A DNA stretch of 64,000 nt, taken from Gossypium raimondii (taxonomy: Eukaryota > Streptophyta > Magnoliopsida > Malvales > Malvaceae). This document shows, piece after piece, positions 1 to 64,000 of this stretch. The notes beneath the pieces are model-generated. The model was not told the origin of the DNA. It made no database searches and was given only the letters and a program-made list of their open reading frames with translations. The stretch's first letter is position 1; each line of letters begins with the position of its first letter. The DNA is taken from assembly GCF_025698545.1 (NCBI RefSeq), contig NC_068571.1:35001733-35065732 (forward strand), read 5' to 3'. The position numbers were made by a program, and so were the translations under genes.

Positions 1-366
1 GTTACAGTGGAGCAGATTGAAGCTGATAATCCTATCTCCCTGAAGTTGTAGTGGAGCGGATTAAATAGATCTTATCTCTCTGAAGTTACAGTAGAGTGGA
101 TCGCGTCAGGTCTTATCTCCCTGAAGTTGCAGCGGAGCAGACTGAGTAAGTAGGTCTTATCCCCCTGAAGTTGCAATAGGGCAGATCGAAGATGACAATT
201 CTTACCCCCTGAAGTCACAGTGGGGCAGACTGAGGAAGCAAATCTTATCTTACTGAGGTTGCAGTGGAGAAGATTGAAGTCAATAATCCTACCTCCCTGA
301 GGTTGTACTGGAGCGGATTAAAGTAATAGATCTTATCTCTCTGAAGTTGCAGTAGAGCAGATCGCA
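1..366 (+). repeat. 44-bp tandem minisatellite in Gypsy 3' internal region
   Basis: At least eight diverged copies of a unit starting CTGAAGTTGCAGTGGAGCAG begin near 40, 80, 121, 165, 209, 253, 297 and 341. The spacing is 40-41 bp at first, then a regular 44 bp. Weaker copies follow near 438 and 481. The unit has no stable open frame. It lies directly upstream of a long LTR, so I read it as a noncoding 3' internal tract of a Gypsy-type element whose body lies outside the window. Confidence 0.8.
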
Positions 367-614
367 TTAAGTCTTGCCGACTAGAGATAGCAAATTTTGT
401 TCTTTTTAGAAGCTACAAGCTACAAATCCTATCTCCCCGACGTTGCGGTGGAATAGATCAAGACACCAATTCCTATACCTCTGAAGATGCAATAGGATGG
501 AATGAGGCTACCCGAAGAAAAAGAACACCAAGATCCAGCACGACAGGGTAAAATTGGTTATTTTAAAATCTTTGCTTCATTCCCGTTACACGATAATGAG
601 CAAAGAGTGGCAGC
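1..614 (+). mobile_element. 3' internal end of a Gypsy-type LTR retrotransposon
   Basis: This stretch holds the 44-bp minisatellite and then about 250 bp of unique sequence with no convincing protein. It ends in a weak purine tract (AAAGAGTGGCAGC, 602-614) just before the TG that opens the LTR. A polypurine tract at this position means the following LTR is the 3' LTR, so the element reads left to right and its coding part is off the left edge. The short open frame at 502-690 shows no known domain and runs into the LTR; I do not call it a gene. Confidence 0.55.
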
Positions 615-3414
615 TGTAATACCCATTTTTGCCCGGGTCCCCTTAGCATTTAAACCTAATTTTATAAATAAAAATAAAAACAAATTTTAAAATGTCCACA
701 GTCCATTACAGCAGGCCTAATAGGGCCAAAATCAGTCCAAAAAACAACCCAACTACAAAATAGCCCAAACCCGAATTTCCTAATACCCAATATCCCCAAC
801 CCAATCAGCCCAATCATCTAAAACCCACTAAGCCCAATACCAGCCCAATGACCCTAAACCCAATTTTCTAAACCCAAATCTAATGGCCCAATATAGCCTA
901 ACAAAAAGAGAGTCAGGAAACCCTAATGGCTGAGCCGCCACTGCCAAGCCACTCCTCACGCACGAGCCTCCGTACGCGCGCCCGCACACCTCCGTACGTG
1001 CCATATCTGCGAGCCTTCACGTCCGCTCCTCCGTACCTGCACACAACAAACAAGTAGCAAATAGAAAAAGAAAAAGAGAAAAAAACAAAATAGCAGAAAA
1101 AGAAAAGAAATAACAGAAATAGCAGAAGAGATTTTGGGGATTTTTTATTTATTTTCATTTTCTTTTCGAATCAGTTATATAAGGCCGATTCTAACACTGT
1201 AAAGAGATCCCTTTTTTTTTGACAGATTGAATACAAGATTAATACACATAGGGGAAGTTGTATCAAACAAATTCTAAGAAAGCAATAAAAAAAACAAATT
1301 CTTAAAGGTTATTTCGATTTCTTTTTCTTCGAATTTTTTTTTGCTAGTGATTCGATTTCCTTCTGTTCCTTCATTTTCTTATTTTGGGTGGTTCATTAAT
1401 CGTTAGTAAAGAGAGAAGTAATAAAAAAGGCACTTGGTGACCGGCTTTGTGCTCTCTCTATCGCAATCGGAGTCGTGCATGGGGTTCGGAAGGCCACTGT
1501 CTTTTGGCGTTGAAGCGGCGCAGAGAGGAGAGCATTCGGGCTCCTTTTTTTATTTTTCTTTTTTTTTTCTTTTCGTTTTGAAAAATGAAATAACGGCTAC
1601 CAGTCTAGGGTTTTATTTTTGGCCCTTACGTGACGCATGAAACGACGCCGTTTGGAGTCTGATCAGTGGCTCCAAAACGGCGCTGTATTGGCACTGACCC
1701 GATGACCCGACCAGCGTATGGCCAGATCCGCGCACTTTCTTGCAGGTAATATTTGCACCATCGGTCCTCCTGATTTGTTTCAGCGTTTTAATCCGATTTT
1801 CCTTTATTTGCTAAATTTTCCCCACATATTTTATTGTTGTTTCACTTTAGTCCTTCTCATGGCGCAGCGTTTCGAGGTGTTGGGATTATTTCCCCTTTTG
1901 ATCCCTCATGTTATTTGCACATGCCGTTTTGATCCTCAATTCTGCTTTTTTTTATTTTTTTTATTATTTCGAGTTTGATATAATTTTGTCTATATTTATG
2001 TAATTTAATATACTTGGTTTTTATTCATTTCAAATTTATTCTTCATTATTTTTGGATATTTGTTTAAAATTTGACATTATTTTATGTTAATATATATTTT
2101 AGCTTATCATCAATATTATTTTCATTTATAACATATTATTGTTTTAAAATTTATCACATCATTATTTAAATTTTTCATGTATTATTATCCAAACTTATTA
2201 TTTTATAATTTTATATAAATTTAATATTATTTATCCATAATTTATAATACACATATACATATGATATTATATTTATTCTCATGTATATAATTCCTTTCCA
2301 AGCTTGTTTTATTATAAATCATCCACTTCAACTCTTTTACATATTATCGTATACTATTATTTATTTTGAGTTTTGTATTTCATATGTATTATTTGTTCAT
2401 ATATTATTTTATATATATCAATATTTTGATTTTCTTCATACGTAGCATTTATTCAAAATTCACTTCGCATAGTATTTATTTTAAACTCCATTTTAATCTA
2501 TTTCAATTTTTTTACATAGTACTTATGTTAATATCTCTATATATGCCTTATTGATTCACAATTTCCATTCCTTTCATACCATTTATTTTTCTGGTAATTT
2601 AAAAGCTTATACACTTGGCTTGTGTTTGCATTAATTAGCTCGTTTTTTTATTTCAAATGTTGACATCGATATTGGTATATTGTATGATTGAGATTATTAT
2701 CGCCATGCTAGTTTGTATTTATTTATTATTCATGACTCATTAACGTGTGTTTTATTTTCAAATTATCACTTTTGCGTAATACGTTACCCTTCAATCGCGT
2801 TACATCCATTTAGGAAAATATTGAAATCGTTTATCCATAAGCTTTCAAATACTTGGTGTTCATGATCCTCGAGAGAATTGTGCCCTAACATACTGGGCTT
2901 CAATTTCTCCGATGAATCTAAATAAAAAGGTCATTCTCGAGAATTCGATACGTGGTGTCGTAACTCATTGGATATGACATATTGTTCTCTCGAGACGAGG
3001 AATTTTCTAATAAATGCAAATAAAGGCAATATTCGATATTTAGGATTTTGTGAAATAGAGCCCTAACTTACTGGGTTTTAATTTTCTCATTTGACCCAAA
3101 TAATCCGATATCCTTCTCAAAATACATAGGTTTTAAAAGTCAAAAAATAAAAGGATCGAGTTTTAAAATCTTTTCAAAATTTCGACATTAAGACATTAAA
3201 CAATCAATTCGGTACCAATTTTGGGCGTTACGAGGGTGCTAACCCTTCCTCGTGCATAACCGACTCCCGAACCTATTTTCTCAAGATTCGTAGACCTAAA
3301 ATCGTTTTCAAGGTGATCCGATCACACCTCATTAAAAGATCGGTGGCGACTCCCATTTCCATTTTAAAAAGTCGGTCCCCATTTTTTTTTCGAAATATAA
3401 AAATGGTTTCGACA
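615..3414 (+). mobile_element. Gypsy-type 3' LTR (about 2.8 kb)
   Basis: The LTR opens TGTAATACCC at 615 and closes GGTTTCGACA at 3414, the TG...CA ends of LTR elements. No primer-binding site follows, which again favours a 3' LTR. Inside are a TATA box (1176-1184), a palindromic AAACGACGCCGTTT near 1640 that is common in plant Gypsy LTRs, and a long T-rich tract from about 1780 to 2800. The next bases, AAAAG (3415-3419), would be the target duplication, but the other copy lies outside the window. There is no coding capacity. Confidence 0.65.
1176..1184 (+). promoter_or_regulatory. TATA box of the Gypsy LTR
   Basis: TATATAAGG sits about 560 bp into the LTR, after a purine-rich stretch, at the place expected for the U3/R boundary. 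It is the likely retroelement promoter and is unrelated to host genes. Confidence 0.45.
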
Positions 3415-3673
3415 AAAAGATTATAACCCATAACACTTTTGGAGAATTTTGTATTTACGTTTTGAGAGTTCTTTGTTTTCGAGTTTCAGGATTTAGTTTT
3501 TATCTCCATCTTTTATACTCTTCGTTCTTTTGACATTATAGTAAAATTATCTTTACTTGTGGTTTTTCATCCTCTTTGAAGGGGATTTTCCATGTGAAAT
3601 TTGTGTGTTCATTTTCTTAATTTCTTCCTCTATTTTTTATTTGTTCGTTACTTAACCAGGTCGATCCCTAACA
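3415..3673 (+). mobile_element. Copia 5' LTR, 3' part
   Basis: This is a T-rich stretch ending CCCTAACA, directly followed by a two-base spacer and a primer-binding site. It is therefore the end of a 5' LTR. Its left part has been cut by the Gypsy insertion. Confidence 0.5.
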
Positions 3674-3675
3674 AG

Positions 3676-3687
3676 TGGTATCGGAGC
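3676..3687 (+). other. Copia primer-binding site (tRNA-iMet type)
   Basis: TGGTATCGGAGC is one base away from TGGTATCAGAGC, the initiator-Met site typical of Ty1-copia elements. It lies 2 bp after the LTR end and 34 bp before the gag ATG at 3721. Confidence 0.75.
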
Positions 3688-3720
3688 TAGTTCAGTTTTC
3701 GTAAATCAACTCGTACAAAG

Positions 3721-4370
3721 ATGGCAAAAATAAGGTTTGACATTGAGAAGTTCGATGGTGTCACAAATTTCAATCTGTGGCAAGTTTGGATGATGGCAAT
3801 TCTAGTTCAGACCGGCCTAAAAAATATCATTATCGAGAAAAAGATTAAGAGCTTGATGAAAAGGGCCTGTTTGCAATCCAGTTGTGCCTTCTGAATAGAG
3901 TATTGTAGGAGGTATTGATGGAGAAAACCTCATCCGCCTTGTGGAAAAGGCTAGAAACTCTTTATGCCACTAAGTCTCTAGCTAACTGTTTAGTGTTGAA
4001 ACAACGTCTATTTATCTTTCGCATGAACAAATGTAAGCTTCTTAGAGATCACATTAGTCAATTTATTACTTTTTTGAATGATTTAAAAAATATTGAGGTT
4101 AATATTTACGATGAAGATCATGCTATGCTATTATTGTGCTTTTTACCCTCTTCATACAAGTCTTTCAGGGAAACCATGATTTATGGTAGAGACAAACTCT
4201 CTTTCGAGAATGTGAAGGGTCATTTGTTGAGTAAAGACAAACTCGACAATGAGTTTGGTTCGGATAGTAAGGCAGATAGGCAAGCTTCCGTTTTGATAGC
4301 ATCAAAGAACGAGACAAATGTGTCGCTATTGTAAGAAGTTAGGTAACGTTAAATCATATGGTTATAAACT
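3721..4370 (+). pseudogene. Copia gag fragment (UBN2 type), degenerate
   Basis: The frame opens at 3721 with a copia gag start (MAKIRFDIEKFDG, then NLWQ near residue 20). It is broken around 3870-3914 and resumes at 3915-4334 as a UBN2-type gag segment (LWKRLETLYATKS, and LLCFLPSSYKSF near the middle). A damaged zinc knuckle, CRYCKKLGNV at about 4320-4350, has lost its His and last Cys. No protease, integrase or RT follows; the element is truncated here. Confidence 0.75.
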
Positions 4371-5697
4371 CAATTTTCTCGTAAAGAACATACACTTGAC
4401 TTTCAAGGTATCATACAACGATCCTTACATCCAAATCTTATCCAAGTGTCACCTACATTGGGTCTTTCGATTGAAAAAAATGCAAGAATTACTTATCGAT
4501 GTTCAAGATTTATCGAATTTATCAAGATTTTCGAGAAAGCTCGTAAAAGATTCGAAATTGATTGAAAGATTGACAAGAACGTTATTTATTTCAAAATGCT
4601 AGGGTTCTATAGAATTAAAAATAAGAATTTTTACCAATCTTGGCACGTTAGAAATGAATTTTGACGGTGTTACGCTAAAACAATACCAAGAACGAATTGG
4701 ATAGGGTGGAATTCGGGTTCGATATTCAACAATAAATTTTCAGCAAAATAATATGAAAAAGAAAAGTGAGAGAATAAAAGAAAAAGATGGATTTAAAGAA
4801 GAGAGAAAATAAATTCTAAATAAGGTTGAAAAAGATAATCAAAATCCTATAGTGATTAGGAAAGGGACCAAATGGTAAAATTAAGTAAAATTTAGAGGGC
4901 TAATGTGGTAAATTACCCAATCTGCCTAAATTTAATAAAATAGGAAGGAAATTGGCATGGATAAAGCTTCAAACTAATGATTAGCCATTGGGTTATTTCC
5001 CATTTCTTATACTAATTTAGTTTTCATCCTTAATTGCAGAAAAATAAAAAGGAAATATGCAAAAAAAAATGTGACTTAAACTTTGTTTCTCTAAGGGTTT
5101 CACTAAGCTGTTAATCACTAATTTTAGGGCTCAATTTTTCATAACTTTATAAATTCTAACCCCTAATTTTTGAGTGTTACAATTAGATATTGATGCATTA
5201 ACATTATTATATTAATAGACCACACAAAGTGTTTTTTTTAGGATGGCTCTCATAACTGTGCTTAGCAGCCTAACATATGGGAGCTATGGTAATATCCCTT
5301 TCTAGTGTTTCTTTTCTTTTAAAATTGAGAAAGAATAGTGATGGCTACCCATCTGAAACTCAAACTAAATTTAATCCTTTTAACATCATATAAATTATAC
5401 ATTTAAATATGATAATTGCATTTACTCGAAATATATCAATTTTTTGGCAAGAGAAATATATCATATTTACTTTTGGAGTTCTGATACATTGAATTATTTT
5501 TATGTCATTATTGAAAAAAATATTTTTGTTTAATTTATATCTATACATTTAATATTTAATAATAATAAAACATTTAAAATAATAGATGTCTATGTATCAA
5601 ATAATAATATAAATAATATCTTAACTACATGGTATGTTTATTAAACTTTTTGTCAAACACTCGTTTAACATAGACTCAAATCGTATTATTTTTATTT
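4371..5697. other. Unresolved AT-rich intergenic DNA with one LTR-like terminus
   Basis: I see no gene. A GTGTTACA end at about 5171-5178 reads TGTAACACTC on the minus strand, the start of a common plant LTR. I could not find its partner end near 4370, nor a target duplication, so only one terminus is supported. Confidence 0.35.
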
Positions 5698-6180
5698 AGA
5701 CCTATTAATGGGTTAGGCTACCCGCTCAAGCCCAAAGGCCCGCACGAAATTTGGGAGAGTTTGGGCAAAAATGTTAGACTTGGAAAATGGGCTTGGACAA
5801 AAAAGTTAGGCCTGTTTAAAATATGGACCAGGCTCAAGCCCAGGCCGACCCGTTTTAAGTTTATAATACTTTATATCATGTAATTTTTATATATTATATA
5901 ATTTTTAACACATTATAAAAATAAACATATACTAAATATATAATACTATTCTAAAGTAAATATTAAAATAAAATAATAATAATTAAAAAATAATATAGGC
6001 GGACCTAAAATGGGTTTGGGTTAGTCTTTTGCAAATATGGACGGGTTTGAACAAAATTTTAGGCCCAAATTTCGAGCTAGACCAGACTTAAACAAGCATT
6101 AATATGTTAATATCATACTTAAACCCGACCCGAACCTGACGCAACCCAAACCCGATCCTACCTGATCCATGAGCACCTAT
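5698..6180. mobile_element. MITE, GGTGCTCATGG family, copy A
   Basis: The element starts AGACCTATTAATGGGTTAGG and ends in the complement of GGTGCTCATGG. Internal GGCCCA- and GGGCTTGGACAAAAAA-type blocks match the copy at 42403-43097 in the same order. It has no coding capacity. The ends are imperfect inverted repeats, so it is a non-autonomous DNA element; the superfamily (hAT or Mutator) is unsettled. Confidence 0.6.
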
Positions 6181-6198
6181 ACTTCCATCCTCATCTCA

Positions 6199-6244
<46 letters not shown>
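6199..6244 (+). repeat. (AAT)n microsatellite, about 15 units
   Basis: This is an uninterrupted AAT run just right of the MITE and about 850 bp upstream of the MYB start codon. It is a likely length-variable marker. Confidence 0.95.
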
Positions 6245-6852
6245 GATGCCTTCAAAATGTGCATATCCCTCCTTTTGTCAAATTTCTCCGTATAACCCAA
6301 TATATATATATATTAGAATTGTATTATATATCAAATCAAAAAGTAAGGAGTCTCTTCTACTTTTCCCTTTTTCCATCATCAAAACTTAAAATGTGTAATA
6401 AAGATGCACCACTTAAACACTTAGATAATTTATATATAGATTAATAAACATGTGCCAAGTGTGTATTAATTATTAATTTATTTTTCCATTATTTTGTCAC
6501 CCATTCCCATATTTATAGCTTCAATTACACGTGTGTGGGTTCATGCAATTTATAAAAGAAAAAACAAAAGGAAGATTATGTGAACTTGAAGCAAATATCT
6601 TGGCTTGGTAACAAAACAAAGCCTATAGATTCCTATATATTTTTTTTAATTTTTCTTTGTTATTTCCATTTTTCACTTTTCTCTATGATTCATTTATGAT
6701 GATTACCTTGTGAGTGAAGAAAAATGTAAAGTTAAAAAAAGAAAGACAAGATCATGGAGTCAAAGACAAGACGACCACTCTCTCTTCTTATCTTTTTCTC
6801 CATTTCTCTCCCTAAAGTCCCCTTCCAAACCGTTTTCTACTTAGACCCATCA

Positions 6853-6859
6853 ACCAACT
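6853..6859 (+). promoter_or_regulatory. Candidate secondary-wall MYB site (SMRE)
   Basis: ACCAACT fits the secondary-wall MYB-responsive consensus ACC(A/T)A(A/C)(T/C). It lies 110 bp upstream of the TATA box. Feedback by MYB46/83-class proteins is possible, but a 7-base match is weak evidence. Confidence 0.25.
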
Positions 6860-6968
6860 CTATCTCTCCTTATTTCTTCCCTATATTCTAAGCAAACCCC
6901 ACAACCATCACCATCATCATCACCACCAATATTTCCACTCCATGAAGCCTCCTCTTCTCTTTTCACTC

Positions 6969-6975
6969 TATAAAG
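6969..6975 (+). promoter_or_regulatory. TATA box of the MYB gene
   Basis: TATAAAG lies 129 bp upstream of the first ATG and follows a CT-rich patch (6776-6880), a common plant core-promoter arrangement. Transcription would start near 7000, giving a 5' UTR of roughly 100 nt. Confidence 0.55.
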
Positions 6976-7097
6976 TCTCCACTAATCTCTACCATCAAAC
7001 TAGTTAGGATCAAGAAATTAATCCACCCATCAACATTGTTATTCTCCTTGGATAGGATCCAAGGCCTAGCTTGCTCTTAAATTAGGAGATTGAATCC

Positions 7098-7426
7098 ATG
7101 ATGAGGAAGCCTGATCCATCCGTGAAGGTTAGCAGTGGAGGCAATACTAATACTAATACTAATACTAATACTAATAATGGTACTACTACAAATAAGCTTA
7201 GGAAAGGATTGTGGTCACCTGAGGAAGATGACAAGCTCATCAACTATATGTTAACCAATGGCCAGGGATGTTGGAGTGATGTAGCTAGAAATGCTGGCCT
7301 GCAAAGATGTGGGAAGAGCTGCCGCCTTCGTTGGATCAACTATTTGAGACCTGATCTCAAACGCGGAGCCTTTTCTCCCCAAGAAGAAGAGCTTATCGTC
7401 CATTTACATTCCATTCTTGGCAACAG
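7098..7426 (+). CDS. MYB46/MYB83: R2R3-MYB transcription factor (MYB46/MYB83 type), exon 1
   Basis: This is a nuclear transcription factor of the clade that switches on cellulose, xylan and lignin genes in fibres and vessels. Exon 1 codes for MMRKPDPS, then an Asn-Thr low-complexity run (about residues 18-26), the whole R2 repeat (starting [14 protein letters not shown]) and the first half of R3 up to ILGN. Arg is split by the intron (AG|G). R2 is not interrupted, so the usual first R2R3-MYB intron is absent. The start could be 7098 or 7101; Arabidopsis relatives begin MRKP or MMMRKP. The donor is GTCTGC at 7427. Joined to 9069-9741, the protein has 333 residues, normal for the family. Confidence in the family is high; MYB46 versus MYB83 is not settled. 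Confidence 0.95.
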
Positions 7427-9068
7427 GTCTGCTTCTTTGTCTTTCATGCATGCTTATTTCTATATTTTTATGTGCGTGTGTTATTCCACCGTAACTTTAA
7501 TAACATTTTCCCTCTCCTTGCTTCATTTTCTTGGGTCTCGGCTCATGGTCATAGGACTACAAGAACATTTCTATGAATAAAATCATGGAAGTGAAAGACC
7601 AAAGGAAGAATTTTTAATCTGTTTTTTCTTTTTGTTTTTCAAACCTAAAATTTTATGCAAAACTCTCAATTATGATCACCTAAAATAGTTGTAGTATATT
7701 ATTATATGTTAAACCAGAAAAAAAAAATTGTTCTATCCATATATACCTAATTTTACGTTTGAATACAAAACACTCGTTCCAATGCTTCCTAATTCCAAGC
7801 TCTATTCTGTTTTCTAGGTTATTTACTGCTATGATATTCTAGCTAGGTGTAGCACACTTTACGTGCATTTTAATGGTGAGCAATGATAAATAGGTAGTTA
7901 GAAATATTCTAATTGCTTTCTTCATGAGGTGAGCCTTAACTTCTACATTCTTTATCATTTCATTGACAAAATAGGCATATGACCTTAGTATTCTACTTAA
8001 ATGATTACATTGATCTCAATCCCTAATTAGAGTGAAAAGAAAATAGAGCAATACTTTTTGCCTCTATCACGTGTATGTAGTCTTGAAAGGGATGCCTCCA
8101 CAGTTAAAACTTGAACTTTCATATCGGATGCCTTGGATATATAGTTGGATTAAAATTATGAGATGAAAAAAGTGAAGTTTTTTGGGATCGGAAAAGGCTA
8201 ACCCTCTTTGTGTGGTCTAGGAATATACTATATCTACGATTCAAATTCCAACTTATTAGTCATTCTCTTATGACTAAGTTGCAAAAATTGAGAAAAAAAA
8301 CAAACAAATAAACCAAAACATAAAAGGCTAATTGAAAAGCTGATGTGGAAAGAGAATTTTAGAGTGATTTCAGGAGAGAAACATCAATCAAGATCTCTCC
8401 TTGTTTGTTTGCTTTGCACATGCAAAGCATAAAGCCTCGAGTCAATGGGGTTTTTAGAGTAGGTGGTGGAGAGAGAAGCAAAAGCAAGTATCAATTATTA
8501 AAGTGTGAGGACAAAGTAACAATATGTACCCACGAATAAGCCATGTTAGTTAATTTTGAGTAGTTGGATTTTCTTTTTCTTTCATGTTTATGGAGATATA
8601 ATGAATTAAGTTGAAAGGAACATAAGCTAGAGTGAATTTAGCCCATCAAGGTTCTATTTTTCTTTTAAATATATGGTGAGTGAACTAGTTATAAAGACTT
8701 TGTTGACATCAAATTCAAGTTTAAACTTGGACTGCCCCTTCCCTTACCCCTTGATAATTGTTCATTTCTTCTCTCCTTCTTTATTCTAAATTTTTAGGGG
8801 AGAAAAGATATTAAACGAAAATCCCCACTAAACCTTTGTGTTGAAGATACTCAAACTAACATTTATTTAGTACATTTTCGCTTGCATGCAAGTTGCAAGG
8901 CCTATATCATTGCCATTAGATGTGACTGCTTTGTAAAGTCGTTGCTTGGCATGGAAAATGATATTGAAATTTTTATATTTTGTTTGCTTCTGTCGACCGT
9001 ATAACATATATATACAGATGAAAAGTACTTAACTGACTCTTTCCATTCATGGTTTGAAACCCTCAAAG
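7427..9068 (+). other. MYB intron (1642 bp)
   Basis: The intron runs from the GT donor at 7427 to the AG acceptor at 9067-9068. The split codon rejoins in frame and restores the R3 core [11 protein letters not shown]. It is AT-rich with no recognisable element or ORF. At 1.6 kb it is longer than I would expect for this clade. Confidence 0.9.
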
Positions 9069-9741
9069 GTGGTCTCAAATAGCGGCTCGTCTACCTGGCC
9101 GTACAGACAATGAAATAAAGAACTTTTGGAATTCAACAATAAAGAAAAGGCTAAAGAATTTATCATCCACTCCCTCACCAAAGGTTAGTAATTCATCGAC
9201 GTCGGAGCCTAATAACGATGCCATGCAAGGGCTCATGTCAATGCAAGAACAAGGCATTTTGCCTATGTACATGGACTTACCATCAGCATCGTCCAATTCT
9301 TCCTTGCAATCCATGGTCCTGAATCACACCGGCAACTCATTACTGATGCTCGAGCATGACCTAAACGTGTTCGGGGCGTCCGGATACTTCGATCCAGCCT
9401 CATGTGTGACACAGGTTGGGGTAAATGGAGAGAGCTTTTACGGTGAAAACGAGATGTTGGGTAGTGTTGAGAATGGGGCAGAAAGGGAACTATATGTCCC
9501 TCCTTTAGAAAGCATTGGAGAAAACCTTAAAACTGAAAATACGACAGTTGATGTTTGGAACATCAACAACAACCATTTCAATATCATAAACAGTAAAAAC
9601 AACAATAGCAAATCAGACAACATAGGCAATGCGGCTGTTGGGAATTTTTGGATAGGTGAAGAGCTAAAAGTTGGAGAATGGGACTTGGAGAATTTGATGA
9701 AAGATGTTTCTTCCTTTCCTTTTCTTGATTTCCAGAGCTGA
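9069..9741 (+). CDS. MYB46/MYB83: R2R3-MYB transcription factor (MYB46/MYB83 type), exon 2
   Basis: This exon holds the second half of R3 ([20 protein letters not shown], then NSTIKKRLK) and the activation region. The tail has features of both Arabidopsis paralogues: an MSMQEQG segment and ELYVPPLES resemble MYB46, while the closing WDLENL and SSFPFLDFQ resemble MYB83. An Asn-rich stretch lies near the middle (about 9555-9620). The stop TGA is at 9739-9741. No frameshift or stop interrupts the exon, so the gene appears functional. There is no neighbour within 1.8 kb downstream; the next feature is a hAT transposon. Confidence 0.95.
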
Positions 9742-9830
9742 ATATATAAAATCCTTTCCTTTTCTAGTCACCCCTTTTCAAACCTTACTCTACTCTCTTT
9801 GATCATCAACACTTGAAAAATATAAATACG

Positions 9831-9857
9831 TATATATATATATATATATATATATAT
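9831..9857 (+). repeat. (TA)n microsatellite in MYB 3' UTR region
   Basis: This is an alternating TA run about 90 bp after the stop codon, probably inside the transcript. Confidence 0.9.
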
Positions 9858-10186
9858 CCTATTCATATATAGTAAAAAAAAAACAACCATTTGGATAAGT
9901 TGTAGGGAATTGGTGAGTTCGGAATAAAGGTGGGGATTTGGGACCATGAAAATCTTTTGTAAGTAAATATGTTTCATATGGAGCGGCAAAAGGGTGCTTT
10001 GATTGACTGATGAAGAAGCATCTGAGTACATGAAAATGAAATAATTAATTACGCAATGTGAATATAGTTATGTAAACAAGGTTAGAAAGGAACATCTCAA
10101 GGAATATATATAAGATTGAGATCGATGTACAAAGCAATGTCAAATGAAGAGAAATAATAATGTTGTATTATTGTTGCATTTTGATA

Positions 10187-10196
10187 AATAAATAAA
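10187..10196 (+). terminator. Candidate polyadenylation signal for MYB
   Basis: Two overlapping AATAAA motifs occur about 450 bp after the stop codon, the best such cluster downstream. Plant signals are loose, so this is tentative. Confidence 0.3.
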
Positions 10197-11597
10197 AAAA
10201 AGTAAAAGAAAATCTTGATCTCAAAATCTATAAGTACATTAGATATATGATATTTATCATTATTAGATATTAGTTGTAGTCTTTGTCTTGGAAAGGAAGC
10301 ATTAGATATAACGTAATGAAAAATGTTTTATAATTATTGGTTTTATATAATTAGGCTAAAGGTTAAGATGTCCACTTAGCTTGTACAATAAATATCCCAT
10401 CGGCTTTAAATGTTAATTTTGGTCATTGATTTCCATTATTTCATTTGATAATTAGTCTCCATGGTTTGTCTTGTAGCTTGCTGTAGGAAGAGTAATTATA
10501 AGCTCGATGACCATTTTCTTTGATTTTCTTGGGCATTGACAATATTTGTGGAGGAGAAAATAAAGTGAGCATGCCAGTTGGCAACCAAACATGATTGGTA
10601 ATAATTTTCATAATACTTAATTAATTAAATACATTATAAATTGGTAATTTAATTTGATTGGTCTAATTAAGCTGTTACTAAATCCAAATTTTCAAAATTA
10701 ATATTTACTATTAATTTCTTATTCATAAAAAAGCAAAAAGGAAAAGGCTTGATGAATTGTCAAGTGAAATGACGGCATGGTATGGAGAATTGAAAGCACT
10801 GCTATTCTAAATCATTTCCTTTAGGATTTTAACGTTCCCATAACAAACTCGTGAATGCTTGTAATTATTATAGAAATTTAATTTGGAGAATTAAGTAATG
10901 GGATGGTTGTTTCTTTCTAAAGATATTATGGTGAGTGACTATTGATGATTACCTCTATATTTAATGTAACTGAATGGAAAGAGAAGGGGATGGCCATTGG
11001 CCGAGCACTTATTTTTCAATTTTTCATGTTTTGCCGACACCCAAGGGTAGGGTTTATGGATTCAACTCGATTGGTTTACACTTCTATAAGTCTGTTTTCA
11101 TCATATAATTAACACCTTTTCCTTCCCTACATTCTAATATAACATGTTTTATACCTTATTTTAAGCATTTAATTTTATAATTAATTTTTTCATAATTAAT
11201 AGAATTAGTTTAAAATATAATAATTTTTAAATCATAATTACAAAAATTGTACTATATTCAATGTATAAGAGAGTTTTACTTCATATAATTAATACAAATC
11301 AATAATATTCAGTTAGTAACTAATTAACATATATCTATTATTTTGATCATTCAAATATAGTGTTGGACCCCATGTGGACTATTGGTCATGTGTTCACCTT
11401 CCGCAAGAATTAACTAGATTCAAATCATAGGAGTACCACTTGTTGTGTCGTGTGTTGACAATGATTTGCTTCTACCAATGATGTGTGAATTGTACGGAAA
11501 GAAAAAGCAATAGCATACATATATTCAAAAGTTATATGGTATATCTAAAAAAACAAGTTCATGAACCAATGAATCGTTAAATTTGCCGAAAAGTGTT
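10197..11597. other. Intergenic DNA
   Basis: About 1.4 kb of AT-rich sequence between the MYB gene and the hAT element. I see no gene, repeat end or RNA in it. Confidence 0.6.
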
Positions 11598-11605
11598 GAC
11601 GGTCG
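11598..11605 (+). repeat. hAT target-site duplication, left
   Basis: GACGGTCG; the partner at 17916-17923 is GACGGTCT (7 of 8 identical). Confidence 0.85.
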
Positions 11606-12101
11606 CAGGGCGAATCTGGGAGGCTAGTAAGGGCCCCAACCCCCCCCCTAAAATTATAAAAACATATAATTGGTATTTAATCCCTTAAGTTTTGAAAAGT
11701 TTGGCCCCTTTTCAAATTTGAATAGTCAAAAATATTTCGTTTCTTTTTTTTGGCTCCATATCACATATGTTAACTTTTAACTTTAAATATTTATATAATG
11801 TACTACAACTTTCTTTTTTTGGATGGTAGTTGGTCACTTTTTAATTTAACATTAAATATAAATTTAGGTAAAATTCACTATGTTAACTAGTGAAAAAGAA
11901 GTCTATTTTATTGTTGCTATTAATGACTACCGTTATCAATACCAGTCCTTCAAACGCGGCATCAAGTTCATCTTCTAAGGGTTTTTTTTCATCTCTTCTT
12001 ACAATTTTACAATTTTACAATTTTTTTATTGTGCTTTAAATTTTATATTTTAATTTTATTTTATAGTTATTAATTTCTTTATCTTTTAAGATATTATAGT
12101 T

Positions 12102-13579
12102 ATGAAGTTGAAAACAATTTATTCGTTTTTTAAAAAGAAAAGTATAGAGACAACACAATCACCTTCAGAAGCATCACAAATTGAGGTACCTCATTCATCA
12201 TTTGCTCCTTTAAACTCTAATGTTCATCCTTCTAAAGTTCATAGAGTTGAAGATGAGACACTTGATTTCTCTAACTTAGAACGTGAACCTGGGTTATGTA
12301 AGCAAATATATGAGTATCCGATTAATATGCATGATGAAATTCGAAGAGCTTATATTAAGGTTGGACCATATAAAGCATCCTCGTTATTTTCAACAATCAC
12401 GGTTTAAACAATTTTCCTGGTTAGAATATTCACCTTCTAAAGATGCAAAATTTTGTTTGCCTGATTTTCTTTCTAATAGCAATCTAAGTAGTCGTTTTGG
12501 ATCAACTACATTTACTCATAGTGGCTTTAGCAATTGGAAAAAGGTACACGATAGATGCAATTGTGTGTTTTTGACACATATGGGAAAAGATTTGAATTCA
12601 CTACATAACAATGCACAATGAGCTTATGTAGATTTAATGAATCAAGCTCAACAGATTGAAGTATCACTTGATAGACAAACAACACAGCAAATTGTAGCTA
12701 ATCGTCTACGTCTGAAAACTAGTATAGATGTTGTTAAATGGTTGACATTTCAAGGGTGTGCTTTTAAAGGTCATGATGAAAGCACGAGATGAAAAAATCG
12801 TGGGAACTTTCTTGAATTGTTATCACTATTAGCATCTTATGATGAGAAAGTTAAAGATGTTTTGAAAAGTGCTCCACAAAATTCTACTTATACTTCTTCA
12901 ACAATACAAAAAGAGATACTGCAAATTTATGCCAGTAGAGTTCGTAATGTAATTCGTGAAGAAATTGGTGACAGAAAGTTCAACATTATTGTGGATGAAG
13001 CGAGAGGCGAGTCAAGAAAAAATTAAATTGCAATTGTTTTGAGATTTGTTGATAAATAAGGATTGGTAAAAGAATGATTTTTTTTAATATAAAAGATATT
13101 GCATCATTGACTTTGAAGAATGAGATTTTAATGTTCTCTTGAAACATAGCTTTGACATACAAAATATCTGAGGTCAAGGCTATGATGGAGCAAGCAATAT
13201 GCGTGGGGAATTTAACGCCTTGCAAGCTTTGATTTTGAATGTTTGTCGATATGTTTATTATGTTCACTATTTTGCTCATTGTCTTCAGTTAAGATTGGTT
13301 GCGGCAGGTAGAGAAGTGGTTGAAGTGCATCAATTTTTTAAAGACTTGTCTAATATTTTTAGTATTGCTTCTGCTTTTCCAAATGGTACAATGAATTACA
13401 AAAAGCCCAAGCATCTAAAATAACTTGTTTGGTATCCATCAATGAGTTAGCAACTGGAACAAGAATGAATTAGATTGACACTTTACAACGTCCTGGTGAG
13501 ACTCGATGGAGTTCTCATTTAAATTCAGTTACAAGTTTACTGACTATGTACAATGCTACTAGCATGGTTCTTGAAAATC
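12102..13579 (+). pseudogene. hAT transposase (DUF4371/ZMYM1-like), 5' part, degenerate
   Basis: The frame opens MKLKTIYSFFKKK, the usual start of plant DUF4371 hAT transposases. A zinc-finger/TTF region follows (NWKKVHDR near 12535), then LEL-type helices at 12817-13026 and the first catalytic Asp region NIIVDEA (about 12985). The YDGASNMRGEF block with the second Asp is at 13175-13210, then YYVHYFAHCLQL and GETRWSSH at 13495. Several stops and at least two frame changes interrupt it (near 12407, 12620, 12792, 13023-13130, 13423). It cannot make an active enzyme. Confidence 0.85.
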
Positions 13580-13584
13580 TAAAA
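13580..13584 (+). repeat. Target-site duplication TAAAA, left
   Basis: TAAAA is repeated at 16870-16874, on either side of the TG...CA unit. Confidence 0.85.
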
Positions 13585-16500
13585 TGTAACAGTCCGGTTT
13601 CGACCCTAATCAGAACAGTAGTTTTTGGACCACAAATTCGAGTCATAAAAATATTTAAATATTATTTTTTGTGTTTATAATTTTTGAATTAATATGTGTG
13701 AAAATTTCGTGATTTAATTTTACTGTTTGTGTGCTAATTTGATAAAAGGACTTAATCGCGTAAAATGCAAAACTAGCATGCTATATGTAAAGGTATTTAG
13801 TTGCTATGGCTTTTATAATATGGATTCCTTATGTTGCTATTAAACCATATGAATATTGGATGGACAAAAATGCCTTAAGATAGTGGATTTTAAATGAAAA
13901 TAAAAAGGCTAATATGGTAATTTGTCAAATAAAAGATAAATTAGTTAAAATAAAGACAAATTAATTGTCATTTGTGTTCATCCACCACTGAAACTTAGAA
14001 AAGAAAGGTTTTAAGAGTTTTGAAGCATTCGGTCATTGCTAAGCTCAATCAAGGTATGTTTTTGTTTCGGTTTTTGATAATTTCTACGTTTTTGTGATCG
14101 CTCCTTCGAGTACTATAAAGCCCATGTTTTAATTTTTGAATTTGATGATTATTTTGTGTTTTTCCATTGATGATAGCTTGTGGTTTTTTTGTTTGATGAT
14201 GAAATATTAAAGATATGTGAAAGATTAAAATGTTTTGTCTTTGAATTTTTGATGAATTTGATTATTTTGGGCTAAATTGTGAAAATAATATTTTGAGGAC
14301 TAAAATGTGAAGTAAATAAAATGTGTGGACTTAGATGAATTATAGGAAGATTCAGCCAAGCTATAGTGTGGCTAAATTTTGAATATTTTGTGTTTTAAGA
14401 AATAAGGGCTAAAATGTAAATGTGTGAAATTATAAGGGATAATGTGTAAAAAGGCCTAATTATGTGTTTGTGGATTAAATTGAATGAATGTGTGATTAAA
14501 TTAGTTAAATTTGAATTTATTTAGATCAAGAACGAAATAAAACGAAATTAGATCGGGGGAAGTCGAAAGTAGTCGAGTAGTCGATTTCATTCGTCGTTAT
14601 CCGAGTTAAGTTCATAAGTAAATAAGTATCGATAAATTCTATTGTATTCATTTTTAATTGTGCCGAATTGAATTATTACTTGTGTATATAATATGCTGAA
14701 ATGAATTAAGCATGGGAACAATGTTCACGAGCTTGATATGATCGAGTTTTGACGTCCGAAAGTCCCGTACGAACCTTAGGAATAGTTAGGATACATATGT
14801 CATGACATAGGATTCTGTTATGTGTTATCGTGTAAGACCACGTCTGGGACATTGGCATCGACTTGTGACTTACGTGTAAAACCCTGTCTAGGACAGTGGC
14901 ATCGATATGTGATTACATATAAGACCACGTCTGGGACGTTGGCATTGTACGAAATGTTCGACTACCCGAGTATCCTTTTTAATTCCAAATGGTTCAACGA
15001 GAAATAGTAAGTTAAGACTGAGTGTAAAAATCGAGTTAAAAGGCACATGTATGTACTCATACAAAGTTATGAAAATATGGTAAGTTGGATGTTTAAATTG
15101 ATGATATAAATGTTATATATATTAATGTGAACTATGTGTATGCATATGTGAATATATACATTCGGCCAAATGATGTATATGTGATATTAAAAGTGAGAAT
15201 TATATATGTTCATGAGTATTTGTGCATTTTTTTCATATGATGTTTAAATGCTAATGTATATTTGATGATATATAAACTTGTGAGTGTGATATGTGTACAT
15301 TTAGTTAAGGTTTGGATTGATTTAGTTAGTTGATTTAGTGTTTATGTTCATTTGATTATTAGTTGCTTATGACTCGCTAAGCTATTCAAGCTTACTATGT
15401 GTGTATTCATTTATTGTTTTATAGATTGTGAAAGCTAGTTACGAGCTCGGGGATCGTCAAGGAAATTCGTCACACTATCAATCACTATTCGGTATTTTAA
15501 AAAGTTTGAACTATGAACATATGGCATGTATAGGTTAGCATTTATTTTGGTTTGTTTTGGAAGTGTAAATAAATTGGTATAAGCTAGTCTTATTATGTTT
15601 GAGTTTGAAATTGTATATATTTAAAGCCATGCGAAAATGGCTTGATCTTTATGTTTGAGTTCAGTTATGTTTAATTATGGTTTAATTATATTGGGGTAAG
15701 TATGTCTATAACGGGTATGAATAGTAATATGACTATATGTTTTGTTTGCATATGTCATGAATACCTTGTAAATAGCTCATCGAGTTTGCTTGTTGAATGG
15801 TTTGATTCACAATTATGGTTATTTTATAATTTGACTTTAGATGGGTAAAATGGTTAATTTATAATTGATTGTGTATTGGTTAATTTTGAGTAGATTTGGA
15901 AATGGAAGATTATGTTTATATAATAAGCTTGAATGAGTGAGCCATTAGGTACAGATCATGTTAGAAATGGTATGAATTATTAAAGTATTAAGTTGATGTT
16001 TACATATAGAGTTATTCAATTTGGTTATGCATATGAAAATGAAATATGATTGACGTTTATTATAGGAGTACAAAGACTAAAATATTTAGCCAATAGGTTC
16101 GGGTAATAGATTTATAAAGTATTTGTAAAGTGATATGTTTAGTATGGATGTTTAGAAATGGCTCAGTTGGTGTATGCATATGCGTATAAGCTTGTAATAA
16201 GAAGATAAACATGTTTTGGTCTTATATATTGATGTATAGTTGAATTGAAAATAAGTTTAAATTTAGTATTTATGCACATGTAGATTCGGCTAATGTTAGT
16301 TAAATGAGCATTGCATGATTTGAGTTCAGCTTTTATAGGTTAATTGGTTAGTCGAATTAAGGATAGTATGACTGACAATGTGTGCACATAATTTGTGTTT
16401 GAAGGATTCAAATTAGATGTGGAGAGATGCACATAAGGATTTTATTACTCAATGAAGTATACTAAATCAATTGGTACATTTGTTAATGCCGCATATGAGA

Positions 16501-16869
16501 TTGGGCATAAGCTTTGTGATATGATTTGTTTGGTCTATTAAGTGCATGTTTATTATTAAGAAATAAAATGTTTAAAATTTATTATGTATTTAAATACCAT
16601 TTTAATGATAAGCACATGATTCGTGCATTTATTTTGAAGTATAATTTGTATGACTTTGAGGCATGAGTATTAAGGTGTAAATATGATTATATGCATGAGA
16701 TATTATAATTGTTTTACGATTAATAATGTATGTTTAATATGTAATCAGTCATTTGTTTTATTAATTCGAATATAACAAGTGTGCATATGTAAATGTTTGA
16801 AAGTTGTGTCTTGCTCGGTAATACCTCGTAACCCTAATCCGACGACGGATACGGTTTAGGGGTGTTACA
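13585..16869 (-). mobile_element. LTR unit or solo LTR, TGTAACACCCC family, copy 1
   Basis: It begins TGTAACAG and ends GGGGTGTTACA, with a perfect 5-bp duplication (TAAAA). Read on the minus strand its start, TGTAACACCCCTAAACCGTA, closely matches the unit at 44116-46447. There are no coding domains, primer site or inner LTR pair, so I read it as a solo LTR; a very long non-autonomous element is the alternative. A 44-bp tandem repeat occupies 14820-14947. Confidence 0.75.
14820..14947 (+). repeat. 44-bp tandem repeat inside the LTR unit, 3 copies
   Basis: Each copy carries TAAGACCACGTCTGGGACxTTGGCAT or a close variant, starting near 14833, 14877 and 14920. Confidence 0.8.
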
Positions 16870-17785
16870 TAAAAAAATAGTGCTCCTAACTATTCTATGT
16901 GAGGAGATGCTCATAACGCATATAATAGATTGAGATCTTTTGAGTTTATTTTTATATTGCATATGATGAAGGAAGTTTTAGGGGTTTCTGATAATCTTTG
17001 TCAAGCTTTGCAACATGGTTCTCAAGATATATTAAATTCTATGAGTTTAGTTTTGACAACAAAAGATTTAATTAAAAAGTTGAGAGATGATGGATGAGAT
17101 GAATTGTTGAAAAATGTGATATATTTTTGTGAAATTTGGCAGTTGAATTTTCCAGATATCAATTCTCAATATATTATAGGTCGTAGCCGTGACAAGAAGG
17201 AAGATGTCATAGTGGAGCATCACTATCAAGTAAATATATTTTTGCTACAATAAATACTCAGTTGCAAGAATTGAAGAGTAGATTTAATGAACATGTTGTC
17301 GAGCTTCTCACTCTTACTACAACTTTAGATCCTAAGGAGTTTTTCAAGTTATTTGATATTGATAAAATTTGCATTCTTGTAAACAAGTTCTATCCAAAAG
17401 ATTTTTCTCAACAATAGAAAGAACATCTCCAGTATAAGTTGAAGCATTATGAACTTGACGTATGTAAGCATCTTGATTTGAAAAAAATATCAACACTTTC
17501 TGAACTTTGTATAAGCTTAGTTGAGAATGGAAAGTCAGTCATGTACCCACTCGTTGATAGATTGATTCGTATTATATTAACTTTTCCAATTTCAACTGCA
17601 TCCTCAGAATGTGCTTTTACTGCTATGAAGATTGTACTGACTCGACTTCGTAGCAAGATGGAAGATGATTTTTTGAGAAGTTCTTTAGTTGTGCACATTG
17701 AGAAATAAATTGCAGAAAAATTTAATGTAAACAAAATAATTGATGATTTTAGTGAGACTAAGGATCGAAGAGTGCAATTCAAGTA
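16870..17785 (+). pseudogene. hAT transposase, 3' part with dimerisation domain, degenerate
   Basis: This continues the interrupted transposase directly after the TAAAA duplication. Recognisable blocks are GVSDNLCQALQ and SQDILNSMSLV (about 16985-17050), KKLRDDG with a stop in place of the following Trp, VEHHYQV near 17215, and the hAT C-terminal dimerisation domain at 17439-17708 (FPISTASSECAFTAMK). Stops at about 17098, 17250 and 17417 confirm decay. Confidence 0.85.
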
Positions 17786-17915
17786 ATATTAAAATTTCTT
17801 TCTAGCTTATTTTTATGTATTAAATTATTTTTCTTTAATTAGTTTTTATTTTTAAAAAGATTATTATTGTTTAATATCTCGACCCCCCTCTTGAAATTTT
17901 TTGGCTTTGCTCCTG

Positions 17916-17923
17916 GACGGTCT
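17916..17923 (+). repeat. hAT target-site duplication, right
   Basis: GACGGTCT, partner of 11598-11605. Confidence 0.85.
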
Positions 17924-20829
17924 CCTGTCCTTCTCTTCTATTCTTCTCTCACTTATTTATCATTTCCTCTCTTTTTCCTGCATATACTTCTCACTTTTGC
18001 TTTCTCTCATTTGCCTCTTTCCCATTGTCTCCCTCTTTACCAAGAAAGTGCCACATTCAGTCGTCAACCATTCCTCTCTACCCTCACCTTTTCTCTATGT
18101 TTTCATCTAGTTATTTCTTTCATCCATTTCCCTTTTTTCATCTTAATTATGTTTTTGACAACTGCCTCATCTTCTCTTGACCACCAACAAGCATGGGCTG
18201 AGTTTCTTACCATCACATCTCTCGGGGCATCTTGTCAATCTTAGGTTCCCTCTCCACTTCTATGGATGAGTTTTTGGTTCTTTTGAGAGGTTGTTTTGAC
18301 AATTACTTTTGTGGGCATCGATGCCACCAATTTTGGAGATGTGACTCTTGATTGGCCTCTTCGGGCTTTTCAGGTTTTGTACGTGCTTAATTATGAGCTT
18401 TTTCACTTTTAAGTCCAACAATCCTGAAGGCCTTTGACTTTTTTTGTCTTGTATGGATTTCTGACCTTTTTACCTTCAATAGAATGGTAAGTTTGATCTA
18501 AAACAAATAGGGTAAACTACAAACATAGTCACCCAACTATAAAAAATTTTCATTTTAGGCACAAAAAATAAAAAAGTTTATAATTTAAGCACCCACGTTA
18601 CATAGTTCAGCCATTTTGGTCACTCCCATTAAAATCACAAATGGCATAATAACAAATTTAGGCAATAAAAAATCGATATAATAAAAAATTTAGCCCTCAA
18701 ATTTTACATATTATATCGATTGATATATTGCCAAAAAATAGAAAGAATTTATTCTTAACTTATAAACATATTTTCAGAATAACAATTTTACCGATTTCTA
18801 TTAAAGAAGAGAGAATTTTCGTTTTCACCCCAAAAGGAAAATTTTTTCTAGTTCCACGTTTCAATTCAATTGGTTTGAACCCACACTCGAAGTAGTTTGT
18901 GGTACGAGAATAATGAAGAAGATCATTTGGTTAAAAGTTAGAAAATATTACAGATTCGCTTATCCAAAAAAACAGGTATGAATTTGTTTAGGGTTTATTG
19001 CTATAAGTATCACAAACCGAGTCAGTTTTAAAAATTTTAATTTTCCACTGTGCAAGAAAACCATTTTCAACCCAGGTTCTTTCCAACATGGGATAGGTTA
19101 ATGTGGTTGACGAAAGAGGTTTGTGGAGTATTGGCGACAATTAAAGTCCGTATTATTGTTGTCAATACACTGTACCAGGAGTACCGAGGAGAATGGCGAT
19201 TTTATTGTATTATTGGTGGCTCATCAACAATATTGACAGCTTGTCTACATATTTATTGGCGATTTATCTCCACTACTCACCAGTGGTTTATCCACATCGA
19301 GCTTCGGCTTGTATTGTTTGGTGTTTGGTAAATGAGTTTTGGGGAACTCATGGTGTGTAGTGGATAGATGGGTAGGAACCTTTTTGCATTGCATCATACT
19401 CATGCGTTATTGAAATTTGATATGTACCATATTGTAATGAAATTCTTGACTGTTTATATTGTTATTGACTCACACTGAGCTATTTTAAGCTCACCCCCTA
19501 GTCTTAACTTCTCAGGTAACAATCGAGACTAGGATTGAACCCGGCATGCAGATGTATCATGGACTTCGAACTATTTTTACTTTAAATATTTTTCTATAAT
19601 TTTTTATGTGATTTTTGGACTGTAAAACCTTATTTTGGATCGTGGTTTATGATTTTTGGATTTGGGTTTTATGCATGCATTATTCAACACATTGAAAATA
19701 TATGTTAACCAAATAATGCATGTTACTCGACCTAATTAAAATTTGACATGAATAGTGTTTTTCGCTACATTAAAAGATAACGAAACTTTGCAAAATAAGG
19801 CAACAAACAACGGGTTTCTAGAAACATCACTATCAATGACAAAATGAGACTTAAGAATAGACGACTTAATAAATGTATATTTTTTTCCAAACTAACTCAA
19901 GTTCAACCACGATTTTCCAAAGTGAGTCGAATTAGGGTTTTTATGGTTCGTATGGTTACTTAGTCATTTCGGTGACTAATGTAGTCTTCATGATCTAGCC
20001 ATAACGTTTAGGTCTCGTTGATGAGGTTACACATTTTCGATAATACATGCAATGTCGGTGAGAGGATATCATTTACTCTTTTAATGAGCTATGAATTCAA
20101 CTATTTTAAGTGAAGTCATGCCATAAATAAGCCATATACCCAACATACCAACTTTGACTCTGATACCAACTTAGCACATGCTTTCAATATATCAAGTATA
20201 TGAGCTACATGCACATAACTAGTCACTTACTCAGGATTGAGGTAAGTCACACTATGAACATCACAAGTGAATAAGTCTATAAACAGATTTAGGATAAATT
20301 CAACCTGGGTCATATCCGATGTATTTTCAATCTAGACAATCACACCTACACCTCTATCTTTCTAGGATTCATTTGCTCCAATACTTAAGACAAGATATCT
20401 CCCCAATTGGACTTGATAGACAACATAATAGTCCTTTGAGTCAACTCCTCTATTTTGATTCCTCAAACTATAGACTATTTATATTACTTAATAATATAAG
20501 TTATCTTTTCACATCATTATCCATCCCTATGATGCAACTTGGTATTAGTTAAACATGTGGTAACAAGTGAGCCAATATTTGCTTTATTTCTTCTTCTTTT
20601 TTAAAGCAAAATCGATTAAGGACAATTATACAAAAGACGATAATTTAACCATGGAATTTTATTACCAATTTTTTTTGAAAATTTTTCCTCAAATTTTCAC
20701 AGTGTACTCTTCAAAAATAATACTATTCGTTGTACCAAAATTTTGGGGCATATAGTTGTCGTCTAGGTCCAACTTAGTAGGATAATATTGTCTACATTAA
20801 AACTCTCATTTGCAAAAACAAAATTTTTA
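17924..20829. other. Decayed intergenic DNA with LTR-like remnants
   Basis: Positions 17930-18240 are pyrimidine-rich; the open frames there are Leu/Phe/Ser products of composition. Around 18508 a GGGTAAACTACAAACATAGTC block resembles a MITE terminus, but no partner was found. Positions 19465-19770 (GCTATTTTAAGCTCACCCCC and following) look like LTR sequence common in Malvaceae. I found no intact element or gene. Confidence 0.4.
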
Positions 20830-21560
20830 TGTTGCTTCCAAATGAACCAACAAAGGGTTGCAAAAGTTATCGGGCGCCACTCAATAACATCAAACTACAA
20901 ATTAATAGTTTTATCAAGATTTTAGAGATCTAAATTGATAAAGGATCATTAAAAAACCTATTTATGATATGTCTAGGAATTAGTCATGTCTAGACAGCTC
21001 GAGCAACTTGACAGTCTCTTATTGTGTGAATGATAGTCTCATAGTTGTGCCCGCAAAGCAAGCAAGCAAGATTAAAATCATACCTTGCCATTGTCTCTCA
21101 CTGTTTGTAAGTAGTCTATCTTTTAAGACTAGCCACAATAAGTGGTTGACTTTTTGAAGGTCTTTTAGTTTCCAAACTTTTTCCAAAATTCCCTTAATGG
21201 TGATCGAATAACCTTTACAAAATCTTTATAAGAATAATCATTGAGAACCGACCATTTCTCACCCAACACCAAATGTAAACATCCTTACCTAAAAATTTAT
21301 TTAAGAAGTCGAATGGCAACAATTTTTAAAATAGGGGATTGGTCGAATTGATCTTTAAACTTTTCCCACTTCTAATTACTAACTTCATGAACCATATCAC
21401 TTATATGAATACTAGATACAGTCATATTAGGATCCTTACATCTTCCCAAAAGCATGTGTCTTTGTTGTCTCCTAGATATATCCTAGCAAATATTTTGTAG
21501 TAAAAAGTTTAGACCTAGGGCGAGAGATTTCCAAACATAAGATGTTGCGTGCCTTTTAAT
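20830..21560 (-). pseudogene. LINE relic, RT zinc-binding region
   Basis: On the minus strand I can read KVWKLKDLQKVNHLLWLVLK, then DRLLTNSERQWQG and CxxC-like CLLCGHNYETIIHTIRDC (about 20985-21230), with stops and frame changes. This is the zf-RVT region of a plant L1-type LINE. The ends are not defined. Confidence 0.65.
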
Positions 21561-21639
21561 TGTACTATGCCAAACCCTTTTTAATTCTCTATTTAGTATG
21601 AAAAATCTCCACCTATAAGGCATTGGCATTAGTTAACAA

Positions 21640-22330
21640 ACTAAAGCCAATTTTTAGAAGGAAGGTTTTATTATGCTCTTCAAGTTTCCTTATCCTTATT
21701 TTACTACTTACAATTTGTTAACAACAACAAGACCAATTTACCAAGAACATGTCAATTGGGTGTCTAACTATAGCACAAATTTCATGTGCCTTAACTTGTT
21801 ATATACTTCATGTAGCCATTTGTTGAACAAGGGAAGTTAGTTGAGATAGTTGAGATATTAAATTCAAACTATTGTCAATTGGAAACAGTGATGGAAATAA
21901 ACACTCTAGCCTCTCGAGAAGTTTTGTCGACAATAGCATCTTCATTTGCTACATCAATCATTTTTCTCTCCATAGGAAAAAAGTCCTTTGCAAAAGTACT
22001 TCATAAGAAATTGTTATGAAATTCTATGATAAGGTAAAACTACCACAAAGTTGTTTGAATATTTCCCAATACTCATGAAGAGAATCCATGTCCTTTTGTT
22101 TTATGGCGTAAATTTCGTTCCTATTAAAGGTAGCATGAGAAGAAGGGAAAATTTTATCAAGGAATAATCTTGCTATATCTACCAATGTGGTTATAGATCT
22201 TGCGGCAAATAAAAGAACTAATTCATTGCTTTTATTAGCAAGTGAAAAAAAAGAATGCTCACAATTTAATTTGGCCTCATTAAAACACCCCAAAATTTTT
22301 GTACTGTAATTGGTATTATTCAAAGTTCAA
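21640..22330 (-). pseudogene. Gypsy gag fragment (Retrotrans_gag), degenerate
   Basis: Positions 22323-22024 are open and contain LFLDKIFPSSHATFNRNEI and LHEYWEIFKQLC, the core of Gypsy gag. Further along, ISQLSQLTSLVQQM and ICAIVRHPIDM (about 21760-21850) follow in broken frames and mark the region before the zinc knuckle. No protease or RT follows. Confidence 0.72.
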
Positions 22331-25300
22331 ATACAATAAAATATGAGAAAATTCTAAAGTGAATGTATTAAACGAAGTTTTAAAGGATCAATTACTTTTT
22401 TGGAGAAGAAAATTTGTAAACTAAACGAGGATTGGAATATTGAGAAAAACACAAAATTGGAAAAGTTAGATTAATGCAAGGACTAAAGTTAGTTAGACCA
22501 AATAGAGAAATATAAGTTATTAATAATTATTTTGCATGAGAATGACAACGAATATGAATAATATCAAGTGAGTCTCAGTTGGACTAAATTGAATGAAAGT
22601 GAAAAGTACAAGGACCAAATGTAATTTTTCCTTTTTGTCAAAAAAGGGCTCAAATGAATTTTTTTTGCATCAATAATTTATAATTATGGATGATAAGTAC
22701 AAATTATGGAAATTTTGATGTGTTAAGTGCAATGAACGGGAATGAAGAAAAGTAATAAGTGATAAGGGGCTAATATGTAATTTTCCACAAAAAGGGACAC
22801 ATAATCATGGTTTGGATATTACAGTGATGAGATAATACATTGTTGGGGTTAATCTTAGTGATTGGATCAAGATAGAAACCAAAAATTAAATGTGGACCAC
22901 ACTTCTTGTTGAAAGAGAGCATTCTTTTGCTCTTCATTCCTCGCTCTTTGTTATCCACTATGAGATGGAAGAGAGAGCTTCTCTCGTTTGTTTCCTTTTC
23001 ATTTTTCTTCGAATCCAAGCTTAAATCTCACTCAAATATTTGAATTCTCACTAAAAACAAGTAGAAAATCCTTTTCTAAACTTGATTTCTCCATCAAATT
23101 CATTCTTTCAAATAAGGGTTTTTTTATGGCTAATGAGAGAAAGCTTGGGTTAATGAGAGAAACCTTCAATCAAAGTAAGAAATCATGTTTTCTTCATCTC
23201 CGACTTGCTTATTTGAGATATTTAGTAAGAAAAAGTTGTTTGAGAATGCGTATTGATATTTTGTTTTTATTTTTGTATCAAGAAAAGAGAAATTTGGTGA
23301 ATAAAAAGGTTGTAGGCAAAGGATTAATGGATTCAAGTTCTAAGAAAGGGTAGCGAAGCTTGATTGTAAGCCTTAGTGCATCCAAGAGGTAAATATCCTT
23401 CGAATTTCTAACTTTTCCTTTATTATTATTATGATTAATGAAGGTAATAAACAGCTAAAGTAAAATATGTGTTGAAAGATTGAAACCATGGGTTAAGTGT
23501 AGAAAAATGGATAATTAATTTGATTTTTTTATTATCAATAAAACTTGACTTAAGTTAAGTGGAAACGAGTTAACGAACTGGTATGAGAATTTTTAAGCCC
23601 ATGGTATAAAGTGAAAATTTGGCGATATAAGATCAAAGTGATTAAATGTCATGAAAGAGTAAATATAATGAAATTGAAACCATAAAACTATTATTGGTAA
23701 AAATAGAAAGCGAAGAAATGGAAAAGAGAAATATGTTGCATGAAAGTATAATTTGAATATTGAACATTAAGTATAATATGTGAATGTTAAATATGCAAGT
23801 GATCAAAGAGAATTGGTGAAATGATGGTTATAAAGCCTTGATGAAAGACAATACTATAAATGAATCAAGGCTTTTAAAATTTTAAATTTGAATTTATTTG
23901 TCGAGGATAAATCTATAGGAGAATTTAAAATTTGTGAGTAATGGGATTTTAGTAGCTCAATATCCTTTTAAAATTTCTCTTAAAAGGTTATTTTTTAAAT
24001 TTCTCGTACTTTTATTTCATTTAATACGCATGATCCCGCTATAAAAAAACTTAAACCTTCAAAATTATTTTTATTTAATCCTAATATATATTTTTAAAAT
24101 TTTAAATTATTAAAAATATTTATAAATTTTACAAATATAATGATATTCATATTGAATATTTTATATTATTTATTTTCAATAAAATTATCCATCTTTTATA
24201 ATTATTTTTAAATTTATAAAATTCCAATAACCTAATTTTTTTTCTCAAACAATTACAATGCTAACATTTTGAAAATAATTTTCAAAATTTTAAATTTTTT
24301 AATGCTTATATTTTGCTAATTAACTTTTTTACCCAATTCTACATCTCGGCGGATAGCTTGGAGAGAACCAGAGCAATGGTTTGGTTCACTTTTTATTAGT
24401 TTGGACGTGAATTAGGACATCCAACAGATGAATACGAAGTCAATTTGTATCCCTTACTTGTGAATGAACCAATGAATAATAATTTTGATAATATGATAGA
24501 AGTTTTAAAAAATTCAAAGAAAATAATAGGTAAGAAATACAATTCATATAATCTTTTCTCCCCACTCCTTTACCCTTAGCCTTCCACTTTTTGTGCCATG
24601 TCTGCCTTAGCCTTCAGCCATGGTTGCTATTTGTTTTGTTTCCGAATCTGCTTCTTCCACCGTCCCTACTACCACCGGCCATCGAGGTGATATCTTGTTC
24701 TCTTCTTTTTTAGCTCAATATTTAGGTTTTGGATTATCGGTTGAGTTATTATTTATTAATAATATTAATATTATATGTTTCTTTTCTTAGTAAATGAGCC
24801 TGATTAGTGATTAGATAGGTTGAAACTAGTGTTTAAGTTATGGTGATGATTGAATCGGATATCAAAGAAGGGAGAAAAGAGAGTCACAGTGAAAGAGACC
24901 TTTCTTTAGTCAGAACTAAGGGTTCATATATACTTAGGTATAATCTTGAGCTGCTATGTGTCACCTTCCATAGGCAAGTAGAGGGCAAGTGGGCAAGTGG
25001 TCAAGTGGTTTGTTGTCATAAATCTAGATAAGGTGACGATGTAACTTTTTTTAATCACTTCAAATGTGACGTAATTGTTGAGACTAAAAGTAATAGTTAA
25101 TAAATAGGTCCATATGTGCTCATGTGGTTATTAAGTCAAATAGTGTGTGTCCAAAAAGTAAGTGAGGATCTTATGAAAGTAGATAAGATGTTTCTCTTTA
25201 AAAAGTGTTTTCGAAGGATGAAAATATGTTAATATTAAATAGAGAAGTTATTCAATCTTATAAATAAAATTGATAAAAATAATTCACATTTCATAAAATG

Positions 25301-25469
25301 TAATAAAAAAATATATTACATATGACATTATTTTACCTCTTTGTATAGTTAAAAGAAAAGAAATCATGTTTAATTACGTTCTCAAACAAATAAGCTTGTT
25401 TCCAGTTTGCAATCAGAGGGGAAGGCCATTTTGGTAATATTGGATAATACAATTGACAAAAAATTGTTT
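22331..25469. other. Unresolved AT-rich intergenic DNA
   Basis: About 3.1 kb with only short chance frames (for example 22988-23353, Lys/Ser/Phe-rich). No domain, TIR pair or RNA is recognisable. Positions 23990-24310 are very AT-rich. I see no gene here. Confidence 0.5.
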
Positions 25470-25551
25470 CAACGCCTGAAAGATTCGAATTCTCGCAGGG
25501 AAGACCCATGTACTTAGCAGGAACACGCCTTAACCACTCGGCCAAAGCATC
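25470..25551 (-). pseudogene. tRNA-Ser(GCU) relic
   Basis: The 82-nt length matches nuclear tRNA-Ser. The A box TGGCCGAGTGG is intact, the anticodon loop CTGCTAA gives GCU, and a long variable arm is present. The acceptor stem pairs over 7 positions but with three G-U wobbles. The anticodon stem has a U-U mismatch, and the T stem has lost the conserved 53-61 G-C pair (A-C here), damaging the B box (AATTCGAATC in place of GGTTCGA-CC). It is nuclear, not chloroplast, in type. Probably a pseudogene; weak transcription cannot be excluded. Confidence 0.8.
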
Positions 25552-25578
25552 TTCCGATGTTACCATGAACGCTATTAA

Positions 25579-26160
25579 TCTAAGGCTTCTTTTGGTTTGG
25601 CTTTGCATGCCAGTGAGGTGCAGTTGGGGGGAAAATATGGTACCAACCTCACTGGTCAGCCCTTTGGTTCAGCATGCCAGTCCAGTGAGAAGCAATCTCC
25701 ACCACGCTGGTCAAGCCCAAATCAACTAGAGAAGAAAGCAGCAATTGAAATTAACTGAGATATTGGTATTTTTAACAGACAAAAATACCATTACTTTTAT
25801 TTATTATTTTACCATTTTATCCTTGAAAGTTAAACTAATTTCTTTCCCATTCTTATTTTTCTTCAGATTTGGCAGCCAAATTCTACTGAAAACCTCATCC
25901 GCTCTTCAACTCCTGCTTTCCCACTCTCCACCTTTCCCATTTCTCCCGAAAAAAACACACCAACAATAACAAGCAGACTCAAAGAAAATCTATTTTTCGA
26001 CTCATCCTATCAATCTTATTCTCAACTTTGATCACTTGGTAAGTCAAAACCCTTCTTTTTCCACTCTATATATGTGTTTGAATTGTATCAAAGTAGTGTC
26101 TATTTTTCCTTCTCATCTTGTTCTTAGCTAAGAAAATAATAACTATCTGGGTTCATTTGT
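25579..26160. other. Noncoding DNA with a Harbinger-like terminus
   Basis: AAGGCTTCTTTTGGTTTGGC at 25579 resembles a PIF/Harbinger terminal repeat and the start of the element near 28588. It is followed by repeated CCAGTGAG/CTCACTGG blocks to 25700. No opposite end was found. The rest is T-rich and empty. Confidence 0.35.
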
Positions 26161-26164
26161 TTGT

Positions 26165-28250
26165 GCGTGAGGGTACTAGAAACTGTATGTAAACTCTTTG
26201 TGGCCACATATAGACCAATCTCGAATAACTACTTTGCTACTCCAAAATCACTTGCCTTGCAGAAAGCTTCTGTTAACATCCTGAAGGTAGAAATCTTAGG
26301 ATTTATACCCATTTGCAGCATGTTATCCAAGATAGAAGTAGTGTCCTGGATTTTCCCATTTTTGCAAAGATTGAATAATGTTATTGTATATGCAAACATT
26401 AGGAATAATCCCTCTTTCTCTCATCTCATCGACAAGTCCATAAATTTCAAATATTTTATTTTTACTTCCTAAGCCAAGTATCAGTGAATTATAAGTATGT
26501 ACGCTCTTATTACATCTTTTTTTCTCCATGTCCTTGAGAACTCGAAATGCAGATGAAATCTTTCCTTCTTTACAGAAAATATGGATGAAAGTATCAAAAT
26601 AACCGCATCGGGTTGCAAGTTTTACCCATCATCTCTCGAATTTCTTTTAGCTTCATCTATCTTTCCGCTTTGCATAGAGCACTAATTATGATAGAATATG
26701 TAACTATCAGAATACATCTCATGCTACGACTAACATCACCAACTAGGCCAATAAATGAGTTCCCAAGGTTACCTAGAGCAAGACTTCCATGTGTCCACAT
26801 CTCATGTGCAATTTCCATAGCTTTGTCCAATTTCCTACTTTTACACAAACCATCAATTACAATATTGCAGTCACAAGATCCACACCATAGCCTTTTTCAT
26901 TCATATTTTGCAATAACTCTTCTGCCTCCAATATTTTACCCTCTTTCCATAGGCTATACAGCAAAATATTACAAGTATAAGTATTAGGGACACAACCATT
27001 TCTTATCATCTCATTTAGAATAGCATTTGCTTCAGATAACTTCCCTTTACGACAAGTAGCCGTGCAGTAAAGTGCTATAAGTTACTGTATCAAGGGAAAG
27101 ACCACTCCTTACAATAAAACCCATCACCATTCTCGCATCAGAAAGCATCTCATTCTTGCATAGACCATCCATCACAATGTTATACGAGTAAATATTAGGT
27201 TCTACACCTTTATCTACCATATCTTTAAGTACCAACTGAGCCTCTACTAACTTTGCATTTCTTAGCAACCCTAACAACCAAATATTATAACAATCTAAAT
27301 TCCTCAAATCACCATTTTTCTCCATGCACTCAACCAAGGCCTTTGCTTCCACATCCCTTGCTCATTTTTTTTATATTCTTGATAAGTGTTTAAAAAATAA
27401 AAGCTCAAATCAAAAGGCAACTACTCCATCTATCTAGTTATTGAATTGAACAAATATATCCAAAGTAGATGAGAGAAGGGATGAAAACTATATGTAGAGT
27501 TTTAAGAAACATATATAATACAAAAATAAACCTTTCCTGCAATAAAACAGTTAAAAAGGAGTCCAGTACTGAAACCTAAGTTCCTTACATTCATCATAAT
27601 CAACAACTAGGCTTTCAACTGTTTATAAACCATATATAAATATATATATGTCTATACTTGCATGGCTTATAAGATATATATATGCTTACCAGAGATAAAG
27701 TTAGTAAAACATTAGAGGCTGCTGCTTGCATGTTAGCAGCACCAAAAAGTAAAATAAATAATAAGCAGAGAAAGAAATATGTATGCACAATAATGTGAGA
27801 ATATTAATTATGAATATGGAAAATAAGCAAGTGACTGTTTAATTCTTCAAAGTTTATAGGGTTTAATTATGAACATCCCTTACACCATCTTCTCTCATTC
27901 TTTCCACCAATTTTTCAACATCACCAGTTTTACCTTCCTTATAAAAACTTGAAATCAATGTATTATACACAACTTTGTTAGGAAAAATCCCTGAACTTCT
28001 CATCTCACCCAAAAGCTCCAACCCTTTATTAGCAAGGCCAAACCTACAATACCCACGAACCAAAATCCCAAAACTAAACTCATTCGACAAGCAACCTTTC
28101 TCAGGCATTTTATCAAATAACTCTCGGGCATCCTCCAAACAACACCTAAAATCCTTTATACTAAATTCTTTCAGCACTAAAATCCTGAAAAATGAATGCG
28201 TTTCATCATCAACGGTATGCATCCAAATCCTTCCACCGACCAAAACTCAA
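26165..28250 (-). pseudogene. P-class PPR pseudogene (At2g17140-like)
   Basis: Minus-strand blocks align in order with a P-class pentatricopeptide protein like Arabidopsis At2g17140. They are ARELFDKMPEKGC...FGILVRGYCRFGL (28140-28010), VEKLVERMREDG near 27890, CYNIWLLGLLRN and YSYNIVMDGLCKNEMLSDA (27352-27047), and then MEIAHEMWTHGSLALGNLG (about 26800). YNSLILGLGSKNKIFEIYG (about 26470) and a degraded helix to 26165 close the series. Frames change at about 27050, 26850, 26640 and 26330. About 500 bp of AT-rich sequence (27360-27862) replaces two repeats, and both gene ends are missing. Confidence 0.82.
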
Positions 28251-29275
28251 TTCAATTGCCAAGGTTGACACTCAAAAGTCAAAACTACTAAAAGCCTCCT
28301 CTCCCCTTTCCACCGTATTGTTAGTTTATTACCTAAAATGTACATTAGTAGGGAACCATGAATAATTATGAATAATACAAGGTTACCAATAGAATTTAGA
28401 AGAATTTAACCAACTGTTTGTAAAAGGAAAGAAAGGCCCCTGCATTAAATGTTTGGTAAAGCTCAATTAATTCAGTCCAAAACTAATGGGAACTTTAAAG
28501 ACATACTATTATAAATATAAGTATAATATATAAATATTAAAATAAAAAATAGCATTCATGTTATTTTCTAATTAGTAAATAATATTAGGATGCTTCTTTT
28601 CGGTGTTTGGATGATACATTATAAATATTCTATATTTAAAATTTATTTAATTGATATTCATATATATTAAATATGAATTTAAAAAATTATCCATCCTACC
28701 TCATTTTAAAATGCAAAAGAAGTCATCTAGGTAAACCACAAACATTAATAATAGATGTATTAATGATTTTGTGAATGTTATCCAACTCTCCTCTTAATGA
28801 TGAAATATAACTTAATTGTTATTCATTATATTTGATTTCTTCTATCTCACTTTTATTTTATAAATAGAAAAAGCTCTTCTATTTTAATTTTTCATAACTT
28901 AATCTTGAAAATTATTTGAATAATATTTTTAAACCTTATCGTAAAATTACTTACTTAAAATCAAGATTTTAAAGCAAAATTAACATTTCAAATTCATGTA
29001 TTTATTATGAATTAGATGAATTTTGATAAAGTTGAAGATGAGATTATTGTAACATTAATCTTTAAAAAGTAGTTTTGATGAAGAAGAGGTAGTAAGGCCA
29101 CATATACTAATTATTATCTAGGATCTTTGAGAATTTTTTCTTTAGTGTTCATATTATGGCTTTCATCCATTCGTGATGTGTTATCTTATTTTTTTATGAA
29201 ACTATATTATTATATCTAATTATATATTTATGGTTTTATGTCGGTTGACATTTTAAATCAAAATAATAATAATAG

Positions 29276-30407
29276 ATGGTAAAGACACGGAATTTTGTTG
29301 AGGGAGATAGTACCTTAGCAACAAAAGTTGTTTGGGATGATGAGCTGACGTTGATATTTTGTAAGCTTTGCGTGAATGAAGTCAATGCTGGTAATAGACC
29401 GACAACTCATCTAAACTCAAAAGGATTGGAAAATGTGGTTGCTCTTTTTCAAGCAAAAACACAAAAAATTTATGGAAAACTTCAATTGAAAACTAAGTGG
29501 GATACTTTAAAAAAGGAATGGAGGTTATGGAGAGAGTTGCTTAAGGAATCTACAGGTATTGGATGGTGTCCATCTAAAAAGACGGTCGATGCTACCGAAG
29601 AATGGTGGGCTGCAAAAATACAGGTTAGTGTTAACTTTATCATTATTTTAATGCATAAAGTTTATTGAAATTAATAATTTACAATTATAAAAATCTTAGT
29701 ATAACATTTAAATTTAACATGTTATGTAGGAAAATCCTGATTTTAAAGGATTTAAGAAGAAAGGAATTGAACCACGATTGAATGAGTTAATGTGGCAAAT
29801 GTTTGGTGGCATTGTAGCCACTGGAGAAAATGCATGGGCACCTTCGTCTGGTGTTCTTCCAAGTGGGATTCCTATGGGAGATGATGCACCTAATGAGGAA
29901 TTTGGTGATTCAGATAAACATAGTAACGAGAATGAAGGTATTCCTCCTGATGAGGTACCATCAAAACCTTCTCATGAAATCCCTAATCGAAGAAAGCAAA
30001 CACTTGGGGCTGTACACGGTAAAGGAAAAAAATCAAGTTCAAGTAGAAAATCATCAAGAATTACATTAACTACTCAGATCGAGAAATTGTGTGAGAGTAT
30101 GGCTAGTCCAAGGAAGTCAGTGACTGAAATTATTTTTCCTCACTCTCAATATACTATTTCAAATGCAATGGATGCTTTGCGTGCTTTGGGAGATGAAATT
30201 CCAAAAAAAGATGAACTATACTATTTTGCCACCAAAATGTTCCAAATACCGGTGAAACGAGAAGTGTTTTTGAACTTAGATCCAGATGATAGGGTTTGGT
30301 GGCTTCGATGTGAGTATGCTGAACAAAATCCAATTGCATCATTTTCATCCTTGGTAGCAACATCCTCATTTCCCTTCCAACCGTACCATCAACCACCTCC
30401 ACCATAA
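29276..30407 (+). CDS. Harbinger ORF1, Myb/SANT-like DNA-binding protein
   Basis: This is the partner protein of PIF/Harbinger transposases, thought to bind terminal DNA and help import the transposase. Exons are 29276-29623 and 29730-30407, with a GT...AG intron of 106 bp; the joined product has 341 residues and no defect. Residues about 18-115 form the Myb_DNA-bind_3/trihelix-like domain with its spaced Trp residues (VVWDDELT, KTKWDTLKKEW, EEWWAAKIQ). ENPDFKGFKKKGIEP opens exon 2. A Ser/Lys-rich linker (SSSSRKSSR) precedes a conserved C-terminal region (ALRALGDEIPKKDELYYFA). It ends in a Pro-rich tail. Related domains occur in domesticated host genes, but the neighbouring transposase places it in the transposon. 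Confidence 0.85.
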
Positions 30408-30578
30408 GCTCCTTAGAATTATTATTGTAATATAACTATACTACTTTTTTATATGTAAAACTAATGTATGATACTTTTTATGTTTGGTATTTTTATGCTA
30501 TGCTTTTAATCAAGTTTCTGTGTTGTATAGAATGTCACGAAATATTAATTTATTTTCATTTGATTACTTTTTCAGGTT

Positions 30579-31978
30579 ATGGATGAATTTAACAATATGT
30601 ATAATAGTTTTGATATGAATTATGATACCCCTGAATTAAGTGAAAAAGCTCAACGAAGAATAGCCACAATTGTTACCCAATTTGAGCACAACAATTATCA
30701 TGAAGAGGAAGAATATGTGTTAAGCAGTGTATTGGTACACCATGAAACTTATTTCACTATACAACCGCGTATGAATTCAAATTATACAGGTCAAATATGG
30801 GTGGACGAAGTATTAAATGGGCACGATGATCGTTGCATAAATAGTTTTAGGATGCCAAAAAATATATTTCACAGCTTGTTGCATAATTTGCAAACAAATT
30901 ATGGCTTAAAGAATGGGAAAGTATCGGCAATGGAGAAGTTAGCATTATCATTGTACATTCTTGGAAATAGAGAATCAAATTCAAATGCAAAAGAACGATT
31001 TCAACGATCTGGGGAAACTGTTAGTAGAATTTTTACTGATATATTGCATATATTTGGTCGAATGAGAATAAACACGATTAAACCCACTGAAGGTCAATTC
31101 GAGGAAGTACCGAACCATATTCGACATGATACAAGATATTGGCCTCACTTTAAGGTAAAATTTACACAATCTTTATATTTTTAAAATATAAATTATTTCT
31201 AACTTTTATCTCATTACTTGTATTTATTTTAAAGGATTGTATTGGGGCCATAGATGGAACACACATAAAAGCATGCATTTCGCCTTCTTGTGAAATACCT
31301 TATACCGGACGGAAAGGTGAACCAATTCAAAATATTATGCCAGTTTGTGACTTCAACATGTGCTTTATTTTTGCATTTCCTAGTTGGGAAGGAACAGCAC
31401 ATGATAGTAGAATTTTTTTTGCAAGCACTTAGAAAACAAGAGTTAAAGTTTCCACACCCTCCACCAGGTTGAACTTTAATTTTTTAATTAATTTTTACAT
31501 AAAAAATATTAAAATTTTTAATTTATTTTTAAATTTGATATTATGTTTTACTTTTTTGTAGGAAAATATTATCTTGTGGATTTAGGATATCCACAAATGG
31601 CAGGTTTTCTAGGTCCATATAGGGGGAATGATATCATTTACCTGATTTTCGTCGAGGTAATCATCAAGTATCTGGAAAAAAAGAAATCTTTAATCATGCC
31701 CATTCTTCGTTACGCTCTGTGATTGAACGAACATTTGGAGTGTGGAAAAAAAATGGCCAATATTAAGAGATATTCCAAGTTATTCATTCAACAAGCAAGT
31801 TTTAATAGTTATTGCAACAATGGTTTTGCATAATTACATTCGAAGACATGCTTGGTCAAATGATGAGGATTTTCGAGAATTTGAGAATACACCCGCATGC
31901 CAGTCTCTTCAAGCCAGTTTGACGGAGGTAAGTCGAGTTCTTCTAACAGAGAAAGTGACCTTGAAATCACGATGTTAA
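30579..31978 (+). pseudogene. PIF/Harbinger DDE transposase (HARBI1-like), frameshifted
   Basis: Exon 1 is 30579-31154, exon 2 is 31235-31467 and exon 3 starts at 31562, all with GT...AG borders. The N-terminal helix-turn-helix region is in exon 1. Catalytic blocks are readable: Asp in GAIDGTH (about 31247), Asp in TAHDSRIF (about 31395) and Glu in VIERTFGVW (about 31725), followed by MVLHNYIRRH. Two frame defects disrupt it: an extra T in an eight-T run at 31413-31420, and a one-base shift near 31630-31634. The first sits in a homopolymer and could be a sequencing error; the second is less easily dismissed. As written the protein is inactive. Confidence 0.85.
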
Positions 31979-32399
31979 GGGAAACCATTGCAACTAGTTT
32001 AATGAATCCATATTTGTAAAAATATTTTGTATCATAACCTAATTTCTAGTAGTAATGAAACTTGTTATGTCTTATGTTACTATTTTTTTATTAAAATCAT
32101 CCGTTTAGATACTTCAAAATTTGATCCAAGTATAATGTTACTATTTGTGAAAATAATATTTATCATTGTTATAAAAATATTTAACTATAAAAATTAAAAT
32201 AATTATCATTTTATCTAATAAATAATTTAAATTAATTATATAATTCATTAAAATATTAGAAGATACGTTTTAATATTTTATTAAATGAATTTATAAATTC
32301 ACATATTTTAATAATTTTAAAAAAGTAAAATAATTTAAAAAACTTCTATTATATATCAATTCTAATCTGATGTCCTTAATAGTCATTTTTTATTCTCAC

Positions 32400-32530
32400 C
32401 TCAACGCTACAGCTGCGTTTGAATCCAAACACACACTCCACCATTGTTTCTAATCTCACTGCTACAGTATCCAATCTCACCGCTACAGTAACTAATCTCA
32501 CCGCCACCACTGTTTTTAACCTCACCGGAG
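32400..32530 (+). repeat. Subterminal 21-bp repeats of the Harbinger element
   Basis: AATCTCACCGCTACAGTAACT-type units follow one another at about 21-22 bp spacing (near 32447, 32470, 32491 and 32512, with a weaker one near 32400). Such arrays are typical transposase or ORF1 binding regions near TIRs. Confidence 0.65.
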
Positions 32531-32560
32531 GTAAACACACCGCCCATCCAAACTAAGCCT

Positions 32561-33479
32561 AAATCTTATAATAATATTTTAGTACAATTATGGTAATTTT
32601 TTTATTATATTTTATTTTAAAGAAATAATCCTGGTACTACTTTGCTTTGAATATTAAAAGTAACATATTACCAGACTAACCATTAAACTGTAATTTGTTT
32701 TCCTTGTTTTTTTTTTTTAGTTTTACAACATGGATAGTAGGTATCTAATATATATTGATAGGTGAAGGGATTGTATGAAATTCAAATGTCACGTCATTTG
32801 CATCTCATTCCAATAGTTTAGTGGCATATCAGCTTTTTTTCTCCTGAATTTCAATATTTTTTTCTTTAAAAAATCAAATCTAACTGAAAATACTAAAATT
32901 TAGGAGAAAAAAAAGATGGTGTACCGTTAAACTATTGAAAAGGGATACAACAAATGATGCTGTAAACTATTGAAAAGGATACAACAAATGATGTTGATTT
33001 GGGTTTCTATGTGGACATTTCCATTTAACAACATAGAAGACACGAAAATTATATTTATTTGTTCATTTAACATTAAAATTTTTAAAATAGAAAACACACG
33101 ACATCCAACTTTTAAATTTTACATTTCAATATTTTATCCATTTTGCCTTCAATTAAATTTTTAAATTTAAAATATAATACCATTTATTTTTTATTATGTT
33201 AAAATATCTCGAATTTTAAAAAATATTAAATTTGAAATTTGAAAAGTATTAAATTTTATCTTAATTTTATAAATATTCATAATCAATTGTATTTCAAATT
33301 TTAAAATAATTTTTTAATTATCTATAAATAATCTATCAAATTTAAAATTTTAAAATCAAATATAACATTATCATCAATCCTTTATTATTTATAACGAATT
33401 TCATTTCAATTTTATTTTAAAAGGAAAACTATTTATAAATAGATACGGGAAAAAGTAAAAAAGTAGTCATAGCCAAAAT
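32561..33479. other. AT-rich intergenic DNA
   Basis: No gene is seen. A 28-bp direct duplication (AAACTATTGAAAAGG...AACAAATGATG) lies at about 32930-32992. The rest is low-complexity A/T. Confidence 0.5.
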
Positions 33480-35910
33480 CCCAAAGAATGCTTAAATTCC
33501 AATAAATTTATCCAATATACTCAATCGTATGTCCTTCTAGCGGTTGTGGAAGAAGATAAAAGGGCAATCCATATTTAAAAAAAGACCAAAAAAAAAATGG
33601 ATAAGATTATGCCACGTTTGATGATTAGCATATAATAAAGTTACCCGAACAAACTCATGAACTGCCTTATTAGTAGCTCATCGAGTCCAATGAAAGGACA
33701 AATGTCGAACAGACTATTTCAACGACATACAATCTTGAACAATAGTATAATCCATGGTCGATGAAGTAAGAGCTATAATAACATATTTACAATCTGATTA
33801 AATAAGAAAATGGTCAAACTATTCAGACTTAAGCCAGCCAAGAACCTCATCAATGCCCAGCAACTCGGCTATGCGTGGCTCCAAAATAAAGGGACATAAA
33901 CTTGAAGAACCTTAGATAAAAGCACCTGCGTGATCCTGAATAACAGCCGCAAAAGAGAAAGCATCTTGCTCAGCATGCGCTTGCATTTATAAAGTTTCTG
34001 GCTGGCTGAATCTAGTGTTGGTCGTGAACAATCGTGAACAATCGTCCTAGCAGTAGCCTGTTGCACCCCAGCTAAAACGTTGCGGGCTTCCTTCCCGTCC
34101 TTCAAGAAATGGTCGGCCACCGAAACAATAGTGAAGGAGGTGACATCTGCAGCCTGCCAAACAAAGAAATTGCGATACAACTACAAACTCCACGTAACTG
34201 TCATAATACGGCACTTAGTCAGGACACTGACCATGGAGAGAACAGAACGTAAAAATACATCATTCGAGGCAGTCTCTACAGGTCCAAGAACCCTCCACGC
34301 ATCTAGCATTATAGGACATTTAAGTAAGATACTTTCGATGCTTTCAACTCCTCCACAACGAGGACATAATGAGTCAATAGGGAAACCCCTCTCGGCTAAG
34401 CGTCCTTTGCAAAGGATGAATCGACGCAAACATCTCCACAAAAAATCCTTAACCTTGAGAGGGACATCCACATTCCACAATAAGGACCAAGGACCCTCCA
34501 CCTTTAGCCCCATAACTGTGGACATAGAGTTAACTACCAACGCATAACCCTATTTAACTTCATAAATCCTTGAACGTGTGTAGTGCCACAGAAACTGATC
34601 AGTCAGCTTATTTGCGCAATAGGAAGTTGCAAGATTCTTTTAGCATCATACGGAGCCAAATTACCTTCTACCAGCTTAACATCCCAACTGTCACCCCAAG
34701 TGTTTAAAAGATCACTCACCCAAAGATCATCCATGCCATCAAACAGAATCGAATCGACTCGACATAAAAATTTGTTTCATTCGGAAGCAAAGGGTTCGAG
34801 AGAACTCTAATGCTATGACCCGTACCAAAACCTTCACCAAATCCCTTTCAACAACAGCAGCTTGGCCGCATGTATGCTCCTCCAAACAAACAAAGGCTTA
34901 TTACCATCTACAGATTCAAGGAACCTGCACTCGGGAAAATATCTGGCTTTGAAAATGCGACAGAGAAGAAAATCCAGGTTAAGCACGAAACACTACCTTT
35001 ACTTTCCAAGCATTGCCAAGTTGAAACTATAGGGATTCCAAAAACCCATGCCCCCAAACTTCTTAGACATACATAGCTAGTCTTAAGATGCCCACAGCAT
35101 TCCTCTACTAGTACTAGAGCCCGAACCCTACCAGAACGAGTTCATCATACATTGCAGCTCATCACACATACTGGTAGGAATCATAAAGACACTCATGCAA
35201 TAAAAAGTTCTTGCCTGAGCAATAGTTTTGAGCACTACCTCCTTACTCAGTCTCGATAATAATCTATTCTTCCAGCTAAATATGCATTTGCAAGTCTCTC
35301 ACGAATAAAACGAAAGATTTGCCTCTTATTCCTACCAACAAGGGAGGGGAGCCCCAAATAAGAACCCTAAGAGATAGGCACCTCCACCCTAGTAAAGAAA
35401 AAGCCACATGCTTATCAACTAGCTTTTTGTTAGAACTAAACATGACCCCTAACTTCTGATAATTAACTGTTTAACCCAAAGCCTTTTCATAAGTATGCAA
35501 AATATGTCGCATGGTCCTGCACTCACTTTCTCTAGCACGGATAAAGAAAAAAATGATCGTCAATGAAAAGCAAGTGAGTAACCGAAATATCTCCCTTACT
35601 CACAGAAATCCCATGTAAATCACCATAATCTTTTGCCTTTCGGAACAAGAAAGATAGCCCTCCATCACATAGGATATAGAAATAAGGTGAAAACGGGTCT
35701 CCTTGTAGAATCCGCCCTTTGACATAATCGAGCCAAACTCTCCATCATTAAGCAAAACTGAATACTGAACAAAGGTCTCACAAAGCATTATCTATTAAAC
35801 CCATCTCGCAACAAACCCTAATTTCAGCAAAATGTACCACAAGTAGTTCCAATCCACCTTGTCGTAGGCCTTACTGATATCAATCTTCATTGCAACTTCA
35901 CCCACCTAAC
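33480..35910 (-). pseudogene. LINE (L1-type) 3' half: RT end, zinc-binding, RNase H
   Basis: Minus strand, 5' to 3'. RT motif A (KIDISKAYDKVDW) lies in 35770-35910. An RT catalytic block LLFIDDHFF is near 35550-35580, with Ile in place of the usual Ala of FADD. The zf-RVT domain is at 34540-34181 (FLWRCLRRFILCKGRL, LCPRCGGVESIESILLKC). An RNase H (RVT_3) region is at about 34080-33540 (FHWTR, HEFVRVTLL). Many stops and shifts occur. The 5' half lies at 40561-41577, 51331-51486 and 52707-53290, displaced by later insertions. Confidence 0.82.
35770..35910. repeat. 141-bp direct duplication flanking copia-1, left copy
   Basis: It starts CAAAGGTCTCACAAAGC and ends ACCCACCTAAC, directly touching the LTR at 35911. 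The partner at 40561-40701 differs at only three positions that I can see. Both copies encode LINE RT motif A. Confidence 0.95.
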
Positions 35911-36362
35911 TGTTGATAAAACGCTGCTACTGAAAAAAAATAGAACAACGGACTGAAGCGGAAGTAATAGGAATTCAGAGAAATTGAAAACAGTGACATT
36001 CAGCCTTTATTCCATGAAGAGTACTTTAAATACCGAGATAGCTAACAACTTAAAGATATATTAGGACTCTAATAGTATCTTGATAAATCTCCTAAATAGA
36101 AGGAACACTACTGGCATTAAACAAAGACTAAGTCTGTTTTTAAAACATATTTGACTGACTCAACGACTAACTTATTCAATCAGTAACAAATAATTTCTAC
36201 ATTACCCTTTAACACTCCCCCTTAAGGTAGAAACTCTCCAACACCCAACAATTCTCTCCAATACATGAACTTCTTTGGTGGAAGTGGCTTTGTGAACAAA
36301 TCAGCAACTTGCACTTCAGTGCAACAGTGCTCCAACTTGATATCTCCCTTTGAAACCAGCTC

Positions 36363-39231
36363 TCATATGAAATGATAACGTGTTTCAATGTGTCTTGTTC
36401 TACTGTGATAAACAGGGTTTTTTGTCATTGCAATTGTTGACTGATTATCACAATAGATGGTAGTTGCCTCTACTTGTGTTTGCTTTAAATCATCAAGAAT
36501 TCTTCGTATCCAGATAGCTTGACACGCAGCAGCAATAACAGCCATATATTCAGCCTCCAAAGATGATAAAGTAGTTGATGGTTGCTTCTTTGAGCTTCAT
36601 GAAACAGCTCAGCTACCCATAGTAAAAACGTAACTAGTTGTACTCTTGCGATCTTCAATGCAACCACCCAAATCACTATCTGAAAAACCATACAGTCTTT
36701 GATTGTTAGAGAACTTATACCATATTCCAAATGAGCTTGTCCCCTTCAAATAGCGCAAGATTTGCTTGGCAGCTCCAAAGTGATGCTTGCTTGGACTCTA
36801 CATATATCTAGACAAGAGATCTGTTGCTTGCAAAATATCAGGTCTACTATTTGTTAGATACAACAGACTCTCAATCAGACTTCGAAACAATTAACAATCA
36901 ATTTTCTCTCCCCCATCATCTAAACAAAATTTTTGATTGGTGCACATTGGAGTACTCACGAGATTGCAGTCCTTTAAGTTGAACTTTTCAAGAAGATCAT
37001 TCACATATTTTTCTTAAGACATAAAAATACCCTTTGCACAATATTTAATTTCTAGCCCTAGAAAGAAACTCATCAACCCCAAATCAGTCATTTCAAATTT
37101 GTCTGTCATCAGCTTTTTAAACTCATTCAACAAAGCACTACTATTGCTAGTATAAATCAAATCATCAACATAAAGGCAAATAATGAGAATCTCAGAAGTA
37201 CCTTTACTTTTCATAGATAGACTTGGCTCACTGGACTTCTTTGAAAACCATTATTGCTGAAATATCCATCAATTCTTCCATACCAGGCTCGCGGCGCTTG
37301 CATTAAGCTATATAGAGCCTTTTTCAACCTATACACTTTCTCTTCTTGATTTGTAATCTCGTAACCTTTTGGTTGCTGCACATATACTTATTCTTTTAAG
37401 ATCCCATTTAAAAAGGCCGACTTGACATCAAACTGATAAACCTCCCAACTTAATTGAGCTGCAATTAACAGAATAACACGTATGGTGTCAAATCTTGATA
37501 CCGGTGAGAGTTTCTTGGAAATCTAACCCGTCATGCTGTATATACCCTCGTGCAACCATACTTTCTTTATGCTTTTGAATGGAACCATCAGCCTAGAATT
37601 TAGTTTTTAAAATCTATATTTTAACCCAACAGCTTCTTTTCCATTTGGAAGATCTACTAATTCCCACGTCTTGTTCTTTTTCAAGGCTTTCATTTCATTA
37701 TCCATTGCATCTTGCCATTCCTTGGATTTGATTGCTTCTTCAAAGATGATTGGATCTTCAATTTGGGCGAATTGGCATTGTTCAGTGCTTGCATAAATTT
37801 CTGCCAACGATCTCCATTTTCTAGGTGGTGATTCTGATGAAGAAGAGCTTGATGAAGTGGTATTTAGAATTACTGAAGGACTGCTTGGTGCTGATGAGTA
37901 AGAACTTCCATCTCCATTTTCTTGACTCGGATGAGTGTCGAGACATTCACCATCTTCAAGTAATGCTTCTGAACCTGCTTGTAATTCCTTCTAATTCCAA
38001 GAGTTTTTCTCATCAAAAACAACATCACGACTAATTAATAGCTTCTTAGATAAAGGATTATACAATCGATATCCTTTAGTTTTAGAGCTATACCCAACAA
38101 AGATACATTTAGTGCTATTATCATCTAACTTTCCTTTCTTTTGAGATGGAATATGCCCAAACGCAATGTAACCAAAAATTCTCACATGAGTTACCTCAGG
38201 TTTCCACCTATGCCAAGCTTCAAATGGTGTCTTTTGTTCTAGAGCTATATTGGATATCGGTTGAGGATGTACACTGCTGTGTGAATTGCTTTTGCCCAGA
38301 AACTTTTTGGAAGATCTTTAGCTTTAAGTAAGTATTTTCCCATCTCAAAAAGACTCTGATTCTTCCTCTTAGTGACTCCATTTTGTTGAGGGGTGTAGCT
38401 TGCTGTTAGCTGGCATTGACTGCCAGATTCTTCACAAATTTTGTTGAATTCAGTAGAGAGAAATTCTCCACCACGATCTATCTGCAAGGTCTTTATAGGC
38501 TGGCCACTTTGTTTCTCAATACTTACTTTAAACTTCTTGAAACCTCAAAGAGCCTCTGATTTTTCTTTGACAAAGTACACCCATGTCATTCTACTGTAGT
38601 CATCAACAAAGACTAAAAAATACCTATTGTTATTGAGAGAAAGTGTTCTCATCGGTCTGCAAAGATCAACATGAATAAGTTCAGCAAGTTGGGAAGCTCT
38701 CCTTGCCTTGCCCTTTGGAAATGAATCTCGATGTTGTTTCCCAAATATACAGCTCTCACACACATCACCAACATTTTTTATTGGAGGTAAACCATCAACT
38801 AAATTCTTTTAAGACATGAGTTTTAAACTACAAAAACTTAAGTGCCCATATCTATGATGCCACAACCAATTTTCATCAAATGATTCTGCCTTCAATGAAA
38901 GCTTTTCATCAATTGTGAGATTATAAGGAAAAATCTTATTTTTTGCCATTGAAACACTCACTAACAGGTGCTTTTTTGATTTATCCTTAAAAATGCAGCA
39001 ATTGAATTCCTCAAAGACAAGTGAATACCCATCCACCATAAATTGCCTAACACTTAGCAAATTAGAATCTAAGTCTGGAACATACAAAACATTATGAATG
39101 CAATTAAGACCTAGGGAATTCATCTGCACAGTACCTTTTCCCTTTGCTACACGAACAGTTCCATCACCAAGCGTTATTCGGCTAGTTACCGACTTATCTA
39201 AGTTGCTGAAGAGACTTAATTCACTTGTCAT
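36363..39231 (-). pseudogene. Copia-1 pol (integrase, RT, RNase H), degenerate
   Basis: Minus-strand blocks in order are GAG-pre-integrase with LWHHRYGHLS (39231-38809), integrase core start CESCIFGKQHRDSFP (38763) and PQQNGV (38487-38245). Next come the integrase end IFGYIAFGHIP (38185), RT start ALKKNKTWELVDLP (37807-37607), RT catalytic YVDDL (37214-37014) and RNase H end EAEYMAVIAAACQAIW (36560-36363). Each block is open for only 60-140 codons, separated by stops and shifts. The retroelement is incapable of making its own enzymes. Confidence 0.88.
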
Positions 39232-39652
39232 ATGATTCCTACAGCCACTATCTCTGTACCAAACCTCAGGAGAACACTCCTTAGCACTAAAGCATGCAAC
39301 GAATAGGCTCTCTGTCTCATCTTCTTCACTATCTTCATGAGTCAGGTTAGCCTGCTTCTCTTTAAGCTTGCAAAACCTCTCAATATACCCGAACCTTTTG
39401 CAATAGTAATATTGTTTTGGACTACTATTTTCTCCTTTATCGTCATCTCTATACCGTTGGTTCTGTCCATTGAATCGGCCACCGGCCTACCTCTTCTTCT
39501 CTCACGAGATGAATTTCCTCCACACTAGTCATTGAAGTTTGTTTCGCTGGTGCCTTTCCACCACGAGAGTATTGCGACCAACTATAAAGGGCATTCTCAA
39601 TAGACGCATTATCATACCTTTTCATCCTATCATCATGAGAGTAAAGAGAGCC

Positions 39653-40222
39653 TTACAACTCATCAATTGTTAACACACTCAAATCTTTTGATTCTTCTAT
39701 AGCTACAACTACATGACCATATTTCCTCGGTAAACTCCTAAGAATCTTCTCAACTACCCTTTGATCACTTAAATTCTCACCATATTTTCGAATTTGATTC
39801 ACAACATCAATTACTCTTGACACATAATCATCCAGAACATCATCATCTTCCATAATAAAATTATCAAACTTCCTACGCAGAGTTTGAAGTTTGACAGACA
39901 TCACCTTTGTAGTACCTTGATATGCCGTTCGTAGCATGCCCCATGCTTCTTTCGAACGCGTCACCACTTCAATGTGAGGAAAAATTGATTCATCCACAGC
40001 TTGTTGGATGAAAAACAAAGCTTTAGCATCCCTCTTTCTTATATCTTTGAGAGTCTCAGCTACTGCCTCCTCTTCACCGTATCCATTTCCCACCAAGTCC
40101 CATAGGTCTTGGGACAAAAACAAAGTCTTCATCTTAGTGCTCCAAACTCCATAGTTGCTACCTTGAAAAATTAGAACCAACGGCTGTGAGAGGTTCACTC
40201 CATTCTGATTGCTCGCCATCAT
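39653..40222 (-). pseudogene. Copia-1 gag (UBN2 domain)
   Basis: An open frame from the MMASNQNG start at 40222 to a stop at 39653 gives 189 residues. It contains YGVWSTKMKTLFLSQDLWD and the UBN2 core (SKEAWGMLRTAYQGTTKVM, then LRRKFDNF). A premature stop after TIDEL removes the zinc-knuckle part, which continues in broken form down to about 39330. The frame is open further upstream to 40312, but that part is LTR and leader. Confidence 0.82.
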
Positions 40223-40560
40223 AAGCTTGAACACAGGCCTCGAGTAGGATACCAGATGTTGATAAAAAGCTGCTGCTAAAAAAACCAGAACAAAGGACTG
40301 AAGCGGAAACAATAGGAATTCAGAGAAATTGAAAACAGTGACATTCAGCCTTTATTCCATGAAGAGTACTTTAAATACCGAAACAGCTAACAACTTAGAG
40401 ATATATTAGGACTTTAATAGTATCTTGATAAATCTCCTAAATAAAAGGAACACTACTGGCATTAAACAAAGACTATGTCTGTTTCTAAAACAGACTTTGA
40501 CTGACTCAACGACTAACTTATTCAATCAGTAACAAATAATTTCTACATTACCCTTTAACA

Positions 40561-40701
40561 CAAAGGTCTCACAAAGCATTATCTAGTAAACCCATCTCGC
40601 AACAAACCCTAATTTCAGCAAAATGTACCACAGGTAGTTCCAATCCACCTTGTCATAGGCCTTACTGATATCAATCTTCATTGCAACTTCACCCACCTAA
40701 C
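40561..40701. repeat. 141-bp direct duplication flanking copia-1, right copy
   Basis: It abuts the other LTR end at 40560 and ends at the same base of the LINE as the left copy. The LINE then continues uninterrupted from 40702. Confidence 0.95.
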
Positions 40702-41577
40702 CCCAACTCTTACTTTTAATTGATTAGCAAGGACTTTGGCCACAATCTTGTACAACACATTACACATTGCAATAGGCCGAAAATCCTGAATACGACTCAG
40801 TTGATCCTTTTTAGGGGTTAGAATAACCAATGTGTCATTAAAAGAATCAGGAAAAGTACTATTCTCAAGCCAAGTACAACACTGCAAATATATCCTCACC
40901 CACGATAGACCAAAATTGTTGAAAAAAAAGTCAGATTCATGTCGTCCAGCCTCGGGACTTTATCAGGATGCATATTAAAAATCGCTTGATGGAATTCGTC
41001 AACAGTAAACGATGCCAACAAAATATCATTATCAGCAAAGTCAAAAGCGGAACACATATCATCAAAGTCAAAGAAATCCATCAGTAGACAAAGAAAACAA
41101 TGATACAAAATAATTTGAAATAATGGTAGACATACCAGTCAAGTTCGAACAAGGCTGCCTATCCACGTTAAGTAACATATGAATATAGTTGAGCCACTTC
41201 CTTTTTTACGCTTGTGCAAGAAAATATTTGGTATTAACCTCCTCGTATCGTAACGAAAAACCTTTTGATCATTGTTCCCATTAAATTTCATCTTGCGCCA
41301 AAAGGAAATTAAGTTCAGCTCACACATTCTGAACCTCAGCAAGGTCGGCGTTCGAAGTATGGAGAGTTGCCAGTTGATCTTTAAGTTCCTTAGTTCATCC
41401 TTTGAAGTTAACATCACTAGCCCTTTACCACTCTCACAAAATGGACGCCACAAGTCACCACCTTTTCAAGGACAGGCCTCTACGCTAATCCCTCCCCATA
41501 TTTAGTTACCAAAACTTTAAAACCATCGGCAGTCAACCATTTATTTTTAAAACAAAATCTCCAGTCTCTATGCACAG
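40561..41577 (-). pseudogene. LINE segment between endonuclease and RT, with RT start
   Basis: The first 141 bp (40561-40701) are the right copy of the duplication. Positions 40899-40702 give the RT opening (PDSFNDTLVILTPKK, then DFRPIAMCNVLYKIVAKVLA). Positions 41108-40896 (FTVDEFHQAIFNMHPDKVP) and 41453-41139 are the linker region typical of plant LINE ORF2. Copia-2 sits at the right border with a CACAG duplication (41573-41577). Confidence 0.8.
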
Positions 41578-42038
41578 TGTGGGAGTTGAGAATCAAAACA
41601 AAGCAATCACAGCAAAGTCTTAAGCATTAAGAAATAGAGAATTGCTGAACAAACAAGAAAATCGAGCTAAAGAGACCCAAGAACAGATTGTTTAAGTTAA
41701 ACCAAAAACAAGAAGAAAATTTGCTGAATGATTCATCATCATATATTAGAAGGAACAAAACATTACATATAGCAAGTAATTAACTTGTAGAAAGTGCCAC
41801 CTAAACACACCTAACTCCACTAACAATGTCTTGAAACTTATAAAACATTGCTTACACACTTGGTTAAGCTGATTTATCACATCTATCAGCACCAAATTAC
41901 AACAAATTCATTACAATCTTTGTTCAAATGTAACTAAGTAAAAAAATCATCAAAACAGCAAGATGACAGCTGTATGTTCTTCAGCTGCTACCTGTATGGC
42001 TCGATCCCAAGGGTCTGCATGTAAGCCAACTTTTAACT

Positions 42039-44110
42039 CTCCTCCTTGGCTTTCATGCCGCAAACATCCAATCTAACTCTCAGATTCTTGAACCTTGTCA
42101 CACCAAGAGGCTTAGTCAATATATCAGCCAACTGGTCTTCTGAACTACAATGAACCAATATGATTTCTTAAGATTGTTCCATTTTCCTTAAAAAATGAAA
42201 CTTGATCTTAAAATGCTTTATTTTTCCATGAAACACTAGATTCTTTGCAATTGCAACAGCAGCTTGATTATCACTTCTGATCTTTGTTGCTTTTATTTGG
42301 TGTAAATTCAAGTTTGTCATGATCTTTCTTAACCAAATTGCTTGGTTAACAGCTCCTATAGCTACTATATATTCTGCTTTAGCTGTTGATTGAACAATAA
42401 TTAGATCTGATCATGGGTCGAGCCACCCAGCCCAGCCCAAAGGCCTGCCCAAAATGTGAGAGGGTTTGGGCAAAAATATAGGCCCGAAAAATGGGCTTGG
42501 ACAAAAAAATAAGGCCCGTTTAAAAAGTGGGTCGAGCCTCGGGTAAGGCAATTTTGGCCTTGGCCCGAATTCACTAAAGGACAAAAAAATTTTACTCTTT
42601 TTTTTATTTTTGAATATTATTTTCTTGTTGTTTTCTCCCTATTTTGCTACCATTTTACTATTATGTTGCTACTATTTTATTGTTATTTTTTGGATATTGT
42701 ATAATACTTATTTTATTGTTAATTTTGTTATTATTTTAAAGGCATTTGTTAATTTTGATATTATTTTAGAGGCATTTGCTTGTTAAGTTGTATTTATCTT
42801 AGTTTTATTTAAATCTACATAGTTTTTAAAATTTATTTTCAATTTGTTGGAAAATATTTATTTTGATGTTTTTAGTATTTTTGATGTATTATATATATTT
42901 AAAAATTATATGAAAATAATATAAAAAATTAATACGGGCAGGCTGGGTTAGGCCCAAGTTTTAGCATTTTTATCTAGGTCGAGCTTGGGAAAAATTTTAG
43001 CCTCATTTTTTGGGTCGAGCCCGAGACTAGTAAATGGGCTTGAATTTTTAGTTTAGCCTGGCCCGAACCCGGCCTGGCCCAACCCATGAGCACCTCTAGC
43101 AACAATAGACTATTTTTTAGCTCCAACAAAAAAATAGCTGATCCAAGGGTAAATAGATACCCTAAAGTGCTTTTCATGTCACCAATTGATCTTGCCCAAT
43201 CACTGTCTGCAAAACCAAGGAGCTTGATGCTGTCAACCTTGGTGAACATAACTCCAAAGCTCAGAGTTCCCTTAATGTACCTCATTACTCTCTTTGCAAC
43301 TTGAAAATAGTTCATATTGCAACAATGCAAAAACCTGGATAGGAAATTGACTGCAAACCTTATGTCTGGCCTTTGTGGCTGTTAGGTAGAGCATTAGGGT
43401 CCTATAGGTTGATTCACTCACTTTCTCGAAATCACCTTGGCTTGATAGCTTTTCTCCAACAGTAATTGGAATACTAGTTGCCTTGCATTTTGTATGGCAA
43501 ATTTGTTCAGAATTTTCAAGGCAAATGCCTTCTAACTTATAAAGAGCCCTTGTTGAATCTGAAATACTTCCATGCTGATAAAATAAGACATTTCACCCAA
43601 ATCTGACATTTCAAACATGCTTTCCATCTTGTCTTTAAAATCAGTCAATATAGCATTGTTTCCACATGTTACCAGCAAGTCATCCACATACAAGGAGACT
43701 ATGAGCAGCCTTTCATCACCATCCTTCTTTACATACAATGTTGGCTCACTAATGCTTCTCTCAAACCCCAAGCTTGCTAGGTAGGTTTCAATTCTGTCAC
43801 ACCAGGCCCTTGGTGTTTTCTTTAAGCCATGCAAGGCTTTTCTCAACTTTTACACTTTGCCTTCTTCACTAGCACCTTTAAAACCCTTTGGTTGTTCAAT
43901 ATGTATCTCCCCATTAAGAAAACCATTGAGGAATGCAGATTTTACATCAAGTTGATGTATTTTTCATTACCTTTGAACAGCCAATGAAACCAGTAGTCTG
44001 ATTGTATCAAGTCTTGCCATGGGAGCAAATGTTTCAAGGTAATCAATCCCATACTTCTAACTAAATCCGTTCACTACTAACCTTGCCTTCAGCTTGTTCA
44101 AAGTTCCATC
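42039..44110 (-). pseudogene. Copia-2 RT and RNase H, degenerate, split by a MITE
   Basis: RT is at 43846-43532 with ALHGLKKTPRAWCDRI, catalytic LYVDDLLVT and FEMSDLGEM. RNase H starts at 43330 (RVMRYIKGTL, LLGFADSDWA, STLGYLFTLGS). It is interrupted by the MITE at 43097 and resumes below 42403 (QSTAKAEYI). Stops and shifts occur between blocks. RT motifs further upstream lie beyond the LTR unit at 44116. Confidence 0.85.
42403..43097. mobile_element. MITE, GGTGCTCATGG family, copy B
   Basis: The left end is AGATCTGATCATGGGTCGAG; the right end read on the other strand is AGAGGTGCTCATGGGTTGGG. Flanks share AACAATA, a probable 8-9 bp target duplication. It is inserted in copia-2 RNase H. It is longer than copy A owing to a T-rich middle (42590-42900). 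Confidence 0.7.
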
Positions 44111-44115
44111 AGCAT

Positions 44116-46447
44116 TGTAATATCTCGAAAATTACTACTGTGATACCCCGAAAATTACTATAGTAAGAAAGTAGGTATCATTGATAGTAAAATAAGAAAA
44201 TAAAGTGACAAAAAGGGAAATTTTGAGTTATGGCAACATTGAGAATTTTATTATGACATATTAATTCAAGAAAGGATTAAATCGTAAAAGTGAGAAAAGT
44301 TTTGTTACCCAAGAGTAAATACTCAAAATTTTAGGGATTAAAGTGTAAATATGAAAAGTTAAAGGACCAATAGTGTAAATATTTTAAGGGTGGAATAATC
44401 TAAAACTAAGGAAAATGGATGAATTAGGACCAAATTGAAAAGGTGAAGAATTTTAAGGGACTAAATCATTATTTTACCAAATTAAGTGATGACTCAAGGA
44501 TGAATTTTTAAAGATTATAAAGGGCAAAATGATCAATTAGAAGAGAGAGAAATCTAGAAGGCAAAGATGATGTTGGTGATATTTTAGATTAATTAATTAA
44601 AAAATATTAGTTTATTAATATTTTAATTTGATTTTTAAATGATATTTTATTATTTTATTATTATTTTATTTAGTATATATATGGAAGGAAAGATGAAGAA
44701 TATTCATCTTCTTCCCATGCATCCAACGTATGAAGAGAAAAGAAAGAAATAAACTTTCTTTTCTTTACAATTTGGTCCTTTCACCAAAAATTCACTATTT
44801 TCACTTAGAAATCAAAAGAATTTTCATGTCCATCAGAGAGAAAGATAACAAGGAGAAAATGGGGAGCTTGAATATCAAGTTAAATTCAAGAAATAGAAGC
44901 TGGAGGAGAGAGAAAATCAAGTTGAAGATTGAAATCAATAGGACAAGGTAAGAACATCAAGATTTCAATATATTTTTAAGTTTGTTATTATTGAAAAAGC
45001 ATGGAAATGATGTTATAGTAGAGTTTTCTTAAATAAAGTCTTATGTTCTTGATATATTAGTGAAGGGAAATAAGAGAAAGTGATGGAAAATATTATAGAG
45101 AAAATGAATAAGGAAGTTAGTAATCAACATTTTGCACTAAAACAGTTTTGGACAGCAGCAATAGGCTGACTTCGAAAAATCACCATAAATTATGGAAATC
45201 GAATTAAAGGATAAAAATATGGAATTAAAGCTTATTAATTCTAGTTTCTCATAAAAGAAACGGTGTAAGTAATGGAATTGTAAATCATGAGATATAATAA
45301 ATTATGTGAGACAAGGTCAGGATGAATTTGGGTTCCCCTGTTCTGACTTTGGAAAATTATCAAAAATTAGAAAAAAATAATTATGGGCTTAAATTTATAT
45401 GCTTAAAATCCTGAATGAGCCTATTTTCAAGAGGAACAAACAGGAATATCATCTGAATCCTGTACGAGGAGATAATTAATTTTTAGTGAAGAAGAGTCGG
45501 AATTGTCAAACAGCAGAACAGGGATGACTTTAAAGAATAAACTGTACTTATTGGCTAAACCAAAAATTCTGAAAATTTTATATTAAGAATATATGTGAGT
45601 CTAGTTTCAAATAAAATTAATGGATATCAATTCGGAGTTATATAGCTCAAGATATAAATAATTTTGTGACAATAACTCAAGTGAACAGCTTTGAATTAAC
45701 AAATAAATAAATAGTGAAATTATAGATAATGTTACATATAAGCATGTTACATACATTAAGGATGTGGAATGGAGAGGAGGAGGAGGAAAATATATGATTA
45801 TTCAACTAGCATGAGTTTCCATTAAAATGGCTAATTTGCATGTTTTAGGTTCAGGACTAAATTGAATAAAAGTAATATTTTAAGGGTAAATTTTAAAATT
45901 TCAAAAAGTGACCAAATTGCATGAAATGAATTTTTTATTATTTAAATTAATAAATTAAATGAAATATTAATTTATATCAAGATTGGGTGGAAATTGAGGA
46001 AAATAAAAAATTACCAAAATGTCCTTGAATTTTGGTATTTCTGCAATTTAGCCTAGTAAGTCCGTGTAACTTGAATTATATTCTTAGATGATTGAAATAT
46101 ATATATTGGATTGAGAAATTTATTTGAATTGTGAACATGAGAAATTGTGAATTGAATGAAATGGAAATGGAGTTTTGAATTACATGAGTAAATATCGGGT
46201 CTCATAGGCCCTATTTGTTATGAATATAATATTTCGAGGATATGTTGTAAAGAATTATAAAAGCACGTTAATAATTTGAAAGTTTTAATTCGGATGAAAT
46301 TTTGTAACTCGGTTTAATACGTATGCAAATGTAAGTCTTCTAGTAATGCCTCGTACCCTATTCTGACGTCGAATACGGGTAAGGGGTGTTACAATGTGAC
46401 ACCGCCAGATTCGGTCATAACGTTTAGACTGGGTTTGGGGTGTTACA
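44116..46447 (-). mobile_element. LTR unit or solo LTR, TGTAACACCCC family, copy 2
   Basis: It begins TGTAATATCTCG and ends TTGGGGTGTTACA, with a perfect 5-bp duplication AGCAT (44111-44115, 46448-46452). Both termini look locally duplicated: a second TGTGATACCCCG start lies 23 bp in, and a second GGGGTGTTACA lies about 55 bp before the end. No coding domain is visible. It shares its minus-strand start with copy 1 (13585-16869). It is inserted in the RT of copia-2. Confidence 0.75.
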
Positions 46448-46452
46448 AGCAT

Positions 46453-48960
46453 TGTGCTTGGCTCAAAACACTCATTTTACTTATATGACCTTCTTATGAA
46501 CTGGTCTTGCAACTAACTCCTAAGTTTAGTTTTTATGAATCATGCTCATTTCATCAAGCATGGTTTGCCTCCAGCCTTCTTAAGCTTGAACTTCTTCAAA
46601 ACAGGTTGGTTCAACAGTAGCCACATCCATCCTCTCATATATTTCACTAATTAGTCTAAGTGCCCTGACTGGTACATGATAAATGTCCAGCTCTTGATCA
46701 TCTTGATCAGCATCAGTTTGCCCTGTCACTAGCTCTTCAACACACTTTGGCTCACTTTTATCCCAATTCTAGGTTGGCATCTCATCAAATACAACATCTC
46801 TACTCACAAAGACTTTATAAGTTGTAGGATCCAGAATTCTATAGCCCTTCTTGACACTGCTATAGCCCATTAGGATGCCAAGATGAGCCTTCTTTGCCAA
46901 TTTATCCTTCTTGGTTGTAGGAATATGTGCATAACATATGTAACCAAAGAATTTTAGGTGAGAAACTGATGGCTTGAACCCAAACCAGGCTTTAAATGGT
47001 GTTTTTTCAAACAAGGCTTTGGTTGGTAGCCTGTTTTGAAGATAAACTGTAATATTCACAGCCTCAACCCAAAAACTTCTAGGCAAATTCTTTTCAAACA
47101 TCAAGCATCTAGCTATATCCATCAGAGTTTGATTATTTCTCTCACTGACACCATTCTACTGAGGTGTGTAGGTGTTGGTGAGTTGGTGTTCGATCCCTAA
47201 TTCCTCACAAAAGTCTTGAAACGCTACTGAGGTATACTCTATCCTATTATCTGACCTTAATGTTCTAAGCTTGCAACCTGACTGAGTTTATGCTACACCC
47301 TTGAACTTCCAAAACAGTGAGGCCACTTCTGATTTAAACTTGAGAAAATAAATCCAATAGAATCTTGAGTAGTCATCAATGAAGAGGATGAAGTACCTAC
47401 TGTCATTCACGGATTGTGTATTTATAGGACTACACACATCAGTATGGACTAACTGTAGCTTTTCAGAAGCTCTCCAAGCCTTGTTTACTGGAACTAGCTT
47501 GCTTAACTAGCTGATACACCTCACAAATATCTTGTTTTTCAACTATTTTTGTCAAAATTTTCAACCAAATATTTTTTGGGCAACTGAAGCAGAGACCTAT
47601 AGTTGACATGGCCTAACCATTTATGCCACAGTTTGGACTCATCTAAGCCAGTTATGTAGGTACTAACTAAACTCTTGTTCCAATCAACTACAAAGCTTCT
47701 ATCAGTCATGGTTACTAACATGAGCTTGGATCCACTTGGATAACTAATCATGCACTCTTTGCCTTTGAATACAACAGAGTATCCCTTTTTCAAGAAACTG
47801 AGCAATACTTAGCAAATTTCTATCAATTTCAGGCACTAACAAAACATTCGAAACAAGTTTGGTACCTACCTGATGGAGTGTCAATCAGCACATCTCCCTT
47901 CCCTTCTGCTTTGATGTAGTAACCATTGCCTATTTTTACTCTTGTGTTGAAACTTCTATCAATTTCTATAAAGATAGAGCATCAGGTGCCATATGGTTGG
48001 TGCAACCACTATCAATCGACCACCCTTTTGTGGTTTTTCTTTTGGTAGCTGAACATGAGACAGCAAATACTGGTTCTTCCTGACCACAACTCTCTTCTGC
48101 CACTTGAGCTTCTGTTTTAGGCTGTTGAGGTTGGTGTTGCTTTTGTTGGCCTTTTTTTTTTTTTTGCAAACCTTCTCAACATGGCCTATATGTTTACAAG
48201 CCTTGCCCTGCACATCAGGTCTATACCAACAGTTTGCTTCTAGATGGCTAACCCTTTTATAATGTGAGCAATGTAGATCTTCTTCTTGCTCCATCTCTTT
48301 TAGGCTTGTCTGACCAAGTTTTCTTCCCTTTATAGCCAAAGGAGATCGAGGTTGGTTTGCTCTTGGCTTGAAAGGCACCTTCTTGATGCTCTTCCTGTCT
48401 ACTAGCTCTTCTTTGTTCCTAAGCATAGAGGGCATTAATCAGCTCAGTCAAAGAGATGCTTGACAGATCTCTTGAATCTTCTAGGGAAGAGATTTTGGCT
48501 TCATATCGCTTAGGTAAGGTAGAAATAACCTTCTCCATTATTCTGGCTTCACTAAATTGGTCCTCAATAAGTCTAATGTTGTTCACAACAACCATGATCA
48601 TGTTTGAATATTGCTTAACTGTCTCTGAATACTTCATCTTCAGGTTTCCAAAGTCCCTTCTTAAGTTTAAAATTTCTTGTTGTCTTATTTTTTAAGTGCC
48701 TTGAAACTCTTATTTAAGCTTGTCTCAAGCCTGTTTTAGAGTCTCACAAGTCATGATCCTTGTGAAAATCAAATCTGACACACTGTTTTGAATGCAAGAC
48801 ATTGCCTTGTACCTCTTGGCTCTATTATCAGAGTGTTGCCTGATCTGAGCTACCTTAGGGTTAGCTCTCAAGGGTGGTGGTCAACATCAGCATTGTAAAA
48901 CCTCCTACAAGTCAAATGCTTACAAGTAGGTCTTCATTTTCACTACCCAAATGTGGTAGC
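46453..48960 (-). pseudogene. Copia-2 gag and integrase, degenerate
   Basis: The gag UBN2 region is at 48637-48419 (RIMEKVISTLPKRYEAKI). A zinc knuckle lies near 48215-48170 (CKHIGHVEKVC). The protease-like DSGCTNHMA is near 47990. GAG-pre-integrase is at 47805-47539 (LWHKWLGHVNYRSL) and the integrase end at 47122-46769 ([31 protein letters not shown]). Stops separate the blocks. The gag N-terminus lies beyond the insertion at 48982-50785. Confidence 0.85.
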
Positions 48961-48981
48961 CTTCACCATTAAATACTGGTG

Positions 48982-50785
48982 ATGGCGTGGAACAATGGAA
49001 ATGTGCAAGTGTACACAATCGCAACAAGTAATAAAGTGACAAGTAAATGTCGAGTTATCATACCCACAGGGACTGTGTAATAAATTATTTATGAATGCAA
49101 TTAAAAACTCTTTGGTGAAGAAAAATATTTTGATTTGAGGAAGTGATTAAAAACTAAAATTTAACTAAGTAAAATAAAATAAAAATAAAAGTTCCAATGC
49201 ACGATTTCAAAAGATGATTTTAATCAAGATGACATAATTGTGTTAGATTAATTACATTTCTTAACTTAGAATTACTAAACTCATGTTCATGTTGTTACGA
49301 ATAAATTCACGACGACTTGGTAATTTGTTAACTACTATTCATACATACTTATTAAATTAACTAATCTCTTAAACATTTTCCAATGTCAATTCAAACAATT
49401 ATTCAATCTTCATAAGCACATAAATGATTAAGTGAGGTAACAACGTATTCCTACATTGAAACAGTTTAATCACAATAATCTTGTAAGTTATGCAAGGCTA
49501 ATGTGCCGTCTAATACCATCGCTAATTTAACCCTCAACTACCTTAGAAGATTAAACATGAATTGATTAAGTATTGTGTCAATTAATTACAATTTCAACAC
49601 AATTAAATAATTAATTCATTAGTTAGCTCACAATTATAACGCAAGAATAACTTAACCATGATTTTCCTTAATCAAACAACTTACCAAGGCTTATAAGAAC
49701 ACAAACATGATTTTAGTAACCTAAGTGGACGAAATGCAATCAACCTAACATGAATTAAATTTAAGCCATATTAATTAAATTAAACATATCACCATAACAA
49801 GTATTCATAGACATGTTCATAACACCAACAATAAAAATTAAAGGATAGGGAACTAGAATCAAATCTGGTGTTTCTCCGAGGCTTGACTAGTTTGCTCCGC
49901 TCCTCCTTCTCCTCTTGTTCTTGTTGAATCGAGGCTTCTACGAGTACTTGAATATTGCTACCAATGGTGGTTGAAGGGATCTTTTCCAAGAGGGGAAATT
50001 AGCAAGGGAATGGAAGGGAAAAATGGAGAACAAAGGAAGGGTTTTGAAGAGAGAAAGTGAGAGAGCAGTGAAGAATGAAAGGATGGGAGATGTGTTTGAA
50101 ATGAGCAGCCAATGGGGGTATTTATAGGTTGAGTGGGCTACTAAAAATAGCAAAAATCGGCAACGATAGACTCCCCCTATGGCCGGCCACACATGTGGCA
50201 AGTTTGAAGCTTTCAAACTTGCTAAATTTAGCTAGGGGCAAATCTACAAAGGCTTGATAAGTTGAGGGGTTTAAATGCAATTTCAAAGGAGTTTCAAGGG
50301 TTTTTTTTACAAGCCAAATAATCAGCTAAATAATCTGATTAGGTCAACATATGGGACGGCTTTGGGCAGCCCATTGCTTGATTGGATCGGTTTACTCGAT
50401 TTAGCACAACTGGGCCTCCTTTCATAATTAATTAATAATTATTATTTAACCCAAAATAAATTGGATTAAAATTAAAATTAATTATGTTATGAATTAATAT
50501 TCATAATTTGGACCGTCTTAGGCTAAAAAATTAATTCGCCTCGATACTCCAAAATCGTTTCTCAGTTTTGTGCTTCCAACAGTGTCTACCAAGCCAATTT
50601 TCTCCCTTTGTGCGAACCTGTCAAAAATAAATCAAAATTTATTATAAAATTAATTAAAATTTAAAATGTTAATAATTTAAGTATAATTTAATTATTTTAT
50701 AATTATTATATATTTTTAGACAAGAATTACTACAAAATTGCATGAATTTAAGTTAAAAAGGCGTGTGTATATTTTTGTATTTTCA
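48982..50785. mobile_element. 1.8-kb unclassified insertion in copia-2 gag
   Basis: The gag frame is cut and resumes on the other side, with TGGTG repeated at 48977-48981 and 50786-50790. The insert starts ATGGCGTGGAAC and ends GTATTTTCA. A block near 49052 (GTCGAGTTATCATACCCACA) is a repeat often seen in plant genomes. It also has a TATTTATAGG box near 50119. No protein domain or clear terminal repeats were found. A solo LTR with eroded ends is possible. Confidence 0.6.
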
Positions 50786-50846
50786 TGGTGCTGGAGAGAA
50801 ACCTGATGAAGACATTACTTTTTAGAGTAGAATTACTAAGAAATCA

Positions 50847-50858
50847 GCTCTGATACCA
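50847..50858 (-). other. Copia-2 primer-binding site
   Basis: On the minus strand it reads TGGTATCAGAGC, an exact match to the initiator-Met type, 2 bp from the 5' LTR end. Confidence 0.9.
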
Positions 50859-51330
50859 ATTTTAGGAATTGAGAATCAAAACTAAGCAATCACAACAAAG
50901 TCTTGAGCATTAAGCAATAGAGACTTGCTAAACAAACACGAAAATCTGCCTAAGGAGACCAAGAACACCTTGCTTAAGTTAAACCAAAAAGAAGAAGAAA
51001 AATTGTTGAATAATTATCATCATATACCATAAGGAACAAAACATTACATATAGCAAGTAATTAACTTGTCAAAATGAAGAAAGTGTCACCTAAACACACC
51101 TAACTCCACTAACAATGTCTTCAAACTTATAAAATATTGCTTACAGGCTTGGTTAAACTGATTTATCACATCTATTAGCACCAAATTACTACAAATTCAT
51201 TACAATCTTAGTTCAAATGTAATTAAGTAACAAAAACATCATCAAAACAGAAAAATAACATTTGCATGTTCTTCAGCTGCTACCAGCATGGCTCGATCCC
51301 AAAGGGCTGCATGTAAGTCAACTTTTAACA

Positions 51331-51494
51331 CACAGGAGCAATCCCAAAAAATGAATTTAATCGAACAATGATCCGATGTCGAGATGACAAAATAAAAAAC
51401 TTATGATACAAGAATAGATGCGCCCAATCAATATTATAAAAAGTGTGATCGAGCCGTTCGTGAATAAATAAATCAGATCCTCAACCCTGCTCAT
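51331..51494 (-). pseudogene. LINE segment (endonuclease C-terminal side)
   Basis: A short piece of the same LINE ORF2 between copia-2 and the hAT MITE. In broken frame it matches the post-endonuclease region (SDHCSIKF). Its position and orientation agree with the flanking LINE parts. Confidence 0.65.
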
Positions 51495-52698
51495 TAGGGG
51501 TGAGCATTCGATCGAATCGAATCGAAAATTTTCGAGTTAATCGAGTTTTCGAATCTCATTTTATCATCCTAACTTTATTTGAAGTTTTCTCAAATCGAGT
51601 CGAGTGAGATGGAATTCGAATCGAATCGAATCGAATATATTTGTTCGAGTTTAATTTTAAAAAATAATTTGGGTCCTTGTAACCATTGTCACCCATCGTA
51701 ATAAAATTTGTCCACCTTAATCAATTTTTTTATTAACTTTCATCACCTCATAATTTATTTATTAATTTTTTATATACTGGTTAGCTTTTTTGCTTGCTTA
51801 GTTGTTTCAATTATCTTGATTCTTGTCACTATGTATTTTGGAATTAAAAATATATTAAATGTAAAAATATGATTTTTAATAAAAGTTATTTTAAAAATAA
51901 AATGTGAAATTGATACCAATATAAAATTTTAACACTAATATTTTATGGCATAATTAATAATTCAATTTTAATATAAATATTCAATATGACTAAACAATTT
52001 AATAATATAAATAATATAAAATGTGAAATTTAATTTAATAATATAAATAGTAGATATAAATAAAATTATTACTATTTATGTTTAGTGATTTTTTGGGATA
52101 ATTTTGATTTTTATTTGAGAGTAGAGGGTGAGAAGTAAAAGTTTAGGGAAAAATAAAAGTTTTGGGGAATAAAAGTTTGAGGAAAGTAAATAGGGAAGTA
52201 AAATTTTGGAGGAAAATATTAAAAAATTTGGAGGGGAGGGTTTGGGATAGATAGGAGGTGGGATGCTAAGGAAATAAAAGTTTTAGGGGAAAAGTGAGAG
52301 GGAGTAAAAATTTTGGGGGAAAATAAAAGGTTTTGAGGGTTTTGGGGAGTAAAATTTTGAGAAAAAGTAAATGGGAGAGTAAAATTTTGGTGGGAAATGG
52401 ATTTTGGGTAGATTGGGGGGTTGAGAGGGGAGGGGAGTAAAAGTTTTGGAGGGAAAGTGGGAAGGAGTAAAAGTTTTGAAGGAAAAGTAAAAAAGTTTGG
52501 GAGTTTGGAGTAAAAATGTAAAATATTATAGTTTGATATTCGAATTATTCGAATTATTCGAATTCGAAAACTCAACTCGATTCGAACTCGAAATTCGAAA
52601 AAAAAATTCGAGTTGATTCGAATAACTCGATTCGTTTAACTCGAAATTTGAATTTTTTTTCGATTTTTTCAAGTCGAATCGAGTTTTGTTCACCCTTA
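51495..52698. mobile_element. hAT-type MITE (1.2 kb)
   Basis: Termini are TAGGGGTGAGCA and, on the other strand, TAAGGGTGAACA, with an 8-bp duplication CTGCTCAT (51487-51494, 52699-52706). Long subterminal TCGA-rich arms (TCGAATCGAATCGA type) follow at both ends and could fold back on each other. The middle is AT-rich, with a purine-rich repeat array at 52110-52510. There is no transposase, so it is non-autonomous. Confidence 0.88.
52110..52510 (+). repeat. Degenerate purine-rich repeat array
   Basis: Units such as GGGGAGTAAAATTTTG and GGGGAAAATAAAAGTTTTG recur at 20-45 bp spacing. The plus strand is almost free of C. The minus-strand open frame at 52219-52575 is a product of this repetition. 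Confidence 0.8.
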
Positions 52699-52706
52699 CT
52701 GCTCAT

Positions 52707-53290
52707 ACATGAACTAGTACCCAATCAAAGGAATCTCAAGAAAAGCACAATCAAGAATACAACTCTGAAAACCGTCTAGCCAGCCCACTGGATAATCACC
52801 CTGGCCCCACATATCATCCAAAGAGAGAAGGTTATTAAAGTCACCAACACAGACACAAGGCAACCTCAAGGTCAGTGTAAGAGAACGCAACAGCTCCCAA
52901 CTAGCAGATTTACAAGCGGACTCAAGAAATCAATAGAACCCAGTGAGGTGCTATTTTCCCAAATTACCATCATTCACAATCACATCTATATTAGTCCTAG
53001 AGAAGCCAATTATTGAAACATTCGAGCCATTATTCCTAAAAGAAGAAACAACACCACTGATTCCCAATCTATAAACTAACACGGACCTCCTCCTCCAAGC
53101 AAGACAAATCATTGTTCCCAGCAAGCCTCAGAGTCAGGACCGGCCGATACCAAAAGAGATGAAGATGACAAATCACCTTGTTGAACCATCAACTCACCAA
53201 CCCCCGATCATATGAATTCCCAAGCCCAACTTCTCGTGGTCGTTTCCTGACTGCTTATATTCAATATCCATTTAAACAATTTTTCAACGT
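52707..53290 (-). pseudogene. LINE endonuclease region, degenerate
   Basis: This is the 5' part of the LINE. Broken minus-strand frames give endonuclease-like fragments ([25 protein letters not shown] near 52830), where the plant LINE pattern of a loop before a Trp-rich block is expected. Stops are frequent. The left continuation is cut by the MITE and copia insertions; the true 5' end is not clear. Confidence 0.65.
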
Positions 53291-53971
53291 AGCGTGACAA
53301 GGAACAGATTCATTGCATGGACCATGCACATTTCCTTCCAAATTTGTTGAGGTCCCGCAACAGTTGCATTGTTACTATAACATCTTTCACCCATCTGGTA
53401 ACTGATACAGATGGGAGATGTCACTAAAATACTTTACTCTCTTTAAGAAAGTGAATATTTTCTGTGGTATTTAAAACTTAACCACTTCATTCTTAACATT
53501 TGAAAATATATTTCAACAATGTTTTAAGGCTTATCGGCTTAAATCAGAGTCTTTTTAGTTTTGGAAAATGGGAGCTTGATCAAAATTTAAAACTTTAAAA
53601 TATTTTTATTAATCAATAATCCAAATTTAGGACAAATAAAAGATTTTAGAGACAATTTAAATCATTTTAAAAATGTTCAGAGGTGGTTAGAGGAGCTCAG
53701 AACCTAAAACACTTCAAAACATATCCAAACATCACTGTATCGTTTCATTATGAATCATAACATTTAAATGTAAATATAAACTCATCTAAACCTAACTACA
53801 GAACACAAATATATTCACCAATAGAATCTCATTCAAAATGGTTAAGAAAACTATAAAGAATTTAAACTTGACATTCCACTTTACAACCTTACATATACAA
53901 TATATATCTTTGTATACATGCCACCTAATTGAACTCAAATAACATTCAAATGTTTAAAAATAAAACTTTAA
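53291..53971. other. Unresolved intergenic DNA
   Basis: No domain or gene is seen between the LINE and the TIR element. TAA at 53969-53971 is the left target duplication of the next element. Confidence 0.5.
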
Positions 53972-54254
53972 GAGCATGTTTGATTCGCTGTAATGGAATA
54001 GAGGAGTAATGGAATAGATGCGTAATAGAATAGAGGCGTAATAGGTAATTCTTTTGTTTGGTTGAATGGAATGGAATACAGACGTAATAGTATTCTTGTG
54101 TTTGGTTGAATGGAATAGAGGTGTAATAGCATAAAGAAAAAAACTAAAATGACTAGAATACCCTTAGCAGAATTGTTTTTAGGTAGATGATTATTGTTAT
54201 TGTTATTAAATTTTAATAAGATTATTAATATAAATAATAAATAATTTAATCATA

Positions 54255-54515
54255 TTTTAAAATAATTATGATTAAATATAATTTAATAAAATATATAATT
54301 TAATAAAATATATGAATTTACTAAAATCATAATATATAATACTATAAAATATAATTTAAAATAATTATTATTAAATATAATTTAACAAAAATATATAATT
54401 TAATAAAATTCTTAATATTAAATATTCTTATATGAATTTACTAAAATTATAATATATAATACTTAAAATATAATTTAAAATAATTATTATTAAATATAAT
54501 TTAATAAAATATATA
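54255..54515. repeat. AT-rich tandem repeat, about 2.5 units of 115-135 bp
   Basis: Blocks containing ATTAAATATAATTTAATAAA and TATGAATTTACTAAAAT recur in the same order near the left end of the TIR element. Confidence 0.75.
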
Positions 54516-55037
54516 ATTCCCCACGTTATTTGGAGATACAGGATACTAAACTAATTAATTGTTTGACTAATCAAGGTACTTGATTTTGTTTAGCCATAAA
54601 ATACATCAATATATATATTTATGTAATGAGAGTTTTCATTTACATCCGAGTAAAGTTATTTTAATTTTATATTTCAACTAACTTAACATTTTATCTCCTA
54701 TATTCTTTTTGGAATATTAATTTTATTTCAATCTTATACCATTCTTCTATTATCATTTTGATTAAATTTAAGCTTAAATCTTATAAAATAACATGTTTTA
54801 ATAATAAAATAAAACAAACTTATTTTATTAAATTCATAGGTTCAACTTAGTAAACTGTGCTTCTTTTAAAACAAAAAAGGAAAGCAGGTTATGATATAAT
54901 TTGATAAATTAAAATTAGTCAATATCCAAACTTTACAATTTAATCAAAAAGCAAATATTCTCTCCATTGAAGGTGTAGTAGATCACTTCATGCAAGACAA
55001 CAAATCAAAACGCAATTATATAAAGTACAAAATAGAT

Positions 55038-55857
55038 TGTATTTGCCCAAAACAGCAGAGTCTACAGCTTTGGATCGTTCAATGGCAGCATTTTCAAGTT
55101 TCACGGTAACTTTCTCATCTTGTTTCACCAATTCAGTGGCCCGCTTCTCATGTCTATTATCTCTAAGTTGCTGCAAGGTAAATAAAATGCCCATTTATTA
55201 TAAAATTCTATATGACACTAAAGCAAACGGTGTATCAAAAGAAGGTAATTACCCTTCGAAGTATTTTAGCAGGTGTATCATGTGAATGATCATCTGCATG
55301 GAACAAGCGAGATGAGTGAAATTTTACAAAGAGCATTATGCATACATCTAATGAGATAAATAAATTACCATCTAGAAACTTTCCTCTTTATCCCGAGATG
55401 TTTCTTGTTTCAAGTCTGTAGCCTTTTGGTTTGACTTTGAACATGTGAGGATCCAACAAATATCATCAATCGAAACTAAAATCGGAAAAATAGTTCCAAC
55501 AAAAGGATTGAGAAAATGGGAAAGTGCCAATACAAGCGATCGGTTTATTATTCAAACCTTTGAAATAGCATTATCTCGAATCAAGTCTCTACCCCAACAA
55601 CTTTTCATGACGCAGACAAATTGCCTTTTCTAAAGGAATCAAGATTTAGTGGCCCCAAATCAATCGTGCTTGTAGTTACAACATCAACAACCTAAAATTG
55701 ATCAAGTGTGGCATCATATAATTGATGTTAAAATCCAACACTTGTCGAGCAAGAAACATGATTAGCTTGTACGGAATATTCTACAAGATGCATTTACCTC
55801 CTTAGTGAAAAGGTTTTTGATAGATTGCAGAGCCAACCTTTCTCTCCAATCAACATT
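55038..55857 (-). pseudogene. GAUT1: Captured GAUT1 5' exons (galacturonosyltransferase)
   Basis: GAUT1 is the Golgi galacturonosyltransferase that builds homogalacturonan. Here five minus-strand pieces follow its N-terminal half in order. They are 55857-55798 (DWRERLALQS, 20 codons), 55691-55558 (VDVVTTSTIDLGPLNLDSF), about 55440-55371 (LKQETSRDKEES, less certain), 55293-55253 (DTPAKILRR) and 55170-55038 (QLRDNRHEKRATELV, KLENAAIERSKAVDSAVLGK). Introns with AG/GT borders separate them, so this is a genomic copy, not a retrocopy. The membrane anchor exon and the whole GT8 catalytic domain are absent. A Trp codon after NLSAS is now TGA. It is nonfunctional as GAUT1. Confidence 0.87.
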
Positions 55858-55940
55858 CTGCAACCATTTGAAAGTCATAGAGAACGAAGAAGCCATCAAG
55901 TCTGTAACCTAAGACAACCAATGTAAACGGAAAAGCTTTA

Positions 55941-56051
55941 GAATAGGCAACTTGTTTGCTAAAATCACTTTGAATAGGCAACTTGTTTGCTAAAATCACT
56001 TTGAATAGGTAACTTGTTTGCTAAAATCACTTTGAATAGGCAACATGTTTC
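55941..56051 (+). repeat. 31-bp tandem repeat, 3.5 copies
   Basis: GAATAGGCAACTTGTTTGCT plus 11 bp repeats from 55941, 55972, 56003 and 56034. The last, partial unit overlaps the end of the RNase H-like exon, so the array probably grew from that exon. Confidence 0.92.
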
Positions 56052-56125
56052 AACCCTAAAATTATGGCGCGATGTTCAGTAGCATTATTGGTTGTTATGC
56101 CCAAACCCTCGCGCAATTTGCAGAT
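56030..56125 (-). pseudogene. Captured exon of a plant RNase H-like gene
   Basis: After an AG acceptor (minus strand, 56127-56126) the sequence reads ICKLREGLGITTNNATEHRA and then IILGLKH. This matches the KLREGxGxATNNxAEYRALxLGL block of plant nuclear RNase H-like proteins (polynucleotidyl transferase, RNase H-like superfamily). The Glu-Tyr of EYRA is Glu-His here. The downstream side dissolves into 31-bp repeats with stops. One exon only; the identity is good at family level. Confidence 0.72.
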
Positions 56126-56379
56126 CTGTTCAAATAGCATATTATGGAAAGATTTATATGTGGAAAATGTCTAATTTCTAAATGGTTAATTGCATACCAC
56201 ATTTCCAGCATCAGTTTTCAATACAAAGCATTCATCCTTGTTCAAAATTTAATGCAACTCCATAATCATAAACTAAAAACAACTAAAGCATTCAATGTAA
56301 TGACACCCCTCGAGAGTAATGTTCTCGTAAAAGTTTTCCTAAAAAGAGAAGGCTTCATCCAAAACAACCTTGTAATACC

Positions 56380-57262
56380 TCAAGCAGAAGCTGCTGCAAC
56401 CTTCTTCCTTAGTGCTGCTTCAGTAACTAGATCATGATCCAACACCGGAATTGAAATTAGAAACAAACTCCAAAGATATGCTTTGAACAAAACAGAATGA
56501 AAAGAAGCTTAATTATAAACCCGTCAGGCAAAAGAATTAGCAACTCATTACCTTCTCTGAAACCCATCTTGAACCTGCAAGGGACATGGCGCAGATACCT
56601 CATCCTACCGGTTCCTATGGTCTTTCTTCTGATTGCCTTCACACTCCAGTTATCTAAATCCCACAATAAAGCAATTCCCCTTAGATTTAAGGACTAACAC
56701 CAAATTACAATCCAATCGTATCATATAAACACATCAAAACGCATGTTCATTCAAAGTACTTGAAGTATTACTACTGGTATAAGCACATTTCATATCACAT
56801 TACAACTAACAAATCTATGGTTCAGGAAGAAAACACGTTGATTCGAACTACAAGTCCATAGTTTTATATAGAAACATCTTAAAATTTGAATCACACCATT
56901 TTTCCCACCATATTCAGGAAATTGAATTCTTATCTGAATAAACGCATTCAGAGTGAAACCCAAATAGATATTCATGTCAAAAATATTAGTTTTGATATAT
57001 AAGCACATAAAGAAAGAAACCCCACTAGCCAATCCGAGAAATCTAGTTGCAAATTAGACTTAGGAACAAAGTTAACAACAAAAACGAAAAACACGATAAA
57101 CGATCTTGATAACAAAGAAAAAGAGGACGAGGCACTTACATGTCCTCTTACGAGCAAAGAGGAAAGCAGCAGAGAGCAACGGCTCTTCCGGAGATGGAAG
57201 CTACTGGCCACACCTAACGCAGAGTGTGGGTCTTGTTCCTTCTTTACCAAAACTCCTGTTCC
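56380..57262 (-). pseudogene. RPL37: Captured RPL37 gene (ribosomal protein eL37) with introns
   Basis: eL37 is a zinc-ribbon protein of the 60S subunit. Three minus-strand exons are recognisable. 57262-57140 covers [20 protein letters not shown]-like sequence to KRT but with several indels. 56653-56552 is clean ([31 protein letters not shown]). 56426-56380 ends in TEAALRKKVAAASA and a TGA stop. Splice borders are kept: ACAT|GTAAGT, TTTAG|ATAAC, GAAG|GTAATG and CTAG|TTACTG. The intact introns show a DNA-level copy. The frameshifted first exon destroys the zinc-ribbon frame, so no functional eL37 can be made. Confidence 0.9.
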
Positions 57263-57680
57263 TTTCCCCGCACATTACCACTTTTTTAATTTCATTTTCA
57301 AATATACAAGTAGATCAAGGGGTGGAAAAAGAGAAATAAACAGAGATAATCCATGAAGAAATAAAATGAAGAAAGTAAAAGAAATGAACGATTAGAACCG
57401 ATGGCAAAATCAATGGAAGGGAAAAGAAATTACCTAGAAGGGAAACGTGGGAGACTCGGAAGCTTGATGAGGGCAAAAAATGGAAAAGAAAAGATGAAAA
57501 GCAAGCGGAATCCCTAATCCGCGCTGAGGGGGCGTAATAGCTATTATGCGCAATGGGGGTAATAGGCCAGTAACTGATTCGGGTTGTAATGTGATTACAG
57601 CGAACCAAACACCCGTTTGGTTGTGGGCCCGCTGCATAGGGGGAATACATGCCTATTCCCCCCAACCAAACGTCCCCTAA

Positions 57681-59600
57681 ATGTTTGTCAGGTGATGCGA
57701 CGTTCTCAAACTAACATAGCAACTTCTCGATAAATTTGTACCTACATATTTTAAATAACACGTGAGCTATAAAGTTATCTTAAAATTTTATTAACATTGA
57801 GCTCTTTAAAAGATTCATCCAATTAAGTTCACTTAAGCCACATTTAATGGTTTTAACCCATTTATAAACACTTGTCAAGTTAGGGCTCAACTTTAGTCCA
57901 ACTATTTATTATCAAATCCAATTATGCATACGTTTTCAGTTTGTTCGATCCCATTTTATGAACTTTTAAGTTTTAATTTCCTTTCCTTCTGTTAAATCAA
58001 ACTTTATTTAATAATAAGTTTTGATATAATAAATTAAAATAATTTTAAAATAAAAATAAAGTTTAACAAAATTAGTAAAATGATATTTAAATGAAATTTG
58101 AGAGATAAAATTTTGAATCTTATACTTTGAATTCTAAGAAAATTTTAAATCAACTTTTAAATCAAGTTAAAATGATTTCAATCAAGTTAAAATTTTCCTA
58201 ATCAGTTAAACTGTTTTTAAAACAAGTTAGAATAGCTTCAAACCAAAAAATATTGATACATTTTGGCCAAGTATAAATAGTTTCAAAAATATCGATACCT
58301 CCTTAAAAATCGGTACCAAATTGCCATTTTGTTTCTCAACTAATTCAACTAAGTATCGATCCAGTGTCGATACTTTTTCATATGGTATCGATAAAAGTCC
58401 ACTGGAATCGATATCTTTAGCTCCAATAGTCACTAAATTTTACATTAAATGCAAAAAATATCGATACGCCTCTTTAGCTAGTATCAATACTTGTAGTTGC
58501 AGATGATTAAAATACAATGGTTATTTCATCCCCAACGGCTCTATTCATATCTCCAACAACCACGACAGATAAATATTAATTAGGGGGTATAAATACCATC
58601 TTCCAAAGGTCCTACAACACAAGAGAAATTATCAAGCTTAAAGATCAATAAAAAAATAACATTGTGCTTACAATTCTCAACAATTTTCTTTAAACACTTG
58701 TGAGCTTTCATTATTTTCATTCAGCTAAAATGTTTCTCTTTGTAATTGAGCTTAATTTACAAACATTCTAATATTGTAAGAGTTATTTCTTTATTTGCTC
58801 ATTTGTATTTTTTTAGAAGGGTTTGTGTCTTAAGGTTGGGATAAAAATCTTAATGAAGTTTGTAAAGTTAAACCTAGTCTTCAAAGTTTATCAAATTAGT
58901 GAATTTGGAAAAATTCTTAGTAGTGAAATGCTAAGATAGTGGAGTAGGCATCGATGATTGGAATTCAAGTCTATCTACAATATAAGAGTCCTAAAAGATT
59001 TAAATACGATAGAATCTTATCCCTTAGAATTACAAATATTCACCATGATAACTCTAGTTTTACTAGAGTACTTAACTGGGCCAGTAAAGCTTAAGTAAAT
59101 GGATTTATTCATGTAATTCACGAATTCAAGTCTGTTCATATGGGTCAATGAATCCTATTTAATCAATTTACCTCCATGAGACATTTTGTGTGCACTCGTC
59201 AGGTTTTGATCCGTGACCTATGACACTTGTATTAGGAGTCAGATTATGTTTTGTCCCCTTTGCACAAAAAATAAACAACTTAATTCAAGTATGTTAGATC
59301 AAATAGCAATTTGTCCTTCTAATTAAAATTTCCATTTATTTCTATGAATAAAAATTGGCCACTATATATGAATATGAGGACACTTAACATGCCATACGTA
59401 ACAATCTAATTTTTACGCTAGCTAAACTAACTTTTTAAATGTTGAAGTGAATAATTTTTTTATCAGAAAAAATTACTTTACTGAAAAAAAAAAGTATATG
59501 GATAAAATGCAATTTTATGTATATGGATAACATGCAATTTTATTGTCTCTACTTTTCTCTACTGTACTTTGACAGAACATTTTGCTAAGCTTACAACTGA
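57681..59600. other. Intergenic DNA with a cluster of ATCGAT motifs
   Basis: No gene is seen. Between 58245 and 58490 ATCGAT, TATCGATA or one-base variants occur about seven times. A possible TATAAATAC box is at about 58587, but no ORF follows it. The right part is AT-rich upstream sequence of the PPR gene. Confidence 0.5.
59494..59542 (+). repeat. 25-bp direct repeat, two copies, upstream of PPR gene
   Basis: GTATATGGATAAAATGCAAT and GTATATGGATAACATGCAAT begin at 59494 and 59519, within 205 bp of the PPR start codon. Confidence 0.9.
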
Positions 59601-59696
59601 ATAGCTTATCCCTGAACCTCCCTTCAAGGTCTATCTTCTGCTTGGACTCCAATTCTCTTCCTTTTCCCTTGTCTCCAACTTAAAATCATAAATGAG

Positions 59697-62264
59697 ATGC
59701 TGATAAGCCTCCAAACCCTCCATTTTACTCCCAAGAATGAAACCAACAAGGCTTGGAATTCAATAATCAAACACCAAACCAAGCTCAAAAATGACCATGC
59801 AATTCTCTCTACATTTACCCATATGCAATCTCTGGGTTTAACACCCGATAAGGCCTCTTTGCCTTTGGTTTTAAAGGCCTGCCGGAAGCTCAATGCCATT
59901 GAAACTGGCAAGAGAATACACTCGAGTATTCGAGACACTAACTTGATCGAGGATGTTCGAGTTGGGACTGCCCTTATTGACTTTTACAGTAAGTGTGGTT
60001 TCCTTGAAGACGCGCGTAAGGTGTTCGATGAAATGAGTGAGAGGGATTTGGTCTCATGGAACGCAATGATATCAGGGTATGCGGGGTGTGAGGAATTTGA
60101 GGAGGTGGTTTTTTTGGTGATGACGATGCAAAGAGAGGGTTTTAGGCCAAATTCTCGTACGTTGGTAGCGATGATTTTAGTGTGTGACAAGGTTGCGGAA
60201 GTGAGGTTAGGAAAGGCGATTCATGGTTATTGTTTGAGGAATGGGTTGTTTGATTTGGATGCTCATGTTGGTACTGCTTTGATTAGCTTTTACCTGAGTT
60301 TTTTTGATGTGAGGGCTTCTCATCTTGTGTTTGATTTGATGGCCATTCGGAATACAGTTTGCTGGAATGCTATGATTATGGGGTATTTTGATGTTGGAGA
60401 ATCCTCGAAAGCTTTGAGACTTTTTGAGCAAATGCTCATGGATGGAGTCGAATTTGATTCTGTTACAGTGTTGGCTCTTATTCAGGCCTCTGCAGAATTT
60501 GGATCTCTTGAATTAGGTGATCAAATTCATCAAATGGCTATTAAGTGCAGTTATAGCAATGACCTGTTCATCGTAAATGCATTGATTAACATGTATGCAG
60601 AGATTGGATGTTTGAAGTCAGCATGTAAACTATTTGATGGTATTCCCACACGTGATGTTGCTCTTTGGAATTCTATGATATCTGCATATATTGACTACAG
60701 CTATCATGGGGAAGCCATTAGCTTGTTTATTAAAATGCGAACTGAAGGCAACAAAGAGGATGAGAGAACTACTGTTCTTATGCTTTCTTTATGTGCTGAG
60801 TCAGCTGATGCTTTAAGAAAAGGTAGAAGCTTACATGCACATGCATGCAAGACTGGGATGGGGATGGATATTAATATTGGGAATGCAATTTTAAATATGT
60901 ATGCTGAACAAAATTGTATGGATTCTGTCAGAAAGGTTTTTGGTCAGATGAGTAATGTAGATGTAATCTCGTATAACACATTGATCCTAGTTCTGGCTCG
61001 GAACAATTTGGGTATCGAGGCATGGGAAACCTTTGGTATAATGCGAGAATCTGATGTTAAACCTAACTCTTATACAATTATTTCAATCCTTGCTGCATGC
61101 AAAGATGAAACTTGTCTGAATATTGGGAGGTCACTTCATGGTTTTGTGATAAAGCAAGGGATAGAGGTGAATGCACCCCTGAAAACCGCATTAACAGATA
61201 TGTATATTAACTGCGGTGATGAAACTACAGCTATGAAACTCTTCGAGAGTTCACACGGTAGAGATTTGATCTCATGGAATGCTTTGATTTCCACCTATGT
61301 TAAAAATAACCAAGCTCATGAAGCTTTTTTAGTATTTAGCCGCATGGTTTCTGAAGTGGAGCCCAACTCAGTTACAATAATAAATATCCTCTCGTCATGC
61401 ACCCATCTTGCTCATTTGCCTCAGGGTCGTTGTTTGCATTCTTACATGATACAGAGGGAATCCTCTTTAGGTCGCAATTTGTCTCTTCAAAATGCTTTTA
61501 TAACAATGTATGCAAGGTGTGGAAGCATGAGAAATGCTGAAAAAATCTTTGAAACCTTAACAAGGAGAAATATTATCTCGTGGAATGCTATCATAACGGG
61601 TTACGGAATGCACGGTCGTGGTTATGATGCTATTCTTGCCTACTCGCAAATGCTAGAGGATGGTTTCCAACCAAATGAAGTAACTTTCATATCTATTTTA
61701 TCAGCTTGCAGCCATTCTGGTATGATAGAGGAAGGACTGCAGCTTTTTGATTCAATGGTTCATGATTTTAACATCACCCCTCAGCTTGCTCACTATGGAT
61801 GTGTAGTTGATTTGCTTGGTCGTGCAGGCAGGTTAGACAAGGCTAGAGAGTTCATTGAATCAATGCCCATCAAACCAGATGCTTCAATCTGGAGATCTCT
61901 GCTTAGTGCTTATAGAGATCATTGTTACACTAAAGATGCCAAGGCCATTTTTGAAAAAGTTGTTGAATTGGATCCAATGAACCCGGGAAATCATGTCTTG
62001 CTTTGTAATGTATATGCTGCTGCAGGTCTTTGGCCAGAGGTCAGCGAAATGAGAAGACATCTCAGAGCTAAGGGCTTAAGAAAGCCTCCTGGAATCAGTT
62101 GGATTGTTGTTAGAAGCCAGATTCACTCTTTTGCTGCTGGAGATAGATCACACCCAATGGCAGACAAAATCTATGCAAATTTGAATTCCTTGTTGCAGTC
62201 AATTAAGGAAATAGGATATGTTCCTGATCTTCATTGGATATTGCACGATGATGAGTACATCTAA
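59697..62264 (+). CDS. PLS-class PPR protein, E+ subgroup, lacking DYW
   Basis: This is an intronless 855-residue RNA-binding protein, expected in mitochondria or chloroplasts, where members of this class choose cytidines for C-to-U editing. P, L and S repeats fill about residues 18-725, visible as recurring GxxIH, NALIxMYxxCG and WNAMIxGY signatures. From about 725 come the E motif (NPGNHVLLCNVYAAAGLW) and then E+ (GISWIVVRSQIHSFAAGD, DRSHP). The protein ends at YVPDLHWILHDDEYI, just where a DYW deaminase domain would begin, so a deaminase would have to be supplied in trans. The ATG at 59697 is the first in frame; an earlier ATG at 59692 stops after three codons. No defects are seen. The precise orthologue is not identified. 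Confidence 0.93.
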   Translation: MLISLQTLHFTPKNETNKAWNSIIKHQTKLKNDHAILSTFTHMQSLGLTPDKASLPLVLKACRKLNAIETGKRIHSSIRDTNLIEDVRVGTALIDFYSKCGFLEDARKVFDEMSERDLVSWNAMISGYAGCEEFEEVVFLVMTMQREGFRPNSRTLVAMILVCDKVAEVRLGKAIHGYCLRNGLFDLDAHVGTALISFYLSFFDVRASHLVFDLMAIRNTVCWNAMIMGYFDVGESSKALRLFEQMLMDGVEFDSVTVLALIQASAEFGSLELGDQIHQMAIKCSYSNDLFIVNALINMYAEIGCLKSACKLFDGIPTRDVALWNSMISAYIDYSYHGEAISLFIKMRTEGNKEDERTTVLMLSLCAESADALRKGRSLHAHACKTGMGMDINIGNAILNMYAEQNCMDSVRKVFGQMSNVDVISYNTLILVLARNNLGIEAWETFGIMRESDVKPNSYTIISILAACKDETCLNIGRSLHGFVIKQGIEVNAPLKTALTDMYINCGDETTAMKLFESSHGRDLISWNALISTYVKNNQAHEAFLVFSRMVSEVEPNSVTIINILSSCTHLAHLPQGRCLHSYMIQRESSLGRNLSLQNAFITMYARCGSMRNAEKIFETLTRRNIISWNAIITGYGMHGRGYDAILAYSQMLEDGFQPNEVTFISILSACSHSGMIEEGLQLFDSMVHDFNITPQLAHYGCVVDLLGRAGRLDKAREFIESMPIKPDASIWRSLLSAYRDHCYTKDAKAIFEKVVELDPMNPGNHVLLCNVYAAAGLWPEVSEMRRHLRAKGLRKPPGISWIVVRSQIHSFAAGDRSHPMADKIYANLNSLLQSIKEIGYVPDLHWILHDDEYI

Positions 62265-64000
62265 AGTCCGGCACAGTTCATGACTAGTAAAATTTGGCCT
62301 TAAAATGACCACGTTAAGAGAAATGAGAGGTGCAATGTTATCATCCATTGGACAAAGCATGGTGTTGATCATGAGCTTTGGTTGCTGATATTTTTGGGGA
62401 TGATGACCTGGTTCTGTGTTTGTGTTGGACAATAGGTTTTGCTTCAATACGGATAATATCTAGATTTTCTCAAGACTAGATAGATATGTATCGGATGCGG
62501 GCATCAAACGTGGCTACTTCCAAGTAAAATAAATAGTTGATTACACCCATCACTGAGAAAAAGACTTTGACCTAGTGCTAATATCAAATTTGCATCCTAT
62601 CAAATGAAGTACTTGCAAGATCCTGAAAGTCCATAAATCCTAGATGGAAATTGGCAGGGAGAGGTTATTGTTTCATGTCCACACAATGGAACTATTCACT
62701 TACTAATACAAGGCCTTAATCCTGATGTTAGTCCTTGTTATATTGCTTCTCTAGTTGCTTAGGATATAAAAATACTATGATGAACTTGCTTATTCATTGT
62801 ACATAACAGTAGAAACATGTATATATTTACCATTTTTTTGATGTCTTGAATTCATTCTTTTGTGGCTGTTTGTTTCTGAAACTCTATTTTCTATCCAGCT
62901 GCGAGCTTCTTCATCTTGAATTTTGTTCGAAGCATACCCTATTGAACAAAAAAAAAACCCCAAGTATATGTTATAAATTTTAATAAAATTAAAAAACTAC
63001 AATTAAATCTATAAAAAATAGATATAAAAATATAATTAGGTTATTTTTAATATACCGTGATTTTTTTTTTTAAATCCATTTTTTTATGTAGTTTTCATGT
63101 TTGTTCATGAACATTCTGTATTTTCAATCATTTTCAGGTTGTAATGTAAATGAGAGACTACTTGACATCCATTTCCTCTGTTTATTGATTGTTTCTATGC
63201 CAAATTTAACTCTAATTCTGATTAATCTGTTAACCCCTCTAAAATGGAAAAATCATCAAAATGCAAAGTAGGAACTGAAGAAGAGATAGTCTAATGAGTA
63301 TTCGTCTTACAATTAACCTATTCAAGGAGTAGGATATGAAAATGAACCATGAAATTCATAAAAATGATATAAGCAAAATGTTGAAAAAGCTAACTGCAAC
63401 TGGTTTATTGTTTGAAGAGATATAATAGACTTGTCTTGTAAAGTCTTTTGAGTTTGAATCAAATGCATATGATGAAAATAGAAAAAACAAAGAAACAAAA
63501 GGGCACTCGAACCTGGCATAAGTAAAAATGGAGTTCCTCAAGAAAAAAAATGGTCCCAAAAGAATAATGATGATTGATCTCCTTCCAAGACTCACCATGG
63601 GCATCTCACCCTTTTATCTTGCAGTTCTTGTTGAACCTGATCATTTCATTCAAACGAAGACAAAACCTAAAACATGAAACAATGTTAGGAAAACTATTAA
63701 CAAGCAAGTTGTCCTATGAATATCATCAAATCCCTGCTCTGCAATGATGTTATTATTGTGTCTGTAGACATCATATCCGAATTCTACATGTACCTTAAAA
63801 GGATAAAGCACTATCGTCTGGAAAGTAGGTTATGTATACCTATCTCTTTTCATTGGTCAATAATCATATATCTTTCTAACAAAGAATACAAAATTCCTTA
63901 TTATAGACAAAAAAAAGAGCAGGGGTTCTAAACAAAAATACTTCCATCTTCACATCAGTAATCCCCACAATAAATATGGCGATCCATGGCTAAGATTTAA
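62265..64000. other. 3' flank of the PPR gene, unresolved
   Basis: A candidate AATAAA lies at 62528-62533, about 265 bp after the stop. The rest is AT-rich. Short minus-strand frames near 63322-63604 show no domain. An exon of a gene beyond the right edge cannot be excluded. Confidence 0.4.

Follow-up and report, generated by a model that had tools for sequence, protein, structure and literature searches.

A Pack-type PIF/Harbinger element with pieces of three host genes in Gossypium raimondii and a recurrent joint in its family

Rice Pack-MULEs are TIR elements that carry pieces of host genes between Mutator ends and are flanked by 9-bp duplications. Pieces of host genes are likewise carried by the family described here, the duplications of which are 3 bp long. 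In grapevine, the Pifvine-3 elements were reportedly studied by Benjak et al. in 2008. These PIF elements contain exon and intron transduplications and, in the part of the study considered here, possess ORF1 and transposase regions (PMC2528002), whereas inspection by eye of the ORFs listed for the element from Gossypium raimondii revealed none resembling a transposase. Closest in kind are the Pack-PIF elements of maize and rice, non-autonomous PIF/Harbinger elements with host gene pieces that occur in multi-copy clusters and mostly have TTA or TAA duplications (Gisby and Catoni, 2022; PMC8903248), the only source in the literature searched that uses this term. In one of the maize clusters two genes are represented, by pieces of 163 and 58 bp. 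As far as the sections used here describe them, these elements resemble ours in non-autonomous PIF/Harbinger ends, TAA duplication and host cargo, but our cargo amounts to about 2.2 kb from three genes including introns, and a single genome supplies the donors, the joints and an empty site. For animal Pack-TIRs the FoSTeST model proposes template switching followed by transposition and multiplication; microhomology is reported at capture breakpoints and plants are left as worth exploring (PMC8277862). Breakpoint microhomology is common to both cases, while the cotton element joins several donors. A 2026 review, in the portion relevant here, describes the fusion of neighbouring elements, allows that another mechanism may exist and mentions Pack-MULEs (PMC13317346). 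An earlier note on this DNA called the capture of three genes by an element with PIF/Harbinger ends much less documented than gene capture by Mutator, CACTA and Helitron elements; gene capture by PIF elements is, however, already published (PMC8903248, PMC2528002). Such capture is known, by Pack-PIF in maize and by PIF in grapevine; the present case is unusually well resolved.

The window, i.e. the whole stretch of 64,000 nt that was analyzed (C7:35001733-35065732), contains a Pack-type element of exactly 3,706 bp, and the borders that the earlier note had proposed, with TIRs and TAA on either side, proved exact to the base (Table 1). They read TAA, GAGCATGTTTGATT...AACCAAACGTCCCC, TAA. Towards the interior, the ends read GAGCATGTTTGATTCGCTG (left) and GGGGACGTTTGGTTGGGGGG (right). 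The pair GAGCATGTTTGATT / GGGGACGTTTGGTT fits the short TIR type GGGC..GTTTGGTT, which we take to be a PIF/Harbinger motif type. An inner right repeat (57594-57611) pairs with the left end at 94% over 18 nt and is a better partner for it than the outermost right end, the last 60 bp or so of which form a hairpin (z = -3.9, 93 nt folded against 200 shuffles). The left flank is a repeat (genome search, 34/34 candidates scored; 40 of 236 candidates were scored for the right flank). Three of four other copies of this flanking repeat (C8:46.65, C7:35.43 and C11:35.12 Mb) have an uninterrupted target and cross the insertion point at 74-82% identity; in the fourth (C13:28.6 Mb) similarity stops just beyond that point. 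Because TAA is present on both sides and three paralogous flanks are uninterrupted, the element is a real inserted unit with a 3-bp target-site duplication. The empty site that had been suggested as a check was thus found in three paralogous copies of the same genome, not in related genomes. Together with L009, a near-full copy elsewhere in the genome, it indicates that the element was mobilized as one unit with its cargo.

Table 1. Features of the Pack-type element and their positions in the window
Feature	Positions	Strand	Basis or remark
Pack-type PIF/Harbinger element	53972..57677		end, flank, copy and empty-site comparison
Left target-site duplication TAA	53969..53971		read from sequence
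Right target-site duplication TAA	57678..57680		sequence; paralogous flanks without element
Left arm	53972..55031	+	about 1,058 bp common to many relatives; ends at recurrent junction AAAGTACAA
GAUT (GT8 family) fragment, intron 1 into later exon	55032..55976	-	95% to C11:56365292-56366254
31-bp tandem unit at GAUT/RNase H junction (slippage repeat)	55938..56050
RNase H-like (RVT_3) exon fragment with flanking intron sequence	56046..56225	-	97% to C3:53438413-53438592
RPL37 (eL37) fragment	56226..57340	-	94% to C5:10199798-10200925; introns kept, exon 2 frameshifted
RPL37 exon 4 (C-terminal codons)	56383..56421	-	position by eye
RPL37 exon 3	56550..56651	-	position by eye
RPL37 exon 2	57141..57267	-	5 indels relative to donor; position by eye
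Right arm	57341..57677	+	57361-57672 alignable to L029 right end, 78%
Terminal foldback hairpin GTTTGGTT...AACCAAAC	57614..57672	+	outside inner left-TIR copy; folding

The Harbinger-like nature of the ends, also put forward in the earlier note, is borne out by a 6.8-kb relative flanked by TAA at C6:16.32 Mb (L028/L029). The left end of our element agrees with L029 at 95% over about 515 bp from base 18 (to about 532), and the alignable part of the right arm has an E value of 1.6e-64. One ORF piece of L029 matches DDE_Tnp_4 (PF13359, E 1.6e-11; of three transposase-like ORF pieces in L029, this one was run against Pfam and the other two were judged by eye), and another matches Myb_DNA-bind_3 (PF12776, E 1.8e-11) of the Myb/SANT type. 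A DDE_Tnp_4 transposase and a Myb/SANT ORF1 are the genes that define PIF/Harbinger. Other copies sharing the TIRs, which the earlier note had proposed to look for, exist in the genome. Of 18 loci scanned, 17 yielded a left end (in L011 that of a second element), immediately preceded by TAA or TTA in 16 of them. Among the 14 family elements in which both ends were found, 13 have identical 3-bp flanks (6 TAA, 5 TTA, 2 TTG, the last being off the canonical PIF/Harbinger TWA), and the fourteenth, L032, has TTA/TAA. This count leaves out L012, the right end of which is truncated; L021, L036, L037, L039, L040, L031 and a copy on C10, which have no clean second end; and L016, L017, L019, L023, L025, L026 and L027, in which about 2 kb past the left arm were covered and no right end was found. 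The assembly searched comprises 750.8 Mb in 281 contigs, and family copy number is a lower bound, the first search having scored 40 of 2,067 candidates. Judged by its ends, its target-site duplication and the coding pieces of L029, the element is assigned to the PIF/Harbinger family. A Harbinger element at 29.3-32 kb of the window was considered as a partner and rejected: judged by eye, its right end (GGCTTAGTTTGG) is a different one, and the family motif did not turn up there when the window was scanned for it.

The content of the element agrees with the earlier note in that pieces of RPL37, of an RNase H-like gene and of a GAUT gene, presumably GAUT1, lie on the same strand, here the minus strand, with introns retained. 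It departs from it in one point: the GAUT piece does not hold the first exons, as the first coding exon of the donor (3365-3544 in L014) is outside the captured stretch (4001-4963). The parental loci were found on three different contigs, each of chromosome size. For RPL37 all 14 candidates were scored, and RPL37-like loci other than the donor on C5 reach 71-84%. The best gene match of the RNase H-like piece is on C3 (10/10 candidates scored), with a paralogue at 90% (C5:44.92 Mb), and for GAUT (6/6 scored) two paralogues stand at 73% beside the donor on C11. Family assignment relies in part on donors and relatives. The exon-3 piece of RPL37 in the window gave no Pfam match and matches plant eL37 chains (E down to 3.7e-15), while donor exon 2 matches Ribosomal_L37e (2.5e-20); exon numbering presumes a short exon 1. 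The 47-aa RNase H-like piece of the window had no Pfam match either, RVT_3 being matched by the piece in L020, which is 95% identical to it, and by the donor (4.3e-6 and 3.6e-8). The GAUT piece itself gave only DUF7633 in Pfam, below its cut-off (0.009), and three weak PDB matches; its donor locus matches Glyco_transf_8 (1.9e-52). Overall, 4 of 10 pieces in one batch were without a Pfam family, as were 6 of 7 sequences in another batch of ORFs and donor exons. Because introns are kept, the pieces were copied from DNA, and retroposition is ruled out. Capture of all three as a single block is likewise ruled out by the position of the donors on three contigs. Neither a gene running past the TIRs nor the three fragments lying together elsewhere without TIRs was seen.

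We are confident that the element is a non-autonomous Pack-PIF with three captured host genes, the ends of which would be cut and pasted in trans by an L029-like transposase. For the interior, the chances are about even that it was built stepwise, genomic DNA with introns being copied in by microhomology-guided template switching during gap repair or replication, with the assembled element then moved by transposition. RPL37 stands in L011 and L012 with another interior, and in the lineage of the window the RNase H and GAUT pieces stand beside it. Three of the four joints were scored; that between RPL37 and the right arm was left aside as the native right arm differs in L029. Left arm and GAUT overlap by 5 bp (ATAGA, chance of at least five 0.011; L020 served as a stand-in for the native left arm, the true sequence of which is uncertain), GAUT and RNase H by 5 bp (TGTTT, 0.008) and RNase H and RPL37 by 1 bp (0.47). 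The 31-bp repeat is a GAUT unit that recurs in tandem ahead of the switch to RNase H. Microhomology and slippage repeat would fit template switching and favor it, with three joints being few. Distances to the donors (K2P 0.039-0.056 in five RPL37 copies versus 0.022-0.029 in two GAUT copies) suggest that GAUT was captured later than RPL37. Against this reading of a Pack-PIF loaded by template switching stand the right end of L029 with just 78%, the joint of 1 bp, the two TTG copies and the TTA/TAA flanks of L032. Furthermore, L009 on C11, a near-full copy with its own TAA/TAA, differs from the window element by 2.4% in GAUT and by 5.0% in RPL37 (Fisher p 0.002), which is not what a simple common origin would predict; faster mutation of GC-rich exons or exchange between copies could be responsible.

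Such exchange leads to the possibility, in our view on the doubtful side and still worth weighing, that the mosaic grew mainly by recombination among already loaded Pack elements and not by three fresh captures. It would account for the divergence varying along the element and for L020, in which the same left arm is present and the RNase H piece is longer than in the window element. L011 and L012 keep RPL37 and the right arm while their left end turns into L028-type sequence after about 390 bp; the 3' flank of their RPL37 extends further (1,429 aligned columns versus 1,129 in the window), and their interior is a different one. In the copy on C10 the GAUT and RNase H/RPL37 pieces are rearranged and separated by 0.65 kb of other DNA. 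(Past the GAUT piece of this copy, at a distance of 1.1 kb, there is an L033-like stretch of 112 bp that is only doubtfully part of the copy.) Recombination as the main source is opposed by the RNase H piece of the window, which is slightly nearer to the donor gene (97%) than that of L020 (95%), and by the alignment, in which no derived change common to these two alone was seen by eye. Counting the window, the RPL37 piece was found at seven loci, as elements or fragments of them; its copies vary mainly by private changes and are nearly star-like, with L011 and L012 grouping together. In the window and in L009, RPL37 is cut at one common point and joined to RNase H, while L010 does not have the stretch between 54287 and 56158.

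The chief new observation is that the joint at the end of the left arm recurs. At 17 distinct loci (duplicate fetches counted once; loci off the search pattern, such as L034, excluded) the left arm passes within about 10 bases around AAAGTACAA into one of four continuations: GAUT at 2 loci, an L030-type sequence at 12, an unnamed sequence at 2 (L020/L041) and Nramp-bearing DNA at 1. In L030 itself, zf-LSD1 follows further in. The 12 L030-type loci probably go back to one event by descent, so that there would be at most four joins. L010, L011, L012, L031 and L033 leave the left arm elsewhere, earlier. It is a tentative and rather unlikely proposition that the family has a preferred loading site near AAAGTACAA, at which a recurrent break or fork-stall point would allow template-switch repair to load successive gene pieces and loaded elements might swap halves. 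Relatives with the same left arm carry other cargo, namely zf-LSD1 (L015/L030), Nramp (L032), HIT and PAP_assoc (L033) and RVT_3 (L020). Seven host genes, counted where cargo or donor could be named by a Pfam or PDB match (RPL37, RNase H, GAUT, LSD1, HIT, PAP_assoc and Nramp), are on the minus strand; an orientation bias as a rule was dropped, since L031 has a long ORF without a name on the plus strand.

A different origin has been proposed for Pack-CACTA and Pack-PIF clusters (PMC8903248, as far as the sections considered here go): two nearby elements flanking a host gene are mobilized jointly using their distant ends, without template switching. A fused pair would leave an inner TIR copy inside the outer right end, as is seen here, and in L011 a second family element starts 74 bp past the end of the first. 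For the window element this origin is nevertheless improbable. The donors lie on three contigs, contributed small internal gene pieces and are still present at their loci; no family end was recognized in the donor stretches examined, where beside the GAUT (9.0 kb) and RPL37 (7.1 kb) donors only short AT-rich matches to the interior of the left arm were found (76 and 47 columns) and beside the RNase H donor (3.2 kb) no left-arm match of E 1e-6 or better. Microhomology and slippage repeat at the joints also speak against it, and a similar outer right end is found in the coding relative L029 and therefore predates capture.

The cargo looks pseudogenic. If a transcript starts from the right end, it would be a chimera and would probably not code for protein; the five indels in RPL37 exon 2 make a chimeric protein unlikely. 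That such a transcript has been selected for a new function is very unlikely. The shared minus strand of the three cargo pieces and of the transposase and ORF1 pieces of L029 would be in its favor, but the GAUT piece is without exon 1, and in all five copies the RPL37 exons are no less diverged from the donor than non-exon DNA (0.079 versus 0.043 in the window), so that no coding constraint was seen in this comparison. With RPL37 frameshifted and its exons not conserved, a coding role for it is unlikely on sequence grounds. That genes or pseudogenes happen by chance to lie in a row between TIR-like flanks, for which the short, imperfect TIRs and the retained introns might be quoted, is practically out of the question, being refuted by the empty site and contradicted by the near-full copy L009 with its own TAA pair, by donors lying elsewhere and by the identical flanks of nearly all (13/14) family elements.

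The pickup of unlinked gene pieces by TIR transposons is unsettled between fusion of neighboring elements and template switching. Here, a single genome contains the donors of all three pieces, three joints that can be read, a relative with transposase pieces, further relatives with different cargo and an empty site, and the order of events therefore becomes approachable. For annotators it follows that RPL37, RNase H-like and GAUT models at such loci would be transposon cargo and not genes. The element clearly exemplifies a known class of gene-shuffling elements and is part of a larger family; if its members do load gene pieces at a preferred site, the way in which plant Pack elements capture genes could be tested at a single site.

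The Pack element, the PIF/Harbinger-like unit carrying pieces of RPL37, an RNase H-like gene and GAUT, shares its family with L020, L030, L032, L033, L041 and their relatives, loci elsewhere in the genome that carry different cargo, including RVT_3, zf-LSD1, Nramp, HIT and PAP_assoc as well as unnamed ORFs. In each of L020, L030, L033 and L041 the 3-bp flanks on the two sides are identical to each other. At 17 distinct loci the shared left arm (window 53972-55031 in the Pack element) leads into one of four different continuations, the departure lying about 10 bases or less from AAAGTACAA.

The window contains a second PIF/Harbinger element, whose TIR differs from that of the Pack element and whose ORF1 matches Myb_DNA-bind_3 (Pfam, E 1.1e-21). 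By eye, a transposase-like ORF was noted, and a right end, CCAAACTAAGCC followed by TAA, near window 32560. The PPR-like frame listed below begins about 2 kb past the right end of the Pack element.

Features of the window
Feature	Window position	Strand	Basis or remark
R2R3-MYB-like gene exons	7086-9741	+	by eye
Second PIF/Harbinger element, distinct from Pack element	29276-32030	+	Myb_DNA-bind_3 ORF1
Ty1/copia-like gag-pol frames, broken	~37600-48400	-	by eye
Left-arm junction with AAAGTACAA	55022-55035 and homologues		
Open 882-codon frame, PPR-protein-like	59616-62264	+	by eye

Two RPL37-carrying copies, L010 and L011, are flanked by TTG duplications rather than TAA/TTA. At L011 a second family element starts 74 bp past the end of the first (4479-4552 of the oriented locus), and these tandem neighbours represent the arrangement required by the neighbour-fusion model, in which two nearby elements flanking a host gene are mobilised as one.
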